A stretch of DNA of 64,000 nucleotides, taken from NCBI RefSeq assembly GCF_905475395.1, contig NC_058339.1, forward strand, positions 7,138,001 to 7,202,000. The letters run 5' to 3'. Each line of letters begins with the position of its first letter. The stretch's first letter is position 1. The stretch is from Chrysoperla carnea. Its lineage: Eukaryota; Arthropoda; Insecta; Neuroptera; Chrysopidae. The position numbers and the translations under genes were made by a program. Shown one piece after another: positions 1 to 64,000 of this stretch. Below the pieces are notes generated by a model. That model did not search any database. It had not been told where the DNA came from and was given only the letters and a program-made list of their open reading frames with translations.

Positions 1-640
1 TGTGATGTCATAGCGGTATGAGTCATAGATTATCAGTTAGTTCAGTGTAGACAGCTGGGTACACTGAATATATACATAGATAATAAGTATTTATATTTAT
101 TATAATCAAATGTCTATGAATATATCTGTCAAACTTATCTGTGTTATTTTGTATAGTGATACCCATATTACATCAAATTGGATGCCCGCGTTTTTGATAG
201 TTTAAAATTTAAGTTTTTGGCAAGAAAGCGTGTATATTTTTCCGAAATAAATTTTTGGTGGTTTTTTATTAGCAAAATCATTATTTTGAAGTACTTTTTC
301 AAAAATAGTGGAATATCCTATTACCAGTTATTTATTAAGTTTTACCTCTGCTTTTTATCCGAGTAGTAAAAAAGAGCCTTCGGATTTTAAGCATTTTATT
401 AGATTTTTTTTTTATTCTGAAGATATCATGATCGCAGAAAATTTACTCAAATGACAATTGGCAACAGGTATAAGTACATCGAAAATGTGAATATTCAATA
501 GAAAGATATTAGAATTTTGAAACACTCAAATGTTTTCCAAAAAAACACACACCGCGATCTGCATATAGAGGTAAAAAGAGATAGCTAGCTTATTTCTACG
601 ATATCTACGATTATAGTGCAACTAACTGAACGCAAACGCA
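1..640. other. Upstream sequence, no gene seen
   Basis: AT-rich sequence upstream of STIP1. The only open frame (178-366) is rich in F, K, I and Y and looks like chance. No transposon or RNA gene was recognised. It probably holds distal promoter sequence of the STIP1 gene. Confidence 0.5.
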
Positions 641-653
641 ATGAGACATTTGT

Positions 654-666
654 TTCCAGAAAGTTC
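654..666 (+). promoter_or_regulatory. Perfect three-unit heat-shock element
   Basis: The sequence TTCCAGAAAGTTC has three alternating pentamer cores (TTC, GAA, TTC) with exact 2-nt spacing, which is the HSF trimer site. It lies 122 bp upstream of the STIP1 start codon. STIP1/Hop is a known heat-inducible co-chaperone gene, so the site fits its context. I see no convincing TATA box beside it. Confidence 0.75.
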
Positions 667-787
667 AAGTAATTGTTCTGTGTTTCTTGTCGGTGTCCGG
701 TGTTTTAAAAAAAAATATAGTTTCGTTATTTGTATTCGAAGTGGAGTTTATTAAATTTATCTGTTTTAAATTTATTATAATACTGTA

Positions 788-3700
788 ATGGCACAAGTAA
801 GTTTAATCATCTATCTTTGAAGTTTTTTTTTTTTTATAAATCTTTTTCAATTTTTCTACATGCGGTTTTTTGCAATATTATGAATTCTTGTGCGCCAAGT
901 TTTTTTTTTTAAATAGATTTTGCTAGATTTAAAAAAATAACTCAAAATAATCCTACGATTATTTTATATTATGTTCATTTTTCGAGATATGAGATGCTAA
1001 AAATCAACTTAAAATGAATTCGTACTTGAGGAAAATTAGACAGCTGAATTTATTTAAAATCGAAGAAATAAAAATAAAATAAAAACTCAATAACACAATT
1101 ATTTTTTAGACATTAAAAACTGTAGTTTCAAAAATTAATTAGTGTAATAAATAGACATTACTTATTTTAACGTAATTAATACATTATGTGGCTGTAACAG
1201 GTGTGTTCCTTCAAAGGACATGTTTCCAAAATGAAAACATTACCTAGAATACCTAGATCCGCGATTTTCATTAACAAAATTTTAAATCAATCTATTATGG
1301 GTACTTCGTGGTAATAAGATTAATTTCAACCTTAAAATTTAGAGACTTTAAAAGAAACAAAAAGATCTCGAAACGTGACTTCTGTCGATCGTTCAAATCG
1401 TGAGGCACCCACTTTTCGAGCTTTTTAACCTTTCCAATACGATTTAAACCATTAAAAAAAACCGCATGGGAGGTGACGCCCAGTTCTTCCGCCATCCCAC
1501 GCACTCTTTGTGATGGGCCAGTCTTCACCAGTGTCCTCCAAGAATCGTAATATGTTCTCAGTTTTTAAACAATCGTATTTACTTAAACAAAATTTATTAG
1601 GTTGCTGCTCTGAAAGAACAAGGAAATAGTGCTTTATCAGCAGGTAATTTTGATGAAGCAATTAAACATTACACAGATGCAATCAATTTAGATTCAAGTA
1701 ATCATGTTTTATACTCGAATCGATCTGCTGCATACGCAAAAGCTGGAAAATATGAACTTGCTTTAGCTGATGCTGAAAAAACAGTTGAATTGAAACCAGA
1801 TTGGGCTAAAGGCTATTCAAGAAAAGGTTCTGTACTAGCATATTTAGGTCGTCATTCTGAGGCTGTAGCCGCATACGAAACCGGCTTAAAATACGATCCA
1901 AATAATGTTCAATTAAAAGATGGTTTATCGGAAGTTAAACAACAACAAGCAAAGAATCCATTATACATGTCGAATCCATTCAACATACCAGATTTATTTG
2001 TTAAATTACGTACTGATCCACGAACCAAAGCGTACTTAGATGATCCAGAATATGTTAAATTGTTACAAGAATTACAAAATAATCCATCAAAATTAGGACA
2101 AAAATTACAAGATACAAGAATATTGACGACCCTAAGTGTTTTACTTGATCAAGATACCAGAGTATTAGATACATTAAGTAATTTATTGGGTCAAGAGGGT
2201 GATGAACCTATGGACACAGAAGCACCTTATTCTACACCACCACCACCACCTAAGAAAGCAGAAGAAAAACCAAAACCAGAACCAATGGAAGATGATCTCC
2301 CTGAAAATAAACGATTAGCAAAACGAGAAAAAGAATTAGGAAATGAAGCGTATAAAAAGAAAAATTTTGAAACTGCCTTAGAACATTATCAAAAAGCTGT
2401 AGAACATGATCCAACAGATATTACATACCAAAATAACATTGCAGCGGTTTATTTTGAACAAAAAGAGTATAAAAAATGTATAGAACAATGTGAGAAAGCA
2501 ATTGAAATTGGTCGTGAAAATCGAGCTGATTTTAAATTAATCGCAAAAGCATTTACACGAATTGGTAATGCGTATAAAAAATTAGAAGATTGGCATTCGG
2601 CTAAAACATATTATGAAAAATCTATGTCCGAACATCGAACACCAGAAATTAAAACACTTTTATCACAAATAGAAGCTAAAATTAAAGAAGAAGAAAGAAA
2701 AGCGTATATTGATCCAGTGAAAGCAGAAGAGGAAAAAGAATTAGGTAATTCAATTTCTCTCAATTTCAAATAAACTAGACAATCATTTTTTAGAGTAGAT
2801 TCAATTCAAACAGGATCTTTAACTAAAAATGTACCTTGGATTTTCATCTGATTCATGTGTATATTATATAAGGTGGACCATTTAAATCTATTACAGCTAA
2901 TAGCTTGTTTTGTAGTTAACCAAAACTTATAGCTAAATCTTTTGTATTTTTTTTGTAAAGTTTACAACCAAAAAGTTACATTTTAACCTAGTAAAGCCTG
3001 ATTAAAGCATTTTAACGATTTTAATTAAAAAGTTTATTATTTATTCTACATTTTTCATTAATATCTTTGATAAATTTTTTACAGGTAACGAATTATTCAA
3101 AAAAGGAGACTACGCTACTGCCATTAAACATTACACTGAAGCTATTAAACGTAATCCAGATGAAGCTAAATATTACAGTAACAGAGCAGCTTGTTATACA
3201 AAATTAGCAGCTTTTGATTTAGGTTTGAAAGATTGTGACAAATGTGTGGAATTAGATCCTAAATTTATCAAAGGTTGGATTCGAAAAGGTCATATTCTAC
3301 AGGTAATCATTTATGAAATTGTTTAATATTGCATTTGAAACAGAAGCTCTCAAATTTATTTTCTCTTCTGCTCACTTTGAGCAGAAAAACCTTGCAAGAA
3401 CCTCTTGCCCTCACAAGGGAGCGTTTTCGCCTACTTTGAGAACGATTACTCTAAAACAATTTATATTATTATATTTTAGGGTATGCAACAAAACAGTAAA
3501 GCTTTGACAGCTTTCCAAAAAGCATTAGAATTAGATTCGTCGAATTCAGAAGCTTTAGCTGGTTATCGTGCTTGTATGTCATCTGGATATAATTCTAATG
3601 CTAATGATATTCAACAAGTTCGGGCTCGCGCAATGGCTGATCCTGAAGTACAATCTATTTTACGGGATCCTGCGATGAGATTAATTCTTGAACAAATGCA

Positions 3701-4199
3701 AAACGATCCAAGAGCTTTACAAGAGTAAGTATAATAATCTTAACTGCTAAACAATGAACTGTTTTTGGATGAACAGAGACAACTATAGTTAGAGTATTGA
3801 TGATTGAAGAGCGATATCTATATTATCAAATTTATAAACATTACTTGCACACAATATATTATGTATTTTCATAGTTGCGTGGTATTGTAAAGCTAAAACT
3901 AACACATTATTTGACTATAAAGCATGTATTTAATTTATATGTATGTACCGTTGTACTACCACAAGTACGTTCTTCTCTCCATCTAAGCTTGGCCTTTTTC
4001 AGAATATCCTCTTTCAGAGTAACTTGCCTAAGAATGTATTAGATGAATTAAAATGAAAATTAAACTTAAATTTTAGGTTGAAATGTTTGATTTTGTTGCT
4101 AATTAAATTTTAATTGTAATTTTCAGTCATTTAAAGAATCCTGACATAGCAGCAAAAATTCAAAAATTAATGGAATCTGGATTAATCGCCATTCATTAG
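788..4199 (+). CDS. STIP1: Stress-induced phosphoprotein 1 (Hsp70/Hsp90 organizing protein)
   Basis: Cytosolic co-chaperone that bridges Hsp70 and Hsp90 and hands clients over through TPR domains that grip the C-terminal EEVD tails. Exons by GT/AG and continuous frame: 788-796, 1601-2744, 3085-3302, 3480-3724 and 4127-4199, giving 562 aa, close to the animal family length of 490-545. The first exon codes only MAQ. Visible in order: TPR1 starting with the KEQGNSAL clamp motif (about residues 7-115); the DP1 domain with NPF and PDL motifs (about 130-190); an acidic, Pro-rich linker; TPR2A with [14 protein letters not shown]2B ([10 protein letters not shown]); and DP2 ([14 protein letters not shown]) ending in GLIAIH, the usual family end. 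A heat-shock element lies upstream. Introns carry a mariner fragment (intron 1) and a LINE fragment (intron 4). The gene appears intact. Confidence 0.96.
1295..1528 (-). pseudogene. Mariner transposase fragment in STIP1 intron 1
   Basis: The minus strand encodes [13 protein letters not shown] followed by [15 protein letters not shown] and RQKSRFEI. This matches the second helix-turn-helix and linker of mariner (DD34D) transposases, whose usual text is ELGVSHxTVxxxLxxIGKxxKLxKWVPHEL. Only about 70 residues survive. The catalytic domain is absent and both flanks lose homology, so it is an old, non-functional fragment. Confidence 0.75.
2870..2900. repeat. Possible terminal repeat relic in STIP1 intron 2
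   Basis: The string GGTGGACCATTTAAATC resembles the GGGTGGGCCATCTG string at the left edge of the DD41D element near 38.5 kb. It could be the end of a related MITE. No partner end was found, so this is weak. Confidence 0.25.
3950..4031 (-). repeat. LINE fragment in STIP1 intron 4
   Basis: About 80 bp (CCACAAGTACGTTCTTCTC onward) match 24930-24998 almost base for base. That stretch is the 5' part of the LINE ORF tail coded on the minus strand there. It is a very short remnant with both ends missing, and one of three pieces of this LINE family in the window. Confidence 0.7.
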
Positions 4200-5801
4200 C
4201 ATAATATCTCGCAAGTTAAAACTGCAATCATTCTATTTAGATGTAGTATTTTTGTATTCAGCATCACTTTAAATGAACTTCTATGATAAAATATTAGAAT
4301 GCAACGCAACAACAACAACAACAACGTGTCATGTATTTATTTACAAAACACAAGCAATGCAACGCAACGTTTACAAAACAACCTGACGGGAAATATGATT
4401 GGGAAAACAGTGGATATAACACCAAATTTAAGTATTTTTTTTTTATATATATTTTGTGTTTGTCTTTTATATTCAGTTTTAAAATATTGTTTTTTTGTTT
4501 GTGCATTTTGGAAATTAGCGTTTAAAATAAATAATTAAATGAAAAAAAGCATTGTCAAGCTACATATATTTATAGTAAATCTTGCAATCTTTTAATTAAT
4601 AAATCCAGTATAAAATTATTCATGGCATTTTATTTTTAATTATCCTCTAGATCCTAGCTATATCTATATATTTATGCAGTTTGGCAACCATGTCGTAGTA
4701 GCTCGAGCGTGATCAAAATTTTTTCATATTCTTAAAATTTACAATTTTTAGCATGTAATTAACCCACCATATAATAATCTGACGCTCTCGAGTTAATTCG
4801 CCTATCGCAATTTTGTTTTTACTAATCTGACCGTCTGCCCTACGAGGGTCCCCCCATATTTAGGGCTAATATTTGGTGGAGGTACTTAGGAAGGTCCAAG
4901 GAACCCCTCATATCTTAATCTGACGCGCTCGAGTTACTACACAAATCCCCTTTTGGGCTCCCCTACTATTATATAAATATTTCAATATAAATTCAGGACC
5001 TCATTTTACAATTTTAAAATTAAATAAAGTTTTATTTTTATTGTTTTACGAATTATTTACGAATTATTCTTTAGAAAGATTTTATGCTCGGACCAATCTA
5101 CAACCCACGCAGAACTCGTTACACATTTAAATTTTCCCGCAATTGAGAGTGCGAACAGCCGCAGCCAATCAAAAGCAGGCATATTGCTTGAGGCAATCTA
5201 AAACCATGGATATGGAAATATTAAAATTTAAAACACGAAATATTTCGTTCTATTTGAATTTCCCGCAAATGAGTGCCGCAGCCAATCAAAATTAGGCACA
5301 TTGCTTCTCCCCCCTCAGTGATACATCCCCCTCGTCTAAAGTAGGACTTAATACTACATCCCTACTATAATTACTAGATCCGTGGTATCGAGTAACCCTG
5401 TATAAATGTTTTAAGTTCCTCTAAAATTGAAACTTTAATATACCTTTTTATTTTATTTAAATTAAATATAGTTTATTTGATATTTTAATTAGCTGTATAT
5501 TTTAAAAGATGGTTGATTTTATGAGAAGGTCTATACCATAGACATATATCTTATATGTCTATGTACTCAGTGACATATACCTTATATGTCTATGGTATAT
5601 ACTTAAAGTTTACATCAACCTCATTTGTTATTACTATCAGTGTAGCCAACAAATAAATTGTAAATATTACTATTGTTAGTAATTATTTCCCTATATAGTT
5701 ACATTCTTTATAAGTTTTGGGTTGGCGTCGTGTATTGTTTGTTTATAAAAATAATTCTGTGCTAAAATAATTAAAAATTATGCATAATTAATTAAAATAA
5801 A
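4200..5801. repeat. Intergenic DNA with small direct repeats and a hairpin
   Basis: No gene is seen between STIP1 and the next gene. A TAATCTGACGC..CTCGAGTTA string occurs near 4774 and 4914. A block with TTTCCCGCAA..GCCGCAGCCAATCAAAA occurs near 5131 and 5261 as a diverged direct repeat of about 127 bp. At 5534-5608 ATACCATAGACATATA is mirrored by TATATGTCTATGGTAT, a hairpin of about 70 bp. The same TATATGTCTATGGTA string recurs near 31336. These look like decayed non-autonomous elements. Confidence 0.5.
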
Positions 5802-8800
5802 ATGGATAATTTTAATAATATATTAAGTGAAATTTTAAGTGAACGAAAGATACTTCAATTAAAATCATATTTACCTGATTTTGATTTAAAAAATCTAAAT
5901 ACTTTTGATGATTTATTGAATACAATTACGAACTTGCTGAGTATTACTGACTTGGTACGTTTTTAATTTTAATATTATTTGATTTGATTTCTTCAATTTA
6001 ATACAAGAATTAATTCAATGATAATTTGTTGTTGTTGTTGTGGTTTTTTGTTATAGAAAGATGAAATTCCTTTAAATATAATCAATTACATATTTTGTCA
6101 AATTGAAAGTAAAATTCCACAATCAATATGGGAATCAAAACCATTGGAATTATGCTATATTTTTAAATTAATTCTGAATAAAGTATTATATCTCCTAGGA
6201 TCAAAAAAGAAAGATGTAGATGATAATATACTATGTAACTTAACAAAAGTAAGTAAAATTCTAGTATTATTTAATTTCGAGTAACTTTTCTTAGTAACAT
6301 TTTGTCAACTTATAAAATGGATGGGTAGTTTACTATAAAAGAAAATAGTGATACCAAATTTTTGGCTACCCTGTACATTATTTAGAAGTTTTAAATATTC
6401 CTACATACTTTTCAAAATAAGCAAAATTTTTTATAAAGAATGACTTTTTTTCTTAAAATGCTTAATAAGAAAATTTACAAGTATAGTTACCTCGATCCGG
6501 TGGCACACTGTATACAGGGTGTTCTGTTATTGATAGCAGAAAATTGTACCACTAAATTAAGCTTGTAAAGACAAATGGAAAAGGTCTATACCAAATTTCC
6601 ATTTGAGGCCTGATGCGGAAGATGTGACTATGGGAAAATAGAAAGATTTATGAATTCACAGACCTATCAAATTCATTAAATTAGTAGGTATCAATTTAGA
6701 ATATAGACGGGACTATCATAAAACAATAATCGATTGTAAATTGATTTAATTGGGTAGCGAATATTTAAAAAAAAAATATTTGTTATTATTTATAAAGAAA
6801 ACAAAAATATGATTCACCAATACAATTAGATGTGGGAGGTATCAAATTATATATTATAATAGGTCCAGGATAGGGGGAATAAATTGTGTAATACAGAACA
6901 CAAAATCTTAAACATTGTCTCACTTTTGCAACGTTAACACACAACATACATACTTTGGTTTGTCTCGAAGTAGGTATATGTATCCATAAATTTAGCAAAA
7001 AGGACTGGTCCGTTTTTCTAAATTAATGCTTACGGTATATGATATCGCACGATAGGTTGCGGACAACACTTAATTTACAAAAAAAAGCAGTGTAGGTTTT
7101 AATGGGTTAGTTTTTATAAAAACATAAGTAGCCAAATAGAGTTTTTTTTGTAATAATTTTGCATTTAGAGGCGCCTTCCACTATGATAAAACACATCCTC
7201 TATTTAAGTAGTGTTTTAATTGGTTTCATTCAAAATTTTATTGAACTGTGATTCGATAAAGATATATTAATTTATTTTGTTAATTATCTCGCACAGTAGG
7301 CTTTAAATCCAAAAGTGGAAAATAACTTTTTCCTTCGTCGTTATGAGCTTATTCTGCAGGATGACGATCTGCAGTCAATAACAGAACGCCATGTATATAC
7401 CTATATATATATATATTTTTTTTTTAAGATGTACTTCCAAAAAATGGGAACTTTAATTCAAATAAATTGTGTGTCCGTAATATTAAGCCGTATTGAGAAG
7501 CATAGAAAAAACATTTTATGTATCAAACCACTTTTATATGCCATCAACTCTATCATGCATACCATTCCAGAAAATTATCGAGTGGCATTATACAAACAGC
7601 ATATCAATTTGATGTAAGTTTCTTCTAATTTATTTCATCTAATCTATTCGCACCAAGCGTGAGTTTTATAGCATGCACGGTGCGAATATTTGAAAAAAAA
7701 TTGTTTTTTATATATATTTTTTAGAGAAAAGATTTTGGGTCCATTATTAAAAACCTGTGGTGATTTTGATTTACAAGCTTGTATTTTTGAATTCATATTT
7801 CATGTGAATAAACGAAATTTAAAAGAAAACTATCATATTTGGTTTGATGATTTTACACCAGAAAAATTTCATGAAATTTATATTAAAAATAAAAAAGATG
7901 ATTATTTTGATTTATTTTGTCGGCGAGTATTAAACGAAATTAATAAAATCCATCAACAAGTTATCTCAATATGTTGCGTTAAGGTTCAAATTGGTGCTAT
8001 TCAATTAGACGCTCCACAGGTAAAATAATTTTATCATTTTTTTTACTTTTCTTTTTTATCCTATTAGATTATTTTAGCAAGATTCTAATCGAAGATAGTC
8101 TATAAAGTGTTCGAGAAACTGAATCGTCTGGCACTGAATAACACAGTCAAATTAATCTGGGTACCGGACCACTCTGGCGTTAAAGAGAATAAAGCAGCGG
8201 ACTCGTTGGCACGTCTCTACACTAAGTAAACGTCCCATTTCCATAGCAAGATGTTCCGTAATTTACCAGAATGGTTACCACAAGCTTATCTTGATTACTA
8301 GAACTTTGCGTAGAGCATATGACAGTAAAAATTGCATATAACCACAACTAGACCATTCGACTGTGCTCGTCTAAAACTTACTAGAGCACAATTGAAAAGG
8401 GTGATGGGACTCTTGACAGGACATTATTAATTTAACTACCATCTTTATAACGTGGGAATCTCTGATAATCCCACTTGTAGGGCCTGTATGGAAGACGATG
8501 AAAACTCCATACATGTTAGTTTCACTTGCAGAAATTTGCTGGATGTCAAATTCAGAGTGTTAAAGAGTCCAAAACCTTGGATACATAAATCTTGGGAGAA
8601 ATATCGGCGAAGAAGCTTTGGCTTGCTGCGTGGCGTCTGGTCTCGACAGAATTCTATAGCTTCATCTACTTCAAATAGCATGTCCTACCCGAAAATGTGT
8701 TGCTTTCGGGTGACAGGTTGTTCTCATAGAGGGCATAGCAGACACTTTGGTCTAGGTGCTACAAACCCATTTGCAGTACCCCTCTTGTTTTATTATTATT

Positions 8801-11800
8801 ATTATTAATACACTTGAAGTATCCAAAACTTTCGGAAAAAACATTTCAATTTAAAATCCTAATAATCGCTACAATTAAATGTTTGGTGACGGTTCTAAAT
8901 TATATTTCCGTTTTGCAGATAGGCGATGGTGCCGAAAGCAGTCAATTTTGGATAGATTTTAATATGGGAGCAAAAAGTATTTATATAATGTACGATAGCA
9001 GTTCATTTGGTAATGAAGATGGAAGTTGGGCTTCCTTATCAATACCGAACGACATAGTTACCGAAATCTATTCGAAAAAGTAAGTAATTAATACAATATT
9101 TAGGTAATAATAATATATTTATTAAGATAAGTTAAACTGAAGGTATAGCACATGTTTGCTTTTCTTGCTATCCAATCCCCTTAATTGATAATGAAGGATT
9201 TAGGGAAAAGGGGGGTAGCCGTTTCTCAAAGGTCAGGGTTTCTTTTGACTTCAATCATATTAACATTTGTAAAAAAAAAAGAGATATTCATAAAAAAACT
9301 GATTTTCGCTACCTTGTCCTTGAATATCTAAGGATACGCACGCGTGATCATACGTCACTTAGAGACTATTCCGTTAGATTCCGAGGTGAAACCCTAAGAT
9401 AATTGGAGTGGCTAAAAACTTCTAACACATACTGTGCTTTAATTTAATTAGGTGGCGAAAATATAATCATTCAGAAGAATATGGAAAATCATTGTTAATA
9501 TTTACAAATGGATCTTTAGAAATGAATGAAAATCAACATTTATTTCGTGAATCACATCCTGTTATTTTCATAAGATTTAATCAAACTGAGCAGTATGAAT
9601 ATTTAGAAAAAAACATTTTAAAACAAATGTTTGGTAATCGTTTTAAGGTAAGTTTCTTTGAAATTCTCTTATTTTTATGGTAAAAATTCATTAGTTATCT
9701 AACCAAGCTAGCTTCAGCCACGATAATTCACCCTACGTAAACGCACTCCAAAAAAAAAAAAATACATCCAACGAGAATTCATCCGTAAAATAGTACTTTT
9801 GTGTCGGTATCGTGCTGTTTTGCCTTTAACGGAGTCAAATTAGTACGACTTTACGGAGTTTTTAGTCCTTAATTTTAATCGAGTTACCACAGGTGAATTT
9901 CCTAATCAAAGAATCGTTACGACAAGCCACATCTTGATTACTGAAACTTGTATAACCACAGTTAGGCTACTAGAGCACGGTTGAGAAGGGTGATGGGATT
10001 CTTGACAAGCCACTATTGATTGAACTATCACCTTCATAACATGGGGATCCCTGACCACTACTAGGGTCTGTATGGAGAATGGCGAAATCTCCATACATGT
10101 TATTTGCACTTACAGACACCTGCAGGGCGTCAAATTCAGAATGTCAAATTCAGAGTCCGAAACCTTGGATTCATCAATTTTGGGAGAGATCTCTATGGAG
10201 AGGCTGTGGACTTTCTGCGTGATGTCTAGCCTCGACAAAATCCTGTAGCTTCATTTGATTTTAATAGAATCTCTTACCCAAAGACCTTTCGTCTTCTGAT
10301 AACAGGTTGTTCTAGGGTCTAGGGACCCATTTGCTGTACCCCCTCTTATGTTTTATTATTATTATCACAAGTCTGTGAGTTTTTCGACCCTTGTGATAAC
10401 CCTGTGATTAACATTCATAGTTATTCTACGGGTTGGCTATGTCAGCACGGACCTGTTGTGAGTTTTTTGGCCCTTGCGTTAACCGTGTGATTACTCACTG
10501 AGCCACAGGTTGACCTCTAATGAGATCAAATTAACGCGGATGTGCGTGTTGTTTCTTCCTTGCATTAATCCTATGATAAATTCAACGCTGTGGGGAGAAT
10601 TATCGCACATGCATAATAAATAAATAAATATCTCGTAATTTAAAATGTTTTTATTTTAGAATAAAACATCACTAGTTGAACATAGTCAGGAAACAAATAA
10701 AAATGGTAAGTGCTTACATAAAATCAATTAAAATTCCATGGATAAATTTTTGAATTCATATTTATTTGTTGTGTGTGTCGTCATGGCAGGGACAATAAAA
10801 TCGATGTCAGCGCTTCCAGTGAAAAATTTTGGCGTTAAAGGAGGCTGTTATGACTAGTTTGCAATTCTTTACATGTTAATGTTATAGAAAATGTCAAATT
10901 AAAATTATTGAAAAACACTAATTAATTAAACTTTATGCAATAAAAATTGTGAAAATAAGAAATCAAATTGCACAGCTATTATTTATTTTGTGATTTTTAG
11001 TGAATCTGAAGTACACTAACTAATTTGTCACTAAAAAAGAATAATCGAAATCGGTTGGGGTGATATTGATTAATTCGTCCTCTTGTCGTGCATACTTAAT
11101 GCAAATTTAAGACTTTTATGGTTTTCTCATGGATGCCGTTGTCAGAACTGGACGAAAATGAAATGGGACCACACGGGAAGCACCAGCTTTCAAATAGATA
11201 AAGAATTGTCAAAATCGGTTCACTCAGTCAAAAGTTCTGAGGTAACAGACATTAAAAAAAATACAGTCGAATTGATAACCTCCTTTTTTGTTTGAAGTCG
11301 GTTAATTAATCAGACTTAAACGGTTTAAAACATATCTTTAAGGAATGAATTTATTGATATGAATTCACATTTTTATCCGGAGTCATCATAATAAGTATGA
11401 AACTTGTTTTATTTATAAAAATTTTATGTAATTAGGAAGTATTGCAGTCATCAAATGCAATGAAAATTTGAATGAAAACACCGCCTTTTCATCCGATTCA
11501 TCAATTTCAGAAAATTTTCTCGAACGTGTTAAAAATGCAAAAAAAATTGCACCACGTAAATTGGAAGATACTCCTTATTTAAAAGTACCTTCACTGTCTG
11601 ACATATTCGAAGTAGAATCAAATTCTAATTCTACAAGTGTTGATAAGCTAAAAGATAAAAACGTCAAATTAAATGAAATTTCTTACAATTCAAAAAGTAT
11701 TCAATCATCATCAATAATTGAAAATATTATTAATTCTCATACGAAATTAAATTTAGAAAATCAAGCCAAAAATGAAAATGACGACTATTCTAGAGATTTC

Positions 11801-14800
11801 AAAAACTACGAGCAAAATAAAAACATCAATAAAATATCGGGAAAAAAATATTTAAATAGAAACAGGATTCCTTTCTTTAATAAAAACAAAGAGAATGAAC
11901 TTTCTCCCATTCCAAAAACTTCGAAATCTCATTTTAAAAGTATATTTAATTGTAATCGTTACATACAATTTGAAAATAATGAACACATCAACTCGTGGTA
12001 GGTATGATCCTTATTATTCAAATCAAATACTTTATCCAGTCAAATTACACTTTGAAGGTTACTCCCTTCAATTTTTTGTAAACAATATCAAATATCGAAT
12101 ATTAACAGAATAATCTATTTAATTCTAGCGCGGCAAAAAAGTCACCTGAAAAATTAATACTTGACAATTCAAAAATGAATCATTCTCGGATAATTCAATT
12201 CACGGATAATGATCAACAATACTTACCAATTAAAACCGATAACAAAATTGATCCGCCAATAATTTCATTAAATACAAAATCTTATCAGAAGAGCATTTTT
12301 AATCTCTCGTCGATTGAATCTAATTCCAATATTAATTCAAGCACTACATCAGAGAAAAAATATCAACAGAAAAGTGTTTTCAACCAAGCCATGGAACCTA
12401 ATTCACCTATAAAATTGATACCTGACAAATTACAAACAACCAAATTAATTCCTGCCAAACTAATCCAGAGTAAGGATAATGAGTCAAATAAATCAGATGT
12501 CTCACTGAAATCGAATTCAAGAACTACATCTGATACAAAATATCAGCCGAAAAGTGTTTTCAACCAAGCCATGGATCCTAATTCACCTAAAAAATTGATC
12601 CCTGACAAATTGCAAAGAACCAAATTAATTCCTTCCAATCCAATCCAGGATAATTATCCAAATAAATTAGATCTTTCACTGATTGACTCGAATTCTCAAA
12701 TTGATCCTCCAAAAACATCAAAAACAAAAATTGCGCCTGTACAATTGATGCCTGATAAATTAAAAACAACAAAATCGATTTCTTCTAAGTTATTCCAGAA
12801 TGAGAATAATGAGTCGAATAAATTAATCCTTTCATCGCAGGATGGTATTTTTGATAAAACTTCGGTACGAAATTCGCCTACGATTGAAAGTTTAAAAACT
12901 TTTAAAGCCAATCGTTCACAAAACATTCAATTTGAGAAAAGGGAACCGAATGATCTCTCACCAATTGAACCCACTTCAAAAACTTCATCGAATAAAACAG
13001 TTTTTGATTATAAAATGGCTCACAAATCATCTTCAAAATCGATTGATAAATTTAACATTCCAAAACCAACTCAAATTGAACAAAACGTTGCAACAAATGA
13101 CTCAAGTTTGAAAGTCGATACGCAAAAATCTACTTTAAGTGGATCTTCTCAATTGAGTATATTTAATTGTGGCGGAAAGAAAAATTCTCCTACTCGGATG
13201 AATAATTCTCAGATGATGTTTGATTTTACATTCAGTGAAGATATTGTTATTCGACCTGTTCTGTATTTTTCGGAACAAGATCAAATAAATATAGAAGATT
13301 CGATGAATAAACTAGATGTGAGTTATCAGTATCTTGTTGATAGTTTATCAGAGTCAAGTCAAGGGGATCAAGAAGAATCTGAGAATCATTTTGACAAAAA
13401 GATAAAGAAGAAGGAGAAACTTTCTTGTAAGAGAAACGACTTCGTCTCAATAAAATTAATGAAGAATGATCAAAATCAGAATTTATACATCTATAATACC
13501 AAAAATATTTCGGGAAATAATATCAGAAATAGAAACAATTTTGAAACTGTTGATTCATTTAAATTTTTCAAACTTAATCATAATATTCCACGATCAAACT
13601 CAGATATCAATATTTCGAAAAAGTCTATGAATTCTAAAATATTACTAAAAACCAAAGATCAATTAAGTCGATTCGCAATAGTTCAACATTCTAAAGAACC
13701 AATTGAGGAAAATTTCGATAAAAATTATAAATCACAAAATGAAAAAGATGCATTAAATAAAAATAATGAAAATAAATTGGAAAATAAAGAAGACTATCCT
13801 AAAATGAAAAACACAGAAGAAGAAACACTTGAAACAGAACTTTCAATGGGCAGAAGTACTCAAAAAGAAGTATCTAATTGTGCAACTGAGTCATCAAAAT
13901 CTGTATCAGAAGAGCTCAGCCTCAAAACATTTGCTAATTCATCGTTAAATCTTGGATCTCAAAGCTTAAGTCAAAGCACGTCAGATTTAAAATTTGTTGC
14001 GATATTTAAGAGCACTCCAAGTGATGAACATAATGTCGAATCTAATATCGAGCCTGTATCAGAAACATCTAGTCTTGAAACAGTTTGCAATTCACTGACA
14101 AATAATGTAAGACGTCAAAGCTTAAGTCAAAACACATCAGATAAAAAAGCTGTCGAAGTATTTAAGAGCATTCCAAGTGATCAACATAATGTTGAATCTA
14201 ATTTCGAGCCTGTATCAGAAATATCTAGTCTTGAAACAGTTTGCAATCCACTGACAAATAATGTAAGACGTCAAAGCTTAAGTCAAAATACATCAAATAA
14301 AAAAGATATCGCAGCATTTAAGAGCACTCCAAGTGATCAACATAATGTTGAATCTAATTTCGAGCCTGTATCAGAAATATCTAGTCTTGAAACAATTCGT
14401 AGTTCATCTATAAAAAATGTTAGACGTCAAAGCTTAGATCAAAACATATCGCATAAAGAAGCTTTCGCAGTATTTAAGGACATTACAAGTAATCAACATA
14501 ATGTTGAATCTAATTTCGAGCCTGTATCAGAAATATCTAGTCTTGAAACAGTTCGCAGATCACCGATAAAGAATCTTAATCGTCAAAGCTTAGATCAAAA
14601 CATATCGCATAAAAAAGCTTTCGCAGTATTTAAGGACATTCCAAGTAATCAACATAATGTTGAATCGAATTGCGAGACTGTATCAGAAATATTTAGTCTT
14701 GAAACAGTTCGCAATTCAACGATAAAGAATCTTAATCGTCAAAGCTTAGATCAAAACGTATCAGATAAAAAAGCTGTCGCAGCATTTAAATGCACTCCAA

Positions 14801-16569
14801 GTGATGAACATAATGTTGAATCGAATTTCGAGCCTGCGTCAGAAATATTTAGTCTTGAAACAGTTCGCAATTCACCGATAAAGAATCTTAATCGTCAAAG
14901 TTTAAGTCAAAACATATCGCATAAAAAAGCTTTCGCACTAATTAAGAGCATTCCAAGTGATCAACATAATTTTGAATCGAATTGCGAGACTGTATCAGAA
15001 ATATCTAGTCTTGAAACAGTTCGCAGTTCACCTATAAAGAATGTTAGACATCAAAGCTTAGATCAAAACACACCGCATAAAAAAGCATTCGCAGTATTAA
15101 AGGACATTCCAAGTGATGAACATAATGTTGAATCGAATTTCGAGCCTGCGTCAGAAATATTTAGTCTTGAAACAGTTCGCAATTCACCGATAAAGAATCT
15201 TAGGCGTCAAAGTTTAAGTCAAAACACATCAGATAAAAAAGCTTTCGCAGTTTTTAAGGACATTCCAAGTGATCAACATAATGTTGAATCGAATTGCGAG
15301 ACTGTATCAGAAATATTTAGTCTTGAAACAGTTCGTAGTTCACCGATAAAGAATCTCAATCGTCAAAGTATAAGTCAAAACATATCAGATGAAAAAGCTT
15401 TCGCAGTATTTAAAAGCACTCCAAGTGATAAATCTAATCAATTCAATAAAAATATAGATCACGATCCCAATTATATAAAAATTTTAGATGATTCAAATCA
15501 ATTAAATAACAAGCATCACAATCAAAGTGATCCAGAAGTTTTAAATGATAAAATCGATTTACCAGATCGGTTAAATATAAACAATCAAAACTTGGATCAC
15601 AATCAAAACGATTTAGAAATTTTGGATAATATACTCGTTGATGAATTAAATCAGAAGAATCAAAATATAACACAAGATTTAATTCACAATCAGAATGATT
15701 TAGAAACTATAAATGATGTAATCGATATACCAAATAAAAATCATCAAAATGTCTCCGAAAATCTAGATAATGAAATCAATACAGAACAAAATGGTATTTT
15801 AGATACATTAAATGATACTCAAAATAATTCAAGTAAGGTCGATTGCGATCGAAGCGATCGATCAATTTTGAATATACAAAAAACATCCAACCCCTATCTT
15901 GATTTTATTTCTAATCGAAAAATTGGATCGGATTCATCTGTTAAACAAAATGAACAATCTACTCCGCAAACATCGACAAAAATTGTTTCGAAGATAAAAG
16001 TTAAAAAATTACAAGATATGATTTATGCAGATAATAAAAAATCTGAAAACAGATTGAGATTAGATAATACGCTTCATGAAACAACAGCTGATAAACTTTG
16101 GAATGAGTTTATGGATAATAATACAACGAGAAATATTACACCAAGAAAACGACGATTATTTTCAAAGGACACGTTCAACGATGATTGCAACGATTCGTTT
16201 AAGAGTTTTAGCCAAGATGAATCCGAACAAATCAAACAAAGTTATTGTGAATTACTTAAACGAAATAATGAAAAATCAATTCAATCAACACCAAAATACC
16301 AAAAACCAAGTATTCCTAAAGTGAAAAGATTAGGTTTTGATAAGAAAATTACTTTTTCATATCGTAGGAATAGTCTTTTTAGAAATTATCAAACAATTGA
16401 AAAGGAAAAAGACGAAATTTATAATATAAAGTATATAATAGATGTTACCCCAATAACGCCCAGATTTATTAATCCAGGTCGTAATCAAATTTCAAAAATG
16501 ACATATAAAAAATTTGTACAAATACAATTACAATTATCAAGAAGTATGAGACGATCATCTTTAAAATAG
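5802..16569 (+). CDS. SYCP2-like synaptonemal complex / meiotic axis protein
   Basis: Nine exons in a continuous frame: 5802-5954, 6057-6248, 7429-7613, 7725-8019, 8919-9079, 9452-9647, 10660-10705, 11436-11997 and 12129-16569, giving 2076 aa. All junctions have GT/AG ends and matching phases. Residues about 1-275 are helical and resemble the armadillo-like N-terminal domain of SYCP2 (LLKTCGDFDLQACIFEFIF, then a WFDDF motif). Residues about 276-394 resemble the Spt16M-like domain (FWIDFNMGAKSIYI, LLIFTNGSLEM). The remaining 1680 residues are Ser/Asn/Lys-rich and probably disordered, with two tandem repeat families. SYCP2 family proteins build the meiotic chromosome axis and recruit HORMA proteins through closure motifs. 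Neither a C-terminal coiled coil nor a closure motif was evident by eye. The assignment rests on remembered family features. The gene model itself is strong. Confidence 0.7.
6249..7428. repeat. Intron 2 of the SYCP2-like gene with repeat pieces
   Basis: A 1.2-kb intron with no coding signal. The string CTGTACATTATTTAGAAGTT at about 6371 recurs at about 35206, and an ACAGGGTGTTCTGTTATTGA motif lies near 6524. Both look like edges of dispersed non-autonomous repeats. Nothing else was recognised. Confidence 0.45.
8090..8806 (+). mobile_element. 5'-truncated LINE (RNase H and 3' end) in intron 4 of the SYCP2-like gene
   Basis: The first part encodes WVPDHSGVKENKAADSLAR, the C-terminal signature of the RNase H domain of I/Jockey-type non-LTR retrotransposons. 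A Cys-rich tail follows (CRACMEDDENSIHVSFTC, a C-x2-C..H..C knuckle), and the element ends in a (TTA)n tail near 8800. Stops interrupt the frame and the reverse transcriptase is missing, so it is a dead 5'-truncated insertion in the same orientation as the host gene. Confidence 0.75.
9896..10370 (+). mobile_element. Second copy of the same LINE 3' end, intron 6 of the SYCP2-like gene
   Basis: This stretch is a diverged copy of the 3' half of the 8090-8806 element. It shares GGGTGATGGGA.TCTTGACA, the CATACATGTTA block, the AAACCTTGGAT block and a final CCATTTGC.GTACCCC.TCTT followed by TTATTATTATTA. It has no usable reading frame. Two same-strand copies 1.8 kb apart in neighbouring introns suggest repeated insertion rather than local duplication, since the flanks differ. 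Confidence 0.7.
10380..10620. repeat. Diverged short direct repeats in intron 6
   Basis: Phrases built from CTGTGAGTTTTTCGACCCTTG and TGTGAGTTTTTTGGCCCTTG recur at a spacing of about 75 bp, with GATAACCCTGTGATTA and GTTAACCGTGTGATTA following. This is a decayed tandem repeat directly downstream of the LINE tail. Confidence 0.45.
11040..11310. repeat. Dispersed repeat in intron 7 of the SYCP2-like gene
   Basis: The stretch ends with AACCTCCTTTTTTGTTTGAAG and TCGGTTAA. This is a phrase I recognise from widespread insect repeats. The reverse-complement words AACCGACTTCAAA appear near 18613 in the METTL16 intron. The short ORF at 11083-11295 inside it is not gene-like. The element family was not assigned. 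Confidence 0.4.
12358..12790 (+). repeat. 60-codon direct repeat in exon 9 of the SYCP2-like gene
   Basis: The phrase KSVFNQAM.PNSP.KLIPDKL is encoded at about 12361 and again at about 12541, an exact 180-bp offset. A weaker third unit (LMPDKLKTTKSISSKL) follows near 12745. The frame is kept throughout. It is separate from the 52-residue array further downstream. Confidence 0.8.
13957..15430 (+). repeat. Tandem 156-bp (52-codon) repeat array in exon 9
   Basis: Units begin with RQSL(S/D)QN and continue with FK.(I/T)PS(D/N)QHNVESNFEPVSEI. Unit starts fall at 13957, 14113, 14269, 14425, 14581, 14737, 14893, 15049, 15205 and 15361, a constant 156-bp step. That makes nine full units and a partial tenth, with substitutions but no length change. 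Codes for residues of about 1207-1698 of the SYCP2-like protein. Confidence 0.93.
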
Positions 16570-17740
16570 TCGTAGAATTGAAAAGAGCCTTTCGAAAGGG
16601 ATGATATTCAATCAATTTAAACATGAAAAGGGGGTGAACGCTGCATCAATCAGGTATTTTTGTTTTTGTGATATATTGTTTGTAATATAAAGGTAATGTT
16701 AAATCCAAGTTTTCGACCTAGACAGACAAGCGAGTCATACCGAAAAATAAATGAAACACCACAAACCTAACGTCAAATCCGGTAGTTCTGATTTTTAACA
16801 GACTTGTTTAAGATGTTGTCCCAATGAATAATCCAAGTTTGTGGCCCCAGGCGTCGAACGCAATTTTGTTAAAAATCGAAAAAAACCCGTGAAAATTTCA
16901 CACTTATTCAATGACTTACTTAAATTTCATTGACTTATTCAGATTTATAGATTATTCATTTGGACATCTTAAACAAGTCAGCGAAAAATCAGAACTACCG
17001 GATTTGATTGCAGGCTGTAATGTATAAAGTTAGTGTAATATAATACCTGTTTGAAATTTCGAGAAAATTTAACTTTTTTTTTTAAGCGTGTCACTTTTTT
17101 TTTGTTGGGACAGTATATTTATGCCCTAAGATTTAATAGGGAATATTCATGTATTTTTTATATTTTTAATTCATTCAAAGTAAAAAATATAAATACTGCT
17201 TTAAAATGCTGTTTTTAAGTGTAAAAAAATATTTAAAATACATTATAATTTTGAGATATTTAAACGCAGATATTTTGGCGCTCTCTGTTGATGACGTATA
17301 AGTACGTGATCTGTCAATTGGTGACAGTTCAATGTATAATTCACACTTTAAAAAAATGAATTTACAATACAGAATTTACACTCGTTATTATTAAATTTTC
17401 TAATAAAAAGTCGTAGAATAATATAATTTAATGAAATACCATATAAAATGTAAGTAATATCATACAGTATGTCAACAAATTTGACAAGTACGTACTTTGA
17501 TGTCACGTCCGCATAAAAATTTGAATTTCCGTTTTAGAAATTTTTAAAAGCCCTCACTGAGCTTGTACTTTTATTAATTAATTTTAAGTAATTAAAAAGA
17601 TATTAATTACTAAAATAATGGTTTAGTTGAAATGTCCAGTCATTGAAGTGACGGAAGAAAAATATTTGAACCAAATTTAAATTTCATGAATATTCCCTGT
17701 TGTTGATATTTAAAATAAAATAAAAAGCCGTGAATAATAA
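16570..17740. other. Intergenic region between the SYCP2-like gene and METTL16
   Basis: The two genes converge here, so the region holds both 3' UTRs. No gene was seen. It contains one foldback element (16771-17011, listed separately) and otherwise plain AT-rich DNA. Confidence 0.5.
16771..17011. repeat. Foldback MITE of about 240 bp
   Basis: The left arm TCAAATCCGGTAGTTCTGAT, followed by GACTTGTTTAAGATGT and AATGAATAAT, is mirrored on the right by ATTATTCATTTGGACATCTT, AAACAAGTC and ATCAGAACTACCGGATTTGA. The arms are about 60 bp with a few mismatches around a 110-bp loop. It has no coding capacity. Confidence 0.8.
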
Positions 17741-20722
17741 TTATTTTTTTAGTTTATTTACAATATAATTATAAATTTCACACAATACATTTGAATGATC
17801 ATTATTTTTAATTGTACACAATGTAATTTTGATAGCAGATCCTTCTGAATCGGAGGAGATCTTATTTAATAAAATTACAAATTCAATAATAAAATTATTT
17901 GTTGAATTTGATAAAGTACCACCACTTGTAGTTTGTTGTTCGTTTGCTTCGTTTGCTATTTTTAATTTTTTATTATCAGGTCCAGCACCATCTGAATGAT
18001 GATCTTCTTCAAAAGTACGTTTATTGCTAGTATTTGATAATAATTTTAAAAAATTAATTGTAATATCAGAATGATTATTATTAATTACAGGATGAATACT
18101 TTTAAAAATAACATCTAATGATAATTTTAATTTTATTTGTTTTTCTTTAAATAAATTTTCACAATGTAATAATTGATTAACAAATGATTGATCTTTTATA
18201 TCAATTTCTGATAAATTCAAATGAATTTCTGTTAAATTTTTCATAATATTCAATTGAATTTCATGAATTTTATTTAAAATATCTTTTAATTCCATCGTGT
18301 TTGTATTTAATTCCGGTGTTCGTTCTTCAATTTTTAATTCGAATCGATTAATTATATTTCGAATTTGTTCGATGTAATCAGTTTCGATATAATTATTTAT
18401 CAGCTTTAATGTAGTTTCTATATTTTGATTTAAAATTTGTTCTTTTCTTGCTAATTCTCGACGTTTTCTTCTAGCATTCTGCCATGTGTTTTCAATCGCC
18501 TGTACTTTTATTTCAGTTAAATTTTCATTTGTATATGTTATTTCATATATTGTCTGTAAATAAATTAATTTTTTAACCCTCGAGGCAATAAAAAAAACTA
18601 TTAACAAAAAGAAAACCGACTTCAAAAGAAAAACTTATTGTTATTTTTGAAATCGATGTTAGCCAAGCTAATGAATTAATATTCCCTATAAGGGCGTCCG
18701 TCACTCCTGAAACATTCTGTATATTGTATATATTTTACAAACGATTACTTACTTTCATCTCTTTCAAAACTCTTTCTAGTTGATGCAGTAAATCTTGAAT
18801 ACAAGAAATATTTTCAAAACAATGTGAAAAACTCTGTATTTTTGTATGATTTGTCCTTTTATTAATTTCTGTTTCTGTGGTTTGATGAAATTCCTGTAAA
18901 TTTATATTTTTAAATGTCCAAGCTAGAGCCCAACGAGTTGTATTTCCTTGGCAAAATTCTGTCTGGATATAACTTGGTATATTTAATGATTTCAATTTTT
19001 CTCGTAGAATTTTTAAGTTCTTTTTATGTCCGATCATGGTGGTATATATCCTGAATAAAATAAAATACAATAATAGAATAGGATAGGAGAAGTGAATTGT
19101 ATAAGCGAGCTGTAAAGTACTTACATAACTTGTTCTTTCAAAATTTGACTTTCAGCAATTAATTTCTCTACGAAAGCTACTTCTCCACCAGGATACGTTA
19201 ATTCATTTAACGTGCCTGTAAATGCATTTTTTGGAGGCTGTGCTTTTATTTTCGGTGTTTTTTCATTAGATTCGTCATTTTCTTTAAAAAATGGTGGATT
19301 ACACATTGTAAATGTATAATTTTCCATTGAATGTAATGATCCAATTAATATATTCTTCTCATCGTTACCATTGTTTTTCACTGAAATAAAATTATAGATT
19401 TAAAAAAGTGTTTATTCCAGAACCTATATTATAGGGTGCAAGAGCCCACACAAAAATGATAAAAGACGGCTCATAAATTCATAATGTGCGCTGGAGGCTT
19501 TGAATAGAGTGCTAGGAGAGATAAAGCACCCTTTTCGTCCTATGATGACTTGGAAGTGGATAATAATAGTGAAACAATTTTTCAAAACCCTTTTTTAATC
19601 AATTAATACGTTAATTTCATCCACACTCTGCGAATAAGATGCATTCAAAAATTAGTCAAGTGTTTTTAAAAATTACCTTCAATATAATTTGCCAGTGAAT
19701 TTGTTTCTACATTCCGTTTAGCCACCAAGTAACTTTCAGTATTCGATTCAAGTGCCAGTACTTTCCATTTTCTTAATTTCGCTGCCAATAAACCATAAAC
19801 GCAAGTTGCACCTGCTCCTATACAAAATATATTTATTTACTTTATTTCTAAAATAATTCAATGCTAAAGAAATTAGGCCTGGCAGTGTATCACGACTACT
19901 GCAGGAGCTGTCACATTGGTGACGAGGAGGAGACAATGTCTCATCTTCTCTGTCACTGCCCAGCTCTTGTCATGAGGAGATGGACTTACTTGAGCCAGGC
20001 TCTCTTTGACGACCTCTCCGACCTAAAGTCAGTCGACGTCAAAGCCCTCCTGCTGTTCTTAAACAGCTACAAATGGTTCATGGAGTAGTGGCCGTGGATG
20101 GGCCAACCGAATGACGGTATCACAACTGACCCTATGGTCTAAGCGTGTCCCACCCCAGGTCAGCCACTCTAACCTAACCTATTATAAGGAATTATACAGA
20201 AATTTGTCGTTAATACGCCAAGATTTGAATATCGTCCTATCTTCTGGTAATTACTCAAATGGGGTCCGCTTAAATAATCAAATTATAAATATTAAATAAA
20301 CTAAAAAAATTACCTACGTCAATTAGCGTCACATTTTCATCTGCTGGTATTTGAAGAAAATTCGCCAAATCTTGTAACCATAATATATAATTTAAACGTA
20401 ATGGAATTGTGGGCACTAAAGTATTCTTTGGAATTTCAATATTAATACCAAAATAGTGCAACAATAATACCTTCGATAGAGCGCGTAATGCTTCAACATC
20501 ATTAAAATTTAATGATAATTTCCCATCTAGTCCCTAATAATAAACAGGAATCAATCAAAAAAAATTTGTTTTTCGAATAAATTTTCTGAAAACGTTAAGC
20601 AGACAAGAGTTACTTACAATTTTTAAATATTTATTAAATTCTAAATATTTATGTCCTAATTCACTAAATGATGGAGGTGTTTTGAATATATTTCTTGGAT
20701 GCATTTTTTTATTTACACTCAT
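17741..20722 (-). CDS. METTL16: METTL16, U6 snRNA / MAT2A m6A RNA methyltransferase
   Basis: SAM-dependent N6-adenosine methyltransferase that modifies U6 snRNA and, in animals, hairpins of the SAM-synthetase mRNA. Exons in transcript order: 20618-20722, 20314-20533, 19677-19817, 19125-19380, 18753-19050 and 17741-18553. All have GT/AG ends and consistent phases, giving 575 aa against 562 in human. Seen: N-terminal MHPRN with an aromatic-rich RNA-binding part; PTIPLRLNYILWL; the SAM-binding loop VGAGATCVYGL split across exons 2 and 3; the catalytic NPPF (CNPPFF) in exon 4; and TEFCQGNTTRWALAW in exon 5. The last exon has a basic helix (ARRKRRELARK) and a C-terminal segment like the vertebrate conserved region. 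All key motifs are present, so the gene looks functional. A LINE tail lies in intron 2. Confidence 0.95.
19855..20190 (+). mobile_element. LINE 3' end inside METTL16 intron 2
   Basis: Encodes GLAVYHDYCRSCHIGDEEE, the Cys/His knuckle, the CHCPAL motif and a short C-terminal tail ending in KWFME then a stop. This is the end of an RNase H-bearing LINE ORF2. It finishes with CTAACCTAACCTATTATAAG. It is nearly identical to the minus-strand copy at 24.5-25.0 kb, so insertion is fairly recent. It is severely 5'-truncated and lies on the strand opposite to METTL16. Confidence 0.8.
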
Positions 20723-21036
20723 TTTTGTTAAAAATTGTCAATACTTTTTTTATTAGTCAAAGATCATTCTATAATTTCTATATTTCAAAACGCTTTTGAA
20801 TCAAAAGTCAAAACCATTCAACACGTTTAAAAACGTTTTGAAAATTTGAAAGGGACTCGTTCTAATAAATTTTACTAGAGTAGTTGTGTGACCGTTCACT
20901 CCATTCAATTCAAGTTCTATTACACAATTGGAATCTGACATATGGGCAGGGCTAAAACAACATGGCTGACATAAAGTGACAAATTTTAAAAATAACATAG
21001 CCATTGATACCCTTTGGGTATTTTTTCAAGAAGAGA

Positions 21037-21243
21037 ATGATTAATATTAATGAAATTTGTTGTTGGGGACAAACAAAACCGAGTAATCGTAATTTTACTG
21101 AAGGTGAAATACTATTAAAAGCAGGTCATGTGATTAAATGTGGAAAAAATCAAGACGAAAGTGAGGAGGATGTGCTCAGTTTAACTTCATACTGTTTACA
21201 AACAACTAATTTAAAAGAAAAGCCGTTAATATTTCCACACTAA
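21037..21243 (+). CDS. Small ORF resembling the N-terminus of SWIM/YqaJ-type transposon proteins
   Basis: A 68-codon ORF (MININEICCWGQTK...) with FTEGEILLKAGHV. This layout reminds me of the N-terminal part of insect SWIM-finger/YqaJ-nuclease proteins (EGExLLxxGHV). Neither a SWIM finger nor a nuclease domain follows. It lies 315 bp from the divergent METTL16 start. It could be a transposon fragment or a chance ORF. Weak. Confidence 0.3.
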   Translation: MININEICCWGQTKPSNRNFTEGEILLKAGHVIKCGKNQDESEEDVLSLTSYCLQTTNLKEKPLIFPH

Positions 21244-21705
21244 CGCTCTTGTATTTCCAGCACAATATTTGTATCGGTATATTTTTTCAATATCGGTCCA
21301 TACCAAAAAACATAAATTGAATGTCCAATTTTCATATCACAAAATATTTTACATAAAATATCATGATTTCACAGAACTTTTTCGCTTTTTATCACTTGAC
21401 ATTTGTTTTTACGAATCTACAATGACAAGTATGACAGCAATATTTTGTTTTGATATTTTCACACCGCTGCCATGATAAATTTGACCCAAGCATTTACCTC
21501 CGATATTGGCACACTCAACTAAATCTTTTATCTATGGGCACAGTCACACTGTTGATGTCTGTTGACGCTCAGTCCATGTACTTAATGGTCTAAGAATAAA
21601 ACTTCGATTCACTCCATCTAGCCTCAAGCGAAAATTGACAACTAATAAATATTTTTCTGTCAAAAACAAAATAATTCGAAATTTTTGTAAATTAAACACA
21701 ACAAA
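21244..21705. other. Probable promoter / 5' UTR of the first zinc-finger gene
   Basis: No coding signal. The stretch directly precedes the start of the 922-codon zinc-finger gene, with an A-rich leader (ACACAACAAAATG). No distinct promoter element was recognised. Confidence 0.4.
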
Positions 21706-24474
21706 ATGTCAAGAAATTCATTTGTTGATGCGAAAAATAACTCGTCATCCAAAGATGGGAACAATGAATTACCATTAAAAACAGAAATGATAGTCAAAGA
21801 TGAAATAATAGAAACCGGAGCAATAGAAAAACCATTTTTATGTGATATATGTGGTAAAACGTTTGCTCGCCAAAGTAGTGTACGGAATCATAAACGAAAA
21901 CATACCGGAGAAAAACCATTTTTGTGTAAAGTTTGTGATAAAAGTTTTATGTACCCAAATCATTTACTTCAACATAAACGAATGCACACTGGTGAGAGAC
22001 CTTTTGCATGCGACGTCTGTGGTAAAACATTTGCTCAAAATTGCAGTTTAATTGATCATAAACGAATTCATACTGGGGACAAACCATATGCATGTAATTT
22101 TTGTGAAAAAAGGTTTACGATACAAAATAATTTAACTAAACACAAACGTATTCATACGGGAATAAAACCATATTCATGTGATATCTGTGATAAACGATTT
22201 ACGCAAAAAAGTACTTTAGAAACTCACAAACGTATTCATACCGGACAAAAACCATTTGCTTGTGATGTGTGTGGTGAAAAATTTATTCAAAGTATTAGTT
22301 TAACGAAACATAAATTGATTCATACCGGGGAACGTGAAAAAAGGAAACGTGGTCGTAAACGAACTAATGGAGAAAAATTAATCAAACAATTTTCATGTGA
22401 TTTATGTAAAAAAAGATTTACTTCAGAAAAACATTTAGCTAGACATAAACAAATTGAAGCAAAAAAATATTCATGTGATTTGTGTTTCAAAACGTTTAAA
22501 CAGAAGTGCACTTTAGAGTTACATATGCGAACTCACACCGGACAGAAACCATATTCTTGTGATATTTGTAATAAATCGTTTTCCCAACAAATTAGTTTAA
22601 CAAAACATAAATTAATTCATGAAAAAACTGAACAAATTAGTGAAGTGAAGCAGGAAAATGTTTTTATGGAAAATAAACAAATTAATAATGAAGTGAAACC
22701 ATTTTCTTGGGATAATATTTGTGGTAAGAAATTTGTACTTCAAAATAGTTTACTTGTAAATAAAGTTATTCATAATGGCGAAAAATCATTTCCATGTGAT
22801 ATTTGTAATAAACCATTTACAACAAAAAACAATTTAATTAAACACAAACGAATTCATTTGGGAATAAAACCATTTTCATGTAACGTTTGTTTTAAAACAT
22901 TTACACAAAAGTGCACTTTAGATAATCATTTACGAATTCACACCGGACAGAAACCATATTCTTGTGAAATCTGTAATAAATCATTTATTCAACGAATTAG
23001 TTTAATTAAACATAAAAAGAAAGATTGTGAAAAGGAAAAACTAAAACAAACGAAACAAGAAAGTTGTTACGTTGAAGAAAGTAATTATGTTGCTGAAAGT
23101 TTCACCGATGATTACGTTGAAGAAGATTACAGCGAAGAAGAACCTACAACTGAAGTGGAACCTTCAATTGAAATGGAACCTACGATTGAAGTAGAACCTA
23201 CAATTGAAGTGGCTGGAAATACAACAGGAAACTATAATGATGTTAAATTAGAAGAAATGAAGCCAGAAATTGTTTTCGAAGAACAAAAACAAATTTATTC
23301 TGAAGAAAAACCTACAGAAGTAAACGAAAAACCTCAACAAGAAACTATTTTCGTTGAACCTAAACCAATTAAGGAAAAACCATTTCCTTGTGATATTTGT
23401 GGTAAAAAATTTAGTCTTCTAGGTGGTTTACTTGTACATAAAAGACTTCATACGGATGCAAAACGTTTTTCATGTGATTATTGTGAAAAAACCTTTACCC
23501 AACAAACCAGTTTGATTAATCATCAACGAAAACATACGGGAGAGAAACCATTTTTATGCGACATTTGTGGTGAAAGTTTTGCGTATCAAATTAATCATTT
23601 TAATCATAAACAAAGACATTTTGAAGAAATTGAATTTGATAATGATAAAACATTTATGAATCAAAATTCTTTCTACAATGGCAAACAAATTTATACCGGT
23701 AAAAAATATTTCCCTTGTGATGCTTGTGATAAAGTGTTTACTCAACAAAGTAAGTTAACCAGACATTCACGAGTCCATACGAAAATTTTTTCGTGTACTT
23801 TTTGTAGTAAAACATTCACCCGTCATAGCAGTTTAGTTTATCATAAACGAATTCATTCTCCAGAAATTCTTTCTTGTGATATGTGTGATAAAACATTTAC
23901 TCGGGAAAGTAATCTACGAGTACATAAAAGAATGCATACTGGAGAAAAACCTTTTGCCTGTGATGAATGTGATAAAGTATTTACTCATCAAAGTAGTTTT
24001 GTTTATCATAAACGAAAACATCTTGGAGAAAAACCTTTTTCATGCGATGTTTGTAATAAAACATTTATGTACGCTAATCATTTAGATCAACATAAGCGAA
24101 GTCACACGGGGGAACGACCATTTTCATGTGATATTTGTAATAAAACATTTGCAGCGAAAAGTGATATAGTTACACATAAAAGGATTCATACTGGAGATAG
24201 ACCATTTCCGTGTGATTTTTGTGATAAACGATTCACTATTAAAAATAATTTAACTAAACATCGACGAATTCATACTGGAGTAAAACCGTTTGCATGTGAT
24301 TTTTGTGATAAGTCATTTACACAAAAAAGTACTTTAGAAAATCACAAACGAACACATACCGGACAAAAACCATTTGCTTGTGATATTTGTGATGAAAAAT
24401 TTATTCAACGAATTAGTTTAACTAAACATAAATTAATACATACCGGGGAAAAAGAAAAAAAGAAACGCGGTTAA
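21706..24474 (+). CDS. C2H2 zinc-finger protein, about 25 fingers (copy A)
   Basis: Intronless 922-aa ORF. Residues 1-40 are acidic and hold VKDE, a SUMO-type (psi-K-x-E) motif. About 25 C2H2 fingers follow with TGEKPF-type linkers, in two blocks split by an acidic linker (about residues 460-550) with repeated EVEP.IE words. At least three fingers are degenerate: one lacks its second His (HKQIEAKK), one begins FSWDNICG, and one ends HKKKDC. It is probably a nuclear DNA-binding regulator with unknown target. It is a close inverted paralog of the gene at 27586-30252, with long stretches identical. Compared with that copy it ends early, at KKKRG, just before a LINE tail. The C-terminal extension (RKRTNGEK plus a degenerate finger) was therefore probably lost with that insertion. 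Confidence 0.92.
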   Translation: MSRNSFVDAKNNSSSKDGNNELPLKTEMIVKDEIIETGAIEKPFLCDICGKTFARQSSVRNHKRKHTGEKPFLCKVCDKSFMYPNHLLQHKRMHTGERPFACDVCGKTFAQNCSLIDHKRIHTGDKPYACNFCEKRFTIQNNLTKHKRIHTGIKPYSCDICDKRFTQKSTLETHKRIHTGQKPFACDVCGEKFIQSISLTKHKLIHTGEREKRKRGRKRTNGEKLIKQFSCDLCKKRFTSEKHLARHKQIEAKKYSCDLCFKTFKQKCTLELHMRTHTGQKPYSCDICNKSFSQQISLTKHKLIHEKTEQISEVKQENVFMENKQINNEVKPFSWDNICGKKFVLQNSLLVNKVIHNGEKSFPCDICNKPFTTKNNLIKHKRIHLGIKPFSCNVCFKTFTQKCTLDNHLRIHTGQKPYSCEICNKSFIQRISLIKHKKKDCEKEKLKQTKQESCYVEESNYVAESFTDDYVEEDYSEEEPTTEVEPSIEMEPTIEVEPTIEVAGNTTGNYNDVKLEEMKPEIVFEEQKQIYSEEKPTEVNEKPQQETIFVEPKPIKEKPFPCDICGKKFSLLGGLLVHKRLHTDAKRFSCDYCEKTFTQQTSLINHQRKHTGEKPFLCDICGESFAYQINHFNHKQRHFEEIEFDNDKTFMNQNSFYNGKQIYTGKKYFPCDACDKVFTQQSKLTRHSRVHTKIFSCTFCSKTFTRHSSLVYHKRIHSPEILSCDMCDKTFTRESNLRVHKRMHTGEKPFACDECDKVFTHQSSFVYHKRKHLGEKPFSCDVCNKTFMYANHLDQHKRSHTGERPFSCDICNKTFAAKSDIVTHKRIHTGDRPFPCDFCDKRFTIKNNLTKHRRIHTGVKPFACDFCDKSFTQKSTLENHKRTHTGQKPFACDICDEKFIQRISLTKHKLIHTGEKEKKKRG

Positions 24475-24487
24475 GGTTGAGTAAAAC

Positions 24488-25030
24488 GATACAGGTTAGG
24501 TTGGAGTGGCTGTCCTGGGGTGGGACACGCTTAGACCATAGGGTAAGTTGTGATACCGTAAATGGGTTGGCCCATCCCCGGTCACTACTCCATGAACCAT
24601 TTGGAGCTGTTTAAGAACAGCAGGAGGGCTTTGACGTCGACTGACTTTAGGTCGGAGAGGTCGTCAAAGAGAGGCTGGCTCAAGTAAGTCCATCTCCTCA
24701 TGGCAAGAGCTGGGCAGTGACAGAGATAAGACATTGTCTTCTCCTCGTCATCACTGTGACAGCTCCTGCAGTAGTCGTGATACACTGCCAGGCCTAAGCG
24801 TTCAGCATGCTTGCCGCCGAGCCAGTGTCCTGTGATAGCTGCAACAACTTTGCGAACAGAGGCCCTTGGAAGTGATATGAGAACTTCGGAACGCCTGCGA
24901 TTGTACTCAGACCATATCTGTTTTGTAGGACCACAAGTACGTTCTTCCCTCCATCTAAGATTGGCCTTTTTCAGAATATCCTCTTTCAGGAGTAACTGGA
25001 AGGCAGTTCGCAAATGGAACTCCCTTGATG
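24488..25030 (-). mobile_element. 5'-truncated LINE, minus strand
   Basis: Encodes 142 residues from [14 protein letters not shown] through ITGHWLGGKHAERLGLAVYH (the end of RNase H) to the CRSCHSDDEE knuckle, CHCPALAMRR and KWFME stop. The 3' end carries GGTTAGGTTGGAGTGGC on the plus strand, the complement of the CTAACCTAACC end of the copy in METTL16 intron 2. Reverse transcriptase is absent. It abuts the 3' end of zinc-finger copy A. Confidence 0.82.
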
Positions 25031-25462
25031 CTTGTGTAAAAATCTATTATTTTCAATAATAAATTTCGTATATACACGGAAAGGTAATAAATTTGTCTCG
25101 TAGAATTGTCTGCTGGCTTCGGTTCACTGGCCGGGACAGTGGTTCATTGACCAATTTAATTGCAAGATGAAGCTAATAATTTTGTAAATAAATGTTTGAA
25201 AAAAAACTAATTTGTAAATACCAATAAATCTTAAACTAATAATGTTAGAAATAATCTTTTTAGTTTTCATTTTTAGCCTTTACCTACTTTGACCTTATTT
25301 ACCTAGACAATGGTAACTTTAAGTTTAAAGATAAATCCACCACGCTATCCTTCAGCCCTTTTCCCCCAATTTACTTCAGTCATCATTATATACTTAAAAA
25401 AATAAAACATAAAAAAATAAAATATTTAAAAATCATTTCAGTCAAAAACTTTATTTAAGTGC

Positions 25463-25890
25463 ATCTGAGTGTCATCTGTGATAAATATATTGAACTAACT
25501 AACTATTAATTTCGATGGCGGTGTCATCTATGGTAAATAGATTGAATTATTAATTAATTTCGACGGCAGTGCCATCTGTGGTAAGCCGGCGGAACTAAAA
25601 ATTCGGCGGTAGCGCCATCTATGTTAAGCCAGTTGAACTAAAAATTAATGTCGGCGGTGGTGCCATCTATGGTAAATCGATCGAACTAAAATTAATGTCG
25701 GTTGTAGTGCCATCTATGATAAGCCGGTTGAACTAAAAATTAATGACGACAGTGGTGTCATCTATGGTAAACCGGTTGAACTAAAATGTCTATGTAGTGC
25801 TGTCTATGACATATATAAGGAACTACAATAATTTCTACTGTGGTAAAATTGTTGAACTAACATTAATTTCGGCTTTGGTGTCACTTATCG
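25463..25890. repeat. Minisatellite, unit of about 48 bp
   Basis: About eight units containing (G/T)GTGCCATCTATGGTAA, GCCGGTTGAACTAAAAATTA and ATGTCGGCGGTGG-like segments, spaced 43-52 bp (GCCATCT or GTCATCT near 25471, 25523, 25571, 25614, 25662, 25709, 25757, with a weaker one near 25880). It is diverged and non-coding. Confidence 0.8.
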
Positions 25891-26295
25891 CTAATTAGCC
25901 GTTATAAACATTATATATATATTGATTTATATTATATATTTGATTTATTTATTATTAACGAAATAAATTTATTCATTTTATTTCATATTATTATTATTTT
26001 TAATTCATCCTAAAAACCCTTTTCTTTAATCAGTATAAAAAAACTTTTCACTATTTGTTCGTTTGTGTTGTTTAGATAGCGAACGAATTATTTGCACTTT
26101 ATGTGCAAATAAAAAAGAAAATGTAAATCTTTTGCTGTAAATCTAAGTGTACTTACCTATCATGATGTTCTCCTAATACAAATATTAGAAAATTGAAGTA
26201 ATTTTCGGCCAATAAACACACAAAATTTCTGCCCTAAAACCTCAAGCTCTAAAAGGTATTTATATTACGTTATTGATTAGTTCAACATGTCAAAG

Positions 26296-26360
26296 GTGGA
26301 GTAGTGGCTAGCCCACTAGGCCTTGATTACAGAGTACCTTGGTTCGTATCTAGCTTTTTC
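26296..26360 (+). repeat. tRNA-like module (SINE head?)
   Basis: GGTGGAGTAGTGGCTAGC resembles a tRNA A box, and GGTTCGTATCT, about 35 bp later, resembles a B box. No clean cloverleaf can be drawn, so it reads as a tRNA-derived SINE-type promoter, not a working tRNA gene. It faces the minus-strand module at 27150-27230. Confidence 0.5.
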
Positions 26361-26560
26361 CCGATTAATTTTTAATAAATTATTATGCCGAGATAATGTC
26401 ATTTTTTTAGTTAATTGTTATGAGAACCAAAAGCGACAAGTAAGTAAGAAAGCGAGGTGTATTTTATGTTATTTTAATTCCCACCCCCTGACAGAAGAGT
26501 GATTTATGACATAAGTAGGAAAGTGGGACTAACATAATTATTTTTTTATTTTGTGAAATA

Positions 26561-26912
26561 ACATATTCTCCTATTACAAAATCTCATAAAATTTCATTTA
26601 ACAAGAATAAATTTTAGCATGTACAAGAAAAAAGCAAGCAAAATAAGTAATTTTCTAATATTTTGTAATAGGCGAATATGTTATGTAGGGGGATAAAATA
26701 TATAACATGTTCTCCTGTTACAAAATTTCAAATTTTAGTCTTAACGAGCGATTTTTTTAATTTTATATTTTTTAATTAATAAAAATTTTAATATTTTGTA
26801 ATAGGAGAATATGAGTGAGATATACTATATGACATCATGTTCTCCTATTAAGGAGTTTTAAATTTGAGCATACCAAGTCATTTTTGTACCTATTTTGTAA
26901 CAGGAGAACATG
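26561..26912. repeat. Three consecutive foldbacks with the same terminal repeat
   Basis: Each unit starts with ACAT(A/G)TTCTCCT.TTA and ends with its complement TAA.AGG(A/C)GAA.ATG. Arms: 26561-26585 with about 26658-26682; 26705-26729 with 26792-26812; 26836-26855 with 26891-26912. A further half-copy (GATGTTCTCCTAATAC) lies near 26165. Flanking copies of CCCACCCCCTGACAGAA at 26473 and 26991 frame the set. Non-coding. Confidence 0.75.
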
Positions 26913-27149
26913 ATTTTAAAGAGTGCGATAGACAGAATAGTGATTTATGACATATGTCTAACTGAGGTTATTTATGATTATTTAAATTCCCACCCCCTGA
27001 CAGAATAGTGATTAATGACATATATATGACTGACGTTATTTATAGCTAGCTAGAGGGCGGGGTGTAAAGATAATTGAAACTATAAAAAGAGTGGAAAATT
27101 TTTAACATAAGAAAAAATTTCATTTAATTTAAAAGTAAAAATGTTACCC

Positions 27150-27230
27150 ACACCAGTATACGAACCAACGTTCTTTGATTTCCTACGCAAGTGCTATTCC
27201 CACACAGCCAGCCAGCTTATTACTTACCAT
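27150..27230 (-). repeat. Second tRNA-like module, minus strand
   Basis: Read on the minus strand, AGCTGGCTGGCTGTGTGG is followed about 40 bp later by GTTGGTTCGTATACTGG. Its B-box core TTGGTTCGTAT equals the one at 26339-26349. The two modules point toward each other across the foldback cluster. Confidence 0.45.
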
Positions 27231-27585
27231 ATAATTATCTTAATACTTACCTTTACTAAATAATTAATTGATTGATAATTTTCTTCTGAAAGAAAAAATA
27301 GGATAGAAAACTAAAAAAAATAAACAAAATTTAAAATATATAAGAATTTTTATTTATTTATAACAAAAAAAAAGTTTTAAATTTTCATGAAAAATCATAT
27401 TGTACATTTTCATAAAACAAATTAACAGAGATTCTTCTTTTCTTATTTAAGTTTTTATACAAAATAAGTAAAATTCTATCTTTTTTTATAATAATAATAA
27501 AGGATGTTCCAAGATGAACATCTGATTATTATTATTATATAAAAGTGATCGAATTTTGTATAAATCGACCTTATACGATATAAAA

Positions 27586-30252
27586 TTAAGTTAATTTTTT
27601 TGCTTCAATTTGTTTATGTCTAGCTAAATGTTTTTCAGAAGTAAATCTTTTTTTACATAAATCACATAAAAATTGTTTGGTTAATTTTTCTCCATTAGTT
27701 CGTTTACGACCACGTTTCTTACTTTCTATTTCCCCGGTATGAATCAATTTATGTTTAGTTAAATGAATTCGCTGAATATATTTTTCACCACAAATATCAC
27801 ATTCAAATGGTTTTTCTCCGGTATGAATTCGTTTGTGATTCTCTAAAGTGATTTTCTGCGTAAATGTTTTATCACAACAATCACAGCTAAATGGTTTTTC
27901 TCCAGTATGAATTCGTCGATGTTTAGTTAAATTATCTTTTATGGTAAATTTTTTATCACAAAAATCACATCCAAATGGTCTTTCACCAGTATGAATCCGT
28001 TTATGTGTAACTACTTCGCTTTTCGCTATAAAAGTTTTATTACAAATATCACATGAAAATGGTCGTTCCCCCGTGTGACTTCGCTTATGCTGATCTAAAT
28101 GATTAGCGTACATAAATGTTTTATTACAAACATCGCATGAAAAAGGTTTTTCTCCAAGATGTTTTCGTTTATGATAAACAAAACTACTTTGATGAGTAAA
28201 TACTTTATCACATTCATCACAAGCAAAAGGTTTTTCTCCAGTATGCATTCTTTTATGTACTCGGAGATTACTTTCCCGAGTAAATGTTTTATCACACATA
28301 TCACAAGAAAGAATTTCTGGAGAATGAATTCGTTTATGATAAACTAAACTGCTATGACGGGTGAATGTTTTACTACAAAAAGTACACGAAAAAATTTTCG
28401 TATGGACTCGCGAATGTCTGGTTAACTTGCTTTGTTGAGTAAACACTTTATCACAAACATCACAAGGAAAATATTTTTTATCGGCATAAATTTGTTTGGC
28501 ATGACGGTAACTTTTTTGATCCGTGGATGTTTTATCATTCGCAAATGGAATTTCTTCAAAATGTTTTTGTTTATGATTAAAATGATTAATTTGATGAGAA
28601 AAACTCTCACCACAAATATCACATAAAAATGGTTTCTCTCCCGTATGTTTTCGTTGATGATTGATCAAACTAGTTTGTTGGGTAAAGGTTTTTTCACAAT
28701 AATCACATGAAAAACGTTTTGCATCCGTATGAAGTCTTTTATGTACAAGTAAACCACCTAGAAGACTAAATTTTTTACCACAAATATCACAAGGAAATGG
28801 TTTTTCCTTAATTGGTTTAGGTTCAACGAAAATAGTTTCTTGTTGAGGTTTTTCGTTTACTTCTGTAGGTTTTTCTTCAGAATAAATTTGTTTTTGTTCT
28901 TCGAAAACAATTTCTGGCTTCATTTCTTCTAATTTAACATCATTATAGTTTCCTGTTGTATTTGCCGCCACTTCAATTGTAGGTTCTACTTCAATCGTAG
29001 GTTCCATTTCAATTGAAGGTTCCACTTCAATCGTAGGTTCTTCTTCGCTGTAATCTTCTTCAACGTAATCATCGGTGTAACTTTCAGCAACATAGTTATT
29101 TTCTTCAACGTAACAACTTTCTTGTTTCGTTTGTTTTAGTTTTTCCTTTTCACAATCTTTCTTTTTATGTTTAATTAAACTAATTCGTTGAATAAATGAT
29201 TTGTTACAGATTTCACAAGAATATGGTTTCTGTCCGGTGTGAATTCGTAAATGATTATCTAAAGTGCACTTTTGTGTAAATGTTTTAAAACAAACGTTAC
29301 ATGAAAATGGTTTTATTCCCAAATGAATTCGTTTGTGTTTAATTAAATTGTTTTTTGTTGTAAATGGTTTATTACAAATATCGCATGGAAATGATTTTTC
29401 TCCATTATGAACAACTTTATTTACAAGTAAACTATTTTGAAGTACAAATTTCTTACCACAAATATTATCCCAAGAAAATGGTTTCACTTCATTATTAATT
29501 TGTTTATTTTCCATAAAAACATTTTCCTGCTTCACTTCACTAATTTGTTCAGTTTTTTCATGAATTAATTTATGTTTAGTTAAACTAATTTGTTGGGAAA
29601 ACGATTTATTACAAACATCACAAGAATATGGTTTATGTCCGGTGTGGTTCCTCACATGTTGATCCAAATTACTTTTCTGTTTAAATCTTTTAAAACAAAC
29701 ATCACAAGCAAATGGTTTTTGTCCGGTATGAATTCGTTTGTGAGTTTCTAAAGTGATCTTTTGCGTAAATCGTTTATCACAGATATCACATGAATATGGT
29801 TTTATTCCAGTATGAACGCGTTTATGTTTGGATAAAGCATCTTGTTTCGTGAATTTTTTTTCACAAAAATTACATGCATATGGTTTGTCCCCAGTATGAA
29901 TCCGTTTATGATCAATTAAATTACAATTTTGAGCAAATGTTTTACCACAGACGTCGCATGCAAAAGGTCTCTCACCAGTGTGCATTCGTTTATGTTGCAG
30001 TAAATGATTTGGATACATAAAACTTTTATCACAAACTTTACACAAAAATGGTTTTTCTCCGGTATGTTTTCGTTTATGATTCCGTACACTGCTTTGGCGA
30101 GCAAACGTTTTACCACATATATCACATAAAAATGGTTTCTCTACTGCTTCGGTTTCTAGTTTTTCATCTTTAATAATCATTTCCACTTTTGGCAGCAATT
30201 CAATGTTCAAATCTTTCGTTGACAGATTGGAATTTTCAGACATTTTATTCAA
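27586..30252 (-). CDS. C2H2 zinc-finger protein, about 24 fingers (copy B)
   Basis: Intronless 888-aa ORF with the same design as copy A: an acidic N-terminus with IKDE (SUMO-type motif), about 11 fingers, an acidic EVEP.IE linker, a second finger block, then KKRGRKRTNGEK and a final degenerate finger without its second His (HKQIEAKK). Fingers with the same helix residues as copy A dominate the first three fingers and the central block. Differences cluster in fingers 4-6 and in the C-terminal fingers (for example KQDALSK against IQNNLTK), so specificity may have shifted there. It lies tail to tail with copy A. It is probably a nuclear regulator with unknown target. Confidence 0.92.
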   Translation of the reverse strand: MNKMSENSNLSTKDLNIELLPKVEMIIKDEKLETEAVEKPFLCDICGKTFARQSSVRNHKRKHTGEKPFLCKVCDKSFMYPNHLLQHKRMHTGERPFACDVCGKTFAQNCNLIDHKRIHTGDKPYACNFCEKKFTKQDALSKHKRVHTGIKPYSCDICDKRFTQKITLETHKRIHTGQKPFACDVCFKRFKQKSNLDQHVRNHTGHKPYSCDVCNKSFSQQISLTKHKLIHEKTEQISEVKQENVFMENKQINNEVKPFSWDNICGKKFVLQNSLLVNKVVHNGEKSFPCDICNKPFTTKNNLIKHKRIHLGIKPFSCNVCFKTFTQKCTLDNHLRIHTGQKPYSCEICNKSFIQRISLIKHKKKDCEKEKLKQTKQESCYVEENNYVAESYTDDYVEEDYSEEEPTIEVEPSIEMEPTIEVEPTIEVAANTTGNYNDVKLEEMKPEIVFEEQKQIYSEEKPTEVNEKPQQETIFVEPKPIKEKPFPCDICGKKFSLLGGLLVHKRLHTDAKRFSCDYCEKTFTQQTSLINHQRKHTGEKPFLCDICGESFSHQINHFNHKQKHFEEIPFANDKTSTDQKSYRHAKQIYADKKYFPCDVCDKVFTQQSKLTRHSRVHTKIFSCTFCSKTFTRHSSLVYHKRIHSPEILSCDMCDKTFTRESNLRVHKRMHTGEKPFACDECDKVFTHQSSFVYHKRKHLGEKPFSCDVCNKTFMYANHLDQHKRSHTGERPFSCDICNKTFIAKSEVVTHKRIHTGERPFGCDFCDKKFTIKDNLTKHRRIHTGEKPFSCDCCDKTFTQKITLENHKRIHTGEKPFECDICGEKYIQRIHLTKHKLIHTGEIESKKRGRKRTNGEKLTKQFLCDLCKKRFTSEKHLARHKQIEAKKLT

Positions 30253-31416
30253 TTAACAATAGTTCAATTTACAATAATTTGAGTTTGCAGTAAGATTACA
30301 ATTATTTCCTAGCCACGATATCGAACTTTCGAGTTCCCACTACTATATTTTACTGATTTTATGTAAACTTTCGAGTTACACGCTAATAATGTAAACATAT
30401 CTCTTTATGTGTTTACATTAGAGCTCTGTATATGTGGGTAAGATCGTTCGCCATCTTTATGCCAATACCAAATAGAAAAAATGTTCTCAAATTATATTTT
30501 AAAGTTTTTTTTAAAATTATTATATATATATATATATATTAAATTTAAAGTAAAAATAAATAATATTAAATTTAATTCTAGTAATATGTAATTATACGAC
30601 AGTTGGTATATTTGCTTGGCAGCCACGAGATGATACTGTGGTGAGACACAGAGATGTGTAGATAGAGAACGCTAGCCTGTAAGAGGATGCAATATGAAAA
30701 GCGAATGAGAAGACTGTCAGGAAATTCCTCTGTGTCCTTGTCTAGTACATATACTTATACTTATTAGTACAAATATTAAGTATATATATATATATATACA
30801 TATGATTGTGACAAGAAGGCGGGGGAGCTCACTGACAGTCTTCTGTCTCATTCAACAATCCACTTACCAGGGCTACCAGTAGAGCCAACTTATTTTATAC
30901 CGCTCGGTCACTGAAATTATACAGAATCAAATCTCATTACACAAAGAGACAAAATTGTTAAAAAAATAGTCTGTAAACAGTTTCAGTAGCAAGTGGCGCT
31001 GGTTTAAAAAGTCACTTTTACGTTTACTTGTAATGCAAACGAATATTACTCAGAGAGCGCCAATTTCGATAAAGAAATGTTCGATCTCTCGTTATCTCAA
31101 ATAATCTGTATTTTTACTCTCACAAAATTTACTTGACGTTTGAATTTTTATTTTTGTATCCAATTGTACGAGGCAATCTGCTATACAAACTGGATACATA
31201 AAATAACCATATTATACACTTTTTGTATCCGATTATACAATCTGGCAGCCCTGCCACTTACAGACTGGCAAGCAGATCCCTCGTGTTCTCTATGTATTAC
31301 ATTCTGTGGTCGCATATCACATCCACTACAGCGATCTATCCTTATATGTCTATGGTAAATTCAAAAGATATAACCAGCGTGTAATTTTATGGTTAGTTTT
31401 ATTAATTGAAAAAAAT
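30253..31416. other. Intergenic region with AT microsatellites
   Basis: It lies between two zinc-finger genes transcribed away from each other. It holds (TA)n runs near 30521-30540 and 30781-30800. CTGACAGTCTTCT..TCTCATTC near 30830 mirrors GAATGAGAAGACTGTCAG near 30703, a foldback of about 150 bp around the (TA)n run. No gene was seen. Confidence 0.45.
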
Positions 31417-32349
31417 ATGTCTAACCGTTCAAATTTTGAATTGAATATTCCTTTAATTATCAAGGAAGAAGAAATAATAGAACAACATTTACATTCTGAA
31501 ATGATAATTAAAGACGAAATATTAGAAGAGAATACTTCATGTGAACGAATTTATACTGAAGCAAGTTCTCTCTCATATTGTGTTACTGATGATAATACAA
31601 TTAAAACAACAGAAAATTTCGAAGAAAATACTCATAAGAAAGAGTATAATGGAGAAGATCAATTTTCATGTGATTTATGCAACAAATCATTTATATGCAA
31701 AGGCAACTTAGTTAATCATAAACGCATACATGTTGAAAACAAAAATGAACAAGGTAAAATAACAAAATCATATTCGTGCGACTTGTGTGAAAAAGAATTT
31801 ACCACGAATGGTAATTTAAATGAACATAAACGAGTTCATACTGGTTTAAAACCATTTCTTTGTGATCTTTGTGATATGAAATTTGTAAATAAAAGTTATT
31901 TAGCTAAGCATAAACGAGTACATACGGGAGAAAAGCCATATTCATGTAATGATTGTGAAAAAACATTTTCTCGACATGATAGTTTACTTGTACATAAGAG
32001 AATGCATACTGGTGAGAAACCATTTTCATGTGATACATGTAACAAAACATTTACACGTAAAGATAGTTTAATTGTGCATAAACGAAATCATACTGGAGAG
32101 AAACCATTTTCATGTAACGATTGTGATAAGACATTCACGCTCAAAACTGCTTTAGTTAAACATCAACGATTACATACCGGAGAAAAGCCATATGTTTGTG
32201 ATGTCTGTGATAAAAGTTATACGCGTTCAGATAGTTTAAGTGAACATAAGAGATTACATACTGGTGAAAAATTATGCACTTGTAATATTTGTTACAAAAT
32301 ATTTACGAAACAAAGTAATTTAATTAAACATCAAAAGTTACATCGTTGA
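31417..32349 (+). CDS. C2H2 zinc-finger protein, 8 fingers
   Basis: 310 aa from the chosen start MSNRSNFELN, which aligns with the starts of the two larger paralogs. An upstream in-frame ATG at 31306 would add 37 residues without any resemblance to them. The acidic N-terminus has IKEE and IKDE motifs like the paralogs. Eight C2H2 fingers follow (FSCDLCNKSF to CTCNICYKIF) with TGEKPF linkers. It is a shorter family member with its own set of fingers. The gene ends at HR-stop, but a further finger is encoded directly downstream in another frame. Confidence 0.9.
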   Translation: MSNRSNFELNIPLIIKEEEIIEQHLHSEMIIKDEILEENTSCERIYTEASSLSYCVTDDNTIKTTENFEENTHKKEYNGEDQFSCDLCNKSFICKGNLVNHKRIHVENKNEQGKITKSYSCDLCEKEFTTNGNLNEHKRVHTGLKPFLCDLCDMKFVNKSYLAKHKRVHTGEKPYSCNDCEKTFSRHDSLLVHKRMHTGEKPFSCDTCNKTFTRKDSLIVHKRNHTGEKPFSCNDCDKTFTLKTALVKHQRLHTGEKPYVCDVCDKSYTRSDSLSEHKRLHTGEKLCTCNICYKIFTKQSNLIKHQKLHR

Positions 32350-32452
32350 AGAAAAACATTCGATCAAACAACCATTTTCATGTAATGCTTGTGATAAAAC
32401 ATTCACTCTTCAACGTTATTTGACAAGACACAAGCGAATTCATACGAATTGA
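32348..32452 (+). pseudogene. Frameshifted extra C2H2 finger downstream of the 8-finger gene
   Basis: In the +1 frame relative to the preceding ORF, the DNA encodes FSCNACDKTFTLQRYLTRHK followed by RIHTN and a stop. This is a clean C2H2 finger, so the gene probably once ended with a ninth finger. A one-base length change near the current stop removed it from the product. Confidence 0.8.
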
Positions 32453-32719
32453 AAAAAGTGAGTGATCAAAATTTGTACATTCTTCTTCAATAAAATATCT
32501 TATTATAAATTTTAGACTAAGAGTTTAAAGTCCTTTGATTTAGAATTAGATTTTTGATTTATTAAATAATAAAAAGTTTAATTATTTATTAGTTTATTTA
32601 ATTAGTTATTATTTGTCATATTCTATAGACGTATGCTCTTTGTAAAGAACATTGTTATTTGACAGTTGTGTATCACAGACTTGTACTAAAATAGACTGTC
32701 AAACAGCAACAAGGTTCCT

Positions 32720-32975
32720 TACATGAAGGTTATAAAGAAGGAGAACGATCGCAATAGAAAATATTGTCCCCAATATTTTGAAAAAATAAGTGAGGCGCTG
32801 GGATCGCTAAGTTATATCATTAAATGTAGGCTGTTGTGCGCTAATATACTACTTACCGACGACAGCGCGGCTGGTGGCTGAAAATGAACTATAAATTCTA
32901 CAAATTTTCAGGGACAGGTGCGCTAATGCTTTAGTACATAGCGATCGTTCTCCTTCTTTATAACTTTCATGGTTC
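32720..32975. repeat. Foldback element of about 250 bp
   Basis: GTTATAAAGAAGGAGAACGA (TCGC) on the left is mirrored by (GCGA)TCGTTCTCCTTCTTTATAAC on the right, with partly matching outer flanks (GGTTCCTTACATGAAG; CTTTCATGGTTCC). Non-coding loop of about 190 bp. Confidence 0.75.
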
Positions 32976-33720
32976 CTTATTACAAAGGGCATATATTTTA
33001 TACCATGTATATATGAAATATACATAGTATATTAAGTTCAGTCCAAAGTTTGCAACGCCTAAAAAATTGATGCTATGAAAAAAAAATTTGGTATAGGTGT
33101 TCATAGAATCACCTAATTAGTCCATTTCCGGTTGCCTGTCCGTCTGTCTGTCAACACGATAACTCAAAAACGAAAAGAGATATCAAGATGAAATTTTTAT
33201 AGCCTACTCAGGACGTAAAAAGTGAGGTCGTAGGACTCTTTTTGTAAACCGTTAGAGATTGAACAAAAGTTTAAATGTAAAAAATGTTCTTTATAAAAAA
33301 ATAAACAACTTTTGTTTAAAACATTTTTTTTTGTAAACATCACTGTTTAGCTACGAAGGCGCTTATTAGGTGCAAATTTAATAGCATGCATTAATATGGG
33401 AATATCAGTGTGTGTAGCTATTTAAAAGTGGATATGTTTTTTTATTTACGTGACATCAGAAAACGAACGATTGCTTCATCAACACTGTCTATACATGGTA
33501 TTTCAACAATTAACTCAGTCAATTGTTTGTTTTCACTTGTTCAATCTAAGTTTAATATACAAGGTGTTCTGTAATTCACTACAAAATTCTTGACTTCCTA
33601 AATAAAGATGCACGAAAAAGTAATTTATAAAGTTTGGATCTGAGACCTAATTTCCGAGATAATTAACCAAATCAATTAATAAATTTATCCAATTATAGAG
33701 CACATTATATTATTTGTCTC
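32976..33720. repeat. AT-rich spacer with a dispersed-repeat phrase
   Basis: Near 33118-33200 lies TTCCGGTTGCCTGTCCGTC, then a GATAACTCAAAAACGAAAAG phrase and AAATTTTTATAGCC. I recognise this wording from abundant insect repeats but found no second copy here. AAGGTGTTCTGTAATTCACT near 33559 echoes 6524. No gene was seen. Confidence 0.35.
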
Positions 33721-34198
33721 ACCAAATTTCGATCTGAGAAGATCGAAAACAAAAAATTACTTAGAAATAGAAGAATGTCTTTATCGTGACTCGGTGGAGT
33801 TTAATAAAAATTTTAAAAAAGTGAGATAGATAACTTGATAATTAAATGCAACGATAAAGACAACAAATACTGCTGTCTTTTTCGTTGTATTAAATTATCC
33901 ATATCACTTTTTAAAATTTTTATTAAACCCAACCCAGTAACTTGTGTATTATTGCATATCATAGTAATTACTGGGTAGGGTTTAATTAAAATTTAAAAAA
34001 GTGATAATTTGATAATTTAATACAACAAAAAGACAGCAATATTTGCTGTCTTTATTGTTGCATTTAATTATCAACTTATCTCACTATTCAAAAATTTTTA
34101 TTTAACTTCACCCGATACGAGTCGCGATAAATACATTATTCTATTTCTAATTGATTTTTGGTTTTCGATCTTCTCAAATCGAAATTTGGTAAAGTGCT
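33721..34198. repeat. Large palindromic foldback (about 480 bp)
   Basis: CCAAATTTCGATCTGAGAAG and ATCGAAAAC on the left are mirrored by GTTTTCGATCTTCTCAAATC and GAAATTTGG on the right. The inner part contains four facing copies of GACAGCAATATTTGCTGTC-like words and two GATAATT..AAT.CAAC.A.AA.GACA blocks. The centre is near 33960. Almost the whole unit is arm, with very little loop. Non-coding. Confidence 0.8.
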
Positions 34199-34597
34199 CT
34201 TCCGTTCGTTTTTATAAGCTTATTTAGGAAGTCAAGAGTTCTGCAGATGGCACTAGCACTACTTGTACTTACCATTTTTGAAGGCCAATTAAAATATTCA
34301 AATTCTAATCAGATAAATTCTGCCAACTGGTGATAATCATTCGCACAGGAAGTCGACCCGTTTAGATTACCAGGTTACTTACCATTTATCAATAGAACAT
34401 TTTGTACATTGAAACTAGTTAGCGGTAAAAGTATTATTTAAGAATATTAAACAAATACTTTTCTATATATTTCTCGAATTTCATTTAAAGACAGGACTTA
34501 GAAAGTTACCCTAAGTTAAAAAAAAATATGAAACTTGAATAAAAATTTTATAAAATATTCCTGTAATCCATATAACCTAGAAAAAAAAGAAAAAACA

Positions 34598-35200
34598 GCC
34601 ATTCTGCTTAAAAAATTCAAGTAAAGATTTTTTACCTGGATTATTTTTATTAGGCTGCAAGAAATTACCTATGGAAAGTTCATTGCAAAACCATGAGCGA
34701 ACAAAAATTTATTCAAGGTTGAAGGCTCGGAAATAGATTTTCCAAACTCTTAACTAATAATTTTATGTCAGTTTTTAGCTATTGTAAAATTTGTGAGTTA
34801 ATTTAACATAATAAAGAGTCTAAACAAAATATCCGTTGAAGCAATAGTTCTCGAAATATTTGCATGAAAAAAATATTTTTAACTTATAAAATATTTTTTT
34901 TCTATTTTTCGTGTGTTAGAGTAAGCGACTTACTCAGTTAAATATTTCGAAAACTATTGCCTTTACGGATATTTTGTAAAGAACCTTTTTAATATAAAAT
35001 TAACTAAATATAAATAGCTAAAACTGCCATAAACTTAATAGTTTAAGAGATACTTGAAATAAACCTTTTTACGCGACGTTTGACCTTGAATAATTTTTTT
35101 GTCGCGTGATTTTGCAATGGACTTATCATGGACAGGTCATTTCTTGCATTTGAATTAAGATAGATAATCCTAGTGAAAAAACTTGGATTTTTTAAGCAGA
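34598..35200. repeat. Second large foldback (about 600 bp)
   Basis: CTGCTTAAAAAATTCAAGT and ATTGCAAAACCATGAGCGAA on the left mirror ATTTTTTAAGCAG and CGCGTGATTTTGCAAT on the right, with inner arms AATATCCGTTGAAGCAATAG against CTATTGCCTTTACGGATATT. The centre is near 34890. Non-coding, with arms diverged by roughly a tenth by eye. Confidence 0.78.
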
Positions 35201-35205
35201 ACCTG

Positions 35206-36149
35206 TACATTATTTAGAAGTTTTAAATATGGCAAAATACTTTTGAGAGTAATGCTTTTTCAGAATTAATCAGTAAAATTTAAAATATTTCAGATTTTTT
35301 AAAAATTAATTACTGTTTTTTTTTTATCATATTTAATACTTCTCTTAAGGAATATACAAACCTGCCAGGATGAGGTTATGAGTAAAAAAAATATTCATAT
35401 TTATATTTTATACATTTTTTTATTTTACTTTATTTCTTTTGATAAATAACTATAAAAAATATTCATATTTAATATTGAATTTTATTATATAAAATTATAT
35501 ATATATATATATATATCTAATATTTAAATATTTACTTCCATATACATATCCAATCTGTTTTTTATTCTTCATATGAATGAAGAATTTTCAAAACATTTAC
35601 TAACGCACAATTTTTGTTATGGAAAAAACATTTAGTTAATACTTTTTCGTCAATATTATTATATTTTTCTTCATCAAAATCCCACAAATTTTCTATGTTG
35701 TAAACATTAATCCTCTGTATCATACTGTAGACTACAGGCAACATACCGTTTGGAATACTACCAAATGTATAATTATTATTTTATATGAAAATAATTCAAT
35801 GTATCTTATAGCTAACATTCTGAACTATCAAAAAAACAAGACTAGATGACGTTACGTGTCGCAAAATTTAATTTTTTTTTCAACGGACAGTATTTTTGAA
35901 AAGTGCTCTTCGGCTGCGAGTTTAATAAATAAAAATTTATATTTTTACAAGTGTTTTTGTTATTTTTTTTGTTTGATTGAAGAGGTAAGTGTTTGAACTT
36001 TATTATTTAGTATTATTTCTGACAAGATTTTATATTTTTACGAGTGTTATTACACGATTACAGTTTGTTGCCCGTAACATTAGACGAACAGCGTAGTTTT
36101 TTTTATAAATTTACATACACTATTTACAGATGTTATTATTAGTTTCAGA
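35206..36149. other. Spacer before the first piggyBac ORF
   Basis: Starts with a copy of CTGTACATTATTTAGAAGTT (also at 6371). It contains a (TA)n run at about 35490-35515 and a short minus-strand ORF (35562-35744) without recognisable content. A possible 5' UTR intron of the piggyBac gene runs from GTAAGTG near 35984 to TTTACAG near 36129. No terminal repeat of that element could be fixed here. Confidence 0.4.
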
Positions 36150-38078
36150 ATGTCTCATAAGCGTTCTATTAGTGATAAAGACATTGCTGCTATTCTGGGT
36201 GCAGATAGTGATGATGACTTGGATTTCGATGATGACAGTCTGGAAGACCCCGACTTTGCACTAGATTTCAGTGATTTTGAGGATATAGTTTCAGAGATGG
36301 ATATTGATGAAAATATTGAAAATTCTCCGTCACAAGAAATAATTGACCAAACTAACAATTTAGAAATGGATATTGGTATTGAAAATGCTCCGTCACGAGA
36401 AATAATTGACCAAACCAACAATTTAGAAATGGATATTGGTATTGAAAATGCTCCGTCACGAGAAATAAGTGGCCAAGGGCAACCCACCAAGAAACAACCC
36501 GTTAAAGAAAAGTTACCAAAACTGAACTTGAAATGGAAAAAAAAGAATATTGAATTGAGTGAACAGCAGCTCATGTTCACAGGAAAAAAGACCCTAGGTT
36601 CTGATCTACTTCAGTTGGACACACCAATACAATTCTTTTTCCATTTATTTTCCCTAGGACTTATAAAGAAAATTTCTGAAAAGACTAATTTGTACATTGT
36701 ACAGAAAGATCCCAATAGTACTTTTCGGGTGTCAGAGGAAGATATCAGGCAATTCATCGGTGTGGCATATATAATGTCTCTTGTACAGTTACCTAGAGTT
36801 ACGAATCACTGGAATCCTGTACTTGGAACACCTCTAATAAAGGAGACCATTAGTTTAAACAAGTTTGAAAAAATTCGACAGTCTGTGCATTTCAATGACA
36901 ACAATAAGAATCTTCCTAGAGAACATCCTGACCATGATCAGATATATAAAATACGCCCACTAGTGGAATCTTTGAATGAGGCTTATAGCAAAGTCCCAAT
37001 TGAAGAACACCTTTCTGTGGACGAGCAAATGTGCTCGACTAAATCACGGAACACGTTGAAGAGGTACAACCCCAACAAACCCCACAAATGGGGCTATAAA
37101 GTTTATGTGTTGAGTGGTGTTTCAGGCTTTGCATATAAGACAGAAATTGAAACCGGGAAGGAAAATATCGTTTTAAATGGAGAGCCAGACTTAGGTGCAT
37201 CATCTAACGTTGTCATCAGATTAGCTCGTATGATTCCAAGGCACCAGAATTTTAGGATTTATTTCGATAATTATTTTACGTCCCTTCGTTTATTGGAATA
37301 TCTAGCCATGGAAGGCATTCTCAGTATGGGTACTATTAGAAGGAATAGGATTCCGGATTGTAAGCTGTTATCTGAAAAGATAATGGTGAAAAAGGAAAGA
37401 GGTTATTCGGAAGAATATGTAGCCGATGTCAACGGAATCGATGTTTCAACTGTTGCATGGAAGGACAATAAAGTTGTCACCCTGGCGTCTACCTTTGCTG
37501 GTCAGAAACCCGAAACTGATGTTCGTAGATGGGATAAACACAGTTCAAAATACATAAATATAAAGCGACCCAATGTGGTAGGAGAATATAATCGGCATAT
37601 GGGTGGTGTTGACCTCCTTGACAGCATTATGGGCATTTACAAGATACGTTTGAGAAGCAAACGGTGGCCAATGCGTCTGTTTTACCATTACCTAGATTTA
37701 ACGATGGCCAATGCTTGGATTTTTTATAAAAGAGTCACTAAATACAAAGATCCAAAATCAGCTTGCTTATCATCTGCAGATTTTCGTTTGGAGGTTGCTG
37801 TGACCCTCTGTAAACTGGGTACAAAACCTAGTACATCTACTCGGCGATCACTGGAAAAAGAGATCCAAGCAAAAAAGCACAATGGACCTGCTCAACATGT
37901 GCCTCCAAAAGCGGTTCGCCAAGACCAGATTGGGCACTGGCCACAATGGTCTGATAAAAAAATCAGATGCAAACTTCCAAAGTGCGTAGGATTTACCCAT
38001 AACGTTTGTGAAAAATGCGGTGTCGCATTATGTTACACAAAAACTAAAAATTGTTTTAAAAACTTTCATTTATCGTAA
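36150..38078 (+). CDS. piggyBac-family transposase, open reading frame whole
   Basis: 642 aa, longer than the average piggyBac transposase of about 600. The acidic N-terminus contains a 21-codon direct repeat (NNLEMDIGIENAPSREI, 63-bp step). The DDD catalytic triad is present: D291 (SVDEQMC), D373 (YFDNYFTS) and D488 (HMGGVDLLDS). The insertion-domain words PNKPHKWGYKV are typical. The C-terminal cysteine-rich cross-brace is complete (CKLPKCVGFTHNVCEKCG, then CYTKTKNC). No stop or frameshift was seen, so the protein could be active or co-opted. Terminal repeats and TTAA duplication could not be located with confidence, so I cannot say whether the element is mobile. Confidence 0.93.
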   Translation: MSHKRSISDKDIAAILGADSDDDLDFDDDSLEDPDFALDFSDFEDIVSEMDIDENIENSPSQEIIDQTNNLEMDIGIENAPSREIIDQTNNLEMDIGIENAPSREISGQGQPTKKQPVKEKLPKLNLKWKKKNIELSEQQLMFTGKKTLGSDLLQLDTPIQFFFHLFSLGLIKKISEKTNLYIVQKDPNSTFRVSEEDIRQFIGVAYIMSLVQLPRVTNHWNPVLGTPLIKETISLNKFEKIRQSVHFNDNNKNLPREHPDHDQIYKIRPLVESLNEAYSKVPIEEHLSVDEQMCSTKSRNTLKRYNPNKPHKWGYKVYVLSGVSGFAYKTEIETGKENIVLNGEPDLGASSNVVIRLARMIPRHQNFRIYFDNYFTSLRLLEYLAMEGILSMGTIRRNRIPDCKLLSEKIMVKKERGYSEEYVADVNGIDVSTVAWKDNKVVTLASTFAGQKPETDVRRWDKHSSKYINIKRPNVVGEYNRHMGGVDLLDSIMGIYKIRLRSKRWPMRLFYHYLDLTMANAWIFYKRVTKYKDPKSACLSSADFRLEVAVTLCKLGTKPSTSTRRSLEKEIQAKKHNGPAQHVPPKAVRQDQIGHWPQWSDKKIRCKLPKCVGFTHNVCEKCGVALCYTKTKNCFKNFHLS

Positions 38079-38207
38079 ATTGTTAATATACGATAAATTT
38101 TGTCCACTAACCTCAGTGTTGCCTGTGGCCAACACTCCCTATTTTTGAAATTTTTTCAATAAATATTCAAAATATAGAAAAATTAAAAAAATACGTATAT
38201 TTTATTT

Positions 38208-38513
38208 TTATGTCATTATGTCAAATCCATAGATATTTCTAAAAAAAATTTTCATGAGTGATAGAGGGTTAATTTTAAATAAATGCTCACACCATTTCAC
38301 TTTTTCTTCTCCTTTAACCGAAATTTTACCATACTCTTCTTTTAGAATATCACCAACAATTTGTCTAACATCCTTGAAATATGCAGTACCACTTTCCCAT
38401 TTGAGACCATGATGGTATTTACTAAGCCAGTTATTTGATGATTGTGATTTTGCATCTAGATATTCCCATTTATAGGGAGGTTCGATTATGAAATGTAATA
38501 CTGGGTGGGCCAT
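38208..38513 (-). CDS. Unrecognised 101-codon ORF
   Basis: MAHPVLHFIIEPPYKWEYLD and onward is unlike random AT-rich translation, with W, G, E and K in ordinary proportions, yet it matches nothing I know. Its start codon lies inside the GGGTGGGCCAT string that may be the edge of the neighbouring DD41D element, so it may be a host or transposon fragment cut by that insertion. Whether it is expressed is unclear. Confidence 0.35.
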   Translation of the reverse strand: MAHPVLHFIIEPPYKWEYLDAKSQSSNNWLSKYHHGLKWESGTAYFKDVRQIVGDILKEEYGKISVKGEEKVKWCEHLFKINPLSLMKIFFRNIYGFDIMT

Positions 38514-39640
38514 CTGTTAGTTTTTTTTTTTTAATTATTGATTTCAATGTTGAAACACAGGTGTCATTATTTGATTTTCTGGCATATGTCAAGTTAGTCT
38601 ATGGCAAACTTAGTCATGAATTCATTATCTACGCAAGAACGCATTTTAATTATCCAAACTTATTACGAAAAAGGCCGGTCTATAAAAGTTACATTTCGCA
38701 AACTTCGTGAATATTTCGGTCAGCATAAACGTCCTACAGAGTCTGGAATTCGCAAAATTGTTCAACGTTTTGAGAAATCTGGTTCCGTGGAAGGTCGTAC
38801 AGCATATCAACATGCTCGTCCAGTTCGTACTCCTGAAAATGTAGCCTCTGTAAGTGCAAGTGTCCGTGAAAGGCCATCAACGTCAACCAGGCATCGTTCA
38901 CAAGAATTGAACATTTCCCGAAGCACTTTGCGTCGCATTTTACATGATGATCTTCATTTGTATCCATACAAGATTCAATTAACACAATAGTTGAAGCCAC
39001 AAGACCACTGTCAACGCCGTAATTTTGTCGTTTGGATGCTTGAAAGAGAAGAGGGTTTTTCTTCAAAAATCATCTTCTCAGATGAGGCTCATTTTCATCC
39101 AAATGGACATGTCAACAAGCAAAATTGTAGGATTTGGAGTTCAGAAAATCCTCACAATATTCACGAAGAACCACTCCATGCTGAAAAAGTCACTGTTTGG
39201 TGCGGATTATGGGCTGGCGGTGTCATTGGACCTTTCTTCTTCGAAAATGAACGTGAAAAGGCCGTCACGGTGAATTCTGAGCGTTATCGGGGTATGTTGA
39301 CTGATTATTTATGGCCAAAACTTGATGAATTGAATGTCAACGACCTTTGGTTCCAACAAGATGGGGCCACACCACACGTAACACGTGAAACAATGGGCCT
39401 ATTGCGATCGAAATTCGGTGAACGCCTAATTTCCCGTAATGCCGTTGTGAATTGGCCGGCAAGATCATGTGATTTGACACCGCTTGATTATTTTCTTTGG
39501 GGTTATTTGAAAGGAAAAGTGTATGCCAATATCCCACGGACGATTCAAGACCTCAAACGCAACATTCGACATGAAGTGTGAGTAATATGTTGCAAAATTT
39601 GCAAAAAACTATAAAAACACATAGTGCCAACTTAACATGA
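38497..39640 (+). mobile_element. Mariner-superfamily element with DD41D spacing (rosa-like), defective
   Basis: The transposase frame runs 38601-39581 with one in-frame TAG at 38988-38990, just after the N-terminal helix-turn-helix half. Catalytic residues are present: FSDEAHF, then QQDGATPH, then DLTPLDYFLWG. I count 41 residues between the second and third Asp, which matches the DD41D (rosa) group, not DD34D mariner. The C-terminus stops early at NIRHEV compared with relatives, which usually run on for 30 or more residues. The left edge may be at the GGGTGGGCCATCTG string. No right terminal repeat was found, so the 3' end is probably lost. Confidence 0.85.
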
Positions 39641-39983
39641 GTTGATTTGACATTTTATGAATTTGTAAGCATTTTACAAAAATTTAAAATATCTATCATT
39701 CGTTAAAATACATTTCATTCGATCAGTTCGTAAAAAGTATTTTAAAAAAATAATCTGACATTCGTGTATATTTCGTTAAGTTAAGTTAAGTTTGAAGACA
39801 ATCGTTAATAATATTTTAAAGATATTTTTTTAAGTTTAGTTTCTGTAATTGATAAGTGTTTCTTTAGTTGTTAGTTTATAGTTTAAAAGACATTTTTATA
39901 ATTTTAAATATATTTTTAAAATAGTTTTAAGGACAATTTTCATAGTTTTAAGTTAAGAACATTTTTACAAACTAATTTTTAAT

Positions 39984-41696
<1,713 letters not shown>

Positions 41697-42370
41697 AGTG
41701 ATGAAAGAAATTAGCAAATTTTTTGGATAATATTTAAATTTTTACAAAATATTATCCAAAAAAATTGTTAATTAACGATGTTTCTTATCCTTTGTATTTT
41801 TTTTTTTTATGTATATAAATAAATATTAATACCAACATTTTATTTTTCTGCATATTTAATTTTCTTTTTTAGCGTAAAAAAATTTAATTTTTTGAACTTG
41901 TATTTTATTTCAAAGAGTTTATAAATAAAAATTGAAAATATTTGGTGTGATTGTAGGGAATGTTTTTTTTCTGTGTGTTGGTATGGTTGCTTGTCAGTTT
42001 ATTTCTTAAACCTTAATTATTAAATCCATAAAAATTAAATGAACGTTTTTTGCTAGTTTTTATTAAAAAAATTAAACGCTAAAGGGGTTAAGTAATGTAA
42101 GTGAGCATTAAGAAGAGATTTTTGGAAATCCATCCCCTAAGGGAATTGAATTTAATTAATTAAAAATGGATGTATATGGGAATTGTATGTTAAAAATTTT
42201 TTTTCGGAATTTGATGAAACACAGTAGATGGGGTAATTTTGATCCAAAAAGTATAAAAATCCAGTTAATTTAATGATTGGATGCAGAGTTTCTGAGATAT
42301 CGCAATATTTGGATCGATTTTAGCTCGTATTTCAAAAACTATTCGATCAGTCAACAAATACATCCGATTT
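41697..42370. other. AT-rich spacer
   Basis: Probable 3' flank of the decayed piggyBac up to about 42088, then AT-rich DNA. No gene, RNA or clear repeat was recognised. Confidence 0.45.
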
Positions 42371-43455
42371 TTGTACTTTTTGGGTCAATGGAGTGATGGA
42401 TCGCGACGAAGAAAAAGATCAAAACAAGGAGGAGACGTTCCTAAATTGGCTAGAACTAATTTGGATCGACAATGTTACGATCCACAAACTTCTTCAATCA
42501 TTGATTCACTGTCAGAAGCAATTGGTGGAGAAGAAGGATTTAGCGGGCAAACGAATTTTATACCAACTGATACTTGTGATGAAGGAATTTATGAAAGGCC
42601 TACTGACGAAGTGCAAGAATCGAAAAAGTACATTGACCAAAATATCTTGGTTGGATTTCGAGAAAGAGCTCCGCGGCGAAGAATCATACACGACATTTTT
42701 AAGCGAGATATTACCGGTGACAGTGATAGAGATGTTAAACGAGTCGTACAACAACATTTCGCCGGAACAATGTTCATCGTCGCTGTCCACAACGACCACT
42801 ACCACATCTTGCACGACTGCACCTATCACAGCTACCAGTGCAGATGTGCAAGAATTAACAACTGGCCCACAGACAGATGCAATCGAACGGTTGTTTCAGC
42901 AAGGTCCTACACAATTGAACACTGGCGTAATACAACAGCATATCTTTATAAAGGCGAAAGGTCAATTGTCCACTGCGAGATCGCCGGGCGAACCTGCATA
43001 CGAAGTGGTCAAGTTAGATTTATACCCATTCAAGAACATTCGCAACAAGGAGAAGAAAGACTTTAGGAAGGAAGCGAGGATCAGAACTCAATTGAATATC
43101 TCCTCAATTGCGGACCCTCTACATCGGAAAATAGAGGAAATAATACTAATAATACTAATTGCCTAATAGTAGCCAATCGCATAAACGAAACGGAGAAAAC
43201 CATAGAAGAAAAGGAGATAAAATTCTAACATGGTTAAAGTTACACTTGTCTGCTCGATTGTCTCTAATTTTTAATACATCTATATACCATCAAAGCGAAT
43301 TTGTACATACATACAATAAATCTCATCCATTACTACAGACTGTTTCAAATATATTAGCAACACAAATAATGGATATGTCATTTAATGAATTATATGACTT
43401 TCACAATGAAGCAGAAATATGTATATTTAATGCTCCAAACGGCAATATTTCTGAA
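42371..43455 (+). pseudogene. Endogenous densovirus (Parvoviridae) NS1 fossil, left part
   Basis: Contains a HUH-nuclease-like HYHILHDC followed by a CRC motif, the arrangement found in densovirus NS1 replication proteins, and a following region up to the insertion point at 43455. The fossil continues beyond the 5.5-kb transposon, at 48977. It is broken, with several breaks in addition to the insertion. Its age is moderate, since long stretches remain readable. Confidence 0.75.
43452..43455. repeat. Left 4-bp target-site duplication (TGAA)
   Basis: TGAA directly before the left terminal repeat equals TGAA directly after the right terminal repeat (48977-48980). With both sides inside one viral fossil, the original insertion site is clear. 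Confidence 0.75.
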
Positions 43456-43749
43456 TAGTCCAGTCATTTTAGCTATTTTAAACCCCAATCTGCGGAAAAA
43501 TTGAGCTGAATTTTTGTATACACCTTTATTACGGCATTGTAATGAAGATGTGAAAAATCGACATTGATATCGTGCCGGCTAAAAAAGTTATAAAGGTCAA
43601 AAGGTCACGAAAATCAGTTTTTCGCAAATATCTCGCGATCTATTGCTCGGAGGTCAATACAGGTCATTATAAAAATTGTTTGTCGTGAAATTGTCTATAA
43701 AAAATGTCTCTTGCATTTTGCTGTAGAATTAACCGTTTTCGGAGTAGAG
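43456..43749 (+). repeat. Left terminal inverted repeat (about 294 bp)
   Basis: It is complementary to 48687-48976. Shared words include TAGTCCAGTCATTTTAG, ATCGTGCCGGCTAAAAAAGT, GATTTTCG.GACCTTTTGACC (as complement), GATCTATTGCTC and TTAACCGTTTTCGGAGTAGA. The two arms differ at scattered positions only. Confidence 0.9.
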
Positions 43750-44076
43750 ACTAGAATGCACTCACATACGGTATTGTATACCAAGGCGTACACCCTATTG
43801 CTTTTTATTCATGTTTGTAAGTGTGTTGTTAGTAAAATCTACTACATACACAGACATATAGCACTAGTAATACTAGTATAGACAGGACAATTCGTGCCCG
43901 TGAATGCCTCAAACGACCTCCACTGGTAGGCAGATGTTCCGTATTTCATTGTACCCTTATACCTGCTACTTTTATACCTGCTACTGCCTGTCGGGCTGTA
44001 TTTAGCTCAGTTAAAAATTATTTCTTGAGTGTTAAAGACGTTATTTTAGTAGTATTGCTCTTAAACAGTTTTCATA

Positions 44077-47000
44077 ATGTGTGATACATGTTTTATATGC
44101 AAAGAAGTGTTATCGGATGGTGATGTAGTAGAAGTTAGGCGTGGTCTTCAGACATTAAAAAATGCTAGTATCGCTAGAGGTGATGGTAATATTGAATATT
44201 TAGATACTGTGACTTTTGTAAATGTTCATAGCAATTGTCGTAAAAATTATACGAACACTTTGAGTATAGCGGCTTTTAAACGACGCCAAGAAGAACCGAG
44301 TACATCAATATCTCCACGTAAGAAAAGAATCAGCTCTTTTGATTTCAAAAAATTATGTTTGTTTTGTGGAGAAGAAGCGAGTGAGGTAATTGAGAAAAAA
44401 AAAGAAAAAAAATACAGACGCGTTATTAGAGAAGTGAGTACTCTTTCATTTAAAGACACAGTATTAAAAGCTGCAGAGGCGCGTGGTGATAAATATGGAA
44501 GAAGTGTAAAGGAGCGTGTGAATTTTGAGTATGACTTAGTATCTGTCGAAGCTAAGTATCATGATAAATGTTTCTCAAATTTTTTATTAGTCAGTGGAAA
44601 GGGTGACGCAGGCCGTCCATTGGATGAAAATATTAGAATTGCCATGGAAAATGTTTTTCATTACATAGAAAATAATGACGATTGTCAATTTACATTGGCT
44701 GAGTTAAAAGATATAATGAAAGATTACGTTCCAGATGATAAAACAATAATAAAAAAATTGATTGCTCGATATGGGAATAATATTGTAATTACCACGAAAA
44801 GTAAATCATTAACAATTATTTGCTTTCGAGATACTGCAAGCAATATTTTAACAAATTCGTGGTACGAAAAAAAAAAAGAAAATCATTGTGATGAACGTCT
44901 TCGAATTGTAGAAGCTGCTGCATCAATAATTAAAGAAGATATTCGTTCTGTTACAATTATTCATTACTCATATCCAGCACCAAGTCGAATGTTAGATAAT
45001 ATTAATGACGAAATTCCTAACACTCTAACACATTTCTTGCATCAATTAATTGTGAAGAATAAAAAAGGCCAAACAAAAAAAAATGAAGCAAAATGTACAG
45101 CCATAGCCCATGCTATAATGAGTGTAATGCGTCCACGATCGTTTTCGTCACAGCTGCTACTTAGCCTTTCTGTATTCCTTCATAGAAGATATGCCTCAAA
45201 AAGATTACTAGATGTATTGTCAAGTTTTGGATTTTGTGCTTCATATAGCGATGCTGTGACGTATGAAGTGTCAACTGTTTATCATCCTCAGCCTCGTATT
45301 CTTTCACAGCCTGATGTAATTTTACAGTATGCTGCAGATAATGCAGACATTAATGTTTCCACTATTGATGGGCATAATACTGTGCATATAATGGGTGTAA
45401 TAAAAATCATTTCTCCAAGTAACGCTGTTGTGGCTGATATGCCCATCGTGAAATGTAAGAGTAAACCACGCGCTGATGATTTAGCTACAGTTTCACACGT
45501 ACCTCTTTTAACTTACGAAAATAATGAAGTAGCTGGAATGAGTAAGATTATAGTTGAAGAAATTGATGATAATGTTATTTTAAATGAAGCAATTTGTAGT
45601 AAAGTCGACTTATTGTGGGCATACGCAAAGTGGAGAGATGTCAACGGTCTACCAGGGTGGAATGGATTTTTAGAGAAGCTAACAAAAAATAATAAAGACT
45701 TTACAACATCGACCATAATGTTCCTACCCTTCATTCATCATCCTGCAAGTAATAAAGATACAATTTACACCACATTAGATTGTGCAGTACGTAGTGCCAA
45801 ATCACATGGACAAAATTGTTGCATCATTACTTTTGATCAGCCACTTTACTACAAAGCTCGCGCAATTGTAGCTGCTGCTGATGTTCAATCTGATATATCC
45901 AATGTTATTGTAAGACTGGGTGGTTTTCATATGCTTATGTCGTTTCTTGGATCTATAGGATATATAATGGAAGGAAGTGGACTCAAGGAAGCTCTCAGTG
46001 TTATTTATGCTCCAAATTCAGTAGACAAAATGTTAGATGGCCATGCTTTTGCAAGAAGTGTAAGAGGACATGGACTTGTTAGAGTTGCACTAATGAAGCT
46101 TATATATGATAAATTAACAATCGATCAAAATCTGCAGGAGTTTTTGGATGGTTACATCATGGATATTCTGAGAGGGACGATTTCTTATGATAACATTGAA
46201 GAATCTGAAGATGTTTTGAACGGATTAATACAGTTATTTAATGACGAAGTAGCTAAATTGAAGAACGATGGTCCTACTACTCAGTTATGGCTACAATACA
46301 TTGAAATGATATCAATAGCTAATGATTTCATTCGCGCCGAGAGACTAGGGTTATGGAATGATCATCTTACAAGTGTTCAGCGAATGCTTCCATATTTCCA
46401 TGCATCTGGTCATTTCCTGTATGCTAAATCTGCACATTTATACTTGCAAGATATGTTAGCTTTGAAGGACAAAATGGGACACCAAGACTATATAAACTTT
46501 ACAAAAACATTTGCAGTGAGACGCACAGAAAAATTTAACTGTGGAACCTGGACCGACATGACTATTGAACAAAGTTTGATGAAGTCTATGAAGACTGAAG
46601 GAGGAGTTTCTCGAGGAAGGAGTACTCATGAAAGCGTCTTATGTAAGTGGATATATGGCATGCATGCGACAAATGCAATTTGTGAAGAAATTGAGAAATT
46701 TTGCGACCTTTCATTTGATACCACAGATCAACATGTAGACTCAAGAGATTCACGTATTGAAAGAGATAATACTGACATTAAAAAACTTGTAGAGTGGTTT
46801 GCTTTGCATAATCCTTTTTCAAGTTGCACTCAACTAGTTTCAGTATCAACAGGAATTGTCGGCAATAATAAAATCAACTGTTATAATGCCAAAGAAAATG
46901 GTCTGCAGTCAATTAAAAAAATTATAGGAGTAACATTTGACGAAATTAAATTAAAACGCTCTGACAGAGTTCTTCCATTATCATCAGTAAACACTTCTAT

Positions 47001-48477
47001 CATGGTTCATGACTGCAAGGTAACGATCGATCCGTTATTGCTATTTCAACGAATTAGTTTAAATAAAAAATTTGAGGAAAATCTTAGTGAATATTTACAA
47101 TACGAATTAAGTCCATACCCAACAGCACTATTTGATAATGTTGGCATGAGAAAAACTCAAAAGTCAAAAATATACGACTACTTCGAGCCAATTAATTATC
47201 AAGTAGTTTGTGATGCAACATACATAATCGATGGTGGATTTCTTTTGCATCGTGTCGTATGGCAAAAAAATGATACATTTCATATTGTCATTCACAAATA
47301 TATTAATTATTTATCAAATAATTTCGGAACAAATACTGTTGTCATTTTTGATGGTTACTCTGATAGCAGTAAAAATATCAAAGCTATGGAACAACTAAGA
47401 CGAACCGCTGCTGTTTCTACATCTTGTGAAGTGCACTTCAATGAATCGATGGAAGTTCCTATCAGTCAAGAAAAATTTTTATCTAATCGATTTAACAAAA
47501 GAAAATTAATTGAAATGCTTATTAAGAAGTTCGAAGAAGTTGGTATTGCTACAAGTCAATCACGTGATGATGCTGACGTTTTAATAGTTGAAACAGCGAT
47601 TGAAAAATCAATAAATAATACTACAATTATTGTTGGAGAAGACATAGATCTGTTGGTACTTCTCATAGCACGCACACAAATACTTGATCAACCTACATCA
47701 ATTTTTTTTAAAAAACCAGGAAAAAACAATGTTGAAACAAAAATATACTCGACTGATAGCCTCAACAAATATCCACATTGCAAGAAAAATATTCTGTTTC
47801 TACATGCCATGACCGGATGTGATACAACTTCAGCACTTTTTGGAAAAGGAAAATTGAAAATCATGAAGATGTTTGAAAAAAGACTCGATTTAACCAATTC
47901 TGCAGAAATATTCCAACAAGAAAATTGCTCTCGAGATGTCATTGTCAATGCTGGGACACATTTTCTACTAGCAATGTACGGTGCTCCAAAATCAGAACTT
48001 TCGATAGATAATTACAGATACTGTAGCTTTGCTAAACTAACAAGGCAAAGTACAGCTGTAAAATTTCCATTATTACCACCTACTTCTTCAGCAGCTCAAC
48101 AGCATATTTATCGGGTGTATTATCAAATACAAACCTGGCTAGGAAGAGAAATTGATCCAGAACAGTGGGGTTGGGAGTTAAAAAATAATATACTGCAGCC
48201 AATAACAACTTTATTACCACCAGCACCCGATAATCTACTAAACACAATCTTCTGTAATTGTACAAAAGGTTGCAGCGGCAAATGTGGATGCAGAAAAATT
48301 GGATTAAGATGTTCAAAAGTTTGTGGACATTGCCGTGGCCAGTCATGCTTAAACGCAGAGTCAATCAATGATGAAAATGATGAAGATGTTGATTTAAATA
48401 TAGGAATAAGTCCACTCGACGTTTTGTCAGCAACTGTTGATGACACAGAAACTGAAGACATGGACAATGAATGTTAA
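44077..48477 (+). CDS. 1466-aa transposon protein: Cys-rich N-terminus, PIN/FEN-like nuclease region, C-terminal CXC domain
   Basis: An open frame without introns or breaks. N-terminus: two Cys/His modules (CDTCFICKEVL..NCRKNY, residues 2-60; LCLFCGEEAS..KYHDKCF, about 93-165) separated by a Ser/Pro/Lys linker. The middle 700 residues are helical and unrecognised. Residues about 1049-1260 hold a series of acidic motifs: YIIDGGFLL (1052), VIFDGY (1090), RDDADVLIVETA (1163), VGEDIDLLVLL (1187) and HAMTGCDTTSALFGKGK (1243). This order of Asp motifs ending in a Gly-rich turn is what PIN/FEN/XPG-type 5' nucleases show. Residues about 1393-1428 form a tesmin-like CXC cluster (CNCTKGCSGKCGCRK, then CRGQSC), often DNA-binding. 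It is the only ORF inside 290-bp TIRs, so I infer it is the mobilising enzyme. The family is known to me only as uncharacterised arthropod proteins. Confidence 0.85.
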   Translation: MCDTCFICKEVLSDGDVVEVRRGLQTLKNASIARGDGNIEYLDTVTFVNVHSNCRKNYTNTLSIAAFKRRQEEPSTSISPRKKRISSFDFKKLCLFCGEEASEVIEKKKEKKYRRVIREVSTLSFKDTVLKAAEARGDKYGRSVKERVNFEYDLVSVEAKYHDKCFSNFLLVSGKGDAGRPLDENIRIAMENVFHYIENNDDCQFTLAELKDIMKDYVPDDKTIIKKLIARYGNNIVITTKSKSLTIICFRDTASNILTNSWYEKKKENHCDERLRIVEAAASIIKEDIRSVTIIHYSYPAPSRMLDNINDEIPNTLTHFLHQLIVKNKKGQTKKNEAKCTAIAHAIMSVMRPRSFSSQLLLSLSVFLHRRYASKRLLDVLSSFGFCASYSDAVTYEVSTVYHPQPRILSQPDVILQYAADNADINVSTIDGHNTVHIMGVIKIISPSNAVVADMPIVKCKSKPRADDLATVSHVPLLTYENNEVAGMSKIIVEEIDDNVILNEAICSKVDLLWAYAKWRDVNGLPGWNGFLEKLTKNNKDFTTSTIMFLPFIHHPASNKDTIYTTLDCAVRSAKSHGQNCCIITFDQPLYYKARAIVAAADVQSDISNVIVRLGGFHMLMSFLGSIGYIMEGSGLKEALSVIYAPNSVDKMLDGHAFARSVRGHGLVRVALMKLIYDKLTIDQNLQEFLDGYIMDILRGTISYDNIEESEDVLNGLIQLFNDEVAKLKNDGPTTQLWLQYIEMISIANDFIRAERLGLWNDHLTSVQRMLPYFHASGHFLYAKSAHLYLQDMLALKDKMGHQDYINFTKTFAVRRTEKFNCGTWTDMTIEQSLMKSMKTEGGVSRGRSTHESVLCKWIYGMHATNAICEEIEKFCDLSFDTTDQHVDSRDSRIERDNTDIKKLVEWFALHNPFSSCTQLVSVSTGIVGNNKINCYNAKENGLQSIKKIIGVTFDEIKLKRSDRVLPLSSVNTSIMVHDCKVTIDPLLLFQRISLNKKFEENLSEYLQYELSPYPTALFDNVGMRKTQKSKIYDYFEPINYQVVCDATYIIDGGFLLHRVVWQKNDTFHIVIHKYINYLSNNFGTNTVVIFDGYSDSSKNIKAMEQLRRTAAVSTSCEVHFNESMEVPISQEKFLSNRFNKRKLIEMLIKKFEEVGIATSQSRDDADVLIVETAIEKSINNTTIIVGEDIDLLVLLIARTQILDQPTSIFFKKPGKNNVETKIYSTDSLNKYPHCKKNILFLHAMTGCDTTSALFGKGKLKIMKMFEKRLDLTNSAEIFQQENCSRDVIVNAGTHFLLAMYGAPKSELSIDNYRYCSFAKLTRQSTAVKFPLLPPTSSAAQQHIYRVYYQIQTWLGREIDPEQWGWELKNNILQPITTLLPPAPDNLLNTIFCNCTKGCSGKCGCRKIGLRCSKVCGHCRGQSCLNAESINDENDEDVDLNIGISPLDVLSATVDDTETEDMDNEC

Positions 48478-48686
48478 AAAAAAATTATATACTAAAGTTA
48501 ATTTTTCTGTATTTTTCTGTATTCAAATAAAAAATTATTCACTCGTAAATAAAAAAAAACCTCTTATTACATATTATGGATTATGCCTACGGGGGAAACC
48601 ATGTAAAAAAAAAACGCGCCCTGCATTCTACCTCGAAGGTGGTGAGGAAACGAGTGCATCGTTATAATATAGTCGCTTTCTCGGCG

Positions 48687-48976
48687 CTCTACTCCGAAAA
48701 CGGTTAATTCTACAGAAAAATGCAAGAGACATTTTTTGTAGACAATTTCACGACAAACAATTTTTATAATGACCTTTATTGACCTCTGAGCAATAGATCG
48801 CGAGATATTTGCGAAAAACTGATTTTCGTGACCTTTTGACCTTTATAACTTTTTTAGCCGGCACGATATCAATGTCGATTTTTCACATCTTCATTACAAT
48901 ACCGTAATAAAGGTGTATACAAAAATTCAGCTCACTAGGAATTTTTCCGCAGATAAAACCTAAAATGACTGGACTA
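48687..48976 (-). repeat. Right terminal inverted repeat (about 290 bp)
   Basis: Reverse complement of the left arm, ending AAAATGACTGGACTA, followed by the TGAA target copy. Between the ORF stop at 48477 and this arm lies about 200 bp of non-coding sequence with A-runs. Confidence 0.9.
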
Positions 48977-49637
48977 TGAATACTATTATGATGTTAATCA
49001 ATCGTTAGATATTTTAGATGCACTTGTTAAGTTTCAACATCCGGATGATTACTTAGAATTTTTAAAAAATGTGTACTTAATTTTTGAAAAAAGTTTATCA
49101 AAAAAAAAAAAAAAAAAATACTTTACAAATAATATCAGAACCGTCAGCGGGTAAAACTTATTTCGTCGATGCTATTTTATCCTATAGTTTATGTTTTGGA
49201 TCTATAGGAAATTTTAATAGATATTGTAATTTTCCATTACAAGAAGCAGTTTCTAAAAGAACACTTGTATGGAATGAGCCTAATTGTGAACCAGCTGCCC
49301 ATGATATGATAAAAATGTTATTTGGAGGAGACAATTGCCCAGCTAGAATTAAACACCAACCGGGTGGATTGGTTACTAGGACACCAGTATTCGTAACTTC
49401 AAATAAATAATATTGTATTTCCTACATCAAAAGCGTTTATGGACAGGATGATTACTTACACATGGTAACCTTGTCCATATTTAAAAAAATTTAAATTAAA
49501 ACCTCATCCACATGCAATTATATTTGTTAATGCTAAAATATAACATTAATAAATTATCTAATTTGCCTTTAGTGGAACAAAGTATCATTAATGATAGTGA
49601 GGAAGATGAATATTATGATCCGGATGAAATAATATAA
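48977..49637 (+). pseudogene. Endogenous densovirus NS1 fossil, right part (SF3 helicase)
   Basis: Carries the superfamily-3 helicase Walker A (EPSAGKTYFVD), the FNRYCNFPLQEA stretch, Walker B (LVWNEPN) and the TPVFVTSNK sensor stretch characteristic of parvovirus NS1. Remnants of the C-terminal part (MDRMITYTW-like, then HPHA) follow to about 49637. It is broken, with a few breaks. It is separated from its left part by the 5.5-kb transposon. Confidence 0.88.
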
Positions 49638-49671
49638 ATACATATAACTAATTATTCATTCTTATTTTTGG

Positions 49672-49751
49672 ATCCAAAAATTTGTAACCATTGCAAGCAG
49701 ACCGAAGAAGATTATATACAGAAGGAGCACATTGTCGATGAAGATGATTAG
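49672..49751 (+). pseudogene. Fragment of a DD82E-type transposase C-terminus
   Basis: About 80 bp encode KICNHCKQTEEDYIQKEHIV and match 55899-55978 in the DD82E element (KICNHCKRTEEDYIQKEHIV) with very few changes, then end abruptly in DEDD-stop. The high similarity against the short length suggests a recent partial copy or the remnant of a deleted second element. Confidence 0.8.
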
Positions 49752-49818
49752 ATGATTTCTGGTGGGAATGATGTGAAGCATAAAAATGATTCACCATGTA
49801 TTTTGTCGACGCTTCTAA

Positions 49819-50073
49819 GTGGAACTGAAGTTGTTTTTGAAACAACTTTCGGAAACAATTCGAGCGATGGAATTTATAAGATGCATTTTTTCTTTATTGA
49901 ACGATGCTCCATTTGTTGAACTTCCACGATTAACTCGACTCAAATTTTATAAATGTATAGCTTCAGACAGTTTATTTACGTACAATTTGTTTATCAAAAT
50001 GACACCAAATATAAAAGAATTTATTTTTCGATATCCATATCTATCGAGTTTTTGTCCATTGGAATTTGGAAAA
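49819..50073 (+). CDS. Possible host exon, LRR-like
   Basis: The frame reads FIRCIFSLLNDAPFVELPRL, TRLKFYKCIASDSLFTYNLF and TPNIKEFIFRYPYLS, with L/I spacing like F-box/LRR proteins. It ends at a good splice donor (GGAAAA|GTAAGG at 50073/50074). No neighbouring exons were found and the acceptor is unclear. It could be a stray gene fragment carried here by a transposon. Confidence 0.35.
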
Positions 50074-50119
50074 GTAAGGAGAACGGTTTGTAACAGTTTA
50101 CGAGAACATGAGGAAATTT

Positions 50120-50308
50120 TTACAATTTCTCGGTGGCAAAGAATAAAGAAAGTACAACAAAAAAATCTCCAACTCCAACTAGAGGTTTAAGAAATAAAAT
50201 ATCTAAAATACCGTGAACGAAGAACCCGAGAATTGATGTTCTCATTGCCAAATATATGAGACGATGCTCATATTTTCCAGTCGGATAATATCCTCCTGGA
50301 TCCAAGGC
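50120..50308 (-). CDS. Possible terminal exon of a membrane protein
   Basis: On the minus strand a pyrimidine-rich acceptor (TTTGTGTTGTAG) precedes 63 codons reading ALDPGGYYPTGKYEHRLIYL, then two hydrophobic segments (RTSILGFFVHGILDILFL; GVGDFFVVLSLFF) and a stop. No upstream exons were recognised because the next sequence is virus-like. It overlaps the tail of the plus-strand open frame at 49819. Function unknown. Confidence 0.35.
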   Translation of the reverse strand, partial: ALDPGGYYPTGKYEHRLIYLAMRTSILGFFVHGILDILFLKPLVGVGDFFVVLSLFFATEKL

Positions 50309-50431
50309 CTACAACACAAACAAAAAATAAAAAAAATAGAAATAAAAAAATTTTTTAATTAAAAAGTTACCAAGTAATTAAAAATTTCGTTAAGAATGAT
50401 GAAAATGTGAAGCAACAGCAAGCAGGGCCAA

Positions 50432-51807
50432 ATGTTCTATGAACTAAAAATCAAGATAAATAAAAGTAATAACAGTGATAATATTGAGATAAATATAATA
50501 AAATCTGAACAGCCAACACTGAGATCTACATTCATAATCTGCAATTGTGGTTATATTCTTACTAAACCACTCTTAGTAAATTGTGTTCAAAAGAGCTTCA
50601 GAGCTATAATAACTACAAATAATAAAAGTGGGTTCTCTTGTAACCTAGTTATAACCAATACTGAAGAGAGCATATTAGCATTCATAAATAAATTGTGTGT
50701 AGATTACTCAATTGACTCTCGTGAATTAACACATATATTCACTATTATAATAAATAAATATCCATAATGAATCGTGTGAACAAAGCGAACACATCAAATG
50801 TCTACCAAACTGCGGTTGATAGCATAGATCCGCAAGCTGAAATATTTGATGAGTTCAGTGTGTTAGGATCAACTCCAGATGGTATGCTAGCAAGAAATGG
50901 TACACCAAAAGAATTTATGATATTAGGAATAACTCCTGATGATTTTATAGAGAAACATGGTTCTCCAACTTTTGATTTTGAAGCATTACAAAGGGAATTC
51001 AATATTATATGCACTGATTTTTTATCAGACTTAGATAGAGATCGTAAATCAAAAGCTGTTGAATTTACTTCTAAAATGGTTTATGAAGTAGGACCTGAAT
51101 CCAGACGTGACAAAACAAAAATGGAGGATAAGACATGGAAATTTAAATTTGTATATTCTGAGAAAATAACAAGACCAGCCATAGGTAGTGAAATTAGAGA
51201 AAGTATCACTTTTCCATTATTAGAACAGGCTAGTGGTGGTACTTCTCATGACACTGAACAAGTTCCACATCAATCAACAAAAATAACAATAAAGACTGCC
51301 TTTGTATCTACTTATAGACACAATGCTTTTGTCCCCAAGGCTAATAATAACTGTATTATCCTCACAGTAAAACAAGCTAGTTGATTAGCAATGTTAGTAC
51401 TAGAAAAGATAAACCAAATTGGTTCAACTATGCCAGAACCGATACTATTACTTACTCCATTAAGTGGAGCAGTATATCATAAGGATGATTTAAAGAAAAT
51501 AGGTGAAAAATTTAACCCAGCATTAAATGCATTACAAGTGTGTGACATAATAAATGCAAGTAGCCAATCATCTGGACAATACCTACCCAAATCCAACATA
51601 AATTTTGCATTAGCTTCAATCATTGCATCTACTAGTAGAGTGAAGAAAGAACTACAAAATAGTTTGATAGCAAAGACTGCCAAACAGTATTTAGCAAAAG
51701 GTAAATCATTTGATCCATTAACATTTGAAATTGCAGCAGCCTATGCAACAGGTGGAATCCCTGAAGAGATGTCACCTGAGAAATTGTTGGTCTTATTTAA
51801 CCCTTAA
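50432..51807 (+). pseudogene. Virus-like ORF cluster, family not assigned
   Basis: A small ORF (50432-50767) overlaps the start of a longer coding region (50767-51807) by an ATGA-type junction. Such tight start/stop overlap is uncommon in insect nuclear genes and common in compact virus genomes. Codon use is ordinary and the protein text (SITFPLLEQASGGTSHDTEQ; FEIAAAYATGGIPEEMSPEK) reads like a structural or nucleocapsid-type protein, but I could not match it to a family. The longer region is broken in about one place and otherwise well preserved, so it is not very old. Its end coincides with a piggyBac terminal repeat. Confidence 0.5.
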
Positions 51808-53647
51808 ATGCATAATGTTGCCAATTGTATACGGACCATAAAATATCCATTTATTCGAGTTGTACATTATGTATGTGTTTCTGAACGCATTATAACCATA
51901 GAGTAGATATTCATCTATAATAAAATCAATTGTCAAAAGTGAAATAGCGCGTATTTTCTAAATAATTTGACATTTAGCTGTGGATAGCGGTAAAATTTGT
52001 AACTAACGTGAAAGCGAGTTTTTAATTTTTGTTTTTTCTATGAAAACGCTTATGAATTGTTTTATAAAAATTGTTATTACACTGGAATAAAGGTAAGTTG
52101 ACTATATCAAATTTTATTTTGTTGAATTTTGTTCCAATCTTCAATTTTTTTTCTTAAATAAGAATGTTGCCATTTGTCTACACTATGCGTATACCGGTAA
52201 TGAAATTCCTACTTGGATAATGTTTACTTCATGTTTACTACATAAGTTTTATTGCATTCTTTTTAACTTTTTTTTGCTTCGTTTTAGCATGTCGCGTTTT
52301 TTGCGGGAAAAGGATATAGAGGCCATGCTTGCAGCGTTAGAAAACGGTGATATTTCTGAATATGAGGAAGATATCGGTGATGAAAATGATATAGATTATT
52401 ATCCGAATGTTCGTGAGTTGTTGCGAGAGTTAGACAGTGAACATGATGAAGAGAACTTAACTGAAGATCAACCACTGCTTGAAGAAGAGGGCATATCAAA
52501 TAGGGTACAGTCTCCGGAAACAGCAGCAGTACTTTTGCCTGGTCAGCCGTTGTCAAGTGCTATTGGTATTGCGGAGTGGAGGGCAAGAAGTAGGGAGCTT
52601 GTTTGGAAAAAAAAAAACCTGGAATGGAATGATGAAGGAATAAAATTTTTAGGATCAACGGAACTCCCTGAAGAAATAGCCCAGTTGGATACACCTTTCC
52701 AATTTTTTTCACAATTTATGAATGAGAGTATTCTCGCTAAAATTGTTGACGAGACATATTTATATATTATACAAAATAACATCTCAAATTGTCCTCCAGT
52801 CACTATCACGGAAATACGACAGTTTTTAGGCATAATAATATATATGTCAGTTTTCCATTATCCCAGTGTAAGATCATACTGGGGTAAGTATGGGTTCCAA
52901 AATATAATGCAGACAATGACTGTAAACAGGTTTGAGAAATTACGATCAGTCATTCACTTCAATGACAATCTCCAACACCGTCCTGTAGGTCATCCACAGC
53001 ACGACCGTCTTCATAAGATAAGACCATTGATACAACATCTGAATAAATGCTTCATGAACGCTGCTCCATTTGAGCAAAGATTATCGTTGGATGAACAAAT
53101 GTGTTCTACTAATGTAGCACATTTTATGAAACAGTATCTCCCGAACAAACCCCACAAGTGGGGATTCAAATTATTCGTACTTTGTTCCCTTTCAGGGTAC
53201 GTCTATACATTTGAGATATATTCTGGAAAACAAGAAGATGAAAATCTTCCAGGAGAACCAGATCTTGGTGTTATAGGAAACACCGTGATTCGTTTATGTC
53301 GTTCAGTACCACGCATGCAAAATCATATCATTTATTTTGATAATTTTTATACATCGGTCCCCTTACTTCATTTTTTGAAAAAACAAGGAATATATGCATT
53401 GGGGACTATCCAGAGAAATCGTCTAGGAAAAAATTGTAAGCTGCCTTCTGTAAAAGATTTTATGAAGGAGACTGTTTCTCGTGGTTCTTATGAAGAGCAA
53501 GTCGCTGATTATGACGGTGTAGATATTTCAGTTACATGTTGGAAAGACAACAAAATAGTTACTTTGGCTTCGACTTATGTTGGCTCTGAACCAGCTAGTA
53601 CAGAGACAAAAAAAAAACTCACCAGGAATCATCGATGTCCATGCTAG
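51797..53647 (+). mobile_element. Third piggyBac-family element, 3'-truncated
   Basis: The left end TTAA followed by CCCTTAAATGCATAATG has the piggyBac layout (TTAA target, CCC terminal repeat), with the inner word AATGTTGCCA.TTGT repeated near 51827 and 52162. The transposase starts at 52289 (MSRFLREKDIEAMLAALENG) and runs 452 codons: acidic N-terminus, QLDTPFQFF, first Asp SLDEQMCS, PNKPHKWGFKLF, and second Asp YFDNFYTS. After TYVGSEPAS the frame changes to unrelated residues (TKKKLTRNHRCPC). The third catalytic Asp (GGVD) and the Cys-rich end are missing, so it is dead. It is closest to the 36 kb element by motif wording, but clearly a separate lineage. Confidence 0.88.
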
Positions 53648-54238
53648 TATTAATTTATGTTGCCTTATAAACAAATATTAATTTTTATTTTATTTTATCA
53701 AACACGAAAACTTAGGTTATGTGTGGATCCATTCACATTACAAAATAAATTATGTTAAATTATTATATCAGTATACTGTACATTTTGATAAAAATTATAT
53801 TTGTGAGCAGGAGAAACATATGAAGAAAATTTTACAAAAAAATTTAAATAAACAGAATATTTTAGAATTTAATTGAGATTGCTTACGTTTTATTTAATCC
53901 CATCGTCGACACATTTGGCGTCTATTTGTGATACCTGTTGACACCTTAGGACGTACCAAACGGTAGTGCCAACCTGACATAACCAATATTGATGTAGTAG
54001 AGCTGACTCAAAACGAAGTGGTACCAGCGCAGAAACACATTTTTTTTGGACCGAGTCTATGTCATTTTTAAGGTGAAGTCATCATCATTAATATATACAA
54101 TTTGTGTGTGATAACAAGTGATAAATCCAGTGCTTCCAAAAAGGTTATTGTTGTTTATTGCATTTTAAACTAGAAATTTTTGAATATAATTTTTTGTTAA
54201 TATATATTTTTTTTTTTTTCATATATATATTTAAATAA
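53648..54238. other. Spacer before the DD82E element
   Basis: AT-rich DNA followed from about 53920 by a more GC-balanced stretch that is probably the 5' end of the DD82E element. The string TTTTTTTGGACCGAGTC near 54045 recurs as its exact complement near 60601. No gene was seen. Confidence 0.4.
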
Positions 54239-56041
54239 ATGGAAAATATGGCATCAACTTCTTTTGAAGAACCATGTGAAAATATTGAGGTAAGTTTTTC
54301 AAATTATAATTATATAATAATTTGTATTAATACTTTAACGTGACTTTGTATATACAATTTTTTTGCCATCATCTATGATAATAAATTTCGAAACCACATA
54401 AAATAATTGTGTTTTATCAAGTTTTGCATGGAATTTTTACTGATTTCACATTTTCAATAATTTTTATTTACTTTCAAATTCATAAAAAAATTATTTTACA
54501 AAAATTTCATAAAAGGCGTATCAAAAATTCGTGGGATCGTTTGTGCATGATTACTATTGTTAAATTAATTTTTTATTGTTAAGTTATTCTCCATTGCCGG
54601 CTAGAATTATGGAAAACTTTGTTTCTTTTTATTTGAATTTTGTAACTAAAAACAAATTCATTATTTCTGTAAAATAAGTTTAATAACTGTAATATTTCTT
54701 TTTTTACATTTATTCTTTGTTTGTAGGGACACCCTCATACTCCTAAGAAACAATTGCATAGCCAAGCAAAAGAAATTGTGCACAGAGTGTATAGTTTCTT
54801 TAAAAAAGAGGCTGATGAAAAACCGGAATTTAATAATTATTTAAAAAGAACAACTGACGCTGTAGGCTTGCCGAAAACTACTGTTTGTCGTATTGTCCGT
54901 GAAATGACTAAAACTGGCCATGTATCTTCACCCAAAAAGGCAGTAGTGGACAAGCCAAAAACTACTGTTGACGATTTTACCCAAGAAGTAATTCGACGGA
55001 CAATTCATAATTTTAATGTGACTGATGGTTGTCGACCAACAATAAGAGCTGTATTCAATAAATTGAAAGAAGATATTGAGTTTAAGGGGAAATTAACATC
55101 ATTTAGGACAGTGGTAAAAAAAATAGGGTTTAAATGGCGTAAAACCGTAGACAACAGATGCCTTCTCATTGAAAAAGAAGCTATTAGGAGAAAACGTGTG
55201 CAGTTTTTAAGACAAATAACTTCTTATAGACAAGAAGGGCGCCCTATCGTATATATTGATGAAACATATATACATTCATCTCATACGACTCCATTCGAGT
55301 GGACGGATGGTTCAAATTTGGGGTTAAAGAAGCCAATATCAAAAGGGCGCCGATTAATTATAGTTCATGCCGGTGGTGAGATGGGTTTCATATCAAATGC
55401 GTTGTTAATTTTCCAATCAGGGAAAAAAAACGGGAGATTATCATGACGATATGAATTACGAAAATTTTTCGAAATGGCTTAGGGAGCAATTAATTCCAAA
55501 CCTGCCAAAAAATTCTGTCGTGGTAATTGACAACGCCTCGTATCACAATAAAAGCGACGATAGGCCTCCAATTTTCAATTCTAAAAAAGAAGACATGCAG
55601 CGATGGCTCTCTGATAGAAATATATTTTATGACAATAAAATGTTGAAGGTCGAGTTATACGAATTGATTAGGTTAAATAAACCCAGCTGTATTAAATACA
55701 ACATAGATACTTTGCTTGGAAGCCATGGCCATAGTGTTTTACGGTTACCACCATATCATCCAGAATTGAACCCAATTGAAAAAATTTGGGCGTTAGTCAA
55801 AAATTGGGTAGCTAGTAATAATACTACGTATAAAATAGACGACGTAGAGAAGCTAGCAAGGACCAAATTTTCGATGGTGGGTCAAGAAGAATGGTTAAAA
55901 ATTTGTAACCATTGCAAGCGGACTGAGGAGGATTATATACAGAAGGAGCACATTGTCGATGAAGTCACTGATAAAATTGTGATATCACTAGAAAGTGATG
56001 AATCAGAAGAGGAGTATGAAAGTGACAGTGAGATAGAGTGA
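54239..56041 (+). pseudogene. Tc1/mariner-superfamily transposase with DD82E spacing (Sailor-like), one frameshift
   Basis: Two exons. Exon 1 (54239-54289) encodes MENMASTSFEEPCENIE and splices with GT/AG to 54727, where GHPHTPKKQ continues in frame. The catalytic core is seen: YIDETYIHSSH, VVVIDNASYHN and LPPYHPELNPIEKIW. I count 82 residues between the second Asp and the Glu, the spacing of the DD82E (Sailor) group, compared with 34-41 in Tc1 and mariner. The frame changes once, in an A-run near 55425-55445, after IFQSGK. Both sides are otherwise intact. A C-terminal acidic tail (SDESEEEYESDSEIE) ends it. Terminal repeats were not defined. Confidence 0.87.
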
Positions 56042-57180
56042 ACACTTTTGATGTGTCATTATATTGTAAATATATAGTTTTTAAGTTTGTCTTATTTTTT
56101 AGTTTTAGTGATTTATTTAGGTTACCTTTAAATAATAAGTATTTTTACCTCTTTATTTTGATTTGACTGTACAGCGTAAAAATTTTAATTTTAGTTGTTT
56201 ATTTAGATTTAGCTGTTTATAATATTTTTACCCTTATAATTTTAAGATTTAATTTTATGGTTATATGAATTGACATTTTGGTAACCCAAATTTTACCTAA
56301 TAACAAATAAAAGAAAACCTATAAAAATGCGACCTTTTAAGGTCAAAAATCATAATTTAACCCATCATAAAAACGATGGATTAAAAAAAATTAATATAGG
56401 TATGTATAATTTAAAAGATGTAATTTTAAAACACGTTCCCTGTCCCAATATAAAAATGCAAAATTGACCGACAAGTCCAATAGGATTTTTTTTATAATTT
56501 GTTTTTTTATAGTCAAAGGATACCCCTAGTAATAATACTTAAAAAAAGAAAAACCGGATGTAGAGTTTTCTTACCTGAAACACATATGGTTCATGAGCGT
56601 AGGGAGACATTTTTGCTTCTGCACGTTCATGATACATATGTGGTTCAGAGAACTTTTTTAGATTTTCAAAAGTATTTGTTTGTGTAAATACTCTATTATA
56701 TAATACGACAATTATAAACTTTGCATAGACTTGTCAGTGCAATTATTTTATATCATTGTCATATTTTACAATTCTGTACGTGTCTAAAAACCTACAAGTG
56801 TCAAATCAGCAGAATTCGCTAATTTTGGGCATAGGATTTAGTGCTAATTTAGTGCTATTTTGGTGCTGCATTGGCGAATTTAGTGCACTTTTTAGTATTG
56901 CAAAAATACCGACAATGCTAGCTTTTGATTAAGTGATCAGTGTATTCATTGGAAATCATAGATACTGTCGTCATTTGGTCCTACATAACATGTCTTTAAT
57001 TAGTGCTCGAATAGTGCTAATAGCAAAGGCAGAAAATAAAGTCACAAAAGAAACAGTACACCGAAATCGAAAAATTATATTTTTTTCCTAAAGCTACACT
57101 GCTACCTTAATAGAAAAGCAACAGGCCAAAGGAGACAAATCTGAGAAATTTGATCACATCGCTTTTGCCAGTGCGTATTA
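56042..57180. other. AT-rich spacer
   Basis: 3' flank of the DD82E element followed by AT-rich DNA. From about 56815 it contains scattered TTTAGTGCT words that lead into the tandem repeat downstream. No gene was seen. The short ORF at 56499-56687 is not convincing. Confidence 0.4.
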
Positions 57181-57450
57181 ATTTAGTGCTCATTTAGTGC
57201 TTTCGATACCGATCAATAGAAACCGGAAATAACTGAAGCCCTAAATTTGCGACATCCCTACAATGCTCGCTTGACACCAAGTGAGCATTGTAGGTCCCAT
57301 ACGAGGCTATCTGACAAGAAAAGTGCTAATCAAAGTTCACTACAATTAAGTGCTCGTTAAGCGCTTTCGATACCGATTAAGGGAAACCGGAAATAACTGA
57401 AGCCCTAAATTTTTGACATCCCTACAATGCTCGCTTGATACTAAGTAAGC
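57181..57450. repeat. Tandem duplication, about 165-bp unit
   Basis: Two units share GTGCT(C)..TTAGTGCTTTCGATACC and AAACCGGAAATAACTGAAGC, then GACATCCCTACAATGCTCGC, starting near 57195 and 57355. The TAGTGCT core also recurs upstream (56840-57020), so a larger decayed array of TTTAGTGCT words is likely. Non-coding. Confidence 0.65.
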
Positions 57451-57454
57451 ATTT

Positions 57455-57666
57455 ATCAAAGAGAGTAAAATATATTCAAAAAAACAATAATTCTATCCTT
57501 TTGTCCATCCACAGTACAGTCTCTAAAAGATATTATGAAGAACATGTAAAAACTTGATTAAAATTTACAATAACATATCTTAATATCGTTGAGTGTTGAT
57601 ACAATTAATAATATGGACAAAAGGATAGAATTATTGTTTTTTTGAATATATTTTACTCTCTTTGAT
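57455..57666. repeat. MITE, 212 bp, with perfect 54-bp inverted repeats
   Basis: ATCAAAGAGAGTAAAATATA (start of the left arm) is matched exactly by TATATTTTACTCTCTTTGAT (end of the right arm), and the inner arm ends CTATCCTTTTGTCCAT are matched by ATGGACAAAAGGATAG. I see no mismatch along 54 bp, so this copy is young. The loop is about 100 bp. Non-coding. Confidence 0.9.
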
Positions 57667-58087
57667 TAATGTTTCTTTTTTTGATTCATTTTTATATGGA
57701 TTTTCGATATATTCTGCAGTTGTTAAAATTATTATGATGAGTTAAGTTAGTATGTTATTAATTCAGTGTGTTTTGGGTGAAAATTTTTTAGGTTTTTGAA
57801 TTAATTCAGAGTTTTAATTAGTGGAATATGTAGTTTTTGAATTAATTCAAAGTTTTAATAAATAGAATATGTAATTTTTGAATTAATTCAGAGTGTTTTT
57901 TTTAAGTGAATTTGTAAAATCTGTGAAAAGCATTGTTTCTTAAATGTTGAAAGTGATTAAAGTGAAATGAGTGAAAATCAGTGAAAATTTTATTACAAGG
58001 AATAAATGAATGAAAATCAGGAAAATTTTATTACAAGGTAAGAAATTTAGTATTACGAATTCAAAAAAGAGAAATCAAAATTTTCTG

Positions 58088-58345
58088 CCCTGAGGGGGTG
58101 TTTCTTTCCTTGAATTGGAAAATGACCTAATACTTTTTTATTCAGTACATTATAAGGAATCATTTTTTGAAAAAATCGGTGGACGGCGGAAGTGAATAAG
58201 GGTCAGTTTTATGTATATGTTAAAAATTTTCAAAGTGCCCTGAGGGGGTGCCCCCCCTTTGAATTGGAAAATGACCTGATACTTTTTTATTCAGTACATT
58301 ATAAAGAATCATTTTTTAGCCAAAAAAGTGGACGGCGGCTTACAT
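58088..58345. repeat. Direct repeat, 150-bp step, upstream of the spliced transposase-like gene
   Basis: CCCTGAGGGGGTG..TTGAATTGGAAAATGACCT(A/G)ATAC followed by TTTTTTATTCAGTACATTAT and GTGGACGGCGG occurs at 58088 and again at 58238. It lies just upstream of the start codon at 58419 and may be a subterminal repeat of that element. Confidence 0.8.
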
Positions 58346-58418
58346 TTTTTTTTAATAATTTTCAGTTAATAACTAGTTGAAACTTCAGTTACATCAATAT
58401 TCTATATATTTACTTAAA

Positions 58419-61400
58419 ATGGAACATAAACCCGGTCGAAAACCGAATGTTGAGCGCGAAAAATTGATTGAGGCAATCAAAAAACACATTAATTCCCTAG
58501 TAACAAGTGACAACAAAGTCACAAATAAACATGATGCTATCTGGCAGCAGATAGCTGACGAGCTTGACAACAAGCTATTGCCTGAATCATTGTATTCTAT
58601 TGTTGTAAACAACAAATATAATCTAAGAAAAAAAGCGAATGACCAAAGCTTTAACACTTCCGTGTCGAGTGTAGACTCCCGAAACGCATCCGAGCTGCAT
58701 AACTCAACAGAAGATTCTGATGAAAATGGTGTTATTCATTTCACGTATTCTATGAGTTTTGACGAACTGGACAGTTTAATTATCACGGCAACGCGTAAAC
58801 GAAGAAAACTCAATGGTGATTACACTTTTCAGCAAACGGTTTTCAAACCTTATTTTTGGGAGACAATTATGACCGACAAAATTTGGGCTGCCACGCACAG
58901 GAAATGTGGTTATAATTTTAGTAATCATTATGTGTCAAAAACCAAGATGTCAGGATCATTTCAAGGTAATTATTGATATTTTAATGTGAAAAAATTTTTT
59001 TTATCGATTATAATAAAAATTTCTGATGTTTAAGTTTAAATTTTTTCATTAAATTGATAAAAATTTTTTGAAACTGCAATGATTTGATAATAATTATTTG
59101 CTGTTAAATTTTCATTATTTTTATATCGATATCATTACATTTTTTTTGGTATACTCAATTAATAGGGACGAAGTTTTAAACAATCCAGAATTTTTATTCG
59201 AATTTCATTAAATATTAATACAGTTAAATTAACATCAATTGATGAATAGTCCATACTAATCAATAGTCCATAATTAATTAATATTAATTAAGAAATATTC
59301 CATAAAGTACTTTTCAACCATGTTATTTTACAGGTAAATGCAACTGTGGGAGTTTGTTAAAAGCAACTTTTCAAGTTGCTGATGGCGAAGCAACATTTAC
59401 TTGTACAGCTACCCCTAAAGGGAACAAACAATGCAAAAGAACGTATTTACGTAATGAACATCGGAAAAAAGCTGCTGTAAAAATGAAATCTTCGACAACC
59501 GACCAATATCAAGCTGAATTTGCCCTTGAGAAAGGTATGCGCCCAAATGATCCCAAACCTCCACACTTACCGGAGGCTTCTGTTCTCCGAACGGCTAAGT
59601 CTAATCACATCCGTTCAGAATACCATCATATCGATCCATTTATTTCATTGGCAATAATACAAGAGGAAATTTTACCAGGAACTATACATACTTTGTCTTT
59701 TTCTCCGTTTGTGGTACATTATTGGACGAAACATCAACGAGACGTATACCTCAAATATGCTAAAAACGCTCATAGTTGTGTATATATAGATGCTACTGGC
59801 GAGATTTGCCCAAAATTCACAAAGCTTAATAAAGTGCCTACTGCTAACTTATTTTTATACCTTATCGCTATCAATTTTTCCGGTCAACAATTTACTGTAG
59901 GCCAAATGATTTCTGATAAACAAGATACAAGCACTATTTTGAATTTTTGGAGTGAATGGATTAAATATGGGTTTACTCAACCAGCAGAAGTTGTTATGGA
60001 TTCGAATCTAGCACAATTAATTGCGACGATAACAGCTTTTACTCCATTCAAGACAATCGGAACTTATGCTGACGCTTGTTTTTCGAAGTCAACTCCTGAT
60101 TGTTATATCAGAATCGACGTAGCGCACTTTACTCACATTTATGCGAAATTTTTGAGTAAATCAAGCAGACTGGTTCAAGTTTTTTACTTAGCATGTCTGG
60201 GGAAATTGATTTGTATGACCGATAAGGATGAAGCAAGGAAATACCTTAAAGCTATTTTCACTATAGCTTTAAGCAAACGAGCAGGAAAGTTACCTTCGGG
60301 ACGACCGTCACCTTGTCAAGCAGCTAAAGATTTTTTGAGAAATTCAATCACAGGTATACATTATTATCATTAAAAATAATTTCATTAAGATTGAATTTTC
60401 AAGTTATTCAAATATTTTATTCGATTGGAGACTTCCATTAATTAAAATACATTTCTTTATAAATGAACTCAAGTGCCTTTAGAAAAATTGTTCTTTAAAA
60501 TTCTTGTATATCATTTTACAAACTGATCTTATATTATATTTTTCAAAAATTACATTCATTAATCAAAAATTAGATCCAATAAAGTAACAAAGAAATGTGA
60601 CTCGGTCCAAAAAAATTATTGTCAGTTCAAGTAATTTTTTTGATTCAAAAAATCATTTTTCTTTGACACAAGTAAACTTCACGGATGGTAAACTAAAATT
60701 CATATCTCTCATACCTATTTCATAAGAATATTTGTAATTAATTTATTAGTTTAAACTATAGAATTAATACGGGGAATTCCATTTTTAAGATTTGTTGATT
60801 TAAAACACTAGTAGTAATTTAAAAATTAAAAAATTTTTATTTATTCAACTTTTATTCATAAATTTACTAAATATGATAATTTTATTCAATTACTCTAAAT
60901 GTATACGTTTAATGTTGATTGTTTTCGATCAAAGACAAGTTGAAAGATTCAAATTCTGTATTTAGCTTACATATTAGTTCAGTAATATTATAAAATTATT
61001 TATTTATTTATTTTAGGAATGAATGAAGTCGAGAATGATTTAAACGAAGAATTTTCGGACGATCCTGATGATAGTAATGCTGAGAAAGATACTACTGAAG
61101 AAAATTCATGTTATCAGTGGGGTGTAGAAATTTTCGAAGAAGCTAAACGTGATTTAAATGATCACGGTAAAGAAGAAAACGCACACTATAATCCAGAACT
61201 GGTGAAAAAACTACTTCAAGATATCAAAAAAATTCCATTGTGGTCCTGCATTTGTTATAACGATTTTTCATTGGAAGGAAGAATACCAGCTTCAAGTGCG
61301 CCAGTAGAAGGTGAAGTGGGTCGTCTAAAAAAAGGTATCTATAAGCACAAAAATGAACAACGAGTAGATGAGGCTGTAAAGAACCACATAAATTATCTTC

Positions 61401-62551
61401 TTGGCCGAATTAACATAGTCGGTGCTAACATAGATGAAATACTGGAAAATAAGGAAAATAATTCATTGGGCGAGGAAGCTTCTTTGGAGACTGATGACAC
61501 TACTACTCAAGATATTAATATAAGTGAAGAATCGCCCTGTGTTAAAGATTTGGAAATAAACTCTATCAAATCTGAAAAAATTGATGAAGATGATGATAAT
61601 GACAATAAGAAAATTAGTTTGAACGAAAGCAATGAGAGTCTGATATTATCGACTACTCGACAACAAAAATCACCAGTTAACTGTGTTCGTTGTGAGACAA
61701 TTTTGAATTATTGTGATTCTTTCCCGGTAAATGACTCAGACCCTGATTATTCAAAATACCGTCTTTGTTCTCAGTGCAGCAAATTTGGTCGACTTGCAAC
61801 TGAAGAAATGTTAGGGAAGCGAGAGTTTGAAAACTGGAGGGGACTAGGCCAACCAAAAGTAGAGAAAAAATCTCGCTCATTATACATAGGCGATAAATCA
61901 AAAAATATAGTTGAAATGCTTGAATTTCAAAAACCTAAGGGCTTACCAATTTTAAAAAGAGGTGATTCCCCAGATTTGGAAGCCGTTCGCATCAACAATC
62001 GCCGCATAAGTTTATACAATACCTGCCCGTTTGACAGTTTGTATCAATTATTGCTGGTCGCAGCTTGTGATTTTCCCGTTTTTAAAACAAAGGTATAAAA
62101 AAATAGTCAACTTTTTTTTTAAATAAGTGAAATTTACAGAATTTAATAATTGAATTAACCTAATTTGATTTATTTTACAGATTGAAAAGAAGAAAGATAA
62201 TTGTCTTTACAAATCCATTTGTGATGCTTTAAAAACTTCTTTTACTAGTAAGACTTATCAAACTCGAGCAGAAATATTGATGAGGCATTTTAAAGTATTA
62301 AAGTCGATAGCTGATGTAGATTTGATACCGTGTCATACATCAGTAGGAGGCTTTGCTGCCAAACTGTTTGAAAGTGAGTCAAGTTATGCAGAAACTTTGA
62401 CATGTCCTCGAAAATGCCCATCTCGATTTGTATCATTGCCAGTGATGAGCATCCGAGATGATTCATTACATGACATAGATCAAGTGTTTGTAGACCATAT
62501 GGGGAAACGTTATCGGTGCAATGGTAATGGATGTACCGAAAAAACAATAAA
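58419..62551 (+). pseudogene. Spliced transposase-like gene (KDZ-type or MULE-like), cut by a later insertion
   Basis: Exons 58419-58965, 59334-60353, 61017-62092 and 62181 onward, all GT/AG with consistent phase, giving more than 1000 codons. It opens with a basic MEHKPGRKPN and a segment like a MADF/Myb-type DNA-binding domain. Exon 2 begins with a Cys pair (GKCNCGSLL) and a further Cys, then an RNase H-fold-like series: YIDATGEI, VVMDSNLAQ, CYIRIDVAHFTHI and FYLACLGKLICM. Exon 3 has an acidic region, two CxxC pairs (CVRCET, LCSQCSKFG) and NTCPFDSLYQLLLVAACDFP, which resembles the Cys-peptidase (Ulp1/OTU-like) segment attached to some large transposases. Exon 4 ends at 62551 where a second TIR transposon begins. 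The current stop at 62601-62603 lies inside that insertion. The family call is tentative. Confidence 0.65.
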
Positions 62552-64000
62552 TAGCCCAGTCATATTAGGTAAAAAAAGGGGTCAACCTCGGAATGAAAGA
62601 TAATAAGCTGCAAATTGGTATGAACCTTTGTTTTGTCATTCTAAATGTTGTCTCAAAAGTCACAATCGTTATCGTGTCCGCGTCTCAAGATATTCAAGGT
62701 CAAAGGTCACAAAAATCGGTTTTTCGCGAATATCTGGCTTCCTATCGGTTAAATGAGATTTGCATTTATTATAAAAGTTGTAGGCTATAAAATTCCCTAC
62801 AACTTTTGTTTAAACTTTTTTTTCATACGACCAACCGTTTTGAAGGTAGAGCGCGAAGAGTGCACATCGTACAGTCATATACGGCCTAATGCAAGGTCAA
62901 GCGTGAGTTATGGTTATCAGTACGTTATAAAGTCAATTATTTACTTGGAAATTATAATTATTAAACAATGCCTATTATTTATGTACTAACTATTAATTAT
63001 TTATATTTAATTAAAGTAAGTAACTTGATTATTTATATATAATTATTCATATTTAACTATTTAAGTATAAAATATTATTAATTCTGGATTATATATTTTA
63101 GTTTTATTTTAAGTTAACACGACATTATATATCTTTTCTTTAAAACGCGTAAATTTCTCAATACTTATATACCTGGAAATACTTGTCCCTACCCTATGCC
63201 CATTTCTATTCATTGCCGGGACAGATGTTCTATAGTATTCAAGGCCACTCTCTCCACTTTGTATGAGTCAAGATTATTCGTTAGTTTGAAATTGTACCGT
63301 TGCAACTACGGACGTACGGTTTTAAGAGCTATGGCTGATTTGTGTTTTATATGTGATAAGAAACTTTCAGAAGGTGTTTCTGTGAATGTCGTACGTGGTT
63401 TAAAAACTTTAAAAACTGCAAGTATTGAAAGAAATGATGGACATATAGACTATTTAAATACTTTAAGTTCTGTAAATGTGCATTCCGAGTGTCGAAAAGT
63501 GTACACGAGTAAAAATGTTATTATTGCATCAAAACGACGCACAGATGAGAGTGAACCTTCAACGTCAAGTGCACCTCGCAAAAAACGAAATGAAGTCTTT
63601 GATTTTGGAAAGTTATGCTTATTTTGTGGCCAAGAAGCTGATGAAATAGCAGAAAAGAAAAAAAAATTAAAGTATAGACGGACAATAAGTAATGTAAGTA
63701 CTCTTGCATTCAAAGACAACGTAATTAAGAGAGCAGAAGAACGAAACGATTCCTTAGGAGAATTAGTAAAGGAACGTATATATTACGAGTATGATTTGAT
63801 CGCTGCTGAAGCAAAGTATCATACTATTTGCTATACCAACTTTTTAACCCGAGTACCATCTGCAGATAAAATGCCTCGCCAAGATGATCAAGTCACTCAA
63901 GCAATGAAGGAGATTTTTTGTTATATAGAAAATAATGAAGATTCTCAATTTACTTTGAAAGAACTTAAAGATGTCCCTACGGAATACATACCTGACGATA
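62552..64000 (+). mobile_element. Second member of the long-TIR PIN/FEN element family (left part, continues past the window)
   Basis: Starts TAGCCCAGTCATATTAGG, against TAGTCCAGTCATTTTAG at 43456. The inner TIR text follows in the same order: ATCGTGTCC, GGTCAAAGGTCAC, AAAATCGGTTTTTCGCGAAT and CCGTTTTGAAGGTAGAG. Its ORF begins at 63331. It interrupts exon 4 of the spliced transposase-like gene. The right end lies outside, so the target duplication cannot be checked. Confidence 0.83.
63331..64000 (+). CDS. N-terminal part of a second PIN/FEN-element protein (partial)
   Basis: 223 codons, open to the window edge. They align throughout with the start of the 1466-aa protein: LCFICDKKLSEG, VRGLKTLKTASIERNDG, SSAPRKKRNEVFDFGKLCLF and CYIENNEDSQFTLKELKDV. 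By eye about half the residues match, so the two elements are separate lineages of one family. Both Cys/His modules are conserved (CFIC..ECRK; CLFCGQEA..YHTICY). The region at 62604-63330, upstream of it, is TIR and non-coding leader. The rest of the protein is outside the window. Confidence 0.85.
   Translation, partial: MADLCFICDKKLSEGVSVNVVRGLKTLKTASIERNDGHIDYLNTLSSVNVHSECRKVYTSKNVIIASKRRTDESEPSTSSAPRKKRNEVFDFGKLCLFCGQEADEIAEKKKKLKYRRTISNVSTLAFKDNVIKRAEERNDSLGELVKERIYYEYDLIAAEAKYHTICYTNFLTRVPSADKMPRQDDQVTQAMKEIFCYIENNEDSQFTLKELKDVPTEYIPDD

What the first reader, a model, noticed from the sequence alone, without database searches (positions are those of the whole stretch)
43456..48976. Candidate undescribed DNA transposon: 290-bp TIRs around a single PIN/FEN-like protein
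A 5.5-kb unit with long terminal inverted repeats starting TAGTCCAGTC, TGAA on both sides, and one unbroken 1466-codon ORF. The protein has five ordered acidic motifs like a PIN/FEN/XPG nuclease (VIFDGY, DDADVLIVE, GEDIDLLVLL, MTGCDTTSALFGKG), two N-terminal Cys/His modules and a C-terminal CXC cluster. I see no DDE core. If this protein mobilises the element, a FEN/PIN-type nuclease would be acting as a transposase-like enzyme, which is not a mechanism I know for eukaryotic TIR elements. I cannot rule out that a repeat database already lists the family.
Basis: partly seen in the sequence, partly recalled or inferred. Interest (0 to 1): 0.88.

Follow-up and report, generated by a model that had tools for sequence, protein, structure and literature searches.

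The report
Jumping gene with transposase plus repair-type nuclease
This is a recently active cut-and-paste jumping gene, probably in an insect genome, that very likely belongs to the known Academ group, whose single large protein seems to join an ordinary transposase core to a flap-cutting nuclease; it is not a new kind of element, although what the nuclease does is still unknown.

Summary
In detail: a 5,521-bp element (43456-48976) with ~290-bp terminal inverted repeats, TGAA on both sides and one 1466-codon ORF. The C-terminal FEN/XPG nuclease is supported: its seven acidic positions are kept in a second, diverged lineage, and Exonuclease 1 is the best, though weak, PDB profile match. 'No DDE core' is probably wrong: the middle of the protein carries a D421/D424-D587-E831 set kept across both lineages, and some relatives match DUF6589 there. 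The same genome holds at least five related families. Of 21 copies examined, 17 had both ends resolved: 16 have 3-bp and one (the window's) a 4-bp target duplication; paralogous empty sites confirm two. In print, Academ is a DDD/E superfamily whose AcademX branch carries a nuclease and makes 3-4 bp duplications, so I file this as a new AcademX member. Open question: what the nuclease does.

The parts
43452..43455 (.). left target-site duplication TGAA
43456..43748 (+). left terminal inverted repeat, starts TAGTCCAGTC
44077..48477 (+). single ORF, 1466 aa, putative transposase-nuclease
44089..44571 (+). two N-terminal Cys/His modules (C5,C8,H51,C54; C94,C97,H162,C165), probably zinc-binding and DNA-binding (inferred)
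   Evidence: conserved columns
45325..46611 (+). putative RNase-H-like DDE transposase core (residues 417-845; D421/D424, D587, E831; LGGFH H618)
   Evidence: invariant in 30 of 30 lineage-1 proteins and kept in lineage 2; DUF6589 match in some relatives; no fold available
47194..47886 (+). FEN/XPG-type nuclease domain (residues 1040-1270; D1052, D1092, D1165, D1167, D1189, D1191, D1249)
48253..48348 (+). C-terminal CXC (tesmin/TSO1-like) cysteine cluster, residues 1393-1424
   Evidence: several relatives carry the source name 'Tesmin/TSO1-like CXC domain-containing'; absent in the lineage-2 rows shown
48687..48976 (-). right terminal inverted repeat
48977..48980 (.). right target-site duplication TGAA
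62552..64000 (+). 5' part of a second element of the same kind (family B), cut by the window end; its coding match starts at about 63331; left flank AAA is its 3-bp TSD

Best explanation
The element is an autonomous-looking member of the AcademX branch of the Academ superfamily of DNA transposons. The N-terminal Cys/His modules probably bind the TIRs (inferred). An RNase-H-like DDE core in the middle (D421 or D424, D587, E831) makes the end nicks and joins the ends to the target with a 3-bp, rarely 4-bp, stagger. The duplications and empty sites are shown; the fold and chemistry are inferred. The C-terminal FEN/XPG domain is a structure-specific nuclease. I think it most likely cuts the non-transferred strand or the 5' flap at the transposon-donor junction, which would be a division of labour like that of TnsA and TnsB in Tn7 (inferred, about 1 in 3). 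So the FEN domain is an accessory nuclease fused to a DDE transposase, not the transposase itself.
For: TIRs and ORF. All 120 listed relatives match both the middle-domain and the nuclease profile, some partially; this is biased, because the search scored residues 300-1440 together, only the best 120 of 300 are listed, and 29 of them are in the profiles. D421, N422, D424, D587 and E831 are invariant in 30 of 30 lineage-1 proteins. In 18 lineage-2 proteins, D587 is kept in 15 of 15 and E831 in 18 of 18 rows with a letter, and DN.D is readable in 6 of the 7 rows with letters there. DUF6589 was matched by 10 of 30 members at E<=0.1; P0049 reaches 4.2e-8, above the cut-off. Nuclease: the seven FEN positions in lineage 2 are D1052 17/18, D1092 17/17, E at 1165 14/14, D1167 14/14, D1189, D1191 and D1249 13/13. 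Exonuclease 1 is the top PDB hit of two profiles, with acidic motifs in register in the one shown. XPG_N E=0.0036 and 5_3_exonuc_N E=0.006 on a consensus, both below cut-off. TSDs: 16 of 17 resolved copies 3 bp, 1 of 17 4 bp. Paralogous empty sites for two copies show one copy of TAG and of GAT. Recent activity: family C copies at 5 further loci are 99.97-100% identical to L014, one of them with an extra 383-bp insertion. In print (passages seen): Academ is a DDD/E superfamily (PMC9587614); AcademX makes 3 or 4 bp TSDs and encodes a nuclease (PMC10045372); curated bivalve Academ elements average 5,565 bp (PMC10294476).
Against: No named Academ sequence was available, so membership was not tested by homology; the AcademH/AcademX paper (Kojima 2020) is not held. 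The window ORF on its own matches no Pfam family and no PDB sequence. A profile of the middle region finds no DDE transposase in the PDB, and its consensus hits no DDE family in Pfam, only DUF6589 just below cut-off and spurious families. The PDB matches of the nuclease are weak (E 0.05-0.15 for the best two chains), the nuclease consensus alone does not find EXO1, and in Pfam it scores an unrelated family, TCAD9 (0.0035), as well as XPG_N. No structure could be predicted.
Confidence: 0.88

Rival explanations
1. One reading: the FEN/PIN nuclease is itself the transposase, with no DDE chemistry.
For: The nuclease acids are as strictly kept as any residue in the protein. Neither a profile nor a consensus of the middle region hits a known DDE family or structure. 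No structure is available.
Against: A separate D-D-E set and surrounding motifs (DN.D...G.NT.H, T[FY]D, LG.FH, D.T.EQ) are kept between two lineages. A constant 3-bp TSD with TIRs is usual for DDE strand transfer (general knowledge). In print, Academ counts as DDD/E.
Confidence: 0.04
2. It is a DDE + FEN transposon of a separate, unnamed superfamily that resembles AcademX only by convergence.
For: Sequence homology to a named Academ could not be tested. A gall-aphid survey with Repbase and Dfam libraries found only 58 Academ copies, none full-length (PMC9783078, passages).
Against: The same DDE + nuclease combination, the same 3-4 bp TSD and a similar length. Academ is reported in all arthropods surveyed (PMC6327564, passage), in whitefly (PMC9143410, passages) and in moths and braconid wasps (PMC5704228 citing Zhang et al. 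2016, passages).
Confidence: 0.08
3. The nuclease part is a helper kept on its own: the many 5'-deleted copies with an open nuclease frame are a functional nuclease-only element class.
For: Nine loci at 51-58% identity cover 300 or more of the 341 nuclease residues, 6 of the 9 without a stop in the matched stretch. None of the 9 shows a full middle domain in the capped list (90 of 164 candidates scored). The three examined have TIRs and 3-bp TSDs.
Against: The three examined are 99.6% identical; L024 and L028 lack internal stretches present in L023, starting 422 and 436 bp from the left end. Against the L024 ORF, L023 differs by 4 synonymous and 4 non-synonymous codons (one a stop) and L028 by 2 and 7 plus a gapped codon, some differences being shared; no purifying selection is visible, though the numbers are small. 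They look like young deletion derivatives.
Confidence: 0.04

Closest known systems
AcademX branch of the Academ superfamily (Kojima 2020, not seen; described in PMC10045372)
   Same: DDE-type transposase (here by sequence pattern) with a nuclease, 3 or 4 bp TSDs, TIRs, about 5.5 kb, insects
   Different: No difference found in what could be tested. Homology to a named member was not testable. Whether families A-E are in Repbase was not checked.
AcademH
   Same: Same superfamily in print
   Different: AcademH carries a helicase and makes 9-10 bp TSDs. No helicase match was seen here.
FEN1/EXO1/XPG nuclease family
   Same: Seven acidic positions in order; FDG, EAD/DAD, D.DLL and GCD motifs aligned with EXO1
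   Different: Fused to a transposase-like core and a CXC cluster. In lineage 1 the usual E of the third motif is D.
Kolobok lineages E, D, P and H with accessory nuclease or helicase (PMC9587614, passages)
   Same: DDE transposase with an added nuclease or helicase
   Different: Different nuclease folds, different superfamily
Tn7 TnsA/TnsB (recalled)
   Same: Possible division of labour between a DDE enzyme and a second nuclease
   Different: TnsA has a restriction-endonuclease-like fold and is a separate protein. This is a functional analogy only.

Membership tests
AcademX (Academ superfamily) | 3 or 4 bp target-site duplication | tested here: met
   16 of 17 resolved copies 3 bp and 1 of 17 4 bp; paralogous empty sites for two. 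Ends of 4 of the 21 copies examined (L019, L025, L026, L027) were not resolved.
AcademX (Academ superfamily) | encodes an XPG-type nuclease | tested here: met
   Seven acids in two lineages and weak EXO1 and XPG_N matches. PMC10045372 says only 'nuclease'; that it is XPG-type is recalled.
AcademX (Academ superfamily) | DDD/E transposase core | tested here: inconclusive
   Conserved D-D-E pattern in two lineages and DUF6589 in some relatives, but no match to a known DDE family and no predicted fold.
AcademX (Academ superfamily) | sequence homology to named Academ transposases | not testable with these tools
   No Repbase or Dfam sequence was at hand; the source paper is not held.
AcademX (Academ superfamily) | TIRs and element length near 5.5 kb | tested here: met
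   5,521 bp here; families B and C 5.9-6.5 kb; published bivalve Academ mean 5,565 bp.
AcademH | helicase and 9-10 bp TSD | tested here: not met
   No helicase match for the window ORF or among 30 members scanned; TSDs of 3-4 bp.
FEN/XPG nuclease family | seven conserved acids in order (D, D, E/D, D, D, D, D) | tested here: met
FEN/XPG nuclease family | PIN/FEN fold and flap cleavage | not testable with these tools
Biochemistry is needed.

The most novel reading that the evidence does not exclude
A eukaryotic transposon whose FEN/XPG domain is an obligatory second catalytic centre: the DDE core makes and joins one strand while the FEN domain cuts the other strand or flap. This would be a single-protein counterpart of Tn7's two-nuclease transposase.
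Probability: 0.3. Interest if true: 0.65.

Novelty: new member of a known kind. Interest (0 to 1): 0.25.

Why it matters
The element is not a new kind. It is, however, a good test case for an open question about Academ elements: why does a cut-and-paste transposase carry a flap or repair-type nuclease? This genome holds intact, near-identical copies with clean 3-bp duplications, so the role of the nuclease could be tested directly by mutating each set of acids. It also suggests a meaning, part of a transposase core, for a Pfam family still labelled 'unknown function' (DUF6589).

Tried and rejected
The Pfam scan of the window ORF found nothing. PDB by single sequence found nothing. The nuclease consensus alone found only an unrelated PDB chain. 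PDB by middle-domain profile gave only spurious hits. A genome search with DUF6589 found nothing in the own genome or in the 14 controls, so it says nothing. E755 was first considered as the third catalytic acid; it was dropped in favour of E831 because E755 is replaced in lineage 2. The reading that nuclease-only copies are maintained by selection was weakened, on few differences. The Academ source paper was sought under two ids in three calls and is not held. Eight paper searches were made; in the listings seen, partly cut at 20 papers, I recognised none devoted to this family, and no held paper contains the word DUF6589. L050 was fetched but not analysed.

Full report
What is there. The window (GC 31%) contains a 5,521-bp element at 43456-48976. 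Its terminal inverted repeats are about 290 bp long; a 248-nt stretch of them is 98% complementary, which is not a chance match (no shuffle control was run), and the outer ~50 bp differ by indels. TGAA stands on both sides. One ORF of 1466 codons fills the inside.

Copies in the same genome. The window lies in contig C3 of a 559-Mb genome. A search with the protein gave 36 matches, some of them pieces of one copy; only 32 of 974 candidates were scored. I fetched 20 further copies besides the window copy. They form family A (window and C5:72.72 Mb, 99%; the second has a stop and a frame break in the matched protein), family B (4 loci, 61% protein identity, one starting in the window at 62552), family C (7 loci, 42%), two longer copies L021 and L022 (40%, each with one stop in the match), a ~55% family (E) of which only shortened copies were seen, and other broken copies. 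Family C copies at five further loci are 99.97-100% identical to L014, one of them with an additional 383-bp insertion; the other three B copies match L010 at 99.85%. The elements have therefore moved very recently.

Ends and target duplications. Termini share TA[G/A]NCCA (TAGTCCAGTC, TAGCCCAGTC, TAATCCAGTC, TAGACCAG). Of 21 copies (the window's and 20 others), 17 could be resolved at both ends. The window copy has a 4-bp duplication (TGAA); the other 16 have 3 bp: A TAA; B TAG, TAT, AAA, ATT; C GAT, TAA, TAA, TAT, ACC, AAT; L021 AAA; L022 GTT; E TTA, ATA, CGA (L021 and L022 read by eye from the printed ends). L019 lacks a recognisable right end, and L025, L026 and L027 were not resolved. Paralogous empty sites for L010 (C6:463300, C5:73789253; 99-100% identical) and for L014 (C6:7621957, C3:3820839; 90-93% identical) carry one copy of TAG and of GAT at the junction.

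The nuclease. No single-sequence search finds it, but profiles do, weakly. Human Exonuclease 1 is the top PDB hit (E 0.05 with 77 sequences; 0.14 with 8), with FDG, EAD, D.DLL and GCD in register; the one other chain up to E=10 is unrelated. A consensus matches XPG_N (0.0036) and 5_3_exonuc_N (0.006), both below their cut-offs, and the unrelated TCAD9 equally well (0.0035); in the PDB the consensus alone finds only an unrelated chain. The strongest evidence is a second lineage. A family B copy (L010) sits inside another element whose ORF proved to be a distant relative with its own family (186 proteins, 120 listed). In 18 of those 120, picked for length, the seven acidic positions of FEN/XPG nucleases are kept in nearly all rows that reach them, and the position that is D1165 here is E there (14 of 14), as in classical FEN1/EXO1 (recalled). 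I take PIN/FEN-type as well supported.

The transposase core. The middle region (about 417-845) contains QxxxDNxDxN..T.DG.NT.H.MG, TFDQPLY, RLGGFH and W[ST]DMTIEQ. D421, N422, D424, D587, H618, D827 and E831 are invariant in 30 of 30. In lineage 2, D587 (15/15), H618 (16/16), D827 and E831 (18/18) are kept, and DN.D is readable in 6 of the 7 rows with letters there, 11 rows having none. E755, invariant in lineage 1, is not kept. The pattern (strand then D, strand then D, helix with E) fits an RNase-H-like DDE core; this is inference, since no structure could be made and no known DDE family or structure was matched. Ten of 30 members match Pfam DUF6589 at E<=0.1, the best 4.2e-8 and above cut-off. 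Of 8 lineage-2 proteins scanned, 4 of them chosen because they were already flagged, 6 match at E<=0.1 and 2 are above cut-off. All 120 listed homologs match both the middle and the nuclease profile, some partially, in a listing biased towards proteins that have both.

Comparison with what is known. PMC9587614 (passages) lists Academ among superfamilies with a DDD/E transposase. PMC10045372 (passages) states that AcademH makes 9-10 bp TSDs while AcademX makes 3 or 4 bp, and relates this to the helicase and the nuclease that they encode. PMC10294476 (passages) gives a mean Academ length of 5,565 bp in bivalves and finds Academ largely bivalve-restricted among the molluscs studied. Academ is reported in all arthropods surveyed (PMC6327564, passage), with 42 full-length copies in whitefly (PMC9143410, passages), with only 58 copies, none full-length, in a gall aphid (PMC9783078, passages), and in moths and braconid wasps (PMC5704228, passages citing Zhang et al. 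2016; that paper itself not seen). The defining paper (Kojima 2020) was not held; that its nuclease is XPG-type is recalled. The AcademX features that I could test were met or, for the DDE core, inconclusive without a structure; direct homology to a named Academ was not testable.

How it works. Shown: TIRs, 3(-4)-bp duplications, paralogous empty sites, recent spread, conserved catalytic-type residues in two domains. Inferred: the DDE core cuts and joins; the FEN domain acts on branched intermediates, most plausibly on the non-transferred strand or 5' flap. An alternative is processing of the donor break.

Side analysis. Shortened copies that retain the nuclease frame but have lost the middle are common: nine loci cover 300 or more of 341 residues at 51-58% identity, 6 of the 9 without a stop in the matched stretch (118 of 397 candidates scored), and none of the nine has a full middle domain (90 of 164 candidates scored). 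Three were examined: they are 99.6% identical, two of them lack stretches present in the third that start 422 and 436 bp from the left end, and all three have TIRs and 3-bp TSDs. Codon differences are few and show no excess of synonymous change. They look like ordinary deletion derivatives.

Insertion context. The window copy lies next to, and by eye inside, a densovirus-like remnant: the frame on its right matches Parvo_NS1 (E 2.2e-12), while two ORFs upstream match nothing in Pfam. The flanks were looked at separately and not joined.

Noticed in passing
window 48978-49410, and possibly the left flank up to 43455: Endogenous densovirus-like remnant: the ORF at 49084-49410 matches Parvo_NS1 (E 2.2e-12). 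By eye the transposon has inserted within the remnant. Described only, flanks not joined.
   Followed up: partly
window 62552-64000: Start of a second element of the same kind (family B). Together with copies at C3:7212308 and C3:7260434 this makes a cluster of four such elements within about 80 kb.
   Followed up: yes
L010 7692-9499: A distant relative (lineage 2: DDE-like core plus FEN domain, no CXC in the rows shown) hosts a family B insertion. Listed relatives include insects, spiders and Hydractinia.
   Followed up: partly
C2, C5, C1, C3 loci listed (for example L024, L028, L023): Numerous 5'-deleted derivatives keep an open nuclease frame. In two of the three examined the deletions, relative to the third, start 422 and 436 bp from the left end, as abortive gap repair might leave them.
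   Followed up: partly
window 21706-24474 (+) and 27586-30252 (-): Two long, very similar C2H2 zinc-finger ORFs in opposite orientation, by eye an inverted duplication.
   Followed up: no
window 36150-38078, 40784-41389, 52220-53647: piggyBac-type transposase ORFs: the first matches DDE_Tnp_1_7 (E 6.4e-72); the other two look alike by eye.
   Followed up: no
window 59354-62098: Two ORFs close together that look by eye like a broken transposase-type protein; no Pfam match.
   Followed up: no
L016, around element position 5910-5922: A 383-bp insertion with a 13-bp overlap at the junction inside an otherwise near-identical family C copy.
   Followed up: no
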